From Pseudomonas sp. PDNC002 (GTDB taxonomy: Bacteria; Pseudomonadota; Gammaproteobacteria; Pseudomonadales; Pseudomonadaceae), in the NCBI RefSeq assembly GCF_016919445.1, contig NZ_CP070356.1:4095502-4159501 (forward strand): a stretch of DNA of 64,000 nt, given 5' to 3'. The position numbers were made by a program, and so were the translations under genes. Below are positions 1 through 64,000 of the stretch, piece after piece (within the stretch, counting starts at the first letter, position 1; each line of letters starts with the position of its first letter). The notes under the pieces were generated by a model. That model was not told the origin of the DNA. It worked only from the letters and a program-made list of their open reading frames with translations, and did not search any database.

Positions 1-704
1 TGACCCGCTTTGCCCTGGAACTGGGTGGCAAGAACCCGATGATCGTGCTGGCCGACGCCAATATCGACAACGCCGTGCAGGGCGCGCTGCTGGGCGGCTT
101 GCTGAACAATGGCCAAGTCTGCGCCGCGGCCTCGCGTTTCTACGTGCACCGTTCGCGCTACGACGAATTCGTCGAGAAGCTGGCGGCCGCTGTCGCGGGC
201 ATGAGCCTGGGCGAGGGCATGGACCCGTCCGCGCAGATCAACCCGCTGGTGTCGGCCAAGCAGCAGCGCAGCGTGCTGGACCACATTGCCCGCGCCGGCG
301 AGCAGGGTGCGCGCATCGTTTGCGGTGGCGAGCAGGTCGGCGGCAGCGGCTTCTACGTGCAGCCCACCGTGCTGGCGGACGTGACCATGCAGATGGCTGT
401 GGCCCGTGACGAAGTGTTCGGTCCTGTTCTGGCGGTCCTGCCGTTCGACGATGAAGACCAGGCCATCGAAATGGCCAACGACAGCGAATACGGCCTGGGT
501 GCGAGCCTGTGGACCAACGACCTGTCCAAGGCAATGAACCTGGTTCCGCGCATCGAGTCCGGCACCGTGTGGGTCAACGCCCACGTGCTGCTCGACCCGA
601 GCATGCCCTTCGGCGGCGTCAAGCAGTCGGGCATGGGCCGCGAGTTCGGCCGCGCGGTGGTCGAGGCCTATACCGAGATCAAGTCGGTGTGCATCGCGCA
701 CTGA
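1..704 (+). CDS. Aldehyde dehydrogenase, 3' part only (cut by window start)
   Basis: This is the C-terminal half of an NAD(P)-dependent aldehyde dehydrogenase, which oxidises an aldehyde to its acid. The frame is open from base 3, so the true start lies before the window. Just inside the edge is ELGGKNP, carrying the general-base Glu, followed by NNGQVCAAASRF with the catalytic Cys. Near the C-terminus is PFGGVKQSGMGREFG, typical of class I/II and phenylacetaldehyde-type enzymes. The family is clear but the substrate cannot be fixed from this part. It is followed directly by a UUCG-loop terminator. In P. aeruginosa maiA follows fahA; here this unrelated gene faces fahA instead. Confidence 0.9.
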   Translation, partial: TRFALELGGKNPMIVLADANIDNAVQGALLGGLLNNGQVCAAASRFYVHRSRYDEFVEKLAAAVAGMSLGEGMDPSAQINPLVSAKQQRSVLDHIARAGEQGARIVCGGEQVGGSGFYVQPTVLADVTMQMAVARDEVFGPVLAVLPFDDEDQAIEMANDSEYGLGASLWTNDLSKAMNLVPRIESGTVWVNAHVLLDPSMPFGGVKQSGMGREFGRAVVEAYTEIKSVCIAH

Positions 705-736
705 TTGATCGTTCGAGCAACACCCTCGTTTAGCAG

Positions 737-761
737 CGGGCCTTCGGGCCCGTTTTTTTTT
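737..761 (+). terminator. Intrinsic terminator, copy 1
   Basis: CGGGCC stem, TTCG loop, GGCCCG, then nine T. It ends the aldehyde dehydrogenase transcript. Confidence 0.88.
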
Positions 762-927
762 GCAGTATTGGCGGGAAAAGCCCTGTAGGAGCGGACCTTG
801 TCCGCGAATCCCCGCGGCGCTCGGACAGAGCATCGCGGATAAGATCCGCTCCTACGAAGTGCGTGCAGTGGGGGTTAAAGCGCCGGCAGAATCCGCCCAC
901 GGCATTCGCCGAAGCCGAGTTCAGCAG

Positions 928-950
928 CGGGCCTTCGGGCCCGTTTTTTT
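928..950 (+). terminator. Intrinsic terminator, copy 2 in the tandem array
   Basis: Same CGGGCC-TTCG-GGCCCG hairpin followed by seven T, duplicated with the 190 bp unit. Confidence 0.75.
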
Positions 951-1116
951 GCAGTATTGGCGGCGGAAGCCTTGTAGGAGCGGACCTTGTCCGCGAATCC
1001 CCGTGGCGCTGGGACGGAGCATCGCGGATAAGATCCGCTCCTACGAAGTGCGTGCAGTGTGGGTTAAAGCGCCGGCAGAATCCGCCCACGGCATTCGCCG
1101 AAGCCGAGTTTAGCAG

Positions 1117-1141
1117 CGGGCCTTCGGGCCCGTTTTTTTTT
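1117..1141 (+). terminator. Intrinsic terminator, copy 3 in the tandem array
   Basis: Third copy of the UUCG hairpin with nine T; it lies 114 bp beyond the fahA stop codon. Confidence 0.75.
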
Positions 1142-1254
1142 GCAGCATTGGCGGCGGAAGCCTTGTAGGAGCGGACCTTGTCCGCGAATCCCCGCGGCGC
1201 TGGGACGGAGCATCGCGGATAAGATCCGCTCCTACGAAGAGCGTGCAGTGTGGG

Positions 1255-2559
1255 TTAAAGCGCCGGCAGAATCCGCCCACGGCATTCGCCGAAGCCGATG
1301 GAAGCGTGGCCATCACGGCGGCAGCGGGCGCGCAGGATGATCTCGTCGCCATCTTCGAGGAAGCGGCGCTCCTCGCCGTTGGCCAGCACCACCGGCTGTT
1401 TGCCGCCGCCGGTAAGCTCCAGCAGGCTGCCGAAGCTGTCCGGGGTCTCGCCGGAGAGGGTGCCGGAGCCGAACAGATCGCCCGGTTGCAGGCGGCAGCC
1501 GTTGACGCTGTGGTGCGCGACCATCTGTGCGACGGTCCAGTACATGTTCAGCGTGCTGCTCAGGGCAATGCGCTCGGGCGCCTGGTGCTCGCGACGCATG
1601 CGCGCGGTGTGCAGCAGGACTTCCAGTTCGATGTCCAGCGCGCCGCGCTGCTGGTCGCCTTCGTCGTACAGGTACGGCAGCGGCTGTGGGTCGCCTTCCG
1701 GGCGGGCCGGCTGGGCGACACGGAAGGGCTCCAGCGCCTCGGCGGTGACCACCCAGGGTGATACGGTGGTGGCGAAGCTCTTCGACAGGAATGGCCCCAG
1801 CGGCTGGTATTCCCAGGCCTGCACGTCGCGGGCGGACCAATCGTTGAGCAGGCAGAAGCCGGCGATATGGCCGGAGGCGGCGTTGATCGGAATGGCCTTG
1901 CCCTGGTCGTTGCCCTGGCCGATCCAGATGCCCAGCTCCAGCTCCAGGTCCATGCGCGCGCAGGGACCGAACACCGGCACATCCACGCCGGCGGGCAGGG
2001 TCTGGCCGTTGGGGCGGCGCACTTCGGTGCCGGAGGGCACCACGGTGGAGGCGCGGCCGTGGTAGCCGATGGGCACGTACTTGTAGTTAGGCAGCAGCGG
2101 GTTGTCCGGGCGGAACAGCTTGCCGACGTTCTTCGCGTGGTGGATGCCGACGTAGAAGTCGGTGTAGTCGCCGACTTTCGCCGGCAGGTGCATGCGGCAC
2201 GCGGCCTGTGGCTTGAGCAGCGCAGCGCCCAGGTGCTCCATGCGTTTCTGTTCGCCGCTGCTTTCGCTGAGCAGGTGGATCAGCGCCTCGCGCAGGGTGC
2301 GGCGGGCGGTACCGCCGAGGGCGAAGAAGGCGTTCAGGCTGTCACCGCTGGCCACCAGCGCGGCCTGGTGCGCGGCGCCGTGGAAGAGGCCGGTTTCGCA
2401 GGCGGTCTTCAGGTCGAAGATGTAGTCGCCAATGGCCACGCCGCCACGGGGCGAGTCACCCGGCGGGCTGAACACGCCCAGCGGCAGGTTCTGCAGGGGG
2501 AAGTCCGGGTGGCCGTTGGCCGATTCGATCCAGCTTTGCGCGCTGTGGGAGACGCTCAT
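1255..2559 (-). CDS. fahA: Fumarylacetoacetase
   Basis: Hydrolyses fumarylacetoacetate to fumarate and acetoacetate, the last step of the homogentisate pathway of Tyr/Phe breakdown. The 434-residue product starts MSVSHSAQSW. It has the two-domain FAH layout with the conserved stretch SARDVQAWEYQPLGPFLSKS in the catalytic domain. The start at 2559 is preferred over an in-frame upstream one because it has an AGGAG site and lies 1 bp after the hmgA stop, so the two are co-translated. Its 3' end (GFGECRGRILPAL) is the part copied twice in the downstream tandem array. maiA, the isomerase step that often follows, is not in this window. Confidence 0.96.
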   Translation of the reverse strand: MSVSHSAQSWIESANGHPDFPLQNLPLGVFSPPGDSPRGGVAIGDYIFDLKTACETGLFHGAAHQAALVASGDSLNAFFALGGTARRTLREALIHLLSESSGEQKRMEHLGAALLKPQAACRMHLPAKVGDYTDFYVGIHHAKNVGKLFRPDNPLLPNYKYVPIGYHGRASTVVPSGTEVRRPNGQTLPAGVDVPVFGPCARMDLELELGIWIGQGNDQGKAIPINAASGHIAGFCLLNDWSARDVQAWEYQPLGPFLSKSFATTVSPWVVTAEALEPFRVAQPARPEGDPQPLPYLYDEGDQQRGALDIELEVLLHTARMRREHQAPERIALSSTLNMYWTVAQMVAHHSVNGCRLQPGDLFGSGTLSGETPDSFGSLLELTGGGKQPVVLANGEERRFLEDGDEIILRARCRRDGHASIGFGECRGRILPAL

Positions 2560-2560
2560 G

Positions 2561-3853
2561 TTACTGCTCCTGGGAAGGGTCGAAGGTCTTCTGCATACCG
2601 CTCCAGCAGCTGTCGTAGTCACGCTGCAGCTGCGGGCAGTCGAGGGCGAAGCGGCTGGGGCGCAGCACGCGGCCGGTCTCGAACATGAAGGCCATGGTCT
2701 GGTCGATCTTGTGGGGTTTGAGGTCGGCGGCGATGGCCTGCCGGGTGGTGGCGTTGTCCGGGCCGTGGGCGCTCATGCAGTTGTGCAGCGAGGCGCCGCC
2801 GGGGACGAAGCCGTCGGCCTTGGCGTCGTACACGCCCTGGATCAGGCCCATGAATTCGTTCATCAGGTTGCGGTGGAACCACGGCGGACGGAAGGTGCTC
2901 TCGGCCACCATCCAGCGCGGTGGGAAGATCACGAAGTCCATGTTGGCCATGCCGTGCGTATCGCTGGGCGAGGTCAGTACGGTGAAGATGGACGGGTCCG
3001 GGTGGTCGTAGCTCACCGTGCCGATGGTGTTGAAGCGGCGCAGGTCGTACTTGTAGGGCACGTTGTTGCCGTGCCAGGCGACTACGTCGAGCGGTGAGTG
3101 GTCGAGCTGGGCAGCCCAGAGTTCGCCGAGGAACTTCTGCACCAATTGCACCGGGCCTTCCACGTCTTCGTAATGCGCTACCGGGGCGAGGAAGTCGCGG
3201 GCGTTGGCCAGGCCATTGCTGCCAATGGGCCCCAGGTCGGGCAGGCGCAGGGCGGCGCCGTGGTTCTCGGCGATATAGCCGGCGGCCTCAGTGTCGAGCA
3301 GTTCGACGCGCAAGCGCATGCCGCGCGGGATCACGGCGATTTCCAGCGGCTCGACTTCGAGCACGCCCAGCTCGGTGACCAGGCGCAGGCGGCCGGCCTG
3401 GGGCACGATCAGCAGCTCGCCATCGGCGTTGAAGAACACCCGGCGCATCGAAATGTTGGCACGGTAGGCGTACAGGCTAACGCCGCTGCAGGCTTCCGCT
3501 TCGGCGTTGGCGGCCATGCATAGCAGGCCGTCGATGAAGTCGGTAGGCTCCTGCGGGATTTCAAAGCTGTTCCAGCGCAGGCGATTGGGTGTGACCGGGC
3601 CAAGCGCCGTGCCGGTGATCTGCCGCTCGAGGCACTCGAAGCGTGGGTGCGCGGCGGACGGGCGGATGCGATACAGCCAGGAGCGCCGGGCTTCGTTGCG
3701 CGGGACGGTGAAGGCGGTGCCGGAGAACTGCTCGGCGTAGAGGCCGAATGGCACCTGCTGCGGCGAGTTCCTGCCCACGGGCAGGGCGCCCGGCAGGGCC
3801 TCGCTGGCGAATTCGTTGCCGAACCCGGATTGGTAGGCAGGGGAGGCGGTCAT
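2561..3853 (-). CDS. hmgA: Homogentisate 1,2-dioxygenase
   Basis: Fe(II) enzyme that opens the ring of homogentisate to maleylacetoacetate. The 430-residue length is typical. The C-terminal half carries the conserved segments [15 protein letters not shown] and NCMSAHGPD, which contain family-conserved His and Glu iron-binding positions. It is the first gene of the hmgA-fahA operon, and its start lies 16 bp from a perfect palindrome that is the probable HmgR operator. The acetoacetate made by the next enzyme can feed the CoA-transferase and thiolase encoded nearby (5870-8755). Confidence 0.97.
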
Positions 3854-3868
3854 GGTGGTTTCACTCTT

Positions 3869-3893
3869 TTTATCGTAATTGAATTACGATAAA
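3869..3893. promoter_or_regulatory. 25-bp perfect palindrome, probable HmgR operator
   Basis: ATCGTAATT-G-AATTACGAT (3872-3890), extended by three T/A pairs on each side, is a perfect inverted repeat centred at 3881 between hmgA and hmgR. A further half-site, AACGTAATT, sits at 3892-3900. IclR-family HmgR of P. putida binds a palindrome in the hmg promoter and releases it when homogentisate is present; the match here is inferred from position and symmetry. Confidence 0.8.
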
Positions 3894-3943
3894 CGTAATT
3901 TCATGCCGTCGGGCCGTCAAGCCCGCGAGGGAGTTCCTTTAAG

Positions 3944-4684
3944 TTGAAGACCATGAACGAAGCCGAAGAGTCCGCCCCGACGAAGGGCAAGAAGGTGCAG
4001 TCCGCCGAGATCGGCACCGAGATTCTCAAGGCCCTGGCGGACCTCGCGCCCAGCACATCGCTCAAGGCCCTGGGTGAGTACCTGGATATGCCGGCGGCTA
4101 AGGTTCATCGCTACCTGCAGGCGCTGATCGCCAGCGGCTTCGCCGAGCAGGACCCGGTGACCAACCATTACGGCCTGGGGCGCGAGGCGCTCTATGTCGG
4201 CCTCGCGGCGATCCGTCGGCTGGACGTGGTGAAGGTGGCCAGCCCGGTGCTGGCCGACCTGCGCGATGCGCTGGGGCAGACCTGCTTCCTCGCCATCTGG
4301 GGTAGCCACGGGCCGACGGTGGTGCAGGTGGAGCCGGCGCAGGGGATGGTCACGCTGGTGACGCAGATTGGTTCGGTGCTGCCGCTGCATGGGTCGTCCA
4401 CCGGGCTGGTGTTTGCGGCGTTCAAGGCGGGATTGGAGGAGGGTGCGGATACGAACGCGCTGGATGGCATCCGTGCCGAGGGGCTTTGTGCGGTCCACGG
4501 ACTGTTGATGCCGGGGGTGAACGCGCTGTCGGTGCCGTTGTTCAAGACTGGCCGGGAACTGGCGGGGGTGATGACGGTGGTTGGGTCGCAGGCGAGCTTT
4601 GCTGCCGAAGCTCACGGCGAGGCGGCGCGGACCTTGCTGGAAACGGCGCGGGAGCTCAGCCAGCGGATGGGGGGAGAGGTCTGA
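3944..4684 (+). CDS. hmgR: IclR-family regulator of the homogentisate operon
   Basis: Product of about 246 residues with an N-terminal winged helix (EILKALADL...LGEYLDMPAAKVHRYLQAL) and a C-terminal IclR effector domain (LFAxx-type core, HGSSTGLVFAAF). Divergent from hmgA, with a palindrome between them, it is most likely the homogentisate-responsive repressor HmgR. The annotated start is TTG at 3944, with GAGGGAG about 10 nt upstream; ATG at 3953 is an alternative that shortens the protein by three residues. The gene is followed by a large intergenic hairpin repeat. Confidence 0.88.
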   Translation: MKTMNEAEESAPTKGKKVQSAEIGTEILKALADLAPSTSLKALGEYLDMPAAKVHRYLQALIASGFAEQDPVTNHYGLGREALYVGLAAIRRLDVVKVASPVLADLRDALGQTCFLAIWGSHGPTVVQVEPAQGMVTLVTQIGSVLPLHGSSTGLVFAAFKAGLEEGADTNALDGIRAEGLCAVHGLLMPGVNALSVPLFKTGRELAGVMTVVGSQASFAAEAHGEAARTLLETARELSQRMGGEV

Positions 4685-4704
4685 GATTCCACAGCCAGGG
4701 ATTT

Positions 4705-4823
4705 CCCTCACCCTAACCCTCTCCCAAAGGGAGAGGGGACCGTTCGGAGTGAGGGGAAATACCGAGTCAGCCGGCGGTTTCGAAGTGCTCCCTCTCCCTT
4801 TGGGAGAGGGCTGGGGTGAGGGG
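4705..4823. repeat. Intergenic CCCTCACCC...GGGTGAGGGG hairpin element, copy a
   Basis: An outer arm CCCTCACCCTAACCCTCTCCC and its complement GGGAGAGGGCTGGGGTGAGGGG enclose about 75 bp, with smaller hairpins (CTCCCAAAGGGAG) at each end. The element lies between the convergent hmgR and LysR genes and probably acts as a bidirectional terminator. Further copies are at 7396-7546, 14279-14395 and in the array from 18438. Confidence 0.85.
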
Positions 4824-4843
4824 CTCTTGAGCCAGTGGCGCGA

Positions 4844-5746
4844 TCACTCCCGCTCCATCCCCGCCCAATCCGTCCCCTTCACCAGCACATCGCTCAGCGC
4901 CTGCGCCGCGCTGGAGAGCTTGTGCTCCGCCAGACAGAACAACCCGACGCGCCGCTCGATGCAGGGTTCTTCGAGCGCCACGCAGCGCGCGCCCAACTCC
5001 TCCATCTGCTGCCGGCACAGACGCGGCACCGCACTGACGCCCAGCCCTTCGGCGACCATGCGGCCCACCGTCACCAACTGATGGCTTTCGAACGCCACCG
5101 GCAGCCGCCCATGGCGCGATGCCAACTGGTCTTCCAGCAGCAAACGCACGGCGGACGGGCGTTGCAGGGTGATGAAGTGATCTTCCAGAAGCTGGTCCCA
5201 GGTGATGGTCGACTCACCCGCCAGCGGCGAATCGGTCGGCAGCACGGCGACGAAACGGTCGGTATAGAAGGGCGTGAAGGTCAGCCCGTCGAGGCTGTCC
5301 GGCTCCAGTGCGATGCCCAATTCCACACGGCGGTTGCGGACCATCTCCAGCACCTGCTCGTTGATCACGTCGTGCACCGCCACGTTCACCTTCGGGTGGC
5401 GATCGCGGAAGGTGCGCAGCACGGCAGGCAGCAGGTTGCCGGCGAAGGAGGGCATGGCAGCGATGGAAACCTTGCCCAGCTGCAAGGTGAAGTGCTGGTG
5501 CATCAGTTCTTCAGCGTTGTCCCAGTCCGCCAGCAGGCGCCGGGCCACCGGAAGCAGCGTTTCGCCCTCCGGCGTCAGCGCCACATTGCGCGTGGTGCGC
5601 ACCAGCAATTGCCCGCCCAGGGATTCCTCCAGGCTCTTGATCGCCAGGCTCAGCGCCGGTTGCGACAGGTGCAGGCGCTCGCAGGCCTGGGCGAAGCTCA
5701 GGCTCTGGGCCACAGCCAGGAAGGCGCGCAGTTGCTTCACGGTCAT
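4844..5746 (-). CDS. dhcR: LysR-family regulator (DhcR-like)
   Basis: 300-residue LysR-type regulator: an N-terminal helix-turn-helix (MTVKQLRAFLAVAQSLSFAQ, HLSQPALSLAIKSLEE) followed by a periplasmic-binding-like effector domain. It is divergent from the CoA-transferase operon. In P. aeruginosa the same order (LysR, dhcA, dhcB, atoB, transporter) handles 3-dehydrocarnitine, so it is called DhcR-like; an acetoacetate role is the main alternative. The start at 5746 is fixed by the family N-terminus; the frame stays open upstream but that extension is antisense to dhcA. Confidence 0.88.
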   Translation of the reverse strand: MTVKQLRAFLAVAQSLSFAQACERLHLSQPALSLAIKSLEESLGGQLLVRTTRNVALTPEGETLLPVARRLLADWDNAEELMHQHFTLQLGKVSIAAMPSFAGNLLPAVLRTFRDRHPKVNVAVHDVINEQVLEMVRNRRVELGIALEPDSLDGLTFTPFYTDRFVAVLPTDSPLAGESTITWDQLLEDHFITLQRPSAVRLLLEDQLASRHGRLPVAFESHQLVTVGRMVAEGLGVSAVPRLCRQQMEELGARCVALEEPCIERRVGLFCLAEHKLSSAAQALSDVLVKGTDWAGMERE

Positions 5747-5869
5747 TAATAAAAATACCAAATCAATCGATTGGAAAAACAAACTTAACAAATCAGTCCT
5801 TGCCGGTGAAGCTGCATTCGCTCTCTGACTACTGAGTCGGACATTCCAAATACAAGAGGCAGCAGCAAC
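5747..5869. promoter_or_regulatory. Divergent regulatory region with LysR-type palindrome
   Basis: AT-rich spacer between the LysR gene and the CoA-transferase genes. The self-complementary CAATCGATTG (5764-5773) sits in a T-N11-A context, fitting a LysR-type binding site for autoregulation and operon control. Confidence 0.55.
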
Positions 5870-6565
5870 ATGGCAGGACTCGACAAGCGTGTAGGCAGTT
5901 ACGAGGAAGCCCTCGCCGGGCTCACCGATGACATGACGGTGCTGGCGGGCGGATTCGGCATCTGCGGCATCCCGGAAAACCTCATCGCGCAGATTCGCAA
6001 GCTGTGCGTGAAGGGCCTGACCGTGGTTTCCAACAACTGCGGCATCGATGGCTTCGGTCTCGGCGTGCTGCTGGAGGACCGGCAGATCCGCAAGATGATC
6101 GCCTCCTACGTTGGCGAGAACGCGCTGTTCGAGCAGCAGCTGCTGTCCGGTGAGCTGGAGGTCGAACTGACCCCGCAAGGCACCCTGGCGGAAAAACTCC
6201 GCGCTGGCGGCGCCGGCATCCCGGCCTTCTTCACCGCCACCGGCTACGGCACCCCGGTCGCCGATGGCAAGGAAGTGCGCGAGTTCGACGGCCGCCACTA
6301 CGTGATGGAGCGCGCCATCACCGGTGACTTCGCCATCGTCAAGGGCTGGAAGGCCGACCACTACGGCAACGTCATCTATCGCCACACCGCGCAGAACTTC
6401 AATCCCATCGTCGCCACCGCGGGCCGCATCACCGTCGTCGAAGTGGAAGAGATCGTCGAACCGGGCGAGCTGGACCCCACCCAGATCCACACCCCCGGCA
6501 TCTACGTCGACCGCATCATTCAGGGCTCCTTCGAGAAGCGCATCGAAAAGCGCACGACTCGCTAA
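5870..6565 (+). CDS. dhcA: 3-oxoacid CoA-transferase, subunit A
   Basis: Alpha subunit of a two-subunit class I CoA-transferase that moves CoA between succinyl-CoA and a 3-oxo acid (acetoacetate or 3-dehydrocarnitine). The 231-residue product begins [18 protein letters not shown]. It carries the CoA-binding [12 protein letters not shown] and the family block [19 protein letters not shown]. Subunit B, thiolase and an AtoE-like transporter follow on the same strand. The dhcA name rests on gene order matching P. aeruginosa; atoD/scoA would be an equally valid functional label. Confidence 0.9.
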
Positions 6566-6595
6566 GGATCGGCTGCGCGTCGGCCTGGCGGCGTT

Positions 6596-6656
6596 GGATT
6601 TGAAACGAGGCCTGCTCATTTAGGGCATCTAAACTCCGCGTCCTCGTTTCAAATCC
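6596..6656. repeat. Perfect 15-bp inverted repeat between CoA-transferase subunit genes
   Basis: GGATTTGAAACGAGG (6596-6610) and its exact complement CCTCGTTTCAAATCC (6642-6656) enclose a 31 bp loop, with imperfect pairing continuing outward (GCCTGGCGG / CCGCCTAGC). The hairpin separates subunits that are usually only a few bases apart. It may be a mobile intergenic palindrome or an mRNA-processing hairpin that sets the A:B ratio. Confidence 0.85.
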
Positions 6657-6718
6657 GCCTAGCCAGTCGCTAGCTCGCTCGATCTTCAACCGCATTGAAC
6701 AAGAGAAGAGATTCAGCC

Positions 6719-7375
6719 ATGGCACTTACCCGCGAACAAATGGCTCAGCGCGTGGCGCGCGAGCTGCAGGATGGCTTCTACGTGAACCTGGGCATCGGCA
6801 TCCCGACCCTGGTTGCCAACTACGTGCCCGAAGGCATGGAAGTGATGCTGCAATCGGAGAACGGCCTGCTCGGCATGGGCGCGTTTCCCACGGAAGACAG
6901 CGTCGACGCCGACATGATCAACGCCGGCAAGCAGACCGTGACCGCCGTGAAGGGCGCGTCGATCTTCGACTCCGCGCAATCCTTCGCGATGATCCGTGGC
7001 GGCCACGTCGACCTCACCGTACTCGGTGCCTTCGAGGTGGACGTCCAGGGCAACATCGCCTCCTGGATGATCCCTGGCAAGCTGGTGAAAGGCATGGGCG
7101 GCGCCATGGACCTGGTGGCCGGCGCGGATAACATCATCGTCACCATGACCCACGCTTCGAAGGACGGTGAATCCAAGCTGCTGGACAAGTGCTCGCTGCC
7201 GCTGACCGGCGCCGGCTGCATCCGCAAGGTGCTTACCGATCTGGCCTACCTGGAGATCGAGGACGGCGCTTTCATTCTGCGCGAGACGGCGCCGGGCGTG
7301 AGCGTTGCCGAGATCGCCGAGAAGACCGCCGGCCGCCTGATCGTGCCCGACGATGTGAAGGAAATGACCTTCTAA
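6719..7375 (+). CDS. dhcB: 3-oxoacid CoA-transferase, subunit B
   Basis: 218-residue beta subunit. It contains the active-site Glu (E47) in the family motif SENGLLGMG and the N-terminal GIGIPTLVANYVP segment. E47 is the residue that forms the enzyme-CoA thioester in this family. The ATG at 6719 follows an AAGAGAAGAG site; an in-frame TTG at 6695 has no better support. It works with the subunit A encoded 153 bp upstream. Confidence 0.92.
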   Translation: MALTREQMAQRVARELQDGFYVNLGIGIPTLVANYVPEGMEVMLQSENGLLGMGAFPTEDSVDADMINAGKQTVTAVKGASIFDSAQSFAMIRGGHVDLTVLGAFEVDVQGNIASWMIPGKLVKGMGGAMDLVAGADNIIVTMTHASKDGESKLLDKCSLPLTGAGCIRKVLTDLAYLEIEDGAFILRETAPGVSVAEIAEKTAGRLIVPDDVKEMTF

Positions 7376-7395
7376 GCAAATTCGCACATGAGAGC

Positions 7396-7546
7396 ACCCT
7401 CTCCCTAACCCTGGCTACGCGCCCCGCTCCGAAGGGAGAGGGGACTGGTCCGGAGCGAGATCGAAACCGGTATCCAACCCGATGACTCGATCAGTAGAAG
7501 CACAGACAGCTCCCTCTCCCTTCAGGGAGAGGGCGGGGGGAGAGGG
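7396..7546. repeat. Intergenic hairpin element, copy b (diverged)
   Basis: Diverged copy of the CCCTCTCCC/GGGAGAGGG element between dhcB and atoB. The outer arms are partly decayed (ACCCTCTCCCTAACCC ... GGGCGGGGGGAGAGGG). It lies inside an apparent operon, so it may attenuate or process the transcript. Confidence 0.7.
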
Positions 7547-7573
7547 CAGCCCAAGCCTTCCGGAGAAAGATTC

Positions 7574-8755
7574 ATGCAAGACGTAGTGATAGTCGCCGCC
7601 ACCCGCACCGCCATCGGCGCCTTCCAGGGCAGCCTGGCGAACGTTCCCGCCCATGAACTGGGCAGCCTGGTCATCCGCTCGCTGCTCGAACGCAGCGGCG
7701 TGAAGCCGGACCAGATCGACGAAGTCATCCTCGGCCAGGTACTCACCGCCGGCGCCGGGCAGAACCCCGCGCGCCAGGCGTCCATCGGCGCTGGTCTGCC
7801 GGTCGAAGTACCGGCGATGACCATCAACAAGCTCTGCGGCTCGGGCCTGAAATCGCTGTTCCTCGGCGTCCAGGCGATCCGCTGCGGCGACGCCGACGTG
7901 GTGATCGCCGGCGGCCAGGAAAGCATGAGCCTCGCGCCCTATGTACTGCCCAAGGCTCGTACCGGACTGCGCATGGGCCACGCCGAACTGCAGGACACCT
8001 TGCTGCGCGACGGCCTGATCGACGCCTTCAACGACTACCACATGGGCATCACCGCCGAGAACCTGGCGGAGAAGTTCGGCATCAGCCGTGAAGCCCAGGA
8101 CGCCTTTGCCGCGCAGTCCCAGCTCAAGGCCGCCTCGGCTATCGAAGCGGGGCGCTTCAAGGACGAGATCACCCCGGTGCTGATTCCCCAGCGCAAGGGC
8201 GACCCGCTGTCCTTCGACACCGACGAGCAGCCGCGCGCCGGCACCACTGCCGAATCCCTGGCCAAGCTCAAGCCGGCGTTCAAGAAGGACGGCACCGTCA
8301 CCGCCGGCAACGCCTCCACCCTCAACGATGGCGCTGCCGCCGTGCTGCTGATGAGCGCCGAGCGCGCACGCAGTCTGAACCTGCCGGTTCTGGCGCGCAT
8401 CCAAGCCTATGCCAGCAGCGGCGTCGACCCGTCGATCATGGGCATCGCCCCGGTGACCGCTACCCGCCGTTGCCTGGAGAAGGCCGGCTGGAGCCTGGAC
8501 GACGTCGAGCTGATCGAGGCCAACGAAGCGTTCGCCGCGCAGGCCCTGTCGGTGGGCAAGGAACTGGGCTGGAACGCGGAGAAGGTCAACGTCAACGGCG
8601 GCGCCGTCGCCCTTGGCCACCCGATCGGCGCTTCGGGCGCCCGCGTGCTGGTGACGCTGCTCCACGAAATGCTCCGCCGCGATGCGAAGAAGGGTCTGGC
8701 CACTCTGTGCATCGGTGGCGGCCAGGGTGTCGCCATGGCTCTTGTCAGAGACTGA
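7574..8755 (+). CDS. atoB: Acetyl-CoA acetyltransferase (thiolase)
   Basis: 393-residue type II thiolase that cleaves acetoacetyl-CoA to two acetyl-CoA. The nucleophilic Cys88 lies in [11 protein letters not shown], the catalytic His in [16 protein letters not shown], and the second Cys in [13 protein letters not shown]. It continues the pathway after the CoA-transferase and is on the same strand. The chosen ATG gives the standard thiolase N-terminus [15 protein letters not shown]. Confidence 0.95.
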
Positions 8756-8899
8756 GGACCACGCGACCAACGACCAATTGGCGAGCGCCGGCCGGCATGT
8801 AGCAATGCCGGACCGGCAGGCGGATGGGAGGTGGGCACACCGACAGACGACATCCGCCGCGGTTTCCGACGTCCCCCGGCGTCGACAAACCTTGCGTCA

Positions 8900-8931
8900 C
8901 CGTCCGGCCCCACGCAGGCCGGGCGGTTTTT
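8900..8931 (+). terminator. Intrinsic terminator between atoB and atoE
   Basis: CCGTCCGGCC / GGCCGGGCGG stem (10 bp with one G-U), 7-nt loop, then TTTTTC. A smaller hairpin, CCGGCAT-N6-ATGCCGG (8792-8811), precedes it. Together they suggest that the transporter gene has its own promoter or is partly attenuated. Confidence 0.75.
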
Positions 8932-8997
8932 CTGTTTTGCCGATACAGACGAGCTCATCACAAATGAGCCATTACAAGAACAATGAGGTAGACCGTT

Positions 8998-10437
8998 ATG
9001 ACTTCCCACGTGCAAACACCCGGCACCGCCTTGCAGGACAGCCGATCCGCGCGCTTCGCCATGGCCTGTTCGAACTGGGCCGAGCGCTGGTTCCCCGACT
9101 CCTGGGTCTTCGCCGCGCTCGCGGTGTTGATCGTCACCGTCGCCGCCCTGGCCATCGGCGCGCCGGCTACCGAAACCGCCAAGGCCTTTGGTGACGGTTT
9201 CTGGAGCCTGATTCCCTTCACCATGCAGATGGCCTTCGTGGTCATCGGCGGTTACGTCGTTGCCAGCTCCGGCCCGGCGTCCAGGCTCATCGACCTGTTC
9301 GCCCGCGTACCGAAGAACGGCCGCTCTGCCGTGGCCTGGGTCGCGCTGATCTCCATGGTCGCCTCGCTGCTCAACTGGGGCCTGTCCCTGGTGTTCGGCG
9401 GCCTGCTGGTGCGCGCACTGGCTCGCCGCGAAGACCTGAAGATGGACTACCGCGCCGCCGGCGCAGCCGCCTACCTGGGCCTGGGCGCCGTGTGGGCGCT
9501 GGGCCTGTCGTCGTCCGCCGCGCAGCTGCAGGCCAACCCCGCCAGCCTGCCGCCGTCGATCCTGGCGATCACCGGCGTCATCCCGTTCACCGAGACCATC
9601 TTCCTCTGGCAATCCGGCGTGATGCTGCTGGCCCTGGTGCTGGTGTCGCTGGTGATCGCCTACATGACCGCGCCCGGCGCCGGCAGCGCCCGCGACGCCA
9701 AGGCCTGCGGCGTGGACGTCAGCTTCACCCCGCCCAGCGCGCCGAAGGCCACCCGCCCGGGCGAATGGCTGGAGCACAGCCCGCTGCTGATCCTGATGCT
9801 GGTGGCCCTGGCCGGTGGCTGGCTGGTCCACGAGTTCAGCACGAAGCCGGCAATCACCGCGATCTCCGGGCTGAACACCTACAACCTGTTGTTCATCATG
9901 GCCGGCGCGCTGCTGCACTGGCGCCCGCGCAACTTCCTCGACGCCGTGGCGCGCGCCGTGCCGACCACCACTGGCGTACTGATCCAGTTCCCGCTGTACG
10001 GCTCGATCGCCGCGATCATGACCACGGTGAAGGGCGGCGACGGCTCGACCATCGCCCACCACATCTCCACCTTCTTCGTGCAGATCGCTTCCCACGACAC
10101 CTACGCGCTGCTGATGGGCGTGTACTCGGCGGTGCTGGGCTTCTTCATCCCGTCCGGCGGCGGCAAGTGGATCATCGAGGCGCCGTACGTGATGCAGGTG
10201 GCCAATGAGCTGCAATACCACCTGGGCTGGGCGGTGCAGATCTACAACGCCGCCGAGGCGCTGCCGAACCTGATCAACCCGTTCTACATGCTGCCGCTGC
10301 TGGGTGTGCTGGGCCTGAAAGCCCGCGACCTGATCGGCTTCAGCTTCGTCCAGTTGCTGGTGCACATCCCGCTGGTACTGTTCCTGCTCTGGGCGCTGGG
10401 TACGACCCTGCAATACCTGCCGCCGGTCCAGCCGTAG
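8998..10437 (+). CDS. atoE: Short-chain fatty acid transporter, AtoE family
   Basis: 479-residue inner-membrane protein with about a dozen hydrophobic segments, characteristic of AtoE/short-chain fatty acid permeases (NWAERWFPDSWVFAALAVL at the N-terminus, NWGLSLVFGGLLVR in the middle, FFIPSGGGKWIIEAPYV near the C-terminus). It probably imports acetoacetate, butyrate or related substrates for the CoA-transferase/thiolase pair upstream. A GAGG site precedes the ATG. The gene ends at a strong bidirectional terminator. Confidence 0.92.
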   Translation: MTSHVQTPGTALQDSRSARFAMACSNWAERWFPDSWVFAALAVLIVTVAALAIGAPATETAKAFGDGFWSLIPFTMQMAFVVIGGYVVASSGPASRLIDLFARVPKNGRSAVAWVALISMVASLLNWGLSLVFGGLLVRALARREDLKMDYRAAGAAAYLGLGAVWALGLSSSAAQLQANPASLPPSILAITGVIPFTETIFLWQSGVMLLALVLVSLVIAYMTAPGAGSARDAKACGVDVSFTPPSAPKATRPGEWLEHSPLLILMLVALAGGWLVHEFSTKPAITAISGLNTYNLLFIMAGALLHWRPRNFLDAVARAVPTTTGVLIQFPLYGSIAAIMTTVKGGDGSTIAHHISTFFVQIASHDTYALLMGVYSAVLGFFIPSGGGKWIIEAPYVMQVANELQYHLGWAVQIYNAAEALPNLINPFYMLPLLGVLGLKARDLIGFSFVQLLVHIPLVLFLLWALGTTLQYLPPVQP

Positions 10438-10457
10438 CCTGACTGGCAGCCACTGAC

Positions 10458-10495
10458 AAAAAAGCCCGGACACCTCGCGGTGGCCGGGCTTTTTT
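10458..10495. terminator. Bidirectional terminator
   Basis: AAAAAAGCCCGG ... CCGGGCTTTTTT between the convergent atoE and the binding-protein gene; it has an A-run on one side and a T-run on the other, so it can serve both strands. Confidence 0.92.
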
Positions 10496-10511
10496 GCATG
10501 GCACTTAGCGG

Positions 10512-11570
10512 TTATTGAACCGCGGCCACCGGTTGCGCGCTCGCTTGGCGGCTGGCGGCGTCCAGCAGGGCCGGATTGGCCCAGTCGACGGCCTTGAAGT
10601 CGCGGCGGATCAGGCCGTAGGTCTTCGCCGCCTGGATCGAGGCGTCGAGGCGACCCAGGAAGTCGGCGTCGAGTTTCGGCGATAGAACGTCGGTCAGCGA
10701 GCGATTCTGGAACTCGCTCTTGAAGATCACCGCCGGGTAGTTGGCCTGCTTCGACACGAGGTCGATATAGGCATCGCGGTTGGCTTCCGCGCTGGCCCAT
10801 TGCACGGCCTGCAGCTGCACCTTGAGCAGGCGTTCGGTGATGTCCGGATGGGCATCGACGAATTCGCCATTGCCCACCAGCAAGGCCTGCAGGGTGCCGG
10901 CGCCGCCGAGGTCGTGGGTGCTTACCGGGATTTCCGCCAGGCCCTTGTCACGCAGGGCGAACAGGCCGGCCAGGCCCCAGGTGGCGTCGATCTGCTTGGC
11001 CGCCAGGGCGGCCAGGGCGGCGCTGAAGTCCAGGTTGATGACTTTCAGGTCCTTCTCGGTGAGGCCCGCGCTGGCCAGGGCGTTATCGAAGGACAGCTGG
11101 CTGGCGGTGCCGCGGAAGATGCCGACGCGCTTGCCCTTGAGGTCGGCCAGGGACTTGATGCCCGAGCCCGGCTGCACGCCGAGGTAGTGATTCACGCCGC
11201 GCGCGGTGGCGGCCAGTACTCGGCTATCCAGCCCGCTGGACTTGCCGATGATCGCTGCCAGGTCGCCCAGGTAGGCGAAGTCCACCTGGCCATTGGCGAA
11301 GGCTTCGTTGACCACCGGGCCCGCGCCCTTGAAGAAGCTCCATTTGATCTCGATGCCGTCCGCCGCGAACTCCTTTTCCAGCAACTGGCGGGTGTAGAGG
11401 ATGTCCACCACGCCGCCGCCGGAGTGACTCTGGCCGGCGCTGACGTCCGGCACGGCGATGCGGATTTCCTTGACCGGCGCGGCCTGGGTCACCAGCGGGT
11501 AGGCACCGAGCAGGCCGGCCAGCACCGGCGCGGCGAAAAGGGACAGCAATTGATGGGTGAGGGCCTTCAT
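10512..11570 (-). CDS. atsR: Sulfonate/sulfate-ester ABC transporter, periplasmic binding protein
   Basis: 352-residue NMT1/SsuA-like binding protein. It has a Sec signal peptide (MKALTHQLLSLFAAPVLAGL...TQAAP), then IRIAVPDVSAG, GQVDFAYLGDLAAIIG and LKGKRVGIFRGTASQ, the usual ligand-cleft pattern. The start at 11570 has an AGGAGG site; a longer frame upstream lacks one. It is divergent from the permease-ATPase pair and close to an arylsulfatase, so the ligand is probably an organosulfate. The symbol is assigned by analogy with the Pseudomonas ats locus. Confidence 0.82.
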   Translation of the reverse strand: MKALTHQLLSLFAAPVLAGLLGAYPLVTQAAPVKEIRIAVPDVSAGQSHSGGGVVDILYTRQLLEKEFAADGIEIKWSFFKGAGPVVNEAFANGQVDFAYLGDLAAIIGKSSGLDSRVLAATARGVNHYLGVQPGSGIKSLADLKGKRVGIFRGTASQLSFDNALASAGLTEKDLKVINLDFSAALAALAAKQIDATWGLAGLFALRDKGLAEIPVSTHDLGGAGTLQALLVGNGEFVDAHPDITERLLKVQLQAVQWASAEANRDAYIDLVSKQANYPAVIFKSEFQNRSLTDVLSPKLDADFLGRLDASIQAAKTYGLIRRDFKAVDWANPALLDAASRQASAQPVAAVQ

Positions 11571-11828
11571 GGCGCCTGCCTCCTGCAGTAGAGGGAGCGC
11601 AATCGGCTCCGGCGCCCGCACTAAAGGCACGGCGTTTTTCATCAACAAAATAATAAAAATTCATTTTTTAGTAATTATTCGACCTAAGCCAGGAATAGCG
11701 GCGCTCGCCGGGCAGATGCCCGCACGGCATAAAAAATATTCGCCGAATGCATTGGATGGGCTCCAGGCCCTTCCCTTAAATGGGCTGTGTTAGCTCATAA
11801 ATGCATTGATGTGACTATTAATATTCCA
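11571..11828. promoter_or_regulatory. Divergent promoter region of the ats transporter
   Basis: 258 bp with a marked AT-rich block around 11640-11690 (runs such as ATAATAAAAATTC and TTTTTTAGTAATTATTC), well below the local GC level. It should contain the promoters for the binding protein (minus) and permease (plus). No regulator-specific palindrome was recognised. Confidence 0.5.
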
Positions 11829-13445
11829 ATGAAGAATATATTGAAGCCGTACAGCCTTGCTCTTCCAGCGCCCCGACTGCGGCCATCACTGCCCGGTGCG
11901 CGCCGGCTGGAGACGCTCTTGCCATGGTTGGTGCCGCTGTTCCTGGCCATTCTCTGGTGGACGGCCAGCCACCGCCACTGGATGTCCGCGCAGATTCTTC
12001 CGACTCCCGAACTCGTGTTGCAGGCAGGCAAGGAACTGCTTGCCGGCGAACTCTGGCAACAACTGGGCGTCAGCCTGAAGCGCCTGTTCTGGGGGTTGCT
12101 CGCCGGTATCGCCAGCGGCCTGGCGCTAGGCGCCTGGCTGGGCTTCAGCCGGCGCGCCGAGCGCATCGTGCTGCCCACGTTCAGCGCCCTGGCACAGGTT
12201 CCCACCCTGGCCTGGATTCCGCTGTTCATGCTGTTCTTCGGCATCGGCGAGTTGCTCAAGCTGGTGGTGCTGATCAAGGCCATCATCGTCCCGGTGACGC
12301 TGCATACGCTGGTGGGCGTCCGCGATGCCCAGCCGCGCCTGCGCGAGGCCGCCGCCGTACTGCGCCTGCCGCGTCGGCTGCTGCTGTGGCGGCTGATCCT
12401 GCCGGCGGCGTTGCCCGCCTTCCTGACCGGTGTGCGCCTGGCGCTTGCGCAGGGCTGGACCTCCTTGCTGGCCGTGGAGCTGCTGGCCTCAAGCGAAGGC
12501 ATCGGCTACTTGATGGTGCAGGCGCGCCAGCTGTTCATGCTCGACATCGTGTTCGTCTGCATCCTGGTCATCGGCCTGGTCGGCGCGGCGATGGATCGTG
12601 GCATCCAGGCCCTGGACCGGCGCCTGGTGCACTGGCCGCAGCAGGCGGCCGGGGAGCTCCGCCGCAGAGAGCTCCGTCGCAGCGGCGTGGGGCAGGGCTG
12701 GGAGCGTCTGCAACCCTGGCTGCTGCCATTGGCTCTGCTGACGATCTGGCAGGCGGCGAGCGCGCTGGAATGGGTCGATCCGGCGATCCTCGCGAGCCCC
12801 GCCTCGGTTGCCATCGCGCTTCGGGATGGCCTGCTCGACAACAGCCTGACCGGCGCGCTGCTGGCCAGTTTGCAGCGCACGCTCGCCGGGCTGTTGCTCG
12901 GCGGTTCGCTGGGCTTCCTGCTCGGCCTGGGCCTCGGCCTGTGGAACCCGGCGGAACGGCTGCTCGGACCATCCTTCGCGGCGTTGCGGCAAGTGGCGAT
13001 CTTCGCCTGGGTGCCGCTGCTGACGGCGTGGTTTGGTCTGGGCGAGCTGGCCAAGGTGGTGTTCGTCGGTCTGGCGGCGTTCTTCCCGCTGTTGCTGGCC
13101 ACCCAGCGCGGCATTGCCAGCCTGCCGGCGCAACTGAGCGAAGCGGCCATCGCGCTGCGCCTGTCGCCGCTGCAAAGGCTGCGCCGGCTGGTGCTGCCGG
13201 GGGCCGCGCCCTCGATATTCGCCGGGGTGCGCCTCGCGCTGATCTACGCCTGGCTGGGCACCATCGGCGCCGAATACTTCATGCCGTCGGACGGCGGTAT
13301 CGGCAGCCTGATGATCGGCGCGCAACAACTTTTCCGCATGGACCTGGTGGGCGCCGGCATGTTGCTGGTGGGCCTCACCGGAGCCCTGCTGGCCGCCCTC
13401 GGCCAGCGCATCGAGGCGCGCGTGACGCGCTGGAGACACGCATGA
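11829..13445 (+). CDS. atsB: ABC transporter permease, two fused permease domains
   Basis: 538-residue inner-membrane protein made of two tandem BinddpdtT/SsuC-like permease units. The first covers about residues 30-265 and the second 290-530. Each has an EAA-type loop: LREAAAVLRLPRRLLLWRLILPAALPA shape in the first, LSEAAIALRLSPLQRLRRLVLPGAAPS shape in the second (key residues E-A-A...G/L...P). Single-domain permeases of this family are about 260 residues, so this is a fusion that forms the whole membrane pore. ATG 11829 has a weak RBS; GTG 11787 is an alternative. Its stop overlaps the ATPase start by 4 bp. Confidence 0.9.
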   Translation: MKNILKPYSLALPAPRLRPSLPGARRLETLLPWLVPLFLAILWWTASHRHWMSAQILPTPELVLQAGKELLAGELWQQLGVSLKRLFWGLLAGIASGLALGAWLGFSRRAERIVLPTFSALAQVPTLAWIPLFMLFFGIGELLKLVVLIKAIIVPVTLHTLVGVRDAQPRLREAAAVLRLPRRLLLWRLILPAALPAFLTGVRLALAQGWTSLLAVELLASSEGIGYLMVQARQLFMLDIVFVCILVIGLVGAAMDRGIQALDRRLVHWPQQAAGELRRRELRRSGVGQGWERLQPWLLPLALLTIWQAASALEWVDPAILASPASVAIALRDGLLDNSLTGALLASLQRTLAGLLLGGSLGFLLGLGLGLWNPAERLLGPSFAALRQVAIFAWVPLLTAWFGLGELAKVVFVGLAAFFPLLLATQRGIASLPAQLSEAAIALRLSPLQRLRRLVLPGAAPSIFAGVRLALIYAWLGTIGAEYFMPSDGGIGSLMIGAQQLFRMDLVGAGMLLVGLTGALLAALGQRIEARVTRWRHA

Positions 13446-14269
13446 ACGCTTTCGCTTCCCCGGCCCTGGTGAGCTTTCGCCAGGTGGCCAAGAGTTTCCC
13501 CGTGGACGGCCGCGAGCTGCAGGCCATCGAACGCTTCGACCTGGAGGTCGCCGACGGCGAGTTCATCGCCATCGTCGGCGCCAGCGGCTGTGGCAAGTCC
13601 ACGCTGCTGCGCCTGCTGGTGGGGCTGGACCGTGAGTTCCAGGGCGAGATCCGCATCGACGGCAAGCCCATCGACGGCATCGGCGGCGAACGCGGCATCG
13701 TGTTCCAGGAACACCGCCTGTTCCCCTGGCTGACGGTGGAGCAGAACGTCGCTCTCGGTCTGGTCAATGAACCGCTGAGCGAGACCGGCAAGGCCGCGAA
13801 GATCGCCGATTACCTGCAACTGGTGGGCTTGAGCGCCTTCGCTCGCGCCTATCCGCACCAGCTCTCCGGCGGCATGGCGCAGCGCGTGGCCATCGCCCGC
13901 GGCCTGGTGGCCAGCCCACGCATCCTGCTGCTGGACGAACCCTTCGGCGCGCTGGATGCGCTGACCCGCCAGCAGTTGCAGGAAGAACTGCTGCGCATCC
14001 GCCAGCGCGAGCGCATCACCACGGTGCTGGTGACCCACGACGTGGAAGAGGCGCTGTTCCTCGCCGACCGCGTGGTGGTGATGGCGCCGCGGCCGGGGCG
14101 GATCAAGCGCATCGTCGAGGTGCCGCTGGAGCATCCCCGCGAGCGCGGTGGCTTCGATTTCCTGCGCCAGCGCGAGGCGCTGCTGCACGAGCTGACGGGC
14201 GAGGGCGACTACGTCGCGCCGCAGCTCAAGCGGGTGGAAGACCTGCCGTTCGAGTTCATTGCCTGCTGA
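13442..14269 (+). CDS. atsC: ABC transporter ATP-binding protein
   Basis: 275-residue SsuB/TauB-type ATPase that powers the fused permease. Walker A GASGCGKST, Q-loop VFQEHRLFPW, signature LSGGMAQR, Walker B ILLLDEPFGALD and the switch His in VLVTHD are all present. The start is fixed by the ATGA overlap with the permease stop, which implies translational coupling. It probably imports sulfate esters for the arylsulfatase encoded 165 bp downstream. Confidence 0.94.
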   Translation: MNAFASPALVSFRQVAKSFPVDGRELQAIERFDLEVADGEFIAIVGASGCGKSTLLRLLVGLDREFQGEIRIDGKPIDGIGGERGIVFQEHRLFPWLTVEQNVALGLVNEPLSETGKAAKIADYLQLVGLSAFARAYPHQLSGGMAQRVAIARGLVASPRILLLDEPFGALDALTRQQLQEELLRIRQRERITTVLVTHDVEEALFLADRVVVMAPRPGRIKRIVEVPLEHPRERGGFDFLRQREALLHELTGEGDYVAPQLKRVEDLPFEFIAC

Positions 14270-14278
14270 AGACAAGAG

Positions 14279-16044
<1,766 letters not shown>

Positions 16045-16058
16045 TCCGCTGCCGCAGG

Positions 16059-16093
16059 ACGAGGCCCCGGAGCACATGCCGTCGGGGCCTCGT
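16059..16093. terminator. Hairpin after atsA
   Basis: Perfect 11-bp stem ACGAGGCCCCG / CGGGGCCTCGT with a 13-nt loop, 15 bp after the atsA stop. The T-tract is weak (GCGTTTC), so termination is probable rather than certain. Confidence 0.6.
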
Positions 16094-16150
16094 GCGTTTC
16101 CTCTCCATTCATCGCGGGCCGGGTCGATGTGCCTACCGCCGGCGAAAAAG

Positions 16151-16181
16151 CCTGAACTCTGCAGGTCGTTGCCGCCCCAAC
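16151..16181 (+). promoter_or_regulatory. CCTGAACT stress-type promoter element (katE)
   Basis: GGCGAAAAAG then CCTGAACTC (16151-16159), with CCCAAC 16 nt further on. The element ends 104 bp before the katE ATG. Near-identical elements lie in front of the 24466 gene, glgP and glgE. The -35 GAACTY / -10 CYCAA-like arrangement resembles an extracytoplasmic-type sigma promoter (AlgU-like); this is inferred. Confidence 0.5.
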
Positions 16182-16262
16182 AGATAGAGATACACCCGAG
16201 ACGGTCCGCGCCGGGCAACCTGGCGCGCGGCGGTCCTTATCTGTGATGAGGAGAGCGCACCC

Positions 16263-18410
16263 ATGTCCAAGACCCCTGGCAAGCAGAACGGAACTCCTGG
16301 TCAGCCGAGCGAGCTGGCCGGCACCGACACCACCGACCGACGTAATCGCAGCGAGAAGATCGAGCAACTGGAGCGCTACCGTGAGGACGCCACCGGCGAG
16401 GCACTGACCACCAACACCAATGTGCGCATCGCCGACAACCAGAACAGCCTGCGCGCGGGCGAGCGCGGCCCTTCGTTGCTGGAAGACTTCATCCTGCGGG
16501 AGAAGATCACCCACTTCGACCACGAGCGCATTCCCGAGCGCATCGTTCATGCGCGCGGCGCGGCGGCCCATGGCTACTTCGAGTCCTACGAGGACTGGAG
16601 CGCCTTGACCAAGGCGAGCTTCCTCGGCGCCGCGCGCAAGCGCACGCCGGTGTTCGTGCGCTTTTCCACCGTGCAGGGGCCACGCGGCTCGGCGGACACG
16701 GTGCGCGACGTGCGTGGCTTCGCGGTGAAGTTCTACACCGACGAAGGCAACTACGATCTGGTCGGCAACAACATGCCGGTGTTCTTCATCCAGGATGCCA
16801 TCAAGTTCCCTGACTTCGTCCATGCGGTGAAACCCGAGCCGCACAACGAGATTCCCACCGGCGGCTCGGCCCATGACACCTTCTGGGACTTCGTCTCGCT
16901 GACCCCGGAGTCCGCGCACATGGTCATGTGGGCGATGTCCGACCGCGCCATCCCGATCTCGTTGCGGCACATCCAGGGCTTCGGCGTGCATACCTTCCGG
17001 CTGATCAATGCGGCCGGCGACAGCTCGCTGGTGAAGTTCCACTGGCGGCCGAAATCCGGCGTCTGCTCGCTGGTCTGGGACGAAGCCCAGAAGCTCGCCG
17101 GCAAGGATGCGGATTTCCACCGCCGGGCGCTCTGGGATGACATCGAAAGCGGCGACTATCCCGAATGGGAGCTGGGCGTGCAGGTGATCGCCGAGAAGGA
17201 TCAGGACAGCTTCGACTTCGATCTGCTCGATCCGACCAAGCTGGTGCCCGAGGAACTGGTGCCGGTGAAGCTGCTGGGCCGTATGGTGCTGGACCGCAAT
17301 CCGGACAACTTCTTCGCCGAGACCGAGCAGGCCGCGTTCCACCCCGGCCATATCGTGCCGGGAATCGATTTCAGCAACGACCCGCTGTTGCAGGGCCGCT
17401 TGTTCTCCTACACCGATACTCAGCTGTCGCGCCTGGGTGGGCCGAATTTCAACCAGATCCCGATCAACCAGCCGCTGTGCCCTTTCCACAACAACCAGCG
17501 CGATGGCCTGCACCAGCACATGATCAACAAGGGGCGCGCCTCCTACGAGCCGAACTCCATCGACAACGGCTGGCCGAAGGAAACCCCGCCGGCGGCGCGC
17601 CAGGGTGGCTTCGCCAGCTACCACGAGCCGATGACGGGCACCAAGATACGCGTGCGGGCGGACTCCTTCGCCGACCACTTCACCCAGGCGGCGCTGTTCT
17701 ACCACAGCCTCAGCGAGGCGGAACAAGGCCATGTGGCCGCGGCCTATGCGTTCGAATTGTCGAAGGTCGAGCGGATGCCGATCCGCGAACGCGAGGTCAA
17801 CGAGATCCTGGCCAACATCTGCCCGCAGCTCGCCGAGCGGGTGGCCAGCAAGATTGGCGTGAAGGTCACCAACAGGAAGGCCAAGGTGCCGCAGCCGACG
17901 CCGTCGCCGGCGTTGAGCCAGGCGAACCTGCTGTCCGGCGACATCCGCTCGCGCAAGGTGGCGATCCTGATTGCCGACGGGGTGAATGAGGGGGACGTCA
18001 ACGACCTTCGCAATGCCCTGAAGAAGGCGGGCGCCAGTGCCAAGCTGATCGGCCCCAGTGCCTCGCCGGTGAAGGCCGAGGGCGGAGCCGCCCTGGTTCC
18101 CGATGCCAGCTGGGACGGCCTGCCGTCGGTGGCCTTCGATGCGGTGTTCGTGCCCGGTGGCGCCAAGGCCGCGCAAACCATCGGTAGCGATGGCCGCGCG
18201 TTGCATTACCTGCTGGAGGCCTACAAACACCTGAAACCGCTGGCGTTCGCCGGCAATGCCAAGGCGCTGCCCGGTCAGCTGGGTTTGCAGGTGGATGAGG
18301 GCGTGATCGAGGGCGGTTCGGCCAATGATGTGTTCGGTGGGTTGCAGAAGGCGCTGCAGCAACATCGCATCTGGGCGCGCGAGGCGCATGCAGGGAAGAT
18401 TCCGGCGTGA
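16263..18410 (+). CDS. katE: Large-subunit catalase (HPII/KatE type)
   Basis: 715-residue haem catalase that breaks down hydrogen peroxide. Active-site His96 is in [13 protein letters not shown], the conserved Asn in [16 protein letters not shown], and the haem-ligand Tyr383 in [17 protein letters not shown]. Beyond about residue 560 is the extra C-terminal flavodoxin/amidotransferase-like domain ([15 protein letters not shown]) that marks the large-subunit clade; small-subunit catalases end near 500 residues. It stands alone and shares a promoter-like element with the DNA-repair and alpha-glucan genes further on. Confidence 0.96.
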
Positions 18411-18437
18411 TCGTGCGTTGAGCAGCGAAGAGCGGAG

Positions 18438-19481
18438 CCCCTCACCCTAACCCTCTCCCGCAAGCGGGAGAGGGGACCGTTCCGAGTTTGCCGAACGTCC
18501 TGCGCTCGCCGGCTGACTCCAAACCCTCCAAGCGCACCGAACGGCTCCCTCTCCTGGGGGAGAGGGCTGGGGTGAGGGGAAGGCCTGGTGCCGATACATC
18601 CTGCGTCCGGCGGACTGTGGGCCGCATAACCTGGAGCAGGCCCGCTGCGCAGTTCCGCCCCAACGCCTCAGCCGAGCGTCTTCACCGTCACCGCCGCTCC
18701 CGCAAGTAGGAGAGGGGACCGTGCCGAGTTCGCTGAACCTCCAGTGCTCGCCGGCTGACAGCAAACCCTCCACGCGCACCGAACGGCTCCCTCTCCTGGG
18801 GGAGAGGGCTGGGGTGAGGGGAAGGCCTGACGCCGATACATCCTGCGGCCGGCGAACTGTGGAGTGCATAACCTGAAACAGACCCGCTGCAGGCCCGCCG
18901 CGCAGTTCCGCCCCAGCGCCTCAGCCGAGCCTCTTCACCGTCACCGTCACCGTCACCGTCACCGCCGCACCCGCACGCAGGAGAGGGAACCGTGCCGAGT
19001 TCGCTGAACCTCCTGTGCTCGCCGGCTGACAGCAAACCCTCCACGCGCACCGAACGGCTCCCTCTTCTGAGGGAGAGGGCTGGGGTGAGGGGAAGACCTG
19101 TCGCCGATACATCCTGCGTCCGGCGGACTGTGAGGTGCATAACGTGGAGCAGGCCAGCCGCAGGCCCGCTGCGCAGTTCCGCGTCAGCGCCTCAGCCGAG
19201 CCACTTCACCGTCACCGCCGCACCCGCACGCGGAAGAGAGAACCGTGCCGAGTTCGCCGAACGTCCTGCGCTCGCCTGCTGACACCAAACCCTCCCCGCG
19301 CACCGAACGGCCCCCTCTCCTGAGGGAGAGGGCTGGGGTGAGGGGGAAGACCTGGCGCCGATACGTCTTGCGTCCGGCGGACTGTTGGCCGCATAACCTG
19401 GAGGAGGCCAGCCGCAGGCCCGCTGCGCAGTTCCGCCCCAGCGCCTCAGCCGAGCCTCTTCACCGTCAGCGTCACCGCCGC
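18438..19481. repeat. Tandem array of four ~250 bp units including the next gene's 3' end
   Basis: Four units, measured from the shared ACCGT(T/G)CCGAGTT motif at 18476, 18718, 18989 and 19242 (periods 242, 271 and 253 bp). Each contains a CCCTCTCC...GGGAGAGGGCTGGGGTGAGGGG hairpin element, a CCGATACATCCTGCG segment and a copy of the last ~35 bp of the methyltransferase gene (CTCAGCCGAGC.TCTTCACCGTCA). The last unit merges into the real gene. No credible gene lies in 18411-19445; the short ORFs seen there repeat with the unit. Confidence 0.9.
18936..18965. repeat. (CACCGT)5 hexanucleotide microsatellite
   Basis: Five perfect CACCGT units inside copy 2 of the array; the other copies have one or two. 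This expansion accounts for part of the longer 271 bp period and is a slippage-prone site. Confidence 0.85.
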
Positions 19482-20396
19482 AATCCGCTCCGCCTGCTGG
19501 TACGCCGAACTCTCCAGCTCCTCGCCGAACACGTCCGGGTCCATTTCTTCATACCGCCAGCTCACCGCCCGGCCTGCCAGCAGCGCAGCCACGCGGCGGC
19601 GTAGCGGCGCTTCGCCGTCGATCACCGCGGCGCCGGTGTAGAGCAGCAGGTGACCGCCCACGTTCAGGCGTGCCAGGGCCGTTTCGACGATGCGCAACGA
19701 CAGGCCGTCGCCGAACTCGCCACCGCCGTGGCGATAGGTTCGCTCATCGGGATCGAGCAGATAGGGCGGATTGGCGACGATCAGGTCGAACTGGCCGCTA
19801 ACGCCGTCGAGCAGGTTGCTCTGGCGGATCTGCAAGTCCTCCACGCCAGCCAGTCGTGCATTGGCGCGGGTGAAGTCCAGGGCGCGCGGATTGATGTCCA
19901 CGGCGATGACTTCCGCCTGCGGATAGGCTTGGGCGATGAGGATGGCGCCGGGTCCGGCGCCGCAGCCGATATCCACCGCGCGGCGCACCGGACCGCTTTC
20001 CTCAATCTGGAAATGCTGGTGCAGCGCATGGGCAAAGCGGTACGTGTCGGGGCCGAAGAACACCGAGTCGGTTTCCACGGTGGGATAGGCGGAGTGAGCG
20101 AATAGCTCGCCGTCCAGACTCGACCAGCGCACCGCGCTGCGCCACTGGCTGTCCTGGCGTTGCAGCAGGCCGCCGGCTTCCAGCAGGGCGAGCATGCGCT
20201 CGCTGATCACGGTGTCTGGAAAGTTGCGGCTCCAGCCGAACACGCCCTGCAGGTCGCCGGCGACGTGGTTGCCCGGACGCGCATTGACCCGCGCGTGGGT
20301 CGCCGGGGTGACGGTGGTGAAGCGATAGTCCTGCGCCCGCAGTTCCTGGCCCAGGGAGACCAGGGCCTGCAAGCGCGTGTCGAAAAAGGTGGTCAT
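19446..20396 (-). CDS. Class I SAM-dependent methyltransferase with NPPY motif
   Basis: 316-residue protein. Residues 140-250 form a Rossmann methyltransferase: motif I VDIGCGAGPG (141-150), acidic motif II VIAVDINP, and NPPY (209-212). NPPY is typical of N-methyltransferases acting on glutamine, adenine or guanine (PrmC/RsmC/TaqI types). About 110 N-terminal residues precede the domain and could bind substrate. The substrate is unknown. Its ATG overlaps the stop of the upstream diiron-type gene (ATGA), so the two are translated together. Its last codons are the sequence amplified in the adjacent tandem array. Confidence 0.85.
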   Translation of the reverse strand: MTTFFDTRLQALVSLGQELRAQDYRFTTVTPATHARVNARPGNHVAGDLQGVFGWSRNFPDTVISERMLALLEAGGLLQRQDSQWRSAVRWSSLDGELFAHSAYPTVETDSVFFGPDTYRFAHALHQHFQIEESGPVRRAVDIGCGAGPGAILIAQAYPQAEVIAVDINPRALDFTRANARLAGVEDLQIRQSNLLDGVSGQFDLIVANPPYLLDPDERTYRHGGGEFGDGLSLRIVETALARLNVGGHLLLYTGAAVIDGEAPLRRRVAALLAGRAVSWRYEEMDPDVFGEELESSAYQQAERIAAVTLTVKRLG

Positions 20397-21766
20397 GGTT
20401 CGATTCCCAGTTTGTCGGTGTAGATGCGGGTCGCCAGCAGCCCGGCGGGCGTCCAGTGGCTGTGGGGCGCCATCAGGGCGACCAGGCGGTGCAGGCGGCT
20501 GCGTGGCGCAAGGGTGGACAGCTCGTTGAGCAGGGCGCGTTCCTCGGCGGCGAACTCCGAGCGCGCCGGCGCAGCATCGGCGGCGCCCTTGTCGTTGCCG
20601 CGCCAGGGGTTGCGCGCGGCAGGTTCGCTCCAGTCGCCGGCGATCCAGTCATGCAGCAACTGCCGCTCGTAGGGGGTGAACACACCGAACATCGCCGCCT
20701 TGTCGCCTGCCACCAGGTTCCACAGGCGGCTGTGAACGGGAGCCTGATGGCGCTTGATCCAGCCCTGGCGTTCCAGTGCGGCGAGGAACTCGCCCATCCG
20801 CCCCGGTACGGCAAGCCACTGGTTGACGGTCTGCCCGCCGATACGGGCGCGGTCGTCATGCATCTGCTGGGCGAAGGGGCGCTTGCGTTCGAGCATGGCG
20901 ATAACCTCGCCGTGCAGGTCGAAGCCGTCGAGAATCTGCCGGTTGGAGAGCCCCGCGTCGTTCAGCCGATAGCCCCGGTGGGCGCGGTGCAGGAAGTGCT
21001 CCACGTCGGCTACCTGGGGCAGGAAGGCGGTCAGCGCTTGCAGAGCCTTGCGTCCATGGCCGCTGGCGGCGTTGTCGATGGTCACGTGCAGGCGGAAATA
21101 CTCGGGGTCGATGCCCAGCTCGCGCAGCTCGTAGCTGGTGATCATCAGGTGCAGCGGCGGTACTTCGTAGCCAAGGTTGTAGCCGAGCACTTCGGGTAGG
21201 TAATCGTCCGCCAGATAGCCCAGCGCCAACTGCAGGGCGCCTTGCAGATAATGCGCATCGCTCAGTTCGAGCGGCGCATCGCAGCCCAGGCTGTCGAGCA
21301 AACGCTGGTAGATCAGCACGTGGTTGCGCGCGGGAATGCCATGGCCCAGTTCTTCCAGGCAGGTGTGCACCAGCGGCAGCAGGCGCGGGTCGCTCCAGTG
21401 ATGCAGGATGCCGTGGAGCCAGGCGCCGTCGACCCGCTTGGTGGGCGCCACCGCCTGGAGAAAATGAAGGGCGTGGGCACGACTATGGAAGTGCCGGCGC
21501 GGCGCACCTTCGCGACGTTCGCGCAGGTAGTCGGCGTAGGCCGAAGCGCTTCGTTCGGCACGGTTGGCGAGCCAGTCCGGCCAGCGCTGGGGATCGGCGG
21601 GCAGGTCGTCCTCGCCGTTATCCCGGGCCTGCAGGTGGCCTTCGAGAAACTCGGCCGCTGCCTCCAGATGACGTTCCGGTGAACGCAGCAGGGCGTTATA
21701 GAGATCGCGGGTGGCGCAGTGCTCGCGGTACGAGGTCGCTGCATTGCGGGATGCTGGCAGTGTCAT
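20393..21766 (-). CDS. Haem-oxygenase-like diiron (HDO) family protein
   Basis: 457-residue, mostly helical protein resembling the iron-containing redox enzyme family (HDO fold, as in UndA and BesC). Likely metal ligands are E138/E139 and H142 (CLEELGHG), E192 (DDYLPEVLGY), and H227, D231 and H237 (HVTIDNAASGH), the E...ExxH...H/DxxxH pattern of that fold. Enzymes of this type use O2 for desaturation, C-C cleavage or N-oxygenation; the substrate here is not evident. The start at 21766 is chosen because longer in-frame versions lack a recognisable site. It is coupled to the methyltransferase and divergent from a YbdK-like ligase. Confidence 0.75.
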   Translation of the reverse strand: MTLPASRNAATSYREHCATRDLYNALLRSPERHLEAAAEFLEGHLQARDNGEDDLPADPQRWPDWLANRAERSASAYADYLRERREGAPRRHFHSRAHALHFLQAVAPTKRVDGAWLHGILHHWSDPRLLPLVHTCLEELGHGIPARNHVLIYQRLLDSLGCDAPLELSDAHYLQGALQLALGYLADDYLPEVLGYNLGYEVPPLHLMITSYELRELGIDPEYFRLHVTIDNAASGHGRKALQALTAFLPQVADVEHFLHRAHRGYRLNDAGLSNRQILDGFDLHGEVIAMLERKRPFAQQMHDDRARIGGQTVNQWLAVPGRMGEFLAALERQGWIKRHQAPVHSRLWNLVAGDKAAMFGVFTPYERQLLHDWIAGDWSEPAARNPWRGNDKGAADAAPARSEFAAEERALLNELSTLAPRSRLHRLVALMAPHSHWTPAGLLATRIYTDKLGIEP

Positions 21767-22012
21767 GCGGTGATCCTCGTGTTGGCCGATGGCTCGTGGG
21801 AAAACGATCTCACGGACCCTCTCGGGGGAATCGCTCTCGGGAAAAGAGATCGCTCTCGGGAAAAGAGTCGCGCTCTTTCTCTTGCGAGTGAGCCTCCAGG
21901 CAAAGGTTTCAACCAAGTGACGAGGCGCCTGTCTGCGCCTCTCATGCTGCGAAAGACTGAACGGTGTCCGGCTGCGCCGCGTCCTACGGCTATCCACCGA
22001 GCGAGGTCCGCC
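21767..22012. promoter_or_regulatory. Divergent spacer with a 19-bp tandem repeat
   Basis: 246 bp between the diiron gene and the ligase gene. ATCGCTCTCGGGAAAAGAG occurs twice head to tail (21830-21848, 21849-21867), with partial further copies of CTCTCGGG/CTCGTGGG nearby. It could be an array of regulator half-sites. Confidence 0.6.
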
Positions 22013-23146
22013 ATGCCTGCCCGCGCCACGCTTCCCCGCTTCGGCATAGAGGAAGAGTTCTTCCTGATCGATGCCGACAGCCTGGACCTCAGCCGAGCCG
22101 TCCCCCTGGGGTTTTCCCATGCCTGCCGTGGTGTGCTCGGCGACGAGGTGGCGGAGGAACTCTTCGAGTGCCAGTACGAACTGGTGAGCCCGGTGCTGCG
22201 GAACCTGCACTCGGCCGCCGCCTTCCTCGCCGACCGCCGCCAGCGCCTGCGCGTGATCGCCCGCAGCCATGGTCTGGAAACGCTCTGCGTTGCCGCCCAT
22301 CCGTTCACGCGCCTGCATCGCCAGGCGCCGGCCTACCGGCCTCGCTACCGCCAGCTGTTCGTCGAGGAAGGCCAGGTGGCGCGGCAAAGCCTGCTCAGCG
22401 GGTTGCACGTGCATGCCGAGGCGAAGGGCGTGGATCGCGTGAAACTGATGAACCGCGTGCTGCCCTGGTTGCCGTTGCTGCTGGCGCTGAGCGGTTCGTC
22501 GCCTTTCTGGGGCGGACGCGATACCGGGTTGGCCAGCTATCGCCAGTCACTGTGCGGCGAGTGGCCGCGCATGGGCGTGCCGCCGTACTTCACCGGGGAG
22601 GCGGCCTGGCAGCGTTATGTCGGCCTGCTGCTGCAATACGGCCTGATGGGCGAGCCCGGGCATGCGTGGTGGTTTCTGCGCCCGTCGGCGCGCTATCCGA
22701 CGCTGGAGTTACGGATCACCGATGCCTGCCCACGCATCGACGATGTGCTGTGCATCGCGGGCCTGTTTCGCCTGTTGGTGGCACAGGCCGGCGAGGCGAA
22801 GGATCCAGATGATTGCCATTGGCAACGGGCGCTGCTCGCGGAGAACTTCTGGCAGGCGAGACGACACGGATGCGCGGCGCGCTTCCTGGTGGAGGACGAC
22901 CACCTGGTGACCGCGTCGGGGTGGCTGGCGATGGCGCGCAGGGCCTGCTCGGCGTTTCTCGACGCGGAGGGCGAACGGGTATTCGACTGGGCAGCGAAGA
23001 TCATCGAGGAGGGCAACAGTGCCGAGCGCCAGCGGGCGGTCTATCGGCAGGTATGCCGGAGGGGTGGTTCGGAGCGTGACGCCCTGCGCGCGGTGGCGCG
23101 GCACCTGATGGTGGAGAACCGGCGGCCACCCGACTACTCGGACTGA
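22013..23146 (+). CDS. YbdK-like glutamate-cysteine ligase family (carboxylate-amine ligase)
   Basis: 377-residue GCS2/YbdK-type ATP-dependent carboxylate-amine ligase. The hallmark FGIEEEFFLID (residues 10-20) holds the metal- and substrate-binding Glu residues. LSGLHVHAEAKG (the conserved H-V-H) and TLELRITDACPR follow. YbdK has weak gamma-glutamylcysteine ligase activity; physiological substrates of most homologues are unknown. ATG 22013 gives the family-typical N-terminus; a longer frame back to 21719 overlaps the divergent gene and is rejected. It could act with the divergent diiron protein, but that is only suggested by position. Confidence 0.82.
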   Translation: MPARATLPRFGIEEEFFLIDADSLDLSRAVPLGFSHACRGVLGDEVAEELFECQYELVSPVLRNLHSAAAFLADRRQRLRVIARSHGLETLCVAAHPFTRLHRQAPAYRPRYRQLFVEEGQVARQSLLSGLHVHAEAKGVDRVKLMNRVLPWLPLLLALSGSSPFWGGRDTGLASYRQSLCGEWPRMGVPPYFTGEAAWQRYVGLLLQYGLMGEPGHAWWFLRPSARYPTLELRITDACPRIDDVLCIAGLFRLLVAQAGEAKDPDDCHWQRALLAENFWQARRHGCAARFLVEDDHLVTASGWLAMARRACSAFLDAEGERVFDWAAKIIEEGNSAERQRAVYRQVCRRGGSERDALRAVARHLMVENRRPPDYSD

Positions 23147-23175
23147 CGGCGGCCGCCGGGGGTACGTTTTCTCTC

Positions 23176-23328
23176 TTATTGCGACCCGTCGTTCAGGCCG
23201 TCCTGGTGGGCGGCGGACAGGTGTGGCTCCTGCCGGCTGTCCTCCGGTTCGATGTCGACCAGCTCCTCCAGGGCCTCTTCGCGGGTCACTTTCGGGTCCG
23301 GATCGGGGGTGTCGTGTGGGGTCTTCAT
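23176..23328 (-). CDS. Small acidic hypothetical protein (50 residues)
   Basis: Begins MKTPHDTPDPDPKVTREEAL and ends DGLNDGSQ. It is rich in D, E and P with no membrane segment. A GAGGG site sits about 8 nt before the ATG. It lies 10 bp downstream of the 119-residue gene on the same strand, so probably the same operon. The function is unknown; such small acidic proteins are frequent among Pseudomonas stress genes. Confidence 0.65.
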   Translation of the reverse strand: MKTPHDTPDPDPKVTREEALEELVDIEPEDSRQEPHLSAAHQDGLNDGSQ

Positions 23329-23338
23329 GGAGATGCCC

Positions 23339-23698
23339 TCACTTTCCAGCCATCGCCCGCAGGCGCGAGCCGGCCACCACCACCTTGCGTGGCCGATGCG
23401 TCGGGTTCACCGGGACGAAGGTCTGCAACTCGATGCGTTTGAGGAACCAGTCGACGTTGTCTTCCTCCAGCGGGCCCTCGATGGTCATCAGGTCGCGGCG
23501 AATACGTTCGACCAAGTTGTTCAGCAGCACGCCATTGCGCTGTTCCTCCTGCTGGATGACGCGGGACATCAGACGCTTGCCGGATGCGTTGCGCAGATTG
23601 ATCAGCAGGGTGCCGTCGGGGCGGCCGACGAATTGCGGGCGATAGTCGGTGAACAGGTTGCTCAGATGTTCGATGGCAGTGTCGCGGCAGCTGGACAT
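23339..23698 (-). CDS. Hypothetical protein, DUF3509-like
   Basis: 119 residues, MSSCRDTAIEHLSNLFTDYR at the start. The central part (RPDGTLLINLRNASGKRLMSRVIQ followed by an amphipathic helix LVERIRRDL) resembles the small Pseudomonas DUF3509 family, recalled from memory and not verified. A good GGGAGGGA site precedes the ATG. The 50-residue gene follows. No function is known. Confidence 0.7.
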   Translation of the reverse strand: MSSCRDTAIEHLSNLFTDYRPQFVGRPDGTLLINLRNASGKRLMSRVIQQEEQRNGVLLNNLVERIRRDLMTIEGPLEEDNVDWFLKRIELQTFVPVNPTHRPRKVVVAGSRLRAMAGK

Positions 23699-24085
23699 GG
23701 AATTCCCTCCCAGGGGTGGTTGAAGCCAAGGGCGGCTGGAGCAGGGAACGTTGCATCAGCCGTTCCAGGTCGGGAGAAACTGTCTCATCGGCTTAACAGG
23801 TTGTAATTGCTGGCATTCCGCGAAACGTGCTGGCCCATGGACATGAGCAATCTGCAAGGTTGCGCGGCAAACGGGCTGGATATTGCACGGGCGCGGGGGC
23901 GGCGGTGGATGGGCGACCTTCCGTCCGAAATCCCCGGCGATGGTGTGGAGCCACGCCCGACAGCGCGCCGTACGGTGACTGGCTATTGGCACGATCACCG
24001 GCGCTGGGCGTGGCCGCCGGGCGAATGGCCACCATTTCGCTCCTGTGCACGCGGGCTAGGGTGGAGGCTGGGAAGGGAGGTGGCC
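23699..24085. other. Divergent spacer, no gene called
   Basis: 387 bp between the minus-strand DUF3509-like gene and the plus-strand DUF1652-like gene. ORFs can be drawn here (for example from 23807) but lack a ribosome-binding site and run into the DUF1652-like gene. CGGGAGAAAC at 23773-23782 also occurs upstream of the 28227 gene (28310). Nothing else stands out. Confidence 0.5.
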
Positions 24086-24316
24086 ATGACGCAATTCCGA
24101 CGCCTGGACGTGGAGGCCGTACTGCACGAAGCCTATCCGCTGTTCAGCTTTTCTTGCTGCCGGGAAGCCGGCGGCCGCTACTCCATCAGCCTGGGCAGCC
24201 AGTTGGCGGCGATGCCGCGCACCACGGTGGTCGGCATCCACGGCAACGAGCTGTCCACCGCGATCCGTGTACGTAGCCTCGGCATGGAGCTGATCAACAG
24301 CTTCATCGACCAGTAG
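24086..24316 (+). CDS. Small protein, DUF1652-like
   Basis: 76 residues starting MTQFRRLDVEAVLHEAYPLF, with a FSFSCCREAGGRYSISL strand region and a VVGIHGNELSTAIRVRSLGMEL C-terminal part. The size and pattern resemble Pseudomonas DUF1652 proteins (compared from memory). The start is set by AAGGGAGG eight nt upstream. The CC pair at residues 24-25 is notable. Function unknown. Confidence 0.7.
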   Translation: MTQFRRLDVEAVLHEAYPLFSFSCCREAGGRYSISLGSQLAAMPRTTVVGIHGNELSTAIRVRSLGMELINSFIDQ

Positions 24317-24359
24317 TCTCCCGCGGCGTGGCGCGATGCCACGACCCATCGGCGAAAAA

Positions 24360-24390
24360 CCTGAACTCCTGCGCCGTGCTTTGGCTCAAC
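24360..24390 (+). promoter_or_regulatory. CCTGAACT stress-type promoter element (24466 gene / ligD)
   Basis: GGCGAAAAA followed by CCTGAACTC (24360-24368), then CTCAAC after 16 nt. It ends 98 bp before the ATG of the acidic protein gene that precedes ligD. It matches the katE, glgP and glgE elements. Confidence 0.5.
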
Positions 24391-24398
24391 CGGCTGAA

Positions 24399-24462
24399 TG
24401 CACCGGTGAACCATTGCATCGGTGAACCATTGCACCGGTAAACCATTGCACAGGAGAACGTC
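24399..24462. repeat. 16-bp tandem repeat in the 5' leader, last copy forms the RBS
   Basis: TGCACCGGTGAACCAT (24399-24414), TGCATCGGTGAACCAT (24415-24430), TGCACCGGTAAACCAT (24431-24446) and a degenerate fourth TGCACAGGAGAACGTC (24447-24462), in which CCGGTG has become the Shine-Dalgarno AGGAG. Copy number changes here would alter the leader without touching the coding region. Confidence 0.85.
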
Positions 24463-24465
24463 GCC

Positions 24466-24897
24466 ATGACCGAACCTCGCCAGCAGCACATCGAAATCGA
24501 CGACACCGAAGACCGCATGGGCAGCGTGCGCGAACTGGACTTCGAGAAAGAACCCGAAGGCCGTATCGGCGACGAGCGCTCGCCGGAGGACGTGGAGCGC
24601 GAGTTTCCCGCGAAGCGGCGTCGCGAAATGGGCCTTACCGGCGGCGAGACGCTGGGCGACAGCGCCGTGGAGGATGGCGTGAGCATGGATGACCTGGCGC
24701 CGGAGACGCTGATCGACGAGGACGGCACCGAATCCCCGCTCGATCCGGCCGACGCCCGGCCGGCGGATCGCGACCTGCGCATTGTCCGTGGCAGCGAGAT
24801 CGGCGCGGGCGGCGGCCTCGACGAGGCGGAGGAGGGGCGTGTGCATCCGCTGGACGGCAAGCCCTGGGACGAATCCGACCCCGACGAGGAGCAGTGA
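24466..24897 (+). CDS. Acidic, probably disordered protein upstream of ligD
   Basis: 143 residues, about a third D/E, no membrane or globular core apparent. Short motifs DRMGSVRELDFE, TGGETLGD and HPLDGKPWD look conserved-type. Similar Pseudomonas proteins have been labelled HPr-related phosphotransferase proteins, but no HPr active-site His is visible, so that name is not used. It ends 3 bp before the ligD start, so it is co-transcribed and possibly functionally tied to LigD or to stress survival. Confidence 0.75.
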   Translation: MTEPRQQHIEIDDTEDRMGSVRELDFEKEPEGRIGDERSPEDVEREFPAKRRREMGLTGGETLGDSAVEDGVSMDDLAPETLIDEDGTESPLDPADARPADRDLRIVRGSEIGAGGGLDEAEEGRVHPLDGKPWDESDPDEEQ

Positions 24898-24900
24898 CCC

Positions 24901-27447
24901 ATGGCTCGCGCGCAGGCCGCGAGCGCCAGCCTGTTGGGCGAGTACGCCCGCAAGCGCGACTTCAGCGGCACGCCGGAACCCAGTGGCGCCGCGCCGGCTA
25001 GCCACGCCGGGGAGCATGCCTTCGTGGTGCAGAAGCACGACGCCAGCCACCTGCACTATGACTTCCGCCTGGAGCTGGATGGCGTGCTCAAGAGCTGGGC
25101 GGTGCCAAAGGGCCCGTGCCTGGACCCGAGCGTGAAGCGCCTGGCCATCGAAGTGGAAGATCACCCGCTGGACTATGCGCGCTTCGAAGGGCATATCCCC
25201 GAAGGGCACTATGGCGCCGGGGACGTCATCGTCTGGGACGAGGGGCGCTGGACACCCATCGGTGATCCGCACCAGGGACTGAAGAGCGGGCACCTGAAGT
25301 TCCGTCTCGACGGCAGCAAGCTGGCCGGCAGCTGGAACCTGGTCCGCACCCGTATGGCCGGCCGCCAGCCGCAGTGGTTCCTGATCAAGGGGCGTGATGC
25401 CGAGGCGCGGGATTACCCACGCTTCGACATCCTCAACGAGGCACCGCTGAGCGTGGTCAGCGGGCAGCCGCTGCCCAGCGAAGCCAAGGCCGGCACGCCG
25501 GCAGCATCGGCTGGGACGGTGAAGAAAACCGCGAAGGCGAAGTCAGCTACAGCGAACAAGGCGGGCAAGGCCAGGCTGCCCGCTGCGCTGTCCCCGCAAC
25601 TCGCCACCCTGGTGGACGCGCCGCCGCCCGGCGACTGGCGCTATGAGATCAAGATCGACGGCTATCGCCTTCTCGCGCGCATCGACGCCGGCAAGGTCAA
25701 GCTGCTGACGCGCAATGGCCACGACTGGTCGAAGAAACTGCCGGAGCTGTGCGAGGCACTGGCCGGGCTGCCGCTCGAGTCCGCCTGGCTGGATGGCGAG
25801 ATACTGGTGATGGACGAGGAGGGCCGACCGGACTTCCAGCGCTTGCAGAATGCCTTCGATGCCCAGCTCTCCAGCGACATCCACTACACCCTGTTCGACC
25901 TGCTCTGGCTCGATGGCGTGGACTACCGGAACACGCCGTTGGAAGAGCGGCGCGGCGCCTTGCAGAAGGCATTGCGCGGCAACCACAACGAACGTCTGCG
26001 CTACTCCGAAGACTTCAGCGACGATCCACGCAGCATTCTCGACAGCGCTTGTCGCCTGGGCCTGGAAGGGCTGATCGGCAAGCGCGCCGGCAGTGTCTAC
26101 GTGGAGAAACGTTCCAGCGACTGGATCAAGCTCAAGTGCAAGCGCCGCCAGGAGTTCGTCATCGTCGGCTACAGCGAGCCCAAGGGTTCGCGCTCGCATT
26201 TCGGCGCGTTGCTGCTCGGGCTGCACGGCGCCGACGGAGACCTGCGCTACGCCGGGAAGGTCGGCACCGGTTTCAGCGCGGCGAGCCTGAAGGCCATCCA
26301 CCAGCAGCTCGAACCGCTGCGGCGCAAGACCTGCCCGCTGGCGCAACCGCCAACGGGCGCCGACGCCAGGGGCGTGACCTGGTTGCGCCCGGAGCTGGTG
26401 TGCGAAGTGGCGTTCGCCGAGATGACCCGCGAAGGCCTGGTGCGCCAGGCGGTGTTCCATGGCCTGCGCAGCGACAAGCCGGCCGAAGCCATCGTCGAGG
26501 AGAAGCCGAAGAAGGCCGCCGCCACGGGGAAGACCGTCAAGTCCGGCGCTGCGACCGCGCTCGGCAATACCCTGGAAGGTGTGACCATTACCCATCCCGA
26601 GCGGGTGATCGATCCGGCCAGCGGGCTGCGCAAGATCGACGCCGCGCGCTACTACGCCAAAGCCGCCGAACGCATGCTGCCATGGCTGGCCGACCGGCCG
26701 GTGTCGCTGGTCCGCGCCCCGGACGGCGTCGTCGGCGAGCAGTTCTTCCAGCGCCACGCCTCACGGACCGAAATCCCCGGCGCGGAGCAGCTCGACCCGG
26801 TACTCGACCCCGGCCACGCGCCGCTGCTGCGCATCGCTTCGGCCAAGGGGCTGGTGGGTGCGGCGCAGATGGGGGCGTTGGAATTGCACACCTGGAATGC
26901 CGCCATCGATGACCTGGAGAAACCCGACCGTTTTGTCCTCGACCTGGACCCGGACCCGGCGCTGCCCTGGCAACGGATGATCGAGGCCACCCAGCTGGCC
27001 CTGACGTTGCTCGATGAACTGGGGCTGGCGGCCTTCCTCAAGACCAGCGGCGGCAAGGGCATGCACATCCTGGTGCCGCTGCAGCGCCGGCATGACTGGG
27101 ACGAGGTGAAGGACTTCGCCCACGCGATCGGCAAACACATGGCGCAGTTGATGCCGGATCGCTTCAGCGCCGTATCCGGGCCGAAGAATCGGGTGGGCAG
27201 GATCTTCATCGACTACCTGCGCAACAGCCGTGGTGCCAGCACCGTCTGCGTGTGGTCGGTGCGTGCGCGGGAGGGCTTGCCGGTGTCGGTGCCGATCAGT
27301 CGTGACGAACTGCCCGGACTCAAGGGCGCCAACCAGTGGACCATCGCCACTGTCGACGAACGCCTGGCTGCCACCGATCCCTGGGCGGACTGGGCCAAGA
27401 CCCGGCAGCGTCTGACCCGCACGATGCGCGAGCAGCTCGGGAAGTAG
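24901..27447 (+). CDS. ligD: Multifunctional DNA ligase D (NHEJ)
   Basis: 848-residue LigD in the Pseudomonas order phosphoesterase, ligase, polymerase. About residues 30-170 are the 3'-phosphoesterase (HDASHLHYDFRLELDG, EGHYGAGDVIVWDEG). Residues about 235-530 are the ATP-dependent ligase, with nucleotidyl-acceptor K251 in YEIKIDGYRLL and motif V-type WIKLKCKRRQEF. Residues about 560-848 are the primase/polymerase (DLDPDPALPW with the metal-binding Asp pair, TSGGKGMHI). Two Ala/Lys-rich linkers separate the domains. It seals double-strand breaks with Ku, encoded 4.9 kb downstream. Confidence 0.97.
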   Translation: MARAQAASASLLGEYARKRDFSGTPEPSGAAPASHAGEHAFVVQKHDASHLHYDFRLELDGVLKSWAVPKGPCLDPSVKRLAIEVEDHPLDYARFEGHIPEGHYGAGDVIVWDEGRWTPIGDPHQGLKSGHLKFRLDGSKLAGSWNLVRTRMAGRQPQWFLIKGRDAEARDYPRFDILNEAPLSVVSGQPLPSEAKAGTPAASAGTVKKTAKAKSATANKAGKARLPAALSPQLATLVDAPPPGDWRYEIKIDGYRLLARIDAGKVKLLTRNGHDWSKKLPELCEALAGLPLESAWLDGEILVMDEEGRPDFQRLQNAFDAQLSSDIHYTLFDLLWLDGVDYRNTPLEERRGALQKALRGNHNERLRYSEDFSDDPRSILDSACRLGLEGLIGKRAGSVYVEKRSSDWIKLKCKRRQEFVIVGYSEPKGSRSHFGALLLGLHGADGDLRYAGKVGTGFSAASLKAIHQQLEPLRRKTCPLAQPPTGADARGVTWLRPELVCEVAFAEMTREGLVRQAVFHGLRSDKPAEAIVEEKPKKAAATGKTVKSGAATALGNTLEGVTITHPERVIDPASGLRKIDAARYYAKAAERMLPWLADRPVSLVRAPDGVVGEQFFQRHASRTEIPGAEQLDPVLDPGHAPLLRIASAKGLVGAAQMGALELHTWNAAIDDLEKPDRFVLDLDPDPALPWQRMIEATQLALTLLDELGLAAFLKTSGGKGMHILVPLQRRHDWDEVKDFAHAIGKHMAQLMPDRFSAVSGPKNRVGRIFIDYLRNSRGASTVCVWSVRAREGLPVSVPISRDELPGLKGANQWTIATVDERLAATDPWADWAKTRQRLTRTMREQLGK

Positions 27448-27453
27448 CGATGA

Positions 27454-27485
27454 CGGTGGGCGGCGGCCCTGACCGCCGCCCACCG
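27454..27485. terminator. 13-bp perfect hairpin between convergent genes
   Basis: CGGTGGGCGGCGG / CCGCCGCCCACCG with a 6-nt loop, between ligD and the DUF883-like gene. There is no T-tract, so it may block read-through or protect 3' ends. Confidence 0.6.
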
Positions 27486-27493
27486 CGCCGGGA

Positions 27494-27811
27494 TCAGCGC
27501 TGGTAGCGGCTCAACGCACAGGCCGCGGCGAGCACGCCGGCGGCAGCGGCCAGGATCGCGGCGGTCTGCCAGGGATGCTCGCCGACGTATTCGCCGCTGG
27601 CCCGAACCGCGCGACGACCGCGCTGGACGAGATGCTGGCTGGTCTCGCGGCTTTCATCCACGAGATCCCGCAGTTTCGCCTTGAACGCCGGCAGGTCCTC
27701 GGCGGCCATATCGCGGCCGCTGGCCAGCAGGCTTTCCAGGTCGTTCACCAGGGATTGCAGTTCTTCTATGCCGCTGTTGCGGGAGGTGGGGAACCATCGG
27801 TAGCTGCCCAT
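27494..27811 (-). CDS. DUF883/ElaB-YqjD-like inner-membrane protein
   Basis: 105 residues: a long amphipathic/coiled helix (about residues 15-75, VNDLESLLASGRDMAAEDL), then GEYVGEHPWQTAAILAAAAG and a single C-terminal membrane segment ending in SRYQR. This is the ElaB/YqjD layout, stress-induced C-tail-anchored proteins that can bind ribosomes in stationary phase. It lies 38 bp downstream of the Lys-rich gene on the same strand. Confidence 0.85.
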   Translation of the reverse strand: MGSYRWFPTSRNSGIEELQSLVNDLESLLASGRDMAAEDLPAFKAKLRDLVDESRETSQHLVQRGRRAVRASGEYVGEHPWQTAAILAAAAGVLAAACALSRYQR

Positions 27812-27849
27812 GGGTGTCTCCTTGTGGTTGGGTGAATGCGTGTGGGGTT

Positions 27850-28227
27850 TCAGGACGCCGTGCGCAGCGCATCGATCAGCTGCTGCTTGCGCATGCCCGA
27901 GCGTCCGGCGATGTGGCGGGTGCGGGCGCGGTTGAGCAGTTCCGCCTTGGTCATCGACTCCAGCGACGGGTCGGGGCGCGGCACGCCCTGCTTGGTGGCC
28001 ACCGCGCGGCGCGCCGAGGCTTTGCGCGCCGCGCTCTTGGCGGTCGCGCTTTTCTTCTGGCCGGAGCCGCCGGTGCGTTCGCCGCCGCCGGATTGCTTGT
28101 TCACCGTGGCCCAGGCACGGGCCTCCGCTTCGCCCTTGGAAACGCCGCGTTCCTCGTAGCTTTCCTCGATGTGCTCGGCCTTGCGCTTCTGCTTGTCGGT
28201 GTACTTGTCTTTGCTACCCCGTGGCAT
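27850..28227 (-). CDS. Basic protein with C-terminal Rho_N/SAP-like helix pair
   Basis: 125 residues. The N-terminal part (MPRGSKDKYTDKQKRKAEHI...YEERGVSKGEAEARAWATVN) is a charged helical region common in Pseudomonas. The middle is an Ala/Lys/Arg-rich linker. The end (MTKAELLNRARTRHIAGRSG then KQQLIDALR) matches the Rho N-terminal/SAP-like nucleic-acid-binding helices. A DNA- or RNA-binding stress protein is likely, but its target is unknown. The start at 28227 has an AGGAG site; the longer frame is rejected. Confidence 0.75.
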   Translation of the reverse strand: MPRGSKDKYTDKQKRKAEHIEESYEERGVSKGEAEARAWATVNKQSGGGERTGGSGQKKSATAKSAARKASARRAVATKQGVPRPDPSLESMTKAELLNRARTRHIAGRSGMRKQQLIDALRTAS

Positions 28228-28379
28228 GGCGGTTCTCCTGTGGCTGCTGGTCGTTCTCCGCCCGGCATGGCGACGCGCATGCGCAACCACTCCGCCGGGC
28301 AGGTTCTATTCGGGAGAAACCGCTCGTCGCTGAGCGTTCAGCGATTCTGATGAACGGGCCCTGCCGCCAGGGGAAAAGG

Positions 28380-28410
28380 TCTGAACTCATCGTTTTCGCT
28401 GAGGACAGAT
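28380..28410 (+). promoter_or_regulatory. TCTGAACT stress-type promoter element (glgP)
   Basis: GGGGAAAAGG followed by TCTGAACTC (28380-28388), ending 108 bp before the glgP ATG. It is the least exact of the four copies downstream of the -35-like part. A related GCTGAACG on the minus strand (about 28335-28342) lies ~108 bp from the divergent 28227 start. Confidence 0.42.
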
Positions 28411-28495
28411 GCACTGGGGCATGTCGCGGCCGGGTCAACTGGTCGGGGCGTGCCCGGCAATCCCCAGGTTTTCGCGACCATCACAGGAGACGGCA

Positions 28496-30955
28496 ATGGC
28501 CCTGGACAGCGTTCCCGATCAGTCGGAAGTCGAAACCTTCAAGCACGCCGTGCTCACCCGCCTGCGCTACGCCGTGGGCAAGGACCCCGCCGAAGCCTAC
28601 GACCACGACTGGTTCGAAGCCGTGGCCCTGGCCGCGCGCAAGTACCAGGTGGACAACTGGGAAGAGACCACCCGCGCCATCGACCGCAGCGATCGCAAGC
28701 ACGTCTACTACCTGTCGCTGGAGTTCCTCATCGGGCGTTTGCTGATCGACAACCTGAGCAACCTCGGGTTGCTGGAGGTGGCGCGCCAGGCGCTGTCGGA
28801 ACTTGGCGTGGACCTGGAGCGCATCCGCCTGCTGGAGCCCGACGCGGCCCTGGGCAACGGCGGCCTCGGACGGCTCGCGGCGTGCTTCATGGAGAGCATG
28901 GCGACCCTCGACATTCCCGCCCACGGCTACGGCATCCGCTACGAACACGGCCTGTTCAAGCAGGTGATCGGCGATGGCTGGCAGCAGGAACACACCGAGA
29001 CCTGGCTGGATTTCGGCAACCCCTGGGAGTTCGAGCGGCCCGAGTGCAGCTTCAGCGTCGGCTTCGGCGGCAGCGTGTACAGCGAGCCCGACGCCCACGG
29101 CGTGGAGCGGCAACGCTGGGAACCAGCGGAGCGCGTGCGCTCGGTGGCCTATGACATGCCGGTAGTGGGCTGGCGCGCGGCCAGCGTGAATACCCTACGG
29201 CTGTGGCGCGCCCGCGCCGAGGAAACCCTGCGCCTGGACCGCTTCAATGCCGGCGATCACCTGGGCGCCGTCGCCGACACCGTGCGCGCGGAGAGCATCT
29301 CGCGGGTGCTGTATCCGGCGGACAGCACCGAAGCCGGCCAGGAACTGCGCCTGCGCCAGGAATACTTCTTCGTCAGCGCCTCGCTGCAGGACCTGATGCA
29401 GCGCCACCTGGGCAAGGGCGAGGACGTATTCGGCCTGCCCGAGCGGGTCGCCATCCAGCTCAACGATACCCACCCGGCCATCGCCGTCGCCGAGCTGATG
29501 CGCCTGCTGCTGGACGAACGCAGCCTGGATTGGGAAGACGCCTGGACGCTGACCGTGGCGACCCTGTCCTACACCAACCACACGCTGCTGCCCGAGGCGC
29601 TGGAATCCTGGCCGGTGGGCCTGATGGAGCGCCTGCTGCCACGGCACATGCAGATCATCTACCTGATCAACGCCTTCCACATCGATGCGCTGCGGGCCAA
29701 GGACATCCATGACTTCGCCCTGTTGCGCTCGGTGTCGCTGATCGAAGAAGACCATGGCCGCCGGGTGCGCATGGGCAACCTGGCATTCCTCGGCTCGCAC
29801 AGCGTCAACGGCGTCTCGGCGCTGCACACCGACCTGATGCGCGAGACCGTGTTCCGCGACCTGCACCGGCTCTACCCGGAGCGCATCAGCAACAAGACCA
29901 ATGGCGTGACCTTCCGCCGCTGGCTGTTCCAGACCAACCCCGAGCTGACCCGCCTGCTGGTGGAGAACCTTGGTGACGAAGTGCTGGACGCTCCCGAGAA
30001 GTGCCTGCCCGAACTGGCCAGCCTCGCGGAGAAATCCTCGGTGCGACAGCGCTTCGCCCAGCAACGGCGCAACGCCAAGGAACGCCTGGCGGCACTCATC
30101 GAGGAACGTCTGGGCGTGCGGGTCGATCCGGATGCGCTGTTCGATGTGCACGTCAAGCGCATCCACGAGTACAAGCGGCAGTTGCTCAACCTGCTGCACA
30201 CCGTGGCGCTGTACCAGGACATCCGCAATGACCCGACCACCGATCGCGTGCCACGGGTGAAGATCTTCGCCGGCAAGGCCGCACCGAGCTACACCGTGGC
30301 CAAGTTGATCATCAAGCTGGCCAACGACATCAGTCGCATGGTCAATGGCGATCCGACGGTGCGCGGGCGGCTGAAGGTGGTGTTCATCCCCAACTACAAC
30401 GTCAGCCTGGCGGAATCGATCATCCCGGCCGCCGACCTCTCGGAGCAGATTTCCACCGCTGGCCTGGAGGCCTCCGGCACCAGCAACATGAAGTTCGCGC
30501 TCAATGGCGCGCTGACCATCGGCACCCTGGATGGCGCCAACGTGGAGATGTGCGAACGCATCGGCGCGGAGAACATGTTCATCTTCGGCCTCAAGGCCAA
30601 GCAGGTGGAGGCGCGCAAGCGTGCCGGCGACCTCGCGATGCACCACGAGATCGCCGCCTCGCCGCGCCTGCAAGAGGCGCTGCTGGCGATCAGTTCCGGG
30701 GTCTTCTCGCCGGACGATCCGCAGCGCTACACCGCTCTGGTGGACGGCCTGCGTCACGACGACCGCTTCCTCGTCTGCGCCGACTTCGATGCCTACTGGG
30801 ACGCCCAGGAGAAGGTCGAGCAGCTCTGGCGCAAGCCGGCCCGCTGGTGGAAAGCCTCTATGCTCAATACCGCACGGGTCGGCTGGTTCTCATCGGACCG
30901 CACCATCCGCGAGTACGCGAATGACATCTGGAAGGTGCCGCCGGGCAACGACTGA
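28496..30955 (+). CDS. glgP: Glycogen/alpha-glucan phosphorylase
   Basis: 819-residue PLP enzyme that releases glucose-1-phosphate from alpha-1,4-glucan chains. Conserved blocks: YYLSLEFLIGR, EPDAALGNGGLGRLAACF, VKRIHEYKRQLLN, and EASGTSNMKFALNG with PLP-binding K666. ATG 28496 has an AGGAGA site; the frame is open from 28409 but without support. It is the degrading partner of the GlgE/GlgB synthesis genes at 33353-40889. Confidence 0.96.
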   Translation: MALDSVPDQSEVETFKHAVLTRLRYAVGKDPAEAYDHDWFEAVALAARKYQVDNWEETTRAIDRSDRKHVYYLSLEFLIGRLLIDNLSNLGLLEVARQALSELGVDLERIRLLEPDAALGNGGLGRLAACFMESMATLDIPAHGYGIRYEHGLFKQVIGDGWQQEHTETWLDFGNPWEFERPECSFSVGFGGSVYSEPDAHGVERQRWEPAERVRSVAYDMPVVGWRAASVNTLRLWRARAEETLRLDRFNAGDHLGAVADTVRAESISRVLYPADSTEAGQELRLRQEYFFVSASLQDLMQRHLGKGEDVFGLPERVAIQLNDTHPAIAVAELMRLLLDERSLDWEDAWTLTVATLSYTNHTLLPEALESWPVGLMERLLPRHMQIIYLINAFHIDALRAKDIHDFALLRSVSLIEEDHGRRVRMGNLAFLGSHSVNGVSALHTDLMRETVFRDLHRLYPERISNKTNGVTFRRWLFQTNPELTRLLVENLGDEVLDAPEKCLPELASLAEKSSVRQRFAQQRRNAKERLAALIEERLGVRVDPDALFDVHVKRIHEYKRQLLNLLHTVALYQDIRNDPTTDRVPRVKIFAGKAAPSYTVAKLIIKLANDISRMVNGDPTVRGRLKVVFIPNYNVSLAESIIPAADLSEQISTAGLEASGTSNMKFALNGALTIGTLDGANVEMCERIGAENMFIFGLKAKQVEARKRAGDLAMHHEIAASPRLQEALLAISSGVFSPDDPQRYTALVDGLRHDDRFLVCADFDAYWDAQEKVEQLWRKPARWWKASMLNTARVGWFSSDRTIREYANDIWKVPPGND

Positions 30956-30960
30956 CGGCG

Positions 30961-31365
30961 CTACCAGAAGCCTCCGGCGTGGCGGCTGGAGGCGTAGTCC
31001 AGGTGCAGGGCGAACGAGCTCTGGAAGAACGCCAGCAGGCGCGTATCGAGCACCATTTCGTTGAGCGAGGCGAGCGAGCCGATCACCTGCTGCACATCGC
31101 CATCACTGTCGCCGCAGCGGTTCTCGTGGCACAGGCGCTGGGTGCGCGGGTCGGCGCTGATGCGGCAGACGCACTCCGCTGCGTGGCAGGAATGGCGGAC
31201 CTTGAGGGTCAGCTCCGGCAGGTCCCGGCGGCCTTCCAGGAGCTCCACGCTGCACTCCAGGCCGTGTTCGCGGGCGAATTCGCTGGCCCGTGCGAAGGCT
31301 GGCAGGGCCACCTCCAACAGGGCGCTCTGGTACTCGTTGGCGAAACTCTCGGGATCGACGCTCAT
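30961..31365 (-). CDS. Hypothetical protein with Cys cluster
   Basis: 134 residues starting MSVDPESFANEYQSALLEVA. The middle holds four Cys in RHSCHAAECVCRISADPRTQ and LCHENRCG, a spacing that could bind metal or form disulfides. The C-terminus is aromatic and ends GGFW. It has an AGGAG site and is convergent with glgP (5 bp gap). No family recognised. Confidence 0.7.
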   Translation of the reverse strand: MSVDPESFANEYQSALLEVALPAFARASEFAREHGLECSVELLEGRRDLPELTLKVRHSCHAAECVCRISADPRTQRLCHENRCGDSDGDVQQVIGSLASLNEMVLDTRLLAFFQSSFALHLDYASSRHAGGFW

Positions 31366-31559
31366 CCGTGGTCTCCTGTGCGGGTGAAACGGTACCCGGC
31401 GCGCGGACAGCCGGGGGTTGAGTGATGGACCACGGCCGGCGCGAGTTGCGCGACGTTTCCGGGGATTTTCCGCCGAGCGGTTGACTCGACGCGGAAATAC
31501 AGCAAACCAATTCGCTGGCCGGCGGGTCTGCACCCTTAAGAGGGATTGTGGAGCCCGCC

Positions 31560-32126
31560 ATGGATACGCTGGAACGCATCTGGGCCACGCTGGTGGCCGA
31601 GTTTTCCGATCTGAACGACGTGGAGCAGATCACCCGCGCGTCGCTGCGCCTGTCCCTGGCCGTGGCGCTGGGCGGCGTGCTGGGTTACGAGCGGGAAAGC
31701 CAGGGCAAGGCCGCCGGACTGCGCACGCACATGCTGGTGACGCTGGGCGCGGCGTTGTTCGTGATGGCGATCGGCGAAGGCGGCGCGCAGCACGATGCGG
31801 TCAGCCGGGTGATCCAGGGGATCGCCGCCGGCATCGGCTTTCTCTGCGCCGGCACCATCCTCAAGGGCGGCCGGGTCTCGGAGGTCAAGGGCCTGACCAC
31901 CGCCGCCGGGCTTTGGCTGAGCACGGCCATCGGCATCAGCGTCGGTCTCGGGCATTCCGCCACGGCGGTGCTCGGCACGCTGCTCGCGCTGCTGGTCCTG
32001 CACATGCTGCCGCGCTGGCTCGAACGCAACCAGCCGGAACGCAACGAACTGGAAGACAACAAACTGGAACGCAACCAGCTGCAAGGCCGCCCCAACGAAC
32101 AGCGGGAGGACCGCGATGTTCCGTGA
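31560..32126 (+). CDS. MgtC/SapB-family membrane protein with charged tail
   Basis: 188 residues. The N-terminal ~145 match the MgtC/SapB core: LSLAVALGGVLGYERESQGKA, GLRTHMLVTLGAALF, GIAAGIGFLCAGTILKGG, with about four membrane spans. Family members act in low-Mg2+ or acid survival and as regulators of other membrane proteins. The final ~40 residues are a repetitive hydrophilic tail (ERNQPERNELEDNKLERNQ). ATG 31560 is favoured by GGAG seven nt upstream. It overlaps the next gene by 11 bp and heads a three-gene unit ending with ku. Confidence 0.85.
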   Translation: MDTLERIWATLVAEFSDLNDVEQITRASLRLSLAVALGGVLGYERESQGKAAGLRTHMLVTLGAALFVMAIGEGGAQHDAVSRVIQGIAAGIGFLCAGTILKGGRVSEVKGLTTAAGLWLSTAIGISVGLGHSATAVLGTLLALLVLHMLPRWLERNQPERNELEDNKLERNQLQGRPNEQREDRDVP

Positions 32127-32382
32127 ATTTCCCCACGCCTGCGCCTGGACCGATGCCATGGCCGAGGCGGGTTGCTACACCGGCCTGATCGAGTACCAGG
32201 TCACCCGCGAGGGTGCGCCGGTCGAGGTGCTGTGGGTCTACTCGCCGGGCAGCCGCTCGGCCGCTGAGGCGGAAGCGCAGGCCCAGCGCATGCTCGAACG
32301 GGTGTGCGATATCGATAGCGAAGGCCGCGTGCATTTCGACGATGGCGTGACACTGCAGGAGGACTGCCCATGGCCCGTGTGA
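32116..32382 (+). CDS. Small hypothetical protein between mgtC-like gene and ku
   Basis: 88 residues, MFREFPHACAWTDAMAEAGC at the start. It has no signal or membrane segment and a mixed strand/helix pattern (GLIEYQVTREGAPVEVLWVY). It overlaps the upstream gene by 11 bp and ku by 13 bp, each junction with its own GGAGG-type site, so it is firmly part of the ku transcript. No family recognised. It could be a Ku/LigD accessory factor, inferred from position alone. Confidence 0.75.
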   Translation: MFREFPHACAWTDAMAEAGCYTGLIEYQVTREGAPVEVLWVYSPGSRSAAEAEAQAQRMLERVCDIDSEGRVHFDDGVTLQEDCPWPV

Positions 32383-33221
32383 TCTGGAAAGGCGCCATCA
32401 GCTTCGGCCTGGTGCACATCCCGGTGGCGCTCAACAGCGCATCGCGCAGCAGCGGCACCGATTTCGACTGGCTGGACGACCGCAGCATGGAGCCGGTCGG
32501 CTACAAGCGGGTGAACAAGGTGACCGGCAAGGAGGTGCCCAAGGAACATATCGTCAAGGGCGTGGAGCTGGAAAAGGGCCGCTACGTGGTGCTCAGCGAA
32601 GAGGAAATCCGCACGGCGCGCCCGGAGGCGACCCAGACCATCGACATCCTGCAGTTCATCGAACGCAGCGAGATTCCCGTGGCGTTCTACGACTCGCCCT
32701 ATTACCTGACGCCGGAAAAGCGCGGCGAGAAGGTCTACGTGCTGCTGCGCGACACCTTGAAGAAAACCGCCAAGGCCGCTGTCTGCCAATTGGTGATGCA
32801 CAGCCGCCAGCACCTGGCGATGCTGCGCGAGGAGGGTGACGCGATCCTGCTGATGACCCTGCGCTGGCCGGCGGACGTACGCGACGTCGACGAGCTGCCG
32901 CTGGCCCTGGGCAAGGTCAAGCTGGACAAGCGCGAGGCGGAGATGGCCGAACGCTTGGTCAAGGACATGAGCGGCAGCTGGCAGCCGGAGGACTACGAGG
33001 ACAGCTTCAGCGAGGAAATCCATCGCCTGGTCGAGCAGAAGGCGGCCAAGGGCAAGCTGGCCGAAGTACCGCAGGTGGAGGCCAAGGGCAGCGGCGAGGG
33101 CGCCGACATCATCGACCTCACCGAGCTGCTCAAGCGCAGCCTCAAGGGCGACGGCAAGAAAGGCGCTCCGGCCAAAGGTGCCGGTACGGACAAGCCCGCG
33201 CCCAAGCGCAAGACGTCCTGA
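32370..33221 (+). CDS. ku: Ku DNA end-binding protein (NHEJ)
   Basis: 283-residue bacterial Ku that forms a homodimeric ring on double-strand break ends and recruits LigD. The N-terminus ARVIWKGAISFGLVHIPVAL and the core ARPEATQTIDILQFI and SPYYLTPEK are diagnostic. A Lys-rich C-terminal tail (residues about 255-283) is typical of the DNA-threading/LigD-contact extension. It overlaps the 88-residue gene by 13 bp, with AGGAGG before its ATG. Confidence 0.97.
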   Translation: MARVIWKGAISFGLVHIPVALNSASRSSGTDFDWLDDRSMEPVGYKRVNKVTGKEVPKEHIVKGVELEKGRYVVLSEEEIRTARPEATQTIDILQFIERSEIPVAFYDSPYYLTPEKRGEKVYVLLRDTLKKTAKAAVCQLVMHSRQHLAMLREEGDAILLMTLRWPADVRDVDELPLALGKVKLDKREAEMAERLVKDMSGSWQPEDYEDSFSEEIHRLVEQKAAKGKLAEVPQVEAKGSGEGADIIDLTELLKRSLKGDGKKGAPAKGAGTDKPAPKRKTS

Positions 33222-33251
33222 GCATCGTCTGCAGACCGCTGGCGCAATTAG

Positions 33252-33282
33252 CCTGAACTTGCGCCAGCGTCGTCGTTCCCAA
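33252..33282 (+). promoter_or_regulatory. CCTGAACT stress-type promoter element (glgE)
   Basis: CCTGAACTT (33252-33260), then TCCCAA after 16 nt, ending 93 bp before the glgE ATG. It is embedded in an inverted repeat GGCGCAA (33241-33247) / TTGCGCC (33259-33265). It is probably the promoter of the glgE-treS-glgB operon. Confidence 0.5.
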
Positions 33283-33352
33283 TCCCTGTAGCGAGCAATC
33301 CATTCGAGCGGCACGCCCAGTGCGTGCCCACCGCAGCGAGGAGGGCGCCGCG

Positions 33353-35335
33353 ATGGAACGGGAGAATCCGGCAGACAGGGCCGAAGCCGCCGCCAATGAG
33401 GCGCGGGTCGTGATCGAAGACGTGGAACCGCGTCTGGAAAGTGGGCGTTTTGCCGCCAAGGCGCTGCGCAATCGCCCCTCGCGCATTCACGCGCGCATCT
33501 TCAGTGATGGCCATGACCGCCTGGCGGCCGAAGTGGCCTGGCGCGAAGGCAAGGGCAGCCCCTGGCAGAAAGTGCCGATGCAGCCGCTGGGCAACGATCA
33601 CTGGGAAGCGCACATTGCGCCCACCCGCGTCGGCCGCAGCGAATTTGTCGTGCTGGCGTGGATCGACAGCTATGCCAGCTTCCGCCACGACCTGGAGAAG
33701 AAGTACGCCGCCGGGCAGGTGGTCGACCTGGAGTTCCGCGAAGGCATCGAGTTGCTGCGCGACGTCCTGCTGAACGCGCCGGTGGACTGTGAAGCGGAGC
33801 TGGCGCAGATCGTCCGCGACCTGCAGCAGCAGGAGGAGCGCGCGGCGCGCTTCGCGCTGTTCATGGCGCCGCGCACCCTGGATGTCATGCAGCGCGCCGA
33901 GCACCGGCCGCACCTCACCCGCAGCCTGACCTTCGAGCTGGACGTGGAACGCGAGCTGGCCGAGTTCGCCAGCTGGTACGAACTGTTTCCCCGTTCGGAA
34001 AGCCCCGTCGAGGGTCGGCACGGCACCTTTGCCGACGTGCACCGGCGCCTGCCGGACATCGCCGCCATGGGCTTCGACGTCCTCTATTTTCCTCCCATCC
34101 ACCCCATCGGCCGCACCCACCGCAAGGGCCGCAACAACAGCCTGCAGGCGGGCCCGGACGATCCCGGCAGCCCCTATGCCATCGGCGGCGAGGAGGGCGG
34201 GCACGAGGCGGTGCACCCGCAATTGGGCACCCTGGAGGACTTCCGCGAACTGGTGGACGCTGCCCGCGAGCACGGGCTGGAGATCGCACTCGACTTCGCC
34301 ATCCAGTGCTCCCCCGACCATCCCTGGCTGCGCGAGCATCCCGGCTGGTTCAGCTGGCGCGCCGACGGCAGCATTCGCCACGCGGAAAACCCGCCGAAGA
34401 AATACGAGGACATCGTCAACGTCGACTTCTATGCGCCCGACGCCATCCCCGACCTCTGGCTGGGGTTGCTGCGGGTGGTGCTGGGCTGGGTGGAGCAGGG
34501 CGTCAACCTGTTCCGCGTCGACAACCCGCACACCAAGCCGTTGCCGTTCTGGGAGTGGCTGATCGCCGAGGTGCGCCGTGAACACCCGCAGGTGATCTTC
34601 CTCGCCGAGGCCTTCACTCGCCCGGCGATGATGGCGCGGCTGGGCAAGGTCGGCTTCAGCCAGAGCTACACCTACTTCACCTGGCGCAACACCAAGGCGG
34701 AGCTGGAGGAGTACCTCACCGAGCTGAACGAGCCGCCGCTGCGCGACTGTTATCGGCCGAACTTCTTCGTCAACACGCCGGACATCAATCCGTACTTCCT
34801 GCAGCGCTCCGGGCGCGCCGGTTTCCTCATCCGTGCGGCGCTGGCCACCATGGGGTCCGGGCTGTGGGGCATGTATTCGGGGTTCGAGCTGTGCGAGGCG
34901 GAGCCGGTGCCGGGCAAGGAAGAGTACTTCGACTCCGAGAAGTACCAGCTGCGCCAGCGCGACTACCACGCGCCCGGCAATATCGTCGGCGAGATCACCC
35001 GGCTCAACCGTATCCGCCGGGAAAATCCGGCGTTGCACAGCCACCTGGGCTTCCAGGCCTACCCCGTGTTCAACGACAACATCCTGTTGTTCGGCAAGCG
35101 CACCGCCGACCTGGCCAATTTCATCCTGGTGGCGGTCAGCCTCGACCCGGAGCACGCCCAGGAGGCGGACTTCGAGCTGCCGCTGTGGGAATTCGGCCTG
35201 CCCGATGACGCGGCCATGGGCGGCGAAGACCTGATGAATGGGCACCGCTGGACCTGGCACGGCAAGCGCCAGTGGATGCGCATCGAGCCTTGGCACCTGC
35301 CATTTGGCATCTGGCGCCTGCATCCCGAGCAATGA
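33353..35335 (+). CDS. glgE: Alpha-1,4-glucan:maltose-1-phosphate maltosyltransferase
   Basis: 660-residue GH13 transferase that extends alpha-1,4-glucans with maltose-1-phosphate. There is an N-terminal beta-domain followed by the barrel: DVLYFPPIHPIGRTHRKGRNN, EIALDFAIQCSPDHPW, nucleophile D390 in VNLFRVDNPHTKPLPFWEWL, and acid/base Glu in IFLAEAFTRP. ATG 33353 has a GAGGAGG site; GTG 33320 is less likely. The maltose-1-phosphate donor is made by the kinase domain of the next gene, and GlgB adds branches. Confidence 0.96.
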   Translation: MERENPADRAEAAANEARVVIEDVEPRLESGRFAAKALRNRPSRIHARIFSDGHDRLAAEVAWREGKGSPWQKVPMQPLGNDHWEAHIAPTRVGRSEFVVLAWIDSYASFRHDLEKKYAAGQVVDLEFREGIELLRDVLLNAPVDCEAELAQIVRDLQQQEERAARFALFMAPRTLDVMQRAEHRPHLTRSLTFELDVERELAEFASWYELFPRSESPVEGRHGTFADVHRRLPDIAAMGFDVLYFPPIHPIGRTHRKGRNNSLQAGPDDPGSPYAIGGEEGGHEAVHPQLGTLEDFRELVDAAREHGLEIALDFAIQCSPDHPWLREHPGWFSWRADGSIRHAENPPKKYEDIVNVDFYAPDAIPDLWLGLLRVVLGWVEQGVNLFRVDNPHTKPLPFWEWLIAEVRREHPQVIFLAEAFTRPAMMARLGKVGFSQSYTYFTWRNTKAELEEYLTELNEPPLRDCYRPNFFVNTPDINPYFLQRSGRAGFLIRAALATMGSGLWGMYSGFELCEAEPVPGKEEYFDSEKYQLRQRDYHAPGNIVGEITRLNRIRRENPALHSHLGFQAYPVFNDNILLFGKRTADLANFILVAVSLDPEHAQEADFELPLWEFGLPDDAAMGGEDLMNGHRWTWHGKRQWMRIEPWHLPFGIWRLHPEQ

Positions 35336-35352
35336 CTTCCAGGAGCGCGACC

Positions 35353-38726
<3,374 letters not shown>

Positions 38727-38730
<4 letters not shown>

Positions 38731-40889
38731 CCCTGCGCAGCGATCTGGACCACCTGCAGCGTGCCGATCACGCCGACCCCTTTGCCTTCCTCGGGCCGCA
38801 TCGCGACGCCGAGGGTGGCCTGGTGCGCGTCTGGCTGCCCGGCGCGCTGGCGGTGGAGCTGCTCTCGGCGCAGGACGAGGTCCTCGGCGCCATGCAGCCG
38901 GTGGACGCCAGCGGGCTGTTCGTCGCGCGCCTGGACAGTGGCGCAGCGTACCGGTTGCGCATCCACTGGCCGGAGCACGAACAGGTCAGCGAGGACCCGT
39001 ACGCCTTCGGCCCGTCGATCAGCGAACTCGACCTCTACCTGTTCGCCGAGGGCAATCACCGCCAGCTCGGCAAATGCCTGGGCGCGCAGCCGATGACGAT
39101 CGACGGCGTGCCCGGCGTGCGCTTCGCCGTATGGGCACCGAATGCCCGGCGTGTTTCGGTGGTGGGCGATTTCAACGGCTGGGATGGGCGCCGGCACGTC
39201 ATGCGCCTGCGCTACCCGGCCGGGGTCTGGGAACTGTTCGTCCCCCGCCTGCAACCGGGCGAAGTGTACAAGTACGAGCTGCTCGGCGCCGACGGCGTCC
39301 TGCCGCTCAAGGCCGACCCGCTGGCCCTGGCCACCGAGATGCCGCCGGCCACCGGCTCGCGCGTGCCCGACCCTGCGCCCTTCGAATGGCAGGACCATGA
39401 GTGGATGCAGCGGCGCCCCGAGCGCCAGCGCAGCGACCGGCCACTGTCGATCTACGAGCTGCACGCCGGCTCCTGGCAGTGGGTGGAGAATCGGCCGCCG
39501 AGCTGGGACGAACTGGCCGACCGGCTGATCCCTTACGTCAGTGACCTGGGATTCAGCCATATCGAGCTGATGCCGATCATGGAGTATCCCTTTGGTGGCT
39601 CCTGGGGTTACCAGCCGCTGTCGATGTTCGCACCGACCGCGCGCTATGGCAGTCCACGGGATTTCGCCCGCTTCGTCGACCGCTGCCACGGCGCCGGGAT
39701 CGGCGTGATCCTCGATTGGGTGCCCGCGCATTTCCCCACCGATGCCCACGGCCTGGCGCATTTCGACGGCACCGCGCTGTACGAATACGCGCACCCCTTC
39801 GAGGGCTTCCACCAGGACTGGGATACCTACATCTACAACCTGGGCCGCACGGAAGTGCATGGCTTCATGCTCGCTTCGGCGCTGCACTGGCTGCGCGAAT
39901 ACCATGTCGACGGCCTGCGGGTGGATGCGGTGGCCTCGATGCTCTACCGCGACTATTCGCGCAAGGACGGCGAGTGGATTCCCAACCGCCACGGCGGCCG
40001 GGAAAACCTGGAGGCCATCGAGTTCCTCAGCCATCTCAATGCCGTGGTGCGCAGCGAAGTGCCGGGGGCGCTGGTCATCGCCGAGGAATCCACCGCCTGG
40101 CCCGGTGTGAGCCGGCCCACCGAGGAAGGCGGGCTGGGGTTCGCCTACAAGTGGAACATGGGCTGGATGCACGACAGCCTCGCGTATATCCGCGAGGACC
40201 CGATCAACCGTGGCTTCCATCATCACAAGCTGACCTTCGGGCTGCTCTATGCCTTCTCCGAACACTTCATCCTGCCGATCTCCCACGACGAGGTAGTGCA
40301 CGGCAAGGGCTCGCTGCTGGGCAAGATGCCCGGCGACCGCTGGCAGCAGTTCGCCAACCTGCGCCTGTACCTCGCCACGATGTGGACCCATCCGGGCAAG
40401 AAGCTGCTGTTCATGGGGTGTGAATTCGGCCAGTGGCGCGAGTGGGATCACGACGGGCAACTGGACTGGTACCTGCTGCGCTACGCCGAACACTTCGGCA
40501 CTCAGGCGCTGATCCGCGAACTGAACCGGCTGCTGCACGAGGAACCATCGCTGCACGCCCTGGACGACCGCGCGGAGGGCTTCCACTGGTTGATCGGCGA
40601 CGACCAGCGCAACAGCGTCTTCGCCTGGTTGCGCCTGGCCGGCGATGGCGCGCCGCTGCTGGTGGTGCACAACTTCACGCCGATCCCGCGCCCGCACTAC
40701 CGCGTCGGTGTCCCGGTCGCCGGGCACTGGCAGGTGCTGCTCAACAGCGACGCCGACACGTTCGGCGGCTCCGGCGCCGGTAGCCGCGGTTCGCTGGAAA
40801 GCGAGCCGCACGAGTCCCATGGACAGATTCAGTCCGTGGCGCTGGACCTGCCGCCGCTGGGCTGCCTTATCCTGCGGCCGGAGGGTTAG
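38727..40889 (+). CDS. glgB: 1,4-alpha-glucan branching enzyme
   Basis: 720-residue GH13 branching enzyme that makes alpha-1,6 branches. It has an N-terminal CBM48 domain ([25 protein letters not shown]) after an extra N-terminal module. In the barrel, nucleophile D400 is in [20 protein letters not shown], acid/base E453 in [13 protein letters not shown], and the transition-state His/Asp in [14 protein letters not shown]. The ATGA overlap with treS fixes the start and implies coupling. It is the last gene of the alpha-glucan operon; no glgA or glgX lies in the window. Confidence 0.96.
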
Positions 40890-40905
40890 GGGCGCGCAGC
40901 CCCGT

Positions 40906-41520
40906 TCAAACGGCCGGGGCTTGTGCCTCGGCGCGCAGGGCCTCGATCACCGAGCGGCGCGCGCCGATGGTCTCGCGGTGCCGGCGAATGGCAGGGAAAG
41001 CGCTGAGGTCCACCCGCAAGTGCTCCGACCAGCCCATCACGGTGAACAGGTAGGCGTCGGCGATGCTGAAGCCTTCGCCGAATGCATGGCCGCTGTCGCT
41101 CAGCGTGCGCTCCATGAAGCCCAGGCGTTTCGCCAGCTTCTCGCGCAGCAGCGCTTTCACCGGTTCTGCAATCGCCTCGCTGAACAACGGGCTCATGCCG
41201 GCGTGCAGTTCGCTGCCGATGAAGTTCAGCTGCGCCTGCAACTGCGTGCGTTGCAGGGTGCCATTGGCGGGCGCCAGGCCCGCTTCGGGCCGCAGGTCGG
41301 CGAGGTACTGTAGAATCGCCGCGCCCTCGGTGAGCACGTTGCCGTCCTCCAGTTCCAGCGCCGCCACGTAGCCTTTCGGGTTGATCTCGAGGAAGTCGCG
41401 TCCATCGGCCGTGCGCTTGGTCTGGTTGTTCACCCGGACCGGGGTGAACGGCAGTTCCAGTTCGCGCAGGACGATGTGGGGAGCGAGGGAGCAGGCGTTG
41501 GGGGCGAAGTAGAGTTTCAT
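40906..41520 (-). CDS. Beta-class glutathione S-transferase
   Basis: 204 residues. The N-terminal thioredoxin-like domain (MKLYFAPNACSLAPHIVLRE) has the beta-class Cys10, and the glutathione-binding segment ends LTEGAAILQYLADL. A helical C-terminal domain follows (GEGFSIADAYLFTVMGW). It is not maleylacetoacetate isomerase, whose N-terminus is different. It is divergent from an HxlR regulator with an inverted repeat between them, suggesting induction by electrophiles or quinones. Confidence 0.92.
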   Translation of the reverse strand: MKLYFAPNACSLAPHIVLRELELPFTPVRVNNQTKRTADGRDFLEINPKGYVAALELEDGNVLTEGAAILQYLADLRPEAGLAPANGTLQRTQLQAQLNFIGSELHAGMSPLFSEAIAEPVKALLREKLAKRLGFMERTLSDSGHAFGEGFSIADAYLFTVMGWSEHLRVDLSAFPAIRRHRETIGARRSVIEALRAEAQAPAV

Positions 41521-41584
41521 CGGGTCTGGCCCTGTTCGGAATGGGCGGCCAGTATTCCGCAACCAGGCCAGGCGCAAAAGAACG

Positions 41585-41614
41585 CACTTTTTTGTGCGCG
41601 GGGCACAAAAAGGT
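41585..41614. promoter_or_regulatory. Inverted repeat, probable HxlR operator
   Basis: CTTTTTTGTGC (41587-41597) and GGCACAAAAAG (41601-41611) are inverted copies separated by only 3 nt, between the divergent GST and HxlR genes and 19 bp from the regulator's start. Confidence 0.65.
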
Positions 41615-41630
41615 TACCGGGAAGGCATTG

Positions 41631-41966
41631 ATGAAGAAGAACGTGTCGGGCTGTTCGGTCGAGGAAGCCATGCGCGTGATCGGCGGGCGCTGGCGCTTGC
41701 TGCTGGTGTCCTACCTGCTCGACGGCAGCAAGCGCTTCAACGAGTTGCGGCGGGACATGCCGGACATTTCCCAGCGCGTGCTGACCCTGGAATTGCGGGC
41801 ACTGGAGGAGGCCGGGCTGATCGTCCGGACCGTCTACCCCGAGGTGCCGCCGCGCGTGGAGTACCGCCTGAGCGACGATGGCGAACGGCTGCGGCCGGTG
41901 GTGGAGGTGGTGAAGACCTTCGGCCTGTGGCTCAAGGCACGACCGGAGCCGCAGGACGCGGAGTGA
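41631..41966 (+). CDS. HxlR-family transcriptional regulator
   Basis: 111-residue winged-helix protein: CSVEEAMRVIGGRWRLLLVSYLLDG, then KRFNELRRDMPDISQRVLTLELRALEEAGLI and YRLSDDGERL, the standard HxlR pattern. Cys8 is at the position used as a redox sensor in several HxlR proteins (YodB/HypR type). Divergent from the GST, it most likely controls that gene. ATG 41631 is chosen for GGGAAGG just upstream. Confidence 0.9.
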   Translation: MKKNVSGCSVEEAMRVIGGRWRLLLVSYLLDGSKRFNELRRDMPDISQRVLTLELRALEEAGLIVRTVYPEVPPRVEYRLSDDGERLRPVVEVVKTFGLWLKARPEPQDAE

Positions 41967-42013
41967 TCCTGCGGCGCGGGCGTCAACCGCGATGAAGCCC
42001 GCGCCGAGCCGAT

Positions 42014-44113
42014 CTAGAACCCGCTTTCGCGCAGCGCCACGGCCAGCAGGCGGGTGACGCCTTCGCCCAACCAGCTGCGCCGCGCCCCTTCGATCTGCAG
42101 GTGTCCACGGGTTTCGCGCAGGCTCGGCGGCGGCGCGTCGAGTTGCACCAGCACATGGAACAGCGCCGGATTGGGTACCAGCGCCTCGCCCTGGGTATTG
42201 ACGTTCAGCGGGCCGCCATAGCGCGAAGCGAGCATGGGTTGTTCCAGCTGGCTGATGCGGGTAGTGCCGATCAGCACGACCTGCCCGCTGATGGGCGTCG
42301 GCACTCCTTCGGGGTAGAAGCGCACGGGGCCGCCATCGGTGAGGCGCTGTACTTCGTCCTGCTTGACATAGGCGTCCACCAGCCAGTGCTGCGGGTCCAC
42401 CAGCACGCCGATCGGCTCGCGGGTGTTGATCCACTGGCCGGCCTTCCAGTCCGGGTTGACATCCATCCAGCGGCCGGCGAAGGGCGCTTGCAGGGTCAGG
42501 CGGGCCATTTCGTTGCGCGCGGCGCGGGCCTGCTGGTACTCGACGCCCAGGCGCTGGCGGGTGACGGCTTCCTCGCTGAGGCCGGATGGATCGGCGAGCA
42601 TGCCCGCCAGGCGCCCCTGGTAGCCGCGGATGCCGGCCTCGCTGCCGCGCACCTTGGCGGCGATGTCCGGCTCCTCCATGACCGCCAGCGTCTCGCCCTT
42701 GCCGACTTCCCCGCCGGAGCGCAGGTCGCGCAGCAGGGCGGGGAATGGCGCATAGACGTGCAACTGCTGCGCGGCGCGAGCCACGCCCATGGCGTGAACC
42801 TGGGTGCGCCACGGCACGGCGAGCAGGAGCAGCACGGCGCCGAGCAGCGCGATGAACACCAGTTTGCGCCGCGGTTTCACTTCCGCGCGGCGCCCCCACC
42901 AGACCTTGAGTTCGCGCCACACGGGCTGAACGATGAACCAGCTGATTTCCACGGCGAACAGGAATATCCCAAGCAGCTTGAAGAAGAAGTAGTAGACCGC
43001 CACCGCGATGCCGAGGAACAGCAGCAGGCGGTAGACCCAGGTACCGAAGGCGAAGGCCACCAGCGCCCGGCGCTTGCCGATGGGAAAGTGCTCCGGCCAG
43101 GGTTCGTCCAGCCCCAGCAGCTTGCGCCGCAGCGTGGTGCGCGCCAGGGCGCCGGCGCGCTCGTGCAGGTTGGGGAAGTCCAGCAGGTCGGAGAAGATGA
43201 AGTAGCCGTCGAAGCGCATGAACGGGCTGGCATTGAGTGCCAGGGACAGCGCCCAACTGGTTGTCGCCAGGTACAGCAGGGCGTTGCGCAGCGGGCCGGG
43301 ATCGGCCAGCGCCCAGCCCAGCGTGGAGAGCCCGGCCAAGCCCAGTTCGGTGATGATCCCGGCGCTGGCGATCGCCAGGCGCTGGCGGTTGCTGCGCAGC
43401 TTCCAGCTCTCGCCGGTGTCGGTGTAGAGCATCGGCCACATCACCACGAAGGCGATGCCCATGTGCGCGACCTTCAGCCCCAGCCGCGTCGCCACCAGCG
43501 CGTGGCCCAGCTCATGGAGCGTCTTGGCCACCACCAGGGCGGCGGCGAAGCTGAGCAAGCCTTCGAAGGAGAAGGATTCCACCACGTCGTGGGTGAAGGT
43601 GTCCCACTGGTGTGCCACCAGCACGATGCCGGCCAGGCTCAGGAGTATCACCAGCATCGCCAGGTAGCGGTTGAACAGCCAGTCCAGGCTGCCGGCGATG
43701 GCGCGCAGGAAGCGTTGCGGACGGAGCAGCGGGATGCGGAAGAACAGGTAGTGGTGCAGCCACCAGTTCCAGGTCATCCACTGCGCGCCGTCGCTGCGGG
43801 CCTGCAGGCGTGCCAGCGCGTCGGCGCCGGGGCGCAGCAGTTGGTGGTGTTCGAGGAACTGGCGGAAGCCCAGTACCTGTTCGGCGTCGGGTTTTAGCGC
43901 AGTCTGCTCGGCGATCTGTTCGCTGATCTGCCGGGGCGTCTGTTCCCAGCGCAGCAGGCATTCGAACTCCAGCCAACCGATGCGGTAGAAGCGGTTGAGC
44001 ACGCTGTCGTGGATCACCCAGACCGGCTCGCCGTTGGGGCCGGGCGCGGCTTCGTCCAGACGCAGGTCATCGCGCAGCGGCGGGGTGGGCAGGTCTTCGG
44101 CGGTGACGTCCAT
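42014..44113 (-). CDS. PqqD-like / M50 peptidase / HlyD fusion, putative export component
   Basis: 699 residues. Residues about 31-95 (LNRFYRIGWLEFECLLRWEQ...FLEHHQLL) look like a PqqD/RiPP-recognition-type domain. Residues about 140-415 are a multispanning membrane unit with the zinc site H200-E-L-G-H204 and the second S2P motif N294-ASPFMRFDG303, as in M50 site-2 proteases. Residues about 425-699 are a HlyD-type adaptor arm (LHVYAPFPALL, APFAGRWMDVNPDWKAGQ). It is the last gene of the five-gene adhesin locus, 2 bp after the preceding one. With no ABC ATPase present, it may form the inner-membrane part of the exporter. Confidence 0.85.
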   Translation of the reverse strand: MDVTAEDLPTPPLRDDLRLDEAAPGPNGEPVWVIHDSVLNRFYRIGWLEFECLLRWEQTPRQISEQIAEQTALKPDAEQVLGFRQFLEHHQLLRPGADALARLQARSDGAQWMTWNWWLHHYLFFRIPLLRPQRFLRAIAGSLDWLFNRYLAMLVILLSLAGIVLVAHQWDTFTHDVVESFSFEGLLSFAAALVVAKTLHELGHALVATRLGLKVAHMGIAFVVMWPMLYTDTGESWKLRSNRQRLAIASAGIITELGLAGLSTLGWALADPGPLRNALLYLATTSWALSLALNASPFMRFDGYFIFSDLLDFPNLHERAGALARTTLRRKLLGLDEPWPEHFPIGKRRALVAFAFGTWVYRLLLFLGIAVAVYYFFFKLLGIFLFAVEISWFIVQPVWRELKVWWGRRAEVKPRRKLVFIALLGAVLLLLAVPWRTQVHAMGVARAAQQLHVYAPFPALLRDLRSGGEVGKGETLAVMEEPDIAAKVRGSEAGIRGYQGRLAGMLADPSGLSEEAVTRQRLGVEYQQARAARNEMARLTLQAPFAGRWMDVNPDWKAGQWINTREPIGVLVDPQHWLVDAYVKQDEVQRLTDGGPVRFYPEGVPTPISGQVVLIGTTRISQLEQPMLASRYGGPLNVNTQGEALVPNPALFHVLVQLDAPPPSLRETRGHLQIEGARRSWLGEGVTRLLAVALRESGF

Positions 44114-44115
44114 GG

Positions 44116-45456
44116 TTACCAGCCTGTCCAGGCACGCAACGAGGCCAGCGGGCGGCGCAACAGGTAGTAGCCAAGCACGACGCGCTCGCCGTAGAGCTTG
44201 GCGGTGCCATGCAGGCCGAGGCGGGCGTGGGGCGGGGTGTTGTCCACGCTGGCCAGCAGGCGGTAGGAGGCGACGCCCTCGTCGCTGGGCTTGGCCTGGT
44301 AGCTGGTGTCGAGGATTTCCCCGTGCAGCGGGTCGAGCGGGTAGGCGGTGAGGAACAGCGCCACTTTCGCGCCCGGTTCCAGGGCGATGGCGTCGGCCAC
44401 CGGCAGCTGGATGCGCATGCCCGGCGCCTTGGGATCGGCGATCTGCAGGATGCGCTCGCCGGTCACCACCGGTTTGCCCAGCCAGTCGTTCGGGTCGCTG
44501 TACACGGCGACGCCGGCGCGCGGGGAGAGCACGCGGGTGCGCGCCAGTTGCACCTGCACCGCGGCGAGCTCGGCGCGGCGCTGGCGGGCGCGACCGTCGA
44601 GCACCGAGAGCTCGCCCTTGCTTTGCGGGTTGTCGAAGGCACGCTGGCTGGCAGCCATGAGTTCGGCGTCGGCTACCGCGACTTCCTTGGCCAGCACGTC
44701 GGCGCGGCTGCGCAGGGTGGTTTCGTCGAGCTCGAACAGCGGCGTGCCAACCTCCACCGCCTGGTTGGGCCGCACCAGTATTTTCGCGATGACCCCGTCG
44801 ATGGGCGAACTGATGACCTGGGCGTTGCGCGATACCACTTCGGCCGGCGCCAGGGCGGTCTGCCGCACCGGGATCAGCAGCAGCGCGGCGAGCGCGATCA
44901 CCCCGACCAGCACCTGGCGTTTGCTCGGACGCCAGAAGCGCAGGCGGGTGCGCGGCCCGAAGGATGCCCAGGCGTGCGCCCAGGTCTGCCAGATGCCTTG
45001 CAGCAGCGGTTGCAGGTTGCGCGCCGGCGCTTCGTCGAGGAGGAACAACACCAGGCCCAGGCGCCTGCCGGCACGGTCGTGCAACGGCACGCACCAGACG
45101 CCGGCCGGCCACCATTCGCTCCAGCCCTCGGCGATATCCGCGGGCGGTTCGATGGCGTCGCGGGCTATCCAGCTGGGCGTGGCATCGGGCACCTGCGCGG
45201 CGATCCAGCGGCTCGCACGTTCCAGCCAGACCAGGTAGGGCGAGTCTTCCGTGGGCTTGGCCAATCCGGAAACGGCCAGCAGCTCGTTGCGCGCGTCATG
45301 GCAGGCGAACACCAGGGCCTGGTGGAAGCGCAGCAGCGGGAACAGGTCGTTGGCGATGCTGAATGCCAGGCCATTGAGCGAGTCGGCCGCCAGGGCCTTG
45401 TCGCGTACGTTGGCCAGGCTCAGCAGCAGCTGGGGTGGCGGCAGCAGCTCACTCAT
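44116..45456 (-). CDS. HlyD-type adaptor with GAF-like cytoplasmic N-terminal domain
   Basis: 446 residues. About residues 1-165 are cytoplasmic and resemble a GAF domain (ALAADSLNGLAFSIANDL, HQALVFACHDARNELLAV, WCVPLHDRAGRRLGLVLFLL). A membrane segment (about 181-197) follows, then a HlyD barrel/hairpin (VVSRNAQVISSPIDGVIAKI, TPLFELDETTLRSRADVL). The combination suggests an adaptor that senses a cytoplasmic signal or contacts a partner. It overlaps the preceding adaptor gene by 8 bp. ATG 45456 is used; ATG 45462 is possible; neither has a strong site. Confidence 0.82.
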   Translation of the reverse strand: MSELLPPPQLLLSLANVRDKALAADSLNGLAFSIANDLFPLLRFHQALVFACHDARNELLAVSGLAKPTEDSPYLVWLERASRWIAAQVPDATPSWIARDAIEPPADIAEGWSEWWPAGVWCVPLHDRAGRRLGLVLFLLDEAPARNLQPLLQGIWQTWAHAWASFGPRTRLRFWRPSKRQVLVGVIALAALLLIPVRQTALAPAEVVSRNAQVISSPIDGVIAKILVRPNQAVEVGTPLFELDETTLRSRADVLAKEVAVADAELMAASQRAFDNPQSKGELSVLDGRARQRRAELAAVQVQLARTRVLSPRAGVAVYSDPNDWLGKPVVTGERILQIADPKAPGMRIQLPVADAIALEPGAKVALFLTAYPLDPLHGEILDTSYQAKPSDEGVASYRLLASVDNTPPHARLGLHGTAKLYGERVVLGYYLLRRPLASLRAWTGW

Positions 45457-46234
45457 GGGCATCGGGGAAGCGCGCAACCCCGCTCATGCCGGCGATCAGT
45501 TCGGGGTAGCTGGCGTCCAGCTTCGCCTCCAGCTCGACGGTCTGCGCCACCGCATCGACCCGCGCATTGATCGCGCTGATCCTGGCCGGGTAGTGCTTGC
45601 CGGTCTCGTGGATATCCACCTGCAGCGGCATGCCCGGTTGCAGGCGTGGCAGCAGGGAGGAGGGTACGTTGAGACGGACTTTCAGTGCGCCATCGCTGAC
45701 CAGGTCGAACAGCGGCGTACCGGCGGAAACGGTCTGGTAAGGCTTGACGTAGACCTTGGCGATGCGGCCGGCGAAGGGCGCGTCCACCAGGCAGTAGCCC
45801 GCCTGGGCGCGGGACAGGGTGAGGGCGCCGTCGGCCTTCTGCACTTCGGTGTTGGCCATGGCCACTTCGAGGTCACCGACCGCGTCGAGCTTGCGCAGGT
45901 TCTGCTTGGCCGCCAGGTTCGCGCGGGCCATGTTCAGCTCGGCGGCCGCGACCTTGGCCCGGGCGTTCACCTCCACGCAGTTAAGCTGGGCGAGTGGCGC
46001 GTCCTTGGCGACCTTCTCGCCGAGGCTGGCCTTGAGTGCACCGAGGGTGCCGTTCATCTGGGCGGAGAGGGTGGTTTCCAGGTCGGACACCAGCAGCACG
46101 CGGATGGCACCCGGATCGTCGCCTTCGCCCGGTGGCGGAAGCGGGGCCGCGGGGTCGGCGGCCCAGGTGGTGGAAACGATCATCAGGCAGAGCGGAAGGA
46201 ACAGGTACGACGACTTACTGCGCGGGTGCGGCAT
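45449..46234 (-). CDS. HlyD-family periplasmic adaptor
   Basis: 261 residues with a Sec signal (MPHPRSKSSYLFLPLCLMIV), then an RND/MFP-type adaptor: biotinyl-lipoyl halves (TTLSAQMNGTLGALKASLGEKV and APFAGRIAKVYVKPYQTV), a short helical hairpin between, and a beta-barrel (LKVRLNVPSSLLPRLQPGMPL). It likely bridges the TolC-type channel to the inner-membrane fusion proteins. GAAGGAAG precedes ATG 46234. It overlaps the tolC-like gene by 20 bp. Confidence 0.88.
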   Translation of the reverse strand: MPHPRSKSSYLFLPLCLMIVSTTWAADPAAPLPPPGEGDDPGAIRVLLVSDLETTLSAQMNGTLGALKASLGEKVAKDAPLAQLNCVEVNARAKVAAAELNMARANLAAKQNLRKLDAVGDLEVAMANTEVQKADGALTLSRAQAGYCLVDAPFAGRIAKVYVKPYQTVSAGTPLFDLVSDGALKVRLNVPSSLLPRLQPGMPLQVDIHETGKHYPARISAINARVDAVAQTVELEAKLDASYPELIAGMSGVARFPDAHE

Positions 46235-47825
46235 TGGCACTTCCTTCTGTACTGCTGGCTACGTTGGTACTGGAAAGATTGTTACTGGAGAGACTGCTGC
46301 TGGAGAGATTGCTGCTGGAACCATTGCTGGCGAGCAGGTTGGTGCTGGTCTGTTGCTCGAGGGTGCGCTGGATCTCGCGGGCCAGCGTCTTCACGTCGTG
46401 GTTCTGGATTTCCTTGGGCATCACCTCGAAGCCTACCGAGTTGTACAGGCGGCCCCACGCGGCTTGGGCGTCGGAATAGGCGGCCTCGCGCTGGTAGCGC
46501 GAAAGCAGGAAGCGGCCTTCGGCGCGGATCAGCTCCAGCTCGCTGCCCAGCGCGGCGCCGTGGGCGGATTGCGCGTAGCTGAGCAGGCTCTGGTCGACGC
46601 GCAGGCTCTCGTCGGCGAACTCGACTTCCTGGCGGGCCAACTGATAGCGCAGCAGGCCGACCCGGACCTGGGTGAGGATGGCCATGGACAGCGCGGTGCG
46701 GCGCATGTCGTCGGTCTTTTCCTGGCTGGCCTCGGCGGCCTTGATGTCCGGGTACTGCAACAGGCGCAGCAGGTTCATCGAGACGTTGATGCCGGTCTGG
46801 TTCCAGTCGTTGTTGTAGAGGTACTTGTTGGAGTCGTACTCGTAGCCGTAGTTGAAGCTCACGTTGGGCCACAGCTGGGCCTTGGCGATCTTCAGGTCGT
46901 TCATGTCGACGCGTTTCCTGTACCACTCCTCCATGATTTCCGGACGGCGCTCCAGGGACAGGCGTTCGAGCTGCTCGACGTTGTTGGTCACCAGCGGCAG
47001 CGGCTGCTCGTTGACGTCGGCGAGCACCATCTTGGTGTTGGGCGGCAGCGACATCAGCGCGGCCAGCTCGGCGCGGGCGAATTCCAGGTCCTGGCGGCGC
47101 ACGGTGAGCATGTACACCGAGTCCAGCAGGGCGCGCTGGTAGGCGAGGATGTCCTGGCGCGGTAGCAGGCCCTTGCCCTCGGCTTCGCGGGCGGAGGTGA
47201 GGGCGCGGTGGGTGCGCAGCAGCAGGCCGTCGACCTCCGGCAGCAGGCGTTGCGCGCCCAGCGCGCGCCAATAGGCGTTGCGCACGTCCTGCAGGACGTT
47301 CTGCGCGACTTTCTCGCGGCGCTCCTCGGCCATCAGGATCTGGTCGTTCTTCTGCTGCGTGCGGAAGTAGGCGACGCCGAAGTCCAGCAGGCTCCACGAC
47401 AGGCCGAGGCTGTACAGCTGCCGGTAGCGCTCTTCCGAGGTCGACGGGCGCAAGCTGACCTGGCGATCCTCGATGCCGATGGAGGTGCCACCGGAGTCAT
47501 TGTTGCGCCCGGCATAGCCGGCGGAGGCCACCACCCGCGGCAGCATTTCGTGGCTGCTGACGTCGCGCAGGTCGGAGGCCAGCGCGCTTTCCAGCAGCTT
47601 AAGGCGGTAGTCGAGGTTGTATTTGAGGGCGCGTGCCGAAGCCTCGTAGAAGGTGATCGGGCCGTTCACCGGCTCCTGTTCCTTGTACATCCGCGCCTGG
47701 TCCTCGATCACCCGCTGACGCATCTCGTCCTCGGTGTACGGCTTGGGCTGGAACGCCGAACAGGCTGTCAGGAACAGGCTGGCGGCGACGGCTGCGGTCA
47801 GGGTCTTCAGGGCAAATACGGGCAT
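46215..47825 (-). CDS. TolC-family outer-membrane lipoprotein channel
   Basis: 536 residues. It has a lipoprotein signal with lipobox LFLTAC (Cys22), then an OEP/TolC body with two helical repeats (about 60-260 and 280-480; DVRNAYWRALGAQRLLPEVD, EVEFADESLRVDQSLLSYAQ). The C-terminus is a Ser/Asn-rich pentapeptide-repeat tail encoded by 15-bp DNA repeats. Start 47825 has AAGGA; the in-frame ATG at 47867 would overlap the giant gene's stop (ATGA) and give an 18-residue-longer N-terminus before the core. It presumably provides the outer-membrane exit for the giant protein. Confidence 0.88.
   Translation of the reverse strand: MPVFALKTLTAAVAASLFLTACSAFQPKPYTEDEMRQRVIEDQARMYKEQEPVNGPITFYEASARALKYNLDYRLKLLESALASDLRDVSSHEMLPRVVASAGYAGRNNDSGGTSIGIEDRQVSLRPSTSEERYRQLYSLGLSWSLLDFGVAYFRTQQKNDQILMAEERREKVAQNVLQDVRNAYWRALGAQRLLPEVDGLLLRTHRALTSAREAEGKGLLPRQDILAYQRALLDSVYMLTVRRQDLEFARAELAALMSLPPNTKMVLADVNEQPLPLVTNNVEQLERLSLERRPEIMEEWYRKRVDMNDLKIAKAQLWPNVSFNYGYEYDSNKYLYNNDWNQTGINVSMNLLRLLQYPDIKAAEASQEKTDDMRRTALSMAILTQVRVGLLRYQLARQEVEFADESLRVDQSLLSYAQSAHGAALGSELELIRAEGRFLLSRYQREAAYSDAQAAWGRLYNSVGFEVMPKEIQNHDVKTLAREIQRTLEQQTSTNLLASNGSSSNLSSSSLSSNNLSSTNVASSTEGSANAAPAQ
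46264..46323. repeat. 15-bp tandem repeat (4 units) in the tolC-like gene
   Basis: TTGGTACTGGAAAGA, TTGTTACTGGAGAGA, CTGCTGCTGGAGAGA, TTGCTGCTGGAACCA head to tail. On the coding strand they give the pentapeptides SSNLS/SSSLS/SNNLS/STNVA-type tail. In-frame expansion or contraction would change only tail length. Confidence 0.85.
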
Positions 47826-47863
47826 GTTCTGTCCTTGGTCCATCCGTAAAAAGTGCGGCTGTT

Positions 47864-50800
47864 TCATTGGCTGCCGCCCCGGCGCTGGGCGGCGTCGCGC
47901 AGTTGCGCGCGGAAGCCCGGCGCGGTCTGCTGCGCGGTCTTCTCGGCCTTGGCCACCATGTCGCCGGGGAAGGGTGCCCACAGCGAGGGATCGGGTAACA
48001 GCCCGTCGGCACTGAGGCTGATGACGCCATGGCGGCCGTCGACCCAGCGCGTGTCCAGGTTGGCGGCGCGGCGGCTTTCGGCCACGGCGCGAGCGACGAA
48101 CTGACCTTTGACCTGGCCCAGTTGCGCGCCCAGCGACGGGCTTTCGATCTCCGGCGTGGCGAAGATGTCGATGTTGCTGCCGTCAGCACCCCAGGCCGAC
48201 AGCGACAGTCGATCATCGATGCGCTCGACCACCGGCTGCACGAAGATCGCCGGGTCGACGTCGGGGAGCCGGTCGCGCGGGTAGCCGTCGTCGCCGAAGC
48301 GGTCGAAGTGCGGGCCCGGCGGGATGTAGGGCGTGGCGATGTTCAGGGTGATGGTCAGTTGGGCCTGGTCGGTGAGTCCGGCCAGGTCGCTGATGGTGTA
48401 GGTGAAGTAGTCCTTGAGGATCTGGCCCAGGCCGGCGGCCGCCAGGACTTCACGGTTGCTCATGTCGATGGTGTAGGTGTAGCTGCCGTCGGCGTTGAGC
48501 ACGAGGGTGCCGTAGCGGCCGACGATGGGCTGGCCGACGGTGCCCGACGTGCCGCTGCCGGTTTCTTCGCCAGTGCGGATGCCGGTCACGGTGAGGCGGT
48601 CGCCGCCGTCGACATCGCTGTCGTTGGGCAGGACATTGCCGGTGGCCTGCGGCGCCGGGGTTTCGTCGCTGGCGACATTGCTGTCGTCGCGCGCCACCGG
48701 GTTGTCGTCGGCGCCCTGGATAGTCAACGTCAGGCGCGCGTCGGAGGTGGCGCCGGCGGTATCGCGCATGCGGTAGGTGAAGACCTCGCGCAGGGTTTCG
48801 CCGGCGGTGCGCAGGGCTTGCACCGTCGGGTTGGCGTTGTCCACGACGTACTGATAACTGCCGTCGGCGTTGATCGTCAGCTTGCCGTACAGCCCTTGAA
48901 GTACCTGGCCGGCGCTGACGGTGTTGCCATTCTCGCTGGTGTAGTGGACGACGGTCTTGGTTTCGCCGTACTGCACGCCATCCACGTCGGTATCGTTGTC
49001 CAGCACGTTGCCGCGCGGATCGACGCCGGGGGTGCCATTGTTCACGCCGCCGGCTTCGACGGCGGTGGCGGTATCGTCACTGGCGATGGGCGTGTCGTTG
49101 CGTCCATCGATGGTGATGGTGAGCAGGCCGGGGGTGGCGCCGCCCCAGATGTCCGCGCCCAGGTAGGTGAAGGTCTCGGTCAGGGTCTGGCCGCTCTGGC
49201 GCAGGGCTTCGACTTCCGGCAGGGAGTTGTCCAGCACGTAGTTCCAGCTGCCGTCCTGGTTGATCGTCAGCGTGCCGTACTGGCCGCGCAGCGACTGGCC
49301 GGGCACGCTGGCGTCGGCCGGTAGCGGGCGGTCGCCGGTCCAGAACGAGACGACGTGCATCACGTCCTGCGGGATGGTGGTGATGGTGTCGGGGTCGGTG
49401 TCGTTGGCCAGCACGTTGCCCGAGGGATTGCTGCCCGGCACGTTGTTGTGCAGGCCGCCGTCCTCCACGGCGGTGCCGAAGTCCGGCGAGGTGATCGGCG
49501 GGTCGTTCTGGCCACGAATCAGGATGACCAGGGTGGCCTGGTCGCTGAGGTTGCCGTCATCGGTGACCTGGTAGGTGAATTCCTCGATGGCGAAGGCCAG
49601 CGGACCGAGCGCCCGGATGGTCGCGTTGTTGTTGTCGACGAAATACTGGTAGCTGCCGTCGGCGTTGATCACCAGGGTGCCGAAGGCGCCCAGGATGGTC
49701 TGCGGACTGCCCGGCACCACCGCGACGGTGTTCACCTGCGCGCCCTCGGGGCCCTTGGCGATGGTGGTGACGCGCATGTGGTCACCGGCATCGACATCGG
49801 TGTCCTTGCCGACACCGTCGAAGATCCCGGTCAGGCCGGTGATCACGTTGCCGGTGGGGTTGCGCCCGCCGCTGCCGTCGAGGTCGGCGACGGCATAGTT
49901 GATGTCGTCGTTGGCCACCGGGGCGTCATAACGGCCCTGGATGGTGATGGTAATCCGTGCCAGGGAGCTGGCGCCGTCCGTGTCGTGCATGCGGTAGGTG
50001 AAGGTCTCGACCAGGGAGTCGCCGAGCTTCAGTGCCTGCACCGCCGCCAGGTCGTTGTTGACGGCGTAGACGAAGTTGCCATTGGCATCGATGCTCAGGC
50101 TGCCATAGGCGCCCGCGACGGCGGTGGACCCCGCCGCCACCTGGGTGAAGCTGCCGCCGGCGTTGAGTACGCCGAAGCCGATGCCATCGACGGTCTTGCT
50201 GTCGCCCGCATCGACGTCGGTATCGGCGCCGGCTCCGCTGCCAGGTACGCCAGTGAGGGCGTTGCCGGTGCCGTTCTGGCCGGGCGTGCCGTTATTGGTG
50301 CCGCCGGCCTCGATGGCGGTGGTGGTGTCGTCCACCGCGATGGGCGTGTCGTTGCGACCGTGGATGACGACGGTGAAGGTGGCGGTGATGGTCTTGCCGT
50401 TGCCATCGCTGACGCTGTACTGGAACACCTCGGTCAGCTGGTTGGCGTCGGTGCGCAGCGCTTGCACGGCGGCATTGGTGTTGTCGACCACGTAGCGGTA
50501 GTTGCCCTGGGCGTCGAGCACCAGGCTGCCATAGTTGCCGGCCAGGCTCTGGCCCACGGTGCCGGTGTTGCCGGTGGGGCTGATGATGCCGGTGATGGTC
50601 AGGGTGTCGCCGTCAGGATCGGTATAGGACGAGCGGATGCTGCCGCTCGGGTCCACGCCCGGAATATTGTTGTTCAGGCCGCCGGCCTCGATGGCGTCGA
50701 CCCTGACCGGGTTGACCACCGGCGGGTCGTTCACGCCGGTCACGGTGATCACCAGTTGCGCCTGGTCGGTCAGCCCGCCGACGTCGTGGATGCGGTAGGT

Positions 50801-53800
50801 GAAGATCACATCCAGGCTCTGCCCGGCGGTGAGTGCGCGGATGGCCGGATCGGCGCTGTTGACGATGAAGCTGTAGGTCCCGTCCTCGTTGAGCGTCAGT
50901 TCGCCGAAGCTGCCGCTGATGAGGCTGCCGTTGGCCAGTCTTGCCACGGTGCCGAAGATGTCGGCGGGTGTGCCGGTGGTGACCGGGGTGAGCGCGCCAC
51001 CAGCGGTTTCCAGACCCGAGCGCACGCCGTCGACCTTGAGCTGGGTGGCGTTGGGCTGGTCGACGCTGTCGACATCGGTGTCGGCACCGACGCCATTGGT
51101 GTCCCCGGTGATCACGTTGCCATTGGCGTTGACCGGGCCCGGTGTGCCGTCGCTGGCAGCGGCGGTGGCGGTGTTGTGGTCGTCCACCGCCACCGGCGCG
51201 TCATTGGCGCCCTGGATGGTGATGGTCAGGGTGGTGATGGAGCTCAGGCCACCGGCGTCGGTCATCTGGTAGGTGAAGACCTCGGTCAGTGTCTGGCCGG
51301 GGGAGAGGGCCTGCACGGCGGCGTTGCTGTTGTCGATCACATAGCGGTAGCTGCCGTCGGCATTGATGGTCAGGCTGCCGAAAGCGGCCTGCAGGCTGGT
51401 GGCCTGGCCGCTGGTGACCGGGAAGATGCGACCACCGCCAGGTCCATCGTAGCGTACGAGACTGACGGCCTTGGTTTCGCCCAGCGCCACAGAGTCGACA
51501 TCGGTGTCGGCGCCGACACCGGTGATTGGGGCGCCGGTGAGCACGTTGCCGGTAGCGTCCTGGCCGCCGCTGCCGTTGTTGGTACCGCCGGCCTCGATGG
51601 CGGTGCCGGTGTCGGGATTGGCGATCGGGGTGTCGTTGGCGCCGTGGATGTCCACCGACAGAAGGGCCTGGCTACTCAGCCCGCCGCTATCGACGATGGT
51701 GTACTGGAATACGTCGATGATGAAGTTGCCGGCGGTGCGCAGTGCCTGCACCGCGGCATTGTTGTTGTCGACGATGTACTGGAACCCACCGGTGGCGGTG
51801 ATCAGCAGGGTGCCGTACTTGCCCTGGATGATGTTCAGGCCGCCTGCCGGGATATCCACGCCCGCCGGCGTGACCGAACTGGCGACATGGGTGACCGTGA
51901 GGACATCGTTGTTGGTGGCGATATCGACGTCGGTGTCGTTGTCGAGCACGTTGCCGGTGGGGTTCACACCCGGATCGGCATTGAGCAGGCCGCCCGCTTC
52001 CACGGCGATGGCGATGTCGTTTTGGGCAATGGGCGCGTCGTTGACCGGGTCGATGACGATGTTCATCACATCGGTGTCGGTCAGCGCGTCGTCGGGGTTT
52101 TCACCGGGAATGCCGTCGCCATCCTTATCGCCGAAGTTGCCCTGGTCGTTGGTGACCATGGTCAGGGTCTCGGCGGTATGGAAGGTGTTGAAGTCCTGGT
52201 CGCCCTTGTAATAGATCTGGCCGAGCAGCACGTTGATCTGCTGCAGGGTGCCCGTCAGCACCAGGGTGCGTCCGGCACCGGCGGGTGGGGCATCGGTCGG
52301 GCCGGGTGTCGTGGCGCTCTGCCAGAGCGTGCCATGCACCACCGTCAGGGTGACGGTCATGATGCCGTTGGCATTGCCCGCGTTCACGTCGACGTCGCTG
52401 GTAGCCAGGCCGACGATATGCAGCACCGTGTCCTCGACGCCGTGCTGGTCGGTCACGGTGTTGATCGGCGCCTCGTTGAGGTGCACGTAACCGGTATCGG
52501 CGGTGCCGATGGCACCTTCGCCAAGGCCGACATTCACCGAGCCAAGCCCGCCGGCGGCGGTACCGGTATCCGTGTCGATGCGCACGTGGAAGCGGTTGTT
52601 GGCCGCCAACTGGTAATCCAGCGGCACGGCGACCAGGTAGTTGCCGGCCGGCAGGATGGCGAACTGGTACTGGCCGCCATTGGCCGTGATCGTGTTGAAC
52701 ACGCGATCGTCAGCGTTGCCGAAGATGCCATCGGCACCGGCCCAGGTGAGTTGTACGGCCACGCCGTCCAGCCCGGTCCCATCGGGGGTCGTGCTGTTGG
52801 TGGCGGACTTGGTGTCGTCCCACAGCGTGCCCTGGATCACACCCATCCCCGCACCTTCGCTGAGGATGTAGTTGTTCAACCCGGCGGTGCCGTCCTGACC
52901 GGTGCGTTCGCCGTCGGCTCCGCCGGCGGTCAGCGGCTTGGAGCCGCCCCAGCCGTTGGTTTCGAAATCGGTGGGCAGGCTGGTCCAGGTCAGCACGGCG
53001 GCGCTGTTGGCGTCGTCGGCGATGACGGTGTTGGGCAGGTCGACCTTGTAGACCACCTGGACGCTGTCATTGACGTTCAGCTGATCGAAGTCGATGACCA
53101 GGTGCTGGCCGTTGGCATCGGTGACCACGGTGGCGGTGACGCCCGCCGGCAACGCGCCGGGCAGGTAGGTGACGCCATTGATGACCAGGCTCTGCAACTG
53201 GTAGTTGCTGCCGTTGGGGAACTGGTCGCGCAGCTCGACGTTGTAGGCCGGCACGCCACCGTTCTGGGTGAAGCCTACGGAGACGGTTGCGGTCGTGCTG
53301 TTCGCGCCGGCAACGATGTCGGTGACATGCTTATCGAGCCCGGTGAAGCTCGGCTCGACCACCTGCTCGAAGATCGTGTCGCTCTTGCCGCGGTCGACCC
53401 CGTTGCCGTCGCCGACATGCTCGAAGACGTTCATGCCCAGGCGTGCCCCCGCCTGGTTGCTGGCGACGTTGGTGACCCGCACGTTGAATTCCAGGATCAC
53501 GCCTTCCAGATCGCCGTCGTTCACTTCGGAGTTGGTCAGGTTGCCGAGGTTGAAGGTGACGGTCTGGCGGCCGCTGACGGGGTCGGTAACGATGCTCAGG
53601 CGGCCGCTGTTGATGTTGAAGACGCCGGTGGGGTGGTCGCCGGACAGGTCCGGATGGATCGGCTGCGCCACGTCGCTGGCCTGGTTGCCGATCATGCCGA
53701 GGGTGCCGCTGCTGATCAGGTTGGTGGCATCGGTGGTCAGGCCGCCGATTGCGCTGGAACCCAGGGCGATGAGGATGTTGTTGAGGTCGGCGGGGATGAA

Positions 53801-56800
53801 CTCCAGGCCGGCGGCCAACTCGATGCGGATCTGGTAGTTGGGGTTGTCGCCGGTCGGTACCAGTACCGTGACGCGGTAGCGAATGATCTCGCCGACCACT
53901 ACGGTTTCCTGCAGGCCGGTGGTATCGGTGGCGCCGGAGGAGTTGGTGGCAGGCGGGGTGGCGTCGACGCCACCGATCCGCGAGACCAGGATGCCGTTGG
54001 TAATCGGAATGAGCAGGGCGTTGCGCACCCGGTAGTCGTTCAGCGCGCCGGAGTTGAGCAGGCCGTCATCGCCGCTGCGCTCGCCATTGGCCGTGTCGGT
54101 GGCACTACTGGTGCCGTCCAGGCTGGTCCAGCGCACCTCGACGTTGTTGGGAATCACCGCCAGGCCGGCGGCGCTGGCGTTCACCACGCCGGTCAGGTGG
54201 ATAACGATGCTGCCGCCGTTGGCGATGTCGATGTTGGCGCCATTGGCGGTGATCAGTTGGCCGTTCTGGATGACGAAGTCCAGTGTGCCGTTGTTGGTGG
54301 CGCCGCCGTTGTAGGTGATGGTGCCGTTGAACGTCATGTTGTCGATCTGCGTTGGCAGCAGATCCTGCAGGCTGATATCGAAGGCAGTGGTGCCGGAATT
54401 GTTGGCAATGGTGATGTCGAAGTTGACGACGTCGCCCTGGTCGAAGCCGCCGAATTCCGGGGTGGTGGTGATCTGCTGGGTGACCGTCAGCGTGGGTTCG
54501 ACGATGGTCACGCTGGGTTGCTGCGCACTGGTTACGGTGCGGTCGATGGCCGTGGCACCGTTGGGCGTGTCGCCATCCGGGTCGCTATAGACCAGTTGCG
54601 CGCCATTGTTGAGGGTCACGCCCTGCTGGTTGCCGGGGACGTTGCTGGCGACCAGCACCAGGCGGATGACGAAGGCGTTGTTGCCGGTGTTGTTGTCCGC
54701 GGTGGAACCGGCGCTGCTGAACACCAGGCGCATGTCGCCGCCATCGCTGCCGTCGGCGCTGAAGCTGGACACGTTGAGCGTGCCGCCGAAGTCCTGGGCC
54801 AGCGCCGTGCTGCCGGCCGTGGTGGTAATGATCAGGTAGCCGAGGTTGCCGTTGAAGCGCGGGTCCAGGCGCAGGCCGGGCGGAATCAGGTCGTCGATGC
54901 GCAGGTTGGCGGTGGAGCCCTCGGGGAGGGTGACCACGATGTCGTAGGTCATGCTCTCGCCGATCACCAGATTGCTGCCGGTGGTGTGCGAGGCGCTGGA
55001 ATCGTCGGGGGTCAGGCTGCCGTTCTGGTAGGTCTTGGTGATGACCGGCGCGGCCACCTGCTGGTTTGCCACTTCCACCAGGTCCACCGGGGTAAAGTCC
55101 TGGCCGCCGTTGACGCTGGCATAGTTGGTCAGCGCGGCGCTGGATTGCAGCGTGCGCGCGGCGAGGATGGCGTTGTCCACGGTGACGTCGTAGGTGATCA
55201 CCACGACGTTGGCGCCGCTGGTGTCGTTGGCCGTGCCGGCGCGGCCGGCCAGCAGCGTGGCCTGGCCGTTGGCGTCGAGGAAGGTGATGGTGTTGCCGCT
55301 GACGCTGTAGTCGACGCCGAGCGTCAACGGCGTGCCATCGCCCCGGTAGATCTGCAGGTTGGCGCCGGCCAGGCCGCCGCCGACGAACGCCAGGCCCGGG
55401 GGCAGGGTGACGCTGGTGCTGACGTCGTAGGCGCCGCCGCCACCGCTGTTCTTGATCGCGGTGGCCAGGCGCAGGGTGTCGGCGCCGTCGATGCCGCTGA
55501 CGTTGCCATCCACCGCCGCGATGGCGGTGACGTTGCCGCCGAAGGGCACGCCGCTGGAGCCCGGCGCGGTCCAGCTACCGGTGGTGCCGGTGACCGTGCC
55601 GTTGCTGCTGGACACCACGCCGTGCTTGATGTCCAGCACCGGTTCGGCCACCGAGGCGATCTCGGCGACATCCGAGGAAACCAGCACTGTCTTGTCGATG
55701 GTGGTGGTCTGGCTGGATTGCGCCAGGACGTCCAGCGAACGCTGGTCGGCGTAGGGCTGGTCGCCAACGACCATGGTGAACTGCACTTGTACGCGGCCGC
55801 CATTCAGGCCGCCCGAGGCGAAGTTGCCGAAGTTGAAGATGATCGAGTTGCCCGGCCCGGTGGTGACGCTGTCGGGCACGTCGCTGATGTTGTTGCCGAT
55901 GCCAAAGGTCCATTGGCCAACACCCGCGCCCTGGCTCCAGTTGATGCCATTGGCGTTCAGCAGCGGCAGGGGCAGGTAGGCGGTGAGGGTGAAGTTCTCG
56001 TAGTCGGCGACCAGCAGGTCGTAGGTGATGGTAAAGGTCACCACATCGCCGGGACGCAATTCGCCGTTCCCCGGCGGTGCGCCGCCGTTGACCGTACTCA
56101 GCTCGATGTCGACATTGGACGTCTGGATGGTGCTGGTGGTGGTGGAACCGTCGGTCTGTTCTCCGCCGAGGTTGACCGAGTCACGCAACACGGTGGCGGC
56201 CACGGTCGCATTGTTGCCGACGCTGTCGCCCTCGTTGAGCTGGTCGTGGGGCGGATGGTCGCTGGTATAGGTGGTGTCGACGACCGCGTCATAGACGATG
56301 GTCATGCGCGTCGCGCCTTCCTGCAGGCTGTCGTGCCAGAGGTCACCGAACAAGGCATACAAGCCAGGCCCCTGGACGGCCGCGGCGATGGAGGCGCCGA
56401 TATCGAAGACCAGCGTGGTGCTGCCGTCGGCGTTGGTCGTGACGGTGTAGATCACCGGGATGACCTGCGTGCCGCCGTGCTGCTGGAGGACGATGGTAGG
56501 TGGGTTGCTCGGGTCGAACGTCTGGCCGTCGCTCAACAGGTCGGTGACGGTGAAACGGCCTTGCTGGAAGATGTTCTCGCCAAAGGCGAAGAAGTCCGAG
56601 ATCGCGATTTCCATGTTGTAGCGCAAGGTGTCGCCCGGGGTCAGGCCGGGTTGGCCGACATCGTTCTGCAGGTTGACTTCCTTGAGCAGGGTGATGGACT
56701 TGGCGACGAAGGTGACGCCTGCGCCGTTGCCGGTCTCGGTGAACGGGTAGCCGTTCGGGTCGGTGGGGCGGTCGCGCGGGTCCAGCGGGTTCCAGTTGCC

Positions 56801-58492
56801 GTTGACGGTGGCGGTGCCGAAGGTGATGGTCACCGGGTTGCCGGTGGACGGATCGATCACGGGCCGGCCATTGGCGTCGATTTCCGGCACATAGAAGCTG
56901 ACCTGGGTCGTGCTGGGGCCGCTCAGCGTGTCGTAATGGACGGAGTAACTGCTGATGAAGGCGTTGGGGTTGGCCAGGGCGGCAGCGATCTGCGCCGGAT
57001 CGGTCAGGACGGTGCCGTCATGCAGGGTCACCGAGGTCAGCGTGCCGCCAGCGCCAGGGGTGATCGAGCTGACATGGACCTGGTCGGGAACCGTCTGGGT
57101 AACGGTGACGTTGGTCAGCGTCTGGCCGGTGGCGGGGGTGACGGTGACGGTCTCGGTCCGCGTGAAGTTCGGGCCGGTGACCGTCTCGCCCTCGGGCATG
57201 TCCACGGTCTGGGTCACGCTGAGCAGCGTCGGGGTGATGACGAACGCATGCAGCGCGTTTTCCACCACGCTCGGGTCTTGCACGGGGTTGTTCAGCGAAT
57301 CGTTGCCGTACTCGAAGCCGCCGCGGGCATTGATAGTGAGGTTGGGCGCGCCGTCGGAATAGGTGGTGTCGGCCAGGTTGCTCAGGTGCGCGGTGACCTG
57401 GATGTCGATGCTCGGCTGACCGTTGATCACGCTGGCGTAGGGTAGTTGCAGTACCACCATCTGGTCGCCCGGCTTCATGCCGACGGTGGCGGCATTGATG
57501 ACCAGCGGATTTCCATTGGCGTCCTTGGCCAGCGGGTGGGTGGCGTTGCCGTTGGCGTCGAAGGTGATCACCGTGGCATTCACCGCACGGCCAAGGTAGG
57601 TCGCACTGACGAAGCTCGCGCCGTCGTTGCCGTCGCGGCCGGTGGCCGGCAGGAAGACATCGATGTAGGGGGCGTAGCCCACTTGCGTGGAGACGTTTCT
57701 GAAGCTCACGGTGAAGGTGACATCGTCGCCCAGGCGCACGGCCGAACCACCACTGCCCATGCTGACGGTGGGGCTGGCGTCAGCCAGCAGGCCCCGGAAG
57801 TCCACCAGGGTCGTGGCACTGAGGGCGATGGCCTTGTCGACGTCGCCCGAGCGTACTTCGAGGTTCCAGTCGCCACCGGCGCTGGTGGAACCCGTGGCGT
57901 TGCTGGAGGCGCCGACATCGGCGCCGGTCCAGCGCGCCAGTTCATTGACCAGTGCCTGCCCGGAACTCCCCGCGCCGACGTCGCAGCCATAGAGCTGGAT
58001 GTCGGCACCCGCGTTGAGCTCGCTGCGCCAGGCGCTCAGCCGTTCGCCCAACTGGTCGACGGTCTGGCTGGTGAAGGTCTGGTTGCCGAGGGTGAACTGG
58101 CCGGTGGCGCCGTGGGAGAAGATCTGTACCGAGTCGACCTTGCCCAGTTGCGCCAGCGCATTGCTGATCGCCGCGATGGCGTCCTGGCCGGCATCGACTA
58201 CCAGGGCGGTGGTGCCCACCGGCAGGTTGGCAGCCAGCTGGTCGCGGTTTTCCAGGCGGGCATCGATCACCACCAGGTTGCGTGGCGTCGCCTGGGGTGG
58301 GGCGGCAGCCTGCGCTCGCGCTTCGACCGCGGTGGCCGGCTTGGCCGTGTCCTTGGCCTCGGCGCTGGCAGTCGTGTCGTGGTGTTGCTGGTCGACGGCG
58401 GCAGCGGCTGCGCCGTCGAACAGAATGCGTTGTTCCAGCGCCAGGGCATGGGACATTGGCTGAAAAATCTTAGAGCGGTACTTGGCCTGCAT
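47864..58492 (-). CDS. Giant surface protein/adhesin: DUF4347, DUF11-like and VCBS repeats (3542 residues)
   Basis: The N-terminus carries the LEQRILFDGAA motif (about residues 19-29). A DUF4347-like domain follows (about 71-195) with H127 in IFSHGATGQFTLG and C170 in DIQLYGCDVG. Residues ~215-1870 are DUF11-like beta modules. An SdrD/Cna-B-like module lies near 1880-2000 (GVIQGTLWDD) and a cadherin-like module near 2020-2140. Nine VCBS-type repeats (NDxPxAxDD...EAGG) span about 2147-3377. A unique tail ends AAQRRGGSQ. It has no Sec signal and no RTX nonapeptides. ATG 58492 has AGGGA; ATG 58456 is an alternative. Export by the four following genes is inferred. Confidence 0.9.
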   Translation of the reverse strand: MQAKYRSKIFQPMSHALALEQRILFDGAAAAAVDQQHHDTTASAEAKDTAKPATAVEARAQAAAPPQATPRNLVVIDARLENRDQLAANLPVGTTALVVDAGQDAIAAISNALAQLGKVDSVQIFSHGATGQFTLGNQTFTSQTVDQLGERLSAWRSELNAGADIQLYGCDVGAGSSGQALVNELARWTGADVGASSNATGSTSAGGDWNLEVRSGDVDKAIALSATTLVDFRGLLADASPTVSMGSGGSAVRLGDDVTFTVSFRNVSTQVGYAPYIDVFLPATGRDGNDGASFVSATYLGRAVNATVITFDANGNATHPLAKDANGNPLVINAATVGMKPGDQMVVLQLPYASVINGQPSIDIQVTAHLSNLADTTYSDGAPNLTINARGGFEYGNDSLNNPVQDPSVVENALHAFVITPTLLSVTQTVDMPEGETVTGPNFTRTETVTVTPATGQTLTNVTVTQTVPDQVHVSSITPGAGGTLTSVTLHDGTVLTDPAQIAAALANPNAFISSYSVHYDTLSGPSTTQVSFYVPEIDANGRPVIDPSTGNPVTITFGTATVNGNWNPLDPRDRPTDPNGYPFTETGNGAGVTFVAKSITLLKEVNLQNDVGQPGLTPGDTLRYNMEIAISDFFAFGENIFQQGRFTVTDLLSDGQTFDPSNPPTIVLQQHGGTQVIPVIYTVTTNADGSTTLVFDIGASIAAAVQGPGLYALFGDLWHDSLQEGATRMTIVYDAVVDTTYTSDHPPHDQLNEGDSVGNNATVAATVLRDSVNLGGEQTDGSTTTSTIQTSNVDIELSTVNGGAPPGNGELRPGDVVTFTITYDLLVADYENFTLTAYLPLPLLNANGINWSQGAGVGQWTFGIGNNISDVPDSVTTGPGNSIIFNFGNFASGGLNGGRVQVQFTMVVGDQPYADQRSLDVLAQSSQTTTIDKTVLVSSDVAEIASVAEPVLDIKHGVVSSSNGTVTGTTGSWTAPGSSGVPFGGNVTAIAAVDGNVSGIDGADTLRLATAIKNSGGGGAYDVSTSVTLPPGLAFVGGGLAGANLQIYRGDGTPLTLGVDYSVSGNTITFLDANGQATLLAGRAGTANDTSGANVVVITYDVTVDNAILAARTLQSSAALTNYASVNGGQDFTPVDLVEVANQQVAAPVITKTYQNGSLTPDDSSASHTTGSNLVIGESMTYDIVVTLPEGSTANLRIDDLIPPGLRLDPRFNGNLGYLIITTTAGSTALAQDFGGTLNVSSFSADGSDGGDMRLVFSSAGSTADNNTGNNAFVIRLVLVASNVPGNQQGVTLNNGAQLVYSDPDGDTPNGATAIDRTVTSAQQPSVTIVEPTLTVTQQITTTPEFGGFDQGDVVNFDITIANNSGTTAFDISLQDLLPTQIDNMTFNGTITYNGGATNNGTLDFVIQNGQLITANGANIDIANGGSIVIHLTGVVNASAAGLAVIPNNVEVRWTSLDGTSSATDTANGERSGDDGLLNSGALNDYRVRNALLIPITNGILVSRIGGVDATPPATNSSGATDTTGLQETVVVGEIIRYRVTVLVPTGDNPNYQIRIELAAGLEFIPADLNNILIALGSSAIGGLTTDATNLISSGTLGMIGNQASDVAQPIHPDLSGDHPTGVFNINSGRLSIVTDPVSGRQTVTFNLGNLTNSEVNDGDLEGVILEFNVRVTNVASNQAGARLGMNVFEHVGDGNGVDRGKSDTIFEQVVEPSFTGLDKHVTDIVAGANSTTATVSVGFTQNGGVPAYNVELRDQFPNGSNYQLQSLVINGVTYLPGALPAGVTATVVTDANGQHLVIDFDQLNVNDSVQVVYKVDLPNTVIADDANSAAVLTWTSLPTDFETNGWGGSKPLTAGGADGERTGQDGTAGLNNYILSEGAGMGVIQGTLWDDTKSATNSTTPDGTGLDGVAVQLTWAGADGIFGNADDRVFNTITANGGQYQFAILPAGNYLVAVPLDYQLAANNRFHVRIDTDTGTAAGGLGSVNVGLGEGAIGTADTGYVHLNEAPINTVTDQHGVEDTVLHIVGLATSDVDVNAGNANGIMTVTLTVVHGTLWQSATTPGPTDAPPAGAGRTLVLTGTLQQINVLLGQIYYKGDQDFNTFHTAETLTMVTNDQGNFGDKDGDGIPGENPDDALTDTDVMNIVIDPVNDAPIAQNDIAIAVEAGGLLNADPGVNPTGNVLDNDTDVDIATNNDVLTVTHVASSVTPAGVDIPAGGLNIIQGKYGTLLITATGGFQYIVDNNNAAVQALRTAGNFIIDVFQYTIVDSGGLSSQALLSVDIHGANDTPIANPDTGTAIEAGGTNNGSGGQDATGNVLTGAPITGVGADTDVDSVALGETKAVSLVRYDGPGGGRIFPVTSGQATSLQAAFGSLTINADGSYRYVIDNSNAAVQALSPGQTLTEVFTYQMTDAGGLSSITTLTITIQGANDAPVAVDDHNTATAAASDGTPGPVNANGNVITGDTNGVGADTDVDSVDQPNATQLKVDGVRSGLETAGGALTPVTTGTPADIFGTVARLANGSLISGSFGELTLNEDGTYSFIVNSADPAIRALTAGQSLDVIFTYRIHDVGGLTDQAQLVITVTGVNDPPVVNPVRVDAIEAGGLNNNIPGVDPSGSIRSSYTDPDGDTLTITGIISPTGNTGTVGQSLAGNYGSLVLDAQGNYRYVVDNTNAAVQALRTDANQLTEVFQYSVSDGNGKTITATFTVVIHGRNDTPIAVDDTTTAIEAGGTNNGTPGQNGTGNALTGVPGSGAGADTDVDAGDSKTVDGIGFGVLNAGGSFTQVAAGSTAVAGAYGSLSIDANGNFVYAVNNDLAAVQALKLGDSLVETFTYRMHDTDGASSLARITITIQGRYDAPVANDDINYAVADLDGSGGRNPTGNVITGLTGIFDGVGKDTDVDAGDHMRVTTIAKGPEGAQVNTVAVVPGSPQTILGAFGTLVINADGSYQYFVDNNNATIRALGPLAFAIEEFTYQVTDDGNLSDQATLVILIRGQNDPPITSPDFGTAVEDGGLHNNVPGSNPSGNVLANDTDPDTITTIPQDVMHVVSFWTGDRPLPADASVPGQSLRGQYGTLTINQDGSWNYVLDNSLPEVEALRQSGQTLTETFTYLGADIWGGATPGLLTITIDGRNDTPIASDDTATAVEAGGVNNGTPGVDPRGNVLDNDTDVDGVQYGETKTVVHYTSENGNTVSAGQVLQGLYGKLTINADGSYQYVVDNANPTVQALRTAGETLREVFTYRMRDTAGATSDARLTLTIQGADDNPVARDDSNVASDETPAPQATGNVLPNDSDVDGGDRLTVTGIRTGEETGSGTSGTVGQPIVGRYGTLVLNADGSYTYTIDMSNREVLAAAGLGQILKDYFTYTISDLAGLTDQAQLTITLNIATPYIPPGPHFDRFGDDGYPRDRLPDVDPAIFVQPVVERIDDRLSLSAWGADGSNIDIFATPEIESPSLGAQLGQVKGQFVARAVAESRRAANLDTRWVDGRHGVISLSADGLLPDPSLWAPFPGDMVAKAEKTAQQTAPGFRAQLRDAAQRRGGSQ
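48360..52050 (-). repeat. Nine VCBS-type coding repeats in the giant protein
   Basis: The N-D-x-P-[IV] unit start recurs at about 48705, 49090, 49500, 49920, 50345, 50725, 51195, 51628 and 52035, a spacing of roughly 380-475 bp (125-155 residues). Each unit carries the T-G-N-V-L-x-N/T-D-x-D-V-D segment and GxYGxLxIxxDGSYxYVVDN. The units are diverged at the DNA level, so the repeat is old rather than freshly amplified. Confidence 0.88.
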
Positions 58493-58831
58493 TTTCCCTG
58501 ATTCCGACTGATTACATCCCCTAGAGAAAAGCAGTCCTACGCATATCTGCTTACGCAATTGACGCTAGTACCAATGTGAATTATCGCAAGTAGAACAGCG
58601 ACATATGCGACAAATAGCAGCGACATTTACCTGATATTCGTAACGAATTTCCTACATAAAAACGACAGGGTTCTGGGTCCGACGCGGTTTCCAGCCCTGG
58701 GCGGTGTATTGCCGGAGGTATGCCGGAAGGCTGCCGCATCGCCGGCATTGGCTACGCTTGAGCAAGCGGCGCGGGGCAGGGTGTCCGGCGCGCGCGGTGT
58801 TTCGCGGACAGGGACAGGAAAGGGGGAGAGG
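58493..58831. promoter_or_regulatory. AT-rich divergent regulatory region, adhesin / MscS
   Basis: 339 bp with much lower GC than its surroundings in 58555-58670. CAGCGACAT occurs at 58596-58604 and 58618-58626 (22 bp apart, two helical turns), with GCGACA between them. A 13-bp palindrome ATTCGTAACGAAT lies at 58636-58648. It is likely the regulator-controlled promoter of the adhesin operon. No short ORF in it is convincing. Confidence 0.55.
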
Positions 58832-60451
58832 ATGGGGCTCGTTGCGCGATGGTGGCATTTTGCTCTGCTGGCCGCATTCTGGGCGGCGACCGGGCTGGCG
58901 GCGGAAGCGCCGGAAATCGTCTCACAGGCGAGCTCCGAGCCGGCGGAGCTGAAGATCGAGAATCGAAGCATCGTTGTGCTCCGCGGCACCCTGCTGGGCG
59001 AGACGCCGGAAGTCCGTGCCCGCCGCGCCAAGGCATCGATCGAGGACGCGCTGCAGAGCGCGGGCGACCTGAAGGTCAATATCGATCCCATCCAGAGCAG
59101 CTACATGGTGCTGCTCGGCTATAGCCGCGCCTTCATCCTTTCGCCGCAGGATGTCGATCCGCCCGGCAGCTCCGTGCGCGCCGCCGCCGAGCAGGCGGCC
59201 GCGAACCTCCGCCAGGTCGTCGCCGAGAGCGCCGAGGCGCGCAGCGCGCGCTACCTGCTCACCGCCCTGGGCTTCGCCGCGCTGGCCACGGTCGTGTACC
59301 TGTTCCTGTTGCGCGTCATCCGCTACGTGCGGAGCAAACTACTCGGCCAGTTGCCGGCGTTGATGAGCCGGCACACCGGCAAGCTGCGCGTCGGACAAAC
59401 CTCGTTGCTGGGCAGGAACTACCTGTACTACCTGCTTGGCCGGCTGATCTGGCTGGTCTACTGGCTGCTGGCGTTCCTGTTCAGCTACCAGTGGCTGAGC
59501 TTCGTTCTCTCGCAGTTTCCCTATACGCGGCCCTGGGGCGAAAGCCTCAACGTCCACCTGGTGAACCTGGTTCGCTACCTGCTCAACGGCATGCTCGATG
59601 CGATGCCGGGACTGGTCGTCGCCTTGTGCATCCTGCTGATCGCCCGCGCCATCAGTGGATTCGCCCGGCATGTACTGCAACGCATGGCGCGCCCCGGCAA
59701 CCTGCGCTGGCTCACCGAGGAAACCCTGCAGCCGACCACCCGCCTGACCTCGCTGGCGATCTGGCTGTTCGCGCTGGTGATGGCCTATCCCTACCTGCCG
59801 GGCTCGGGCACCGAGGCGTTCAAGGGGCTCTCCGTGCTGCTGGGCCTGATGATTTCCCTCGGCGCTTCCAGTGTCGTGGGCCAGGCCGCCGCCGGACTGA
59901 TCCTGACCTATTCGCGCACCCTGCGGGTCGGCGAATTCGTGCGGGTTGGCGATCATGAAGGCACGGTCACCGAGGTCGGCGTGTTCAACACCACCATCCG
60001 CACGGGCCTGGGCGAGGTGCTGACGCTGCCCAACTCGATGATCACGGGCTCGGTCACCAAGAACTACTCGCGCACCGTGCAGGGAACCGGCTACGTGGTG
60101 GATACCGTCGTCACCATCGGCTACGACACGCCATGGCGCCAGGTCGAGGCGATGCTGGTGGAGGCGGCCCGCCGCACCGAGGGCATCCTCGAGAAGCCCC
60201 GGCCGCAGGTATTCCAGACCGCGCTCTCGGACTTCTACCCGGAATATCGCCTGGTCGCCCAGGCGGTGCCCAGCGAACCGCGTCCCCGCGCGGAACTGCT
60301 CAGCCTGCTGCACGCCAACATCCAGGACGTGTTCAACGAGTACGGCGTGCAGATCATGTCGCCGCATTATCTGGGCGACCCGGAGCAGCCCAAATGGGTG
60401 CCCAGGGAGCAATGGCACGCGGCGCCCGCCAAGCCGGAGGACCGGGACTGA
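58832..60451 (+). CDS. Mechanosensitive channel, MscS family
   Basis: 539 residues: a signal-like N-terminus (MGLVARWWHFALLAAFWAAT), a periplasmic/N-terminal domain to about 165, then membrane helices. The MscS core follows, with a pore-type helix LMISLGASSVVGQAAAGLIL and beta-domain RVGEFVRVGDHEGTVTEVGVF, TLPNSMITGSV. It is larger than E. coli MscS (286 residues) and would act as an osmotic safety valve or specialised channel. ATG 58832 follows AGGGGGAGAGG; the open frame upstream to 58709 is not needed. Confidence 0.92.
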   Translation: MGLVARWWHFALLAAFWAATGLAAEAPEIVSQASSEPAELKIENRSIVVLRGTLLGETPEVRARRAKASIEDALQSAGDLKVNIDPIQSSYMVLLGYSRAFILSPQDVDPPGSSVRAAAEQAAANLRQVVAESAEARSARYLLTALGFAALATVVYLFLLRVIRYVRSKLLGQLPALMSRHTGKLRVGQTSLLGRNYLYYLLGRLIWLVYWLLAFLFSYQWLSFVLSQFPYTRPWGESLNVHLVNLVRYLLNGMLDAMPGLVVALCILLIARAISGFARHVLQRMARPGNLRWLTEETLQPTTRLTSLAIWLFALVMAYPYLPGSGTEAFKGLSVLLGLMISLGASSVVGQAAAGLILTYSRTLRVGEFVRVGDHEGTVTEVGVFNTTIRTGLGEVLTLPNSMITGSVTKNYSRTVQGTGYVVDTVVTIGYDTPWRQVEAMLVEAARRTEGILEKPRPQVFQTALSDFYPEYRLVAQAVPSEPRPRAELLSLLHANIQDVFNEYGVQIMSPHYLGDPEQPKWVPREQWHAAPAKPEDRD

Positions 60452-60643
60452 GCTATCGCCGGGCCGCCTGACGGTTGCTCGACCGGGCCGACGATGTCCC
60501 GGGCGCGGGTTGCCGCTGCGTCTGGTCATCTGTTGCAGGCAAGCTACAGTTACCCGGCAGGCCGTGGCAGGGCAGTGTGCAGGGAGCGTGTCTCCGGTAC
60601 GTCTTCGGCAGGAAACGAATCCGACGGATCAAGGAAACAGCCT

Positions 60644-61624
<981 letters not shown>

Positions 61625-61647
61625 GGCGCGAACCGAGGAGAAGGCTC

Positions 61648-62598
61648 ATGCAAGCGCCACCGCCGGTTGCCGACGGTTTCGTCTACGCCTCGCTGGATCG
61701 GTTGATGCTGCTGGAACACCGCGTGCGCGGCCTGAGCTTCCTGTCCCGCCAGCCGCTCTCCAGTGTGCTGTCCGGCAGCCATGCCGCACGACTGCGCGGC
61801 CGCGGCCTGAGCTTCGACGAGTTGCGCCAGTACAACCCTGGCGATGACCTGCGCCACCTCGACTGGCGCGCGTCGCTGCGCTACGGCAAACCGTTCGTGC
61901 GCAGCTATACGGAGGAGCGCGATCGACCGACGCTGCTGCTGGTGGACCAGCGCATGAGCATGTACTTCGGCTCGAAACGCAGCTTCAAGTCGGTGATCGC
62001 CGCCGAACTCGCCGCGCTTGGCGCCTGGATGGCCTTGCAGGCGGGCGACCGCGTCGGCGGCATCGTCTTTGGTGACAGGCACCTCGAATACATCCGTCCG
62101 TTGCGCAGCCGTGCGCGGGTGGAAGCGCTGTGCGCCGCCGTCGTCCGGCAGAACCACGCGCTGCATGCGACAGCCACCGAAGAGGACTCGCCGGGGCAGC
62201 TCGACCGCGCGCTGCGGGAGTGTCTGGGCGTCGCTGGGCACGACAGCCTGGTGGTGATCATCAGCGACTTCGCCGGGGTGACGCCGCAGACGCTGCAGCT
62301 GTTGCGCCAGTTGAGCGCGCATAACGACGTGCTGGCCTCGCTGGTATTCGATCCCATCGCGGTGAAGCTGCCCGACCGTGGTCGGGTCACCGTCAGCCAG
62401 GGCGAGCTGCAGGTGGAGCTGGAAGTCGGACGGAAACAGGTGCACCGGCCTTTGGGCGAGTTCCTCTCGGGGCGCCTGCAGGAGGTGGCGCTGCTGCTGC
62501 GCCGCAGCCAGGTGCCATTGATGATGTTCAGCAGCGGACGGGACAGCCTGGAGCAACTGCGCGGCGAGTTGGGCCGGCTGGCGGTGGCGCCGCGATGA
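61648..62598 (+). CDS. DUF58-domain protein
   Basis: 316 residues. It contains the DUF58 signature RGRGLSFDELRQYNPGDDLRHLDWRASLRYGKPFVRSY, given here as key residues F-D-x-x-R-x-Y-x-x-G-D-D-x-R-x-x-D-W. A VWA-like fold follows, without a full MIDAS (LLVDQRMSMYFGS). It is the usual MoxR partner. GAGGAGAAGG lies before the ATG, and the next gene overlaps by 4 bp. Confidence 0.92.
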   Translation: MQAPPPVADGFVYASLDRLMLLEHRVRGLSFLSRQPLSSVLSGSHAARLRGRGLSFDELRQYNPGDDLRHLDWRASLRYGKPFVRSYTEERDRPTLLLVDQRMSMYFGSKRSFKSVIAAELAALGAWMALQAGDRVGGIVFGDRHLEYIRPLRSRARVEALCAAVVRQNHALHATATEEDSPGQLDRALRECLGVAGHDSLVVIISDFAGVTPQTLQLLRQLSAHNDVLASLVFDPIAVKLPDRGRVTVSQGELQVELEVGRKQVHRPLGEFLSGRLQEVALLLRRSQVPLMMFSSGRDSLEQLRGELGRLAVAPR

Positions 62599-63092
62599 GC
62601 GTGCCGGGCATCGACCAGCTCAAGGAGCTGCAACCACCGCCGCCGCTGGTGAGCTACTGGCCGCAGACCTGGGGCTGGCTGGTACTGGCCGTGTTGCTGG
62701 TGGTGGCGCTCTGTGCCTGGGCGTTCTGGCGGTACCGGCGCTGGCGGCGCGATCGCTATCGGCGCGAAGCCCTGGCGCAGCTGGACGAGCTGAGCCGGTC
62801 GCTGGATGACCCTCGCCAGCGCCTGCCCGCCCTGCGCCAGTTGCCTGCGCTGATGAAACGGGTGGCCTTGTCGATGCAGGCGGGCGAGGGCGCGGCACCG
62901 CTCGCTGGCGATGACTGGCAGGCCTACCTGCAACGCCACAGCGCTGCAGCCTTGCCGGCGGGGCTCGGTCGCCACCTCGCACTGCTGGCCTATGCGCCGG
63001 ATGAACGCATCGAGAAACTGGAGCAGAGCGAGGCGCGCGCATGGCTGGCCGCTTGCCGGAAGTGGGTCGAGGTGCACCGTGTGGCAGCTTGA
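62595..63092 (+). CDS. DUF4381-domain membrane protein
   Basis: 165 residues with MSVPGIDQLKELQPPPPLVS at the N-terminus, one membrane segment (about 26-45, WGWLVLAVLLVVALCAWAFW), then a charged cytoplasmic domain. This is the DUF4381 layout found between DUF58 and VWA genes in Bat operons. It overlaps the upstream gene by ATGA and the downstream VWA gene by 14 bp. Confidence 0.9.
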   Translation: MSVPGIDQLKELQPPPPLVSYWPQTWGWLVLAVLLVVALCAWAFWRYRRWRRDRYRREALAQLDELSRSLDDPRQRLPALRQLPALMKRVALSMQAGEGAAPLAGDDWQAYLQRHSAAALPAGLGRHLALLAYAPDERIEKLEQSEARAWLAACRKWVEVHRVAA

Positions 63093-64000
63093 TTACCCCT
63101 GGGTGCTGGGCCTGCTGCCACTGCCATGGCTGGCCTGGCGCTACCTGCCGGCCTATCGCGAGTCGCGCAGCGCGTTGCGCGTGCCGTTCTTTGCCGCCAT
63201 GAGCCGGGCGGTCGGCCAGGTTCCCGGAGACGGCAATGCCGCGGGCGGCCGCTGGCAAGTGGCGCTGAACCTGGTGGTCTGGTTGCTGTTGCTGGTCGCC
63301 TGCGCGCGACCGGTACTGGTCGAGAAGCCCATCGAGCTCCAGCAGCCGGTGCGCGACCTGATGCTCGCCATCGACATCTCCCAGTCCATGGAAACCCGCG
63401 ACTACAACGCGCCGGGTGGCGGCCGGGTCGACCGCCTGAGCGCAGTGAAGGGCGTGGTCCGCGACTTCATCGCCCAGCGCAAGGATGATCGCATCGGCCT
63501 GATCGTCTTCGGCACCGGCGCCTTCGCGCAGTCACCGCCAACCCGTGATCACGCCAGCCTGCTGACCCTGCTCGACGAGGTGGGCATCGGCATGGCCGGG
63601 CCGAACACCGCCCTGGGCGACGCCATCGGCCTGACCATCAAGTTGCTCAAGGACACGCCCGAGCAGGAGAAGGTCTTGATCCTGCTCACCGACGGCAACG
63701 ACACCGGCAGCGCCATCACTCCCCAGCACGCCGCCGCCATGGCCCACGACCGGGGCATCGTCGTGCACACCATCGGCATCGGCGATCCGCAGGCCAGCGG
63801 CGAAGCCAAGGTGGATCTCGAAACCCTCCAGGGCATCGCCCGGACCACCGGCGGCCGCTACTTCACGGCGGGCGACAGCGGCGCATTGCAGGCGGTCTAC
63901 GCAACCCTGGACAGGATCACTCCGCACAAGGTGAAGACACTCAGCCATCAACCCAAGAAGGATCTGTTCTGGCTGCCGCTGGGTGCGGCGCTGCTGGCCT
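63079..64000 (+). CDS. VWA-domain protein (BatA-like), 3' end outside window
   Basis: The first 307 residues are present. GTG at 63079 starts VWQLDYPWVLGLLPLPWLAW (Met in the cell). There are two N-terminal membrane segments, then a von Willebrand A domain with an intact MIDAS (DISQSMET, NTALGDA, LTDGNDTG). A further membrane segment begins at the window edge (FWLPLGAALLA). BatA-type proteins work with MoxR and DUF58 proteins in stress tolerance. The next gene, commonly batB, would lie beyond 64000. Confidence 0.9.
   Translation, partial: MWQLDYPWVLGLLPLPWLAWRYLPAYRESRSALRVPFFAAMSRAVGQVPGDGNAAGGRWQVALNLVVWLLLLVACARPVLVEKPIELQQPVRDLMLAIDISQSMETRDYNAPGGGRVDRLSAVKGVVRDFIAQRKDDRIGLIVFGTGAFAQSPPTRDHASLLTLLDEVGIGMAGPNTALGDAIGLTIKLLKDTPEQEKVLILLTDGNDTGSAITPQHAAAMAHDRGIVVHTIGIGDPQASGEAKVDLETLQGIARTTGGRYFTAGDSGALQAVYATLDRITPHKVKTLSHQPKKDLFWLPLGAALLA

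Follow-up and report, generated by a model that had tools for sequence, protein, structure and literature searches.

A giant surface protein of Pseudomonas encoded with a TolC channel, HlyD-type adaptors and a predicted leader-binding M50 protease in an operon without an ABC transporter gene

LapBCE and SiiCDF are type I secretion systems for large adhesins, and an RTX-type signal is absent from some type I substrates. The Pseudomonas operon considered here shares with LapBCE and SiiCDF an HlyD-type adaptor, a TolC-family channel, and a giant repeat adhesin that lacks a Sec signal. It departs from them in that the gene set includes no ABC ATPase, in that the putative substrate has an N-terminal motif and no RTX repeats, and in that the inner-membrane protein is a fusion of a predicted RRE domain, a protease, and an adaptor. 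Peptidase-containing ABC transporters, which cut leader peptides by means of a C39 cysteine protease coupled to an ABC engine, likewise join leader recognition and proteolysis to an export component, as we infer for the present operon; here, however, the combination would consist of an RRE and an M50 metalloprotease, with no ATPase in the chain. An M50 protease is also what the operon has in common with the intramembrane metalloproteases of the daptide (NF041824) and YydH/LiaK (NF058609) families, whereas the protein considered here carries a fused periplasmic adaptor and has a giant as its partner. In searches of the open-access literature, no paper could be recognized as describing this gene set. 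One paper found there deals with an S-layer whose type I system is of the ABC type (PMC13274458).

The operon and a diverged second set

The operon lies at positions 42014–58492 on the minus strand of the window, the whole stretch of 64,000 nucleotides that was analysed, and its features are all on that strand. From its start it encodes the giant, a predicted surface protein and substrate with DUF4347, VCBS, and cadherin-like domains (47864–58492, 3542 aa); a TolC-family outer membrane lipoprotein (OEP; 46215–47867, 550 aa); a periplasmic adaptor of the HlyD/RND type with a signal peptide (45449–46234, 261 aa); a GAF-TM-HlyD protein (44116–45462); and the RRE-M50-HlyD fusion, M50-HlyD for short (42014–44119, 701 aa; GTG start as read, ATG two codons further in). 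The preliminary description of a five-gene minus-strand set, with a 3542-residue giant that has neither RTX repeats nor a Sec signal, held up when all five genes were checked one by one. The four junctions all overlap, by 4 to 20 bp, and a scan for promoters and terminators upstream of the giant gave no site. The adaptor and channel families of type I systems are present as PF13437 (HlyD) and PF02321 (TolC), both here and in the second locus described below. Beside the operon, at 38178–42000, lie genes that by sight resemble those for a glycogen branching enzyme, a glutathione transferase, and an HxlR-type regulator; upstream of it and divergent (58709–63092, plus strand) are, again by sight, genes for a mechanosensitive-channel-like protein, a MoxR-type ATPase, and a DUF58-like protein.

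In the predicted structure, a single M50-HlyD chain runs from a PqqD-like RRE leader-binding fold (residues 11–101; 43817–44089) through a SpoIVFB-like protease (M50/site-2 core, residues 135–321; 43157–43717) to a MacA-like periplasmic adaptor (residues 415–701; 42017–42877). The best 50 Foldseek matches listed were adaptors only, and the RRE, M50, and GAF matches came from a VIA second look. As expected of M50/site-2 proteases, this membrane protein has an HExxH motif (HELGH, residues 202–206) and a distal Asp (N296/D304), and H202, E203, H206, N296, and D304 were invariant in two alignments of 27 and 55 sequences. The fold of the first domain is, as modeled, that of leader-binding RRE domains; matches to the Pfam PqqD profile were weak, occurring in 2 of 55 relatives from clade B (one of the two clades defined below) and, with E values of up to 0.5, in 7 of 10 mixed relatives, where the best match had 2e-4 and all stayed below the cut-off. 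The best NCBIfam match was the daptide metalloprotease model NF041824 (residues 33–394, 1e-46), which at 159.8 bits stayed below the cut-off of 300. The GAF-TM-HlyD protein is predicted to combine a cytosolic GAF domain (residues 6–173), one TM segment (179–207), and a periplasmic MacA/HlyD-like adaptor (about 198–430). It had been suggested that the PqqD-like/M50/HlyD protein would replace or gate the inner-membrane step. Its architecture was borne out, but the PqqD-like part is predicted to have the RRE fold, so that we prefer leader recognition and proteolysis to a replaced transporter. In one relative (locus L082, genome G056), the M50-HlyD gene reads as two ORFs of 242 and 443 aa.

The window set is not a one-off. 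Its genome, a single 6.39-Mb contig with two DUF4347 matches and two M50-HlyD matches, holds a second, diverged set (locus L017), whose M50-HlyD/DUF4347 pair lies 0.39 Mb from the window operon. The order there is HlyD, GAF-HlyD, M50-HlyD, an Asp/Asn beta-hydroxylase, a sulfotransferase-like protein, divergent ORFs, the giant (2392 aa), and TolC. Identity to the window proteins amounts to 37% for M50-HlyD, 40% for GAF-HlyD, 36% for TolC, and 31% for HlyD, and the two giants align well only over the N-terminal motif and DUF4347, the matches of other segments being weak (E 0.33 or worse). The second M50 protein gave no match at 1e-10 against phage records. Between the exporter genes and the giant of L017 (4635–8462), the beta-hydroxylase (PF05118) and sulfotransferase-like (PF13469, just below the cut-off) genes are followed by a GNAT-like and two tail-collar-like ORFs, the latter three recognized by sight; the genes in this interval may encode substrate-modification enzymes.

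The RRE fold and the daptide match, albeit below its cut-off, might also be taken to mean that the RRE-M50 pair serves in the maturation of a small RiPP-like peptide, with the giant a mere neighbor. We consider this very improbable, given that a motif-bearing giant accompanies the pair again and again, in the two own-genome loci as well as in the different clades.

The N-terminal motif and its association with M50-HlyD

The co-occurrence survey proposed in the preliminary description was strongly positive. Among 369 genomes sampled from the class, 58 contained M50-HlyD (E 1e-20) and 46 contained DUF4347 (E 1e-5), 36 having both; the resulting table, [[36,22],[10,301]], gives a Fisher p of 1e-25, which is nominal, as are all p-values of the survey, because the genomes share ancestry. 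Sixty stretches around M50 matches and 40 around DUF4347 genes or giants were fetched, and profiles built from the window set and its paralog served to map genes in the first 80 stretches. A second locus set consists of the best 80 of 565 relatives and hence stays close to the window; of these loci, many of them truncated where a contig stops, 52 yielded TolC, 55 HlyD, and 74 GAF-HlyD. The survey thus bears out M50-HlyD as the hallmark of a conserved TolC-type set without an ABC gene that travels with giants. In the ten genomes with DUF4347 only, a search for a hidden M50 gave, among the matches listed, only ones that start at model column 392 or beyond, in the adaptor part. The set extends to several groups of proteobacteria and to Nitrospira MAGs, and M50-HlyD occurs in 52 plasmid records, 18 from Escherichia and 8 from Citrobacter. 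The E. coli IncF plasmid pABWA45_1 carries the five genes in the order of the window, with a giant that starts LESRQLFDGA; the annotation of the products goes no further than Ig-like, TolC, adaptor, and HlyD proteins. At L215 and L217 (pABWA45_1), the five-gene set is flanked by IS elements on both sides.

In the window giant, the DUF4347 domain (residues 73–236; 57785–58276) passes its PF14252 cut-off with 163.8 bits against 24.6. The protein also has VCBS/cadherin-like repeats, and RTX nonapeptides (GGxGxDx) number zero in either own-genome giant. The start of the protein is not hydrophobic (0.85–0.89) and contains, at residues 19–28 (58409–58438), the putative leader motif LEQRILFDGA, a D-type variant of the LEPR-XLL motif that holds both E and R. 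An LExRxxF[D/S][G/A] motif precedes DUF4347 in 37 of 40 proteins from M50-HlyD genomes versus 2 of 10 elsewhere (p 1.2e-5), the regular expressions for the motif having been written after inspection of the sequences. The 40 are the DUF4347 proteins with a readable N terminus; G193, whose N terminus is missing, was dropped, and G319, in which the motif pattern matches in frame 129 bases upstream of the DUF4347 match, was left out. The three motif-less proteins in M50 genomes belong to G323 (two) and G077 (one), and of the three DUF4347 genes of G323 only the one adjoining M50 carries the motif. A strict DNA pattern, LEPR..[DS][GA]A, was found in 12 of the 369 genomes, nine of them M50 genomes in which it lies at the start of a giant in all nine cases and three without M50-HlyD (G165, G210, and G213); the reversed pattern gave one site in one genome. 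The giants of the window genome escape the strict pattern because they lack the proline.

Some observations count against a strict pairing of motif and M50-HlyD. Motif-bearing DUF4347 proteins occur in G245 (99% complete) and G286 (85% complete), where the M50 core is absent among the matches listed, and two large ORFs near M50 have a Sec-like start and no motif (L150, 2956 aa; L043, 2141 aa). In seven further stretches upstream of M50, the motif was present in two (L118 and L121, the latter in a 1074-aa ORF), the large ORFs of the other five being still incomplete.

The preliminary description had spoken of a giant DUF4347/VCBS surface protein. As a substrate signature, DUF4347 was rejected: 8 of the 10 proteins from DUF4347-only genomes lack the motif, five of them with starts that are hydrophobic and Sec-like by sight and hydropathy (L086–L089, L094) and three starting almost directly with DUF4347 (L085, L090, L092). 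Moreover, the motif is also found near M50 on giants without DUF4347 (L040, L045, L046, L079, and L118). On sequence comparison, the feature common to the giants is the N-terminal LExR motif and not DUF4347, which looks like a passenger rather than a signal.

Two clades, SecA-like ATPases, and ABC transporters

When 70 M50 proteins were placed in a FastTree tree, the midpoint separated 33 (clade A) from 37 (clade B, which includes the window), with a support of 92. Motif-bearing giants in the locus of the M50 itself were S-type in clade A (13/13, e.g., LEPRILLSAD) and D-type in clade B (31/31, e.g., LEPRMMFDGA), where the 31 comprise 9 from the first set (L082 not being in the tree) and 22 in 21 loci of the second set, 8 of which are in the tree and the rest assigned by similarity. 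Such tracking of motif class and M50 clade would fit co-evolution of a signal and its reader, but common descent alone could explain it. One counter-case is G284, in which an S-type giant is unlinked to its M50 and the M50 falls on the clade B side. The clade A giants are members of the LEPR-XLL proteins as defined by NF012209 (cut-off 17 bits), with 6 of 7 S-type giants tested over the cut-off, clade A relatives scoring 22.5 to 29.2 bits and L079 16.6. None of the three D-type giants tested reached it: the window giant scored 15.0 bits, and the second own-genome giant gave no row at all.

At the other end of the giants, a [FL]xxQ[LVIFM] pattern, represented in the window by GFRAQLRDAA (47888–47917), occurs within the last 70 residues of 45 of the 53 candidate giants of the best-80 loci, the same 53 from which it was derived; in the other clade B set and in clade A it is found in 4 of 10 and 1 of 8, respectively, where 6 to 16% is expected. 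As a shared feature, this C-terminal motif is suggestive only. The last 70 residues of the giants of L077, L079, and L176, which belong to different clades, contain a DPLP stretch preceded by tryptophan.

Of the 33 clade A rows of the tree, 23 have a SecA-like ORF beside M50, against none of the 37 in clade B. Twenty of the 23 ORFs measure 646 to 728 aa, and the others are shorter, two of them at contig ends; judged by simple patterns, 19 of the 23 have a Walker A and 21 a Walker B. The four that were scanned match SecA_DEAD at 5e-71 to 6e-99, and the two scanned with NCBIfam fall below all SecA and SecA2 cut-offs. A second SecA-family match was found in 22 of 46 M50 genomes searched, all 22 of which hold a clade A M50, while five clade A genomes have a single match (G190, G206, G290, G295, and G350). 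The 15 genomes with all tree rows in clade B have at most one such match each, four searched M50 genomes outside the tree have one each, and the window genome has one SecA over the cut-off. As a second SecA-family ATPase, the clade A protein is reminiscent of SecA2 of the accessory Sec system, from which it differs in its usual length, its scores, and its linkage to M50-HlyD, and by its absence from the clade of the window.

These ATPases raise the question of whether the giant simply crosses the inner membrane through SecYEG, powered by housekeeping SecA or by the SecA-like partner. In that case, the LExR motif would act as an unusual targeting signal, and M50-HlyD would do no more than trim the protein and hand it over to the adaptors and TolC. 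Linkage of an ATPase, in most cases with Walker motifs, to the clade A M50 would suit such a Sec route, as would the lack of a second SecA in clade B genomes. The non-hydrophobic start of the giant, with E and R within the motif, argues against it. So do the 5 of 10 DUF4347-only genomes with Sec-like DUF4347 starts, which make Sec look like an alternative to M50-HlyD. On balance, we regard entry via Sec as unlikely.

Neither the window operon nor L017 contains an ABC match, such as the ATPase that type I systems have, and L017 has no SecA-like match either. Across the locus maps, no ABC exporter is conserved beside M50, in line with the earlier claim of a set without an ABC gene. ABC-like ORFs near M50 were found in 9 of 60 survey loci and in 8 of 80 loci of the best-80 set; being sporadic, they were rejected as a conserved partner. 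The nearest of those sharing the strand of M50 lie 78 and 81 bp from it (L045 and L046, respectively) and have two ATPase domains, no membrane domain, and the ABC_tran_Xtn and CTD regions of ABC-F type proteins. Also on the same strand, an ORF at 340 bp (L200) has two ATPase domains, a membrane domain not being among those listed, and one at 600 bp (L084) has one ATPase domain and a neighbor that is ABC-2-like by sight. On the opposite strand, ABC ORFs lie 183 and 879 bp from M50 at L195. A true exporter-type ABC is present at L079, at a distance of 5.1 kb. Elsewhere in the window (11924–14269, plus strand), a 781-aa ORF has a C-terminal ABC ATPase domain, an exporter membrane domain not being among the domains listed.

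A type I ABC transporter encoded at a distance might nevertheless move the giant, with the M50-HlyD set as an accessory for processing or gating. Large adhesins usually use type I ABC transporters; the window genome has one HlyB-type and two LssB-type transporters, and the exporter at L079 could be counted in the same direction. Yet none of the three transporters is near either own-genome locus. Furthermore, 37 M50 genomes out of the 58, each with a completeness of 90% or more, were tested with part of the candidates per genome scored, and 21 had no LssB match at 1e-100 and only HlyB matches starting at model position 124 or later, in the common ABC core. One of these (G354) has a PrtD-type protein over the cut-off, leaving 20 of 37 in which the LssB, HlyB, and PrtD models found no type I ABC transporter among the candidates scored. 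A conserved ABC partner elsewhere in the genome, named in the preliminary description as a finding that would speak against its reading, was not found in those 20 genomes, but the window genome does have its three type I transporters. We assign the remote transporter a low probability.

A possible leader-guided export route

Our main reading, to which we give a probability of about 0.5, is that the operon constitutes a dedicated export and processing machine in which an RRE-protease-adaptor complex reads an N-terminal leader and the giant leaves via TolC. The giant would be made with the leader LEQRILFDGA, to which the RRE domain of M50-HlyD may bind on the cytosolic side, and in this bound state it would be brought to an inner-membrane complex of M50-HlyD and GAF-HlyD, where the M50 site probably cuts at or beside the leader. 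The adaptor domains of these two proteins, together with the separate periplasmic HlyD and the TolC lipoprotein, would form the conduit, and the GAF domain probably gates export via a small ligand. For clade A, the most likely motor is the SecA-like ATPase encoded beside M50; clade B, and hence the window, would have to draw its energy from housekeeping SecA, from the proton-motive force, or from extracellular folding.

In three clade A loci (L048, L059, and L067), a PAS histidine kinase, a response-regulator/Ser-Thr kinase, and a PAS-GGDEF protein are encoded near M50, a gene neighborhood pointing to regulated export. Together with the GAF domain on an adaptor and the similar ends and variable middle of the giants, these neighbors would also be compatible with retention and release in the manner of LapA/LapG/LapD, where the giant would stay anchored in the conduit by its N terminus until M50 cuts the leader upon a signal sensed by GAF. 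LapG, however, is a periplasmic cysteine protease, whereas the M50 site is intramembrane, and the cytosolic position of an RRE suggests that recognition precedes export. We therefore consider retention and release rather improbable; it and dedicated leader-guided export can be true together.

Whether dedicated export amounts to a distinct two-membrane pathway, with an LExRxx[FLY][D/S][G/A] leader, an RRE-site-2 protease-adaptor reader, and a TolC exit without ABC, driven by the SecA-like ATPase in clade A and by another energy source in clade B, is a more tentative matter, on which we would put not quite even odds. We call the arrangement new in kind because its proposed leader, its proposed reader-protease, and its lack of an ABC transporter lie outside the definition of type I systems and because the open-access literature searched yielded no described system with these parts. 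If export ran by Sec or by a remote ABC transporter, the arrangement would instead be a variation on an existing system type. The occurrence of the set on plasmids of E. coli and Citrobacter makes it accessible to gene removal in a laboratory E. coli background.

If true, the proposed pathway would explain the sorting of a large class of LEPR-type giant surface proteins, and the LEPR-XLL motif would gain a reader. A further TolC route would come to light, one in which a leader-binding protease takes the place of a pump at the inner membrane, and the RRE, known from peptide natural product enzymes, would recognize proteins of thousands of residues. Likewise, a SecA-family motor would have been recruited to a TolC system.
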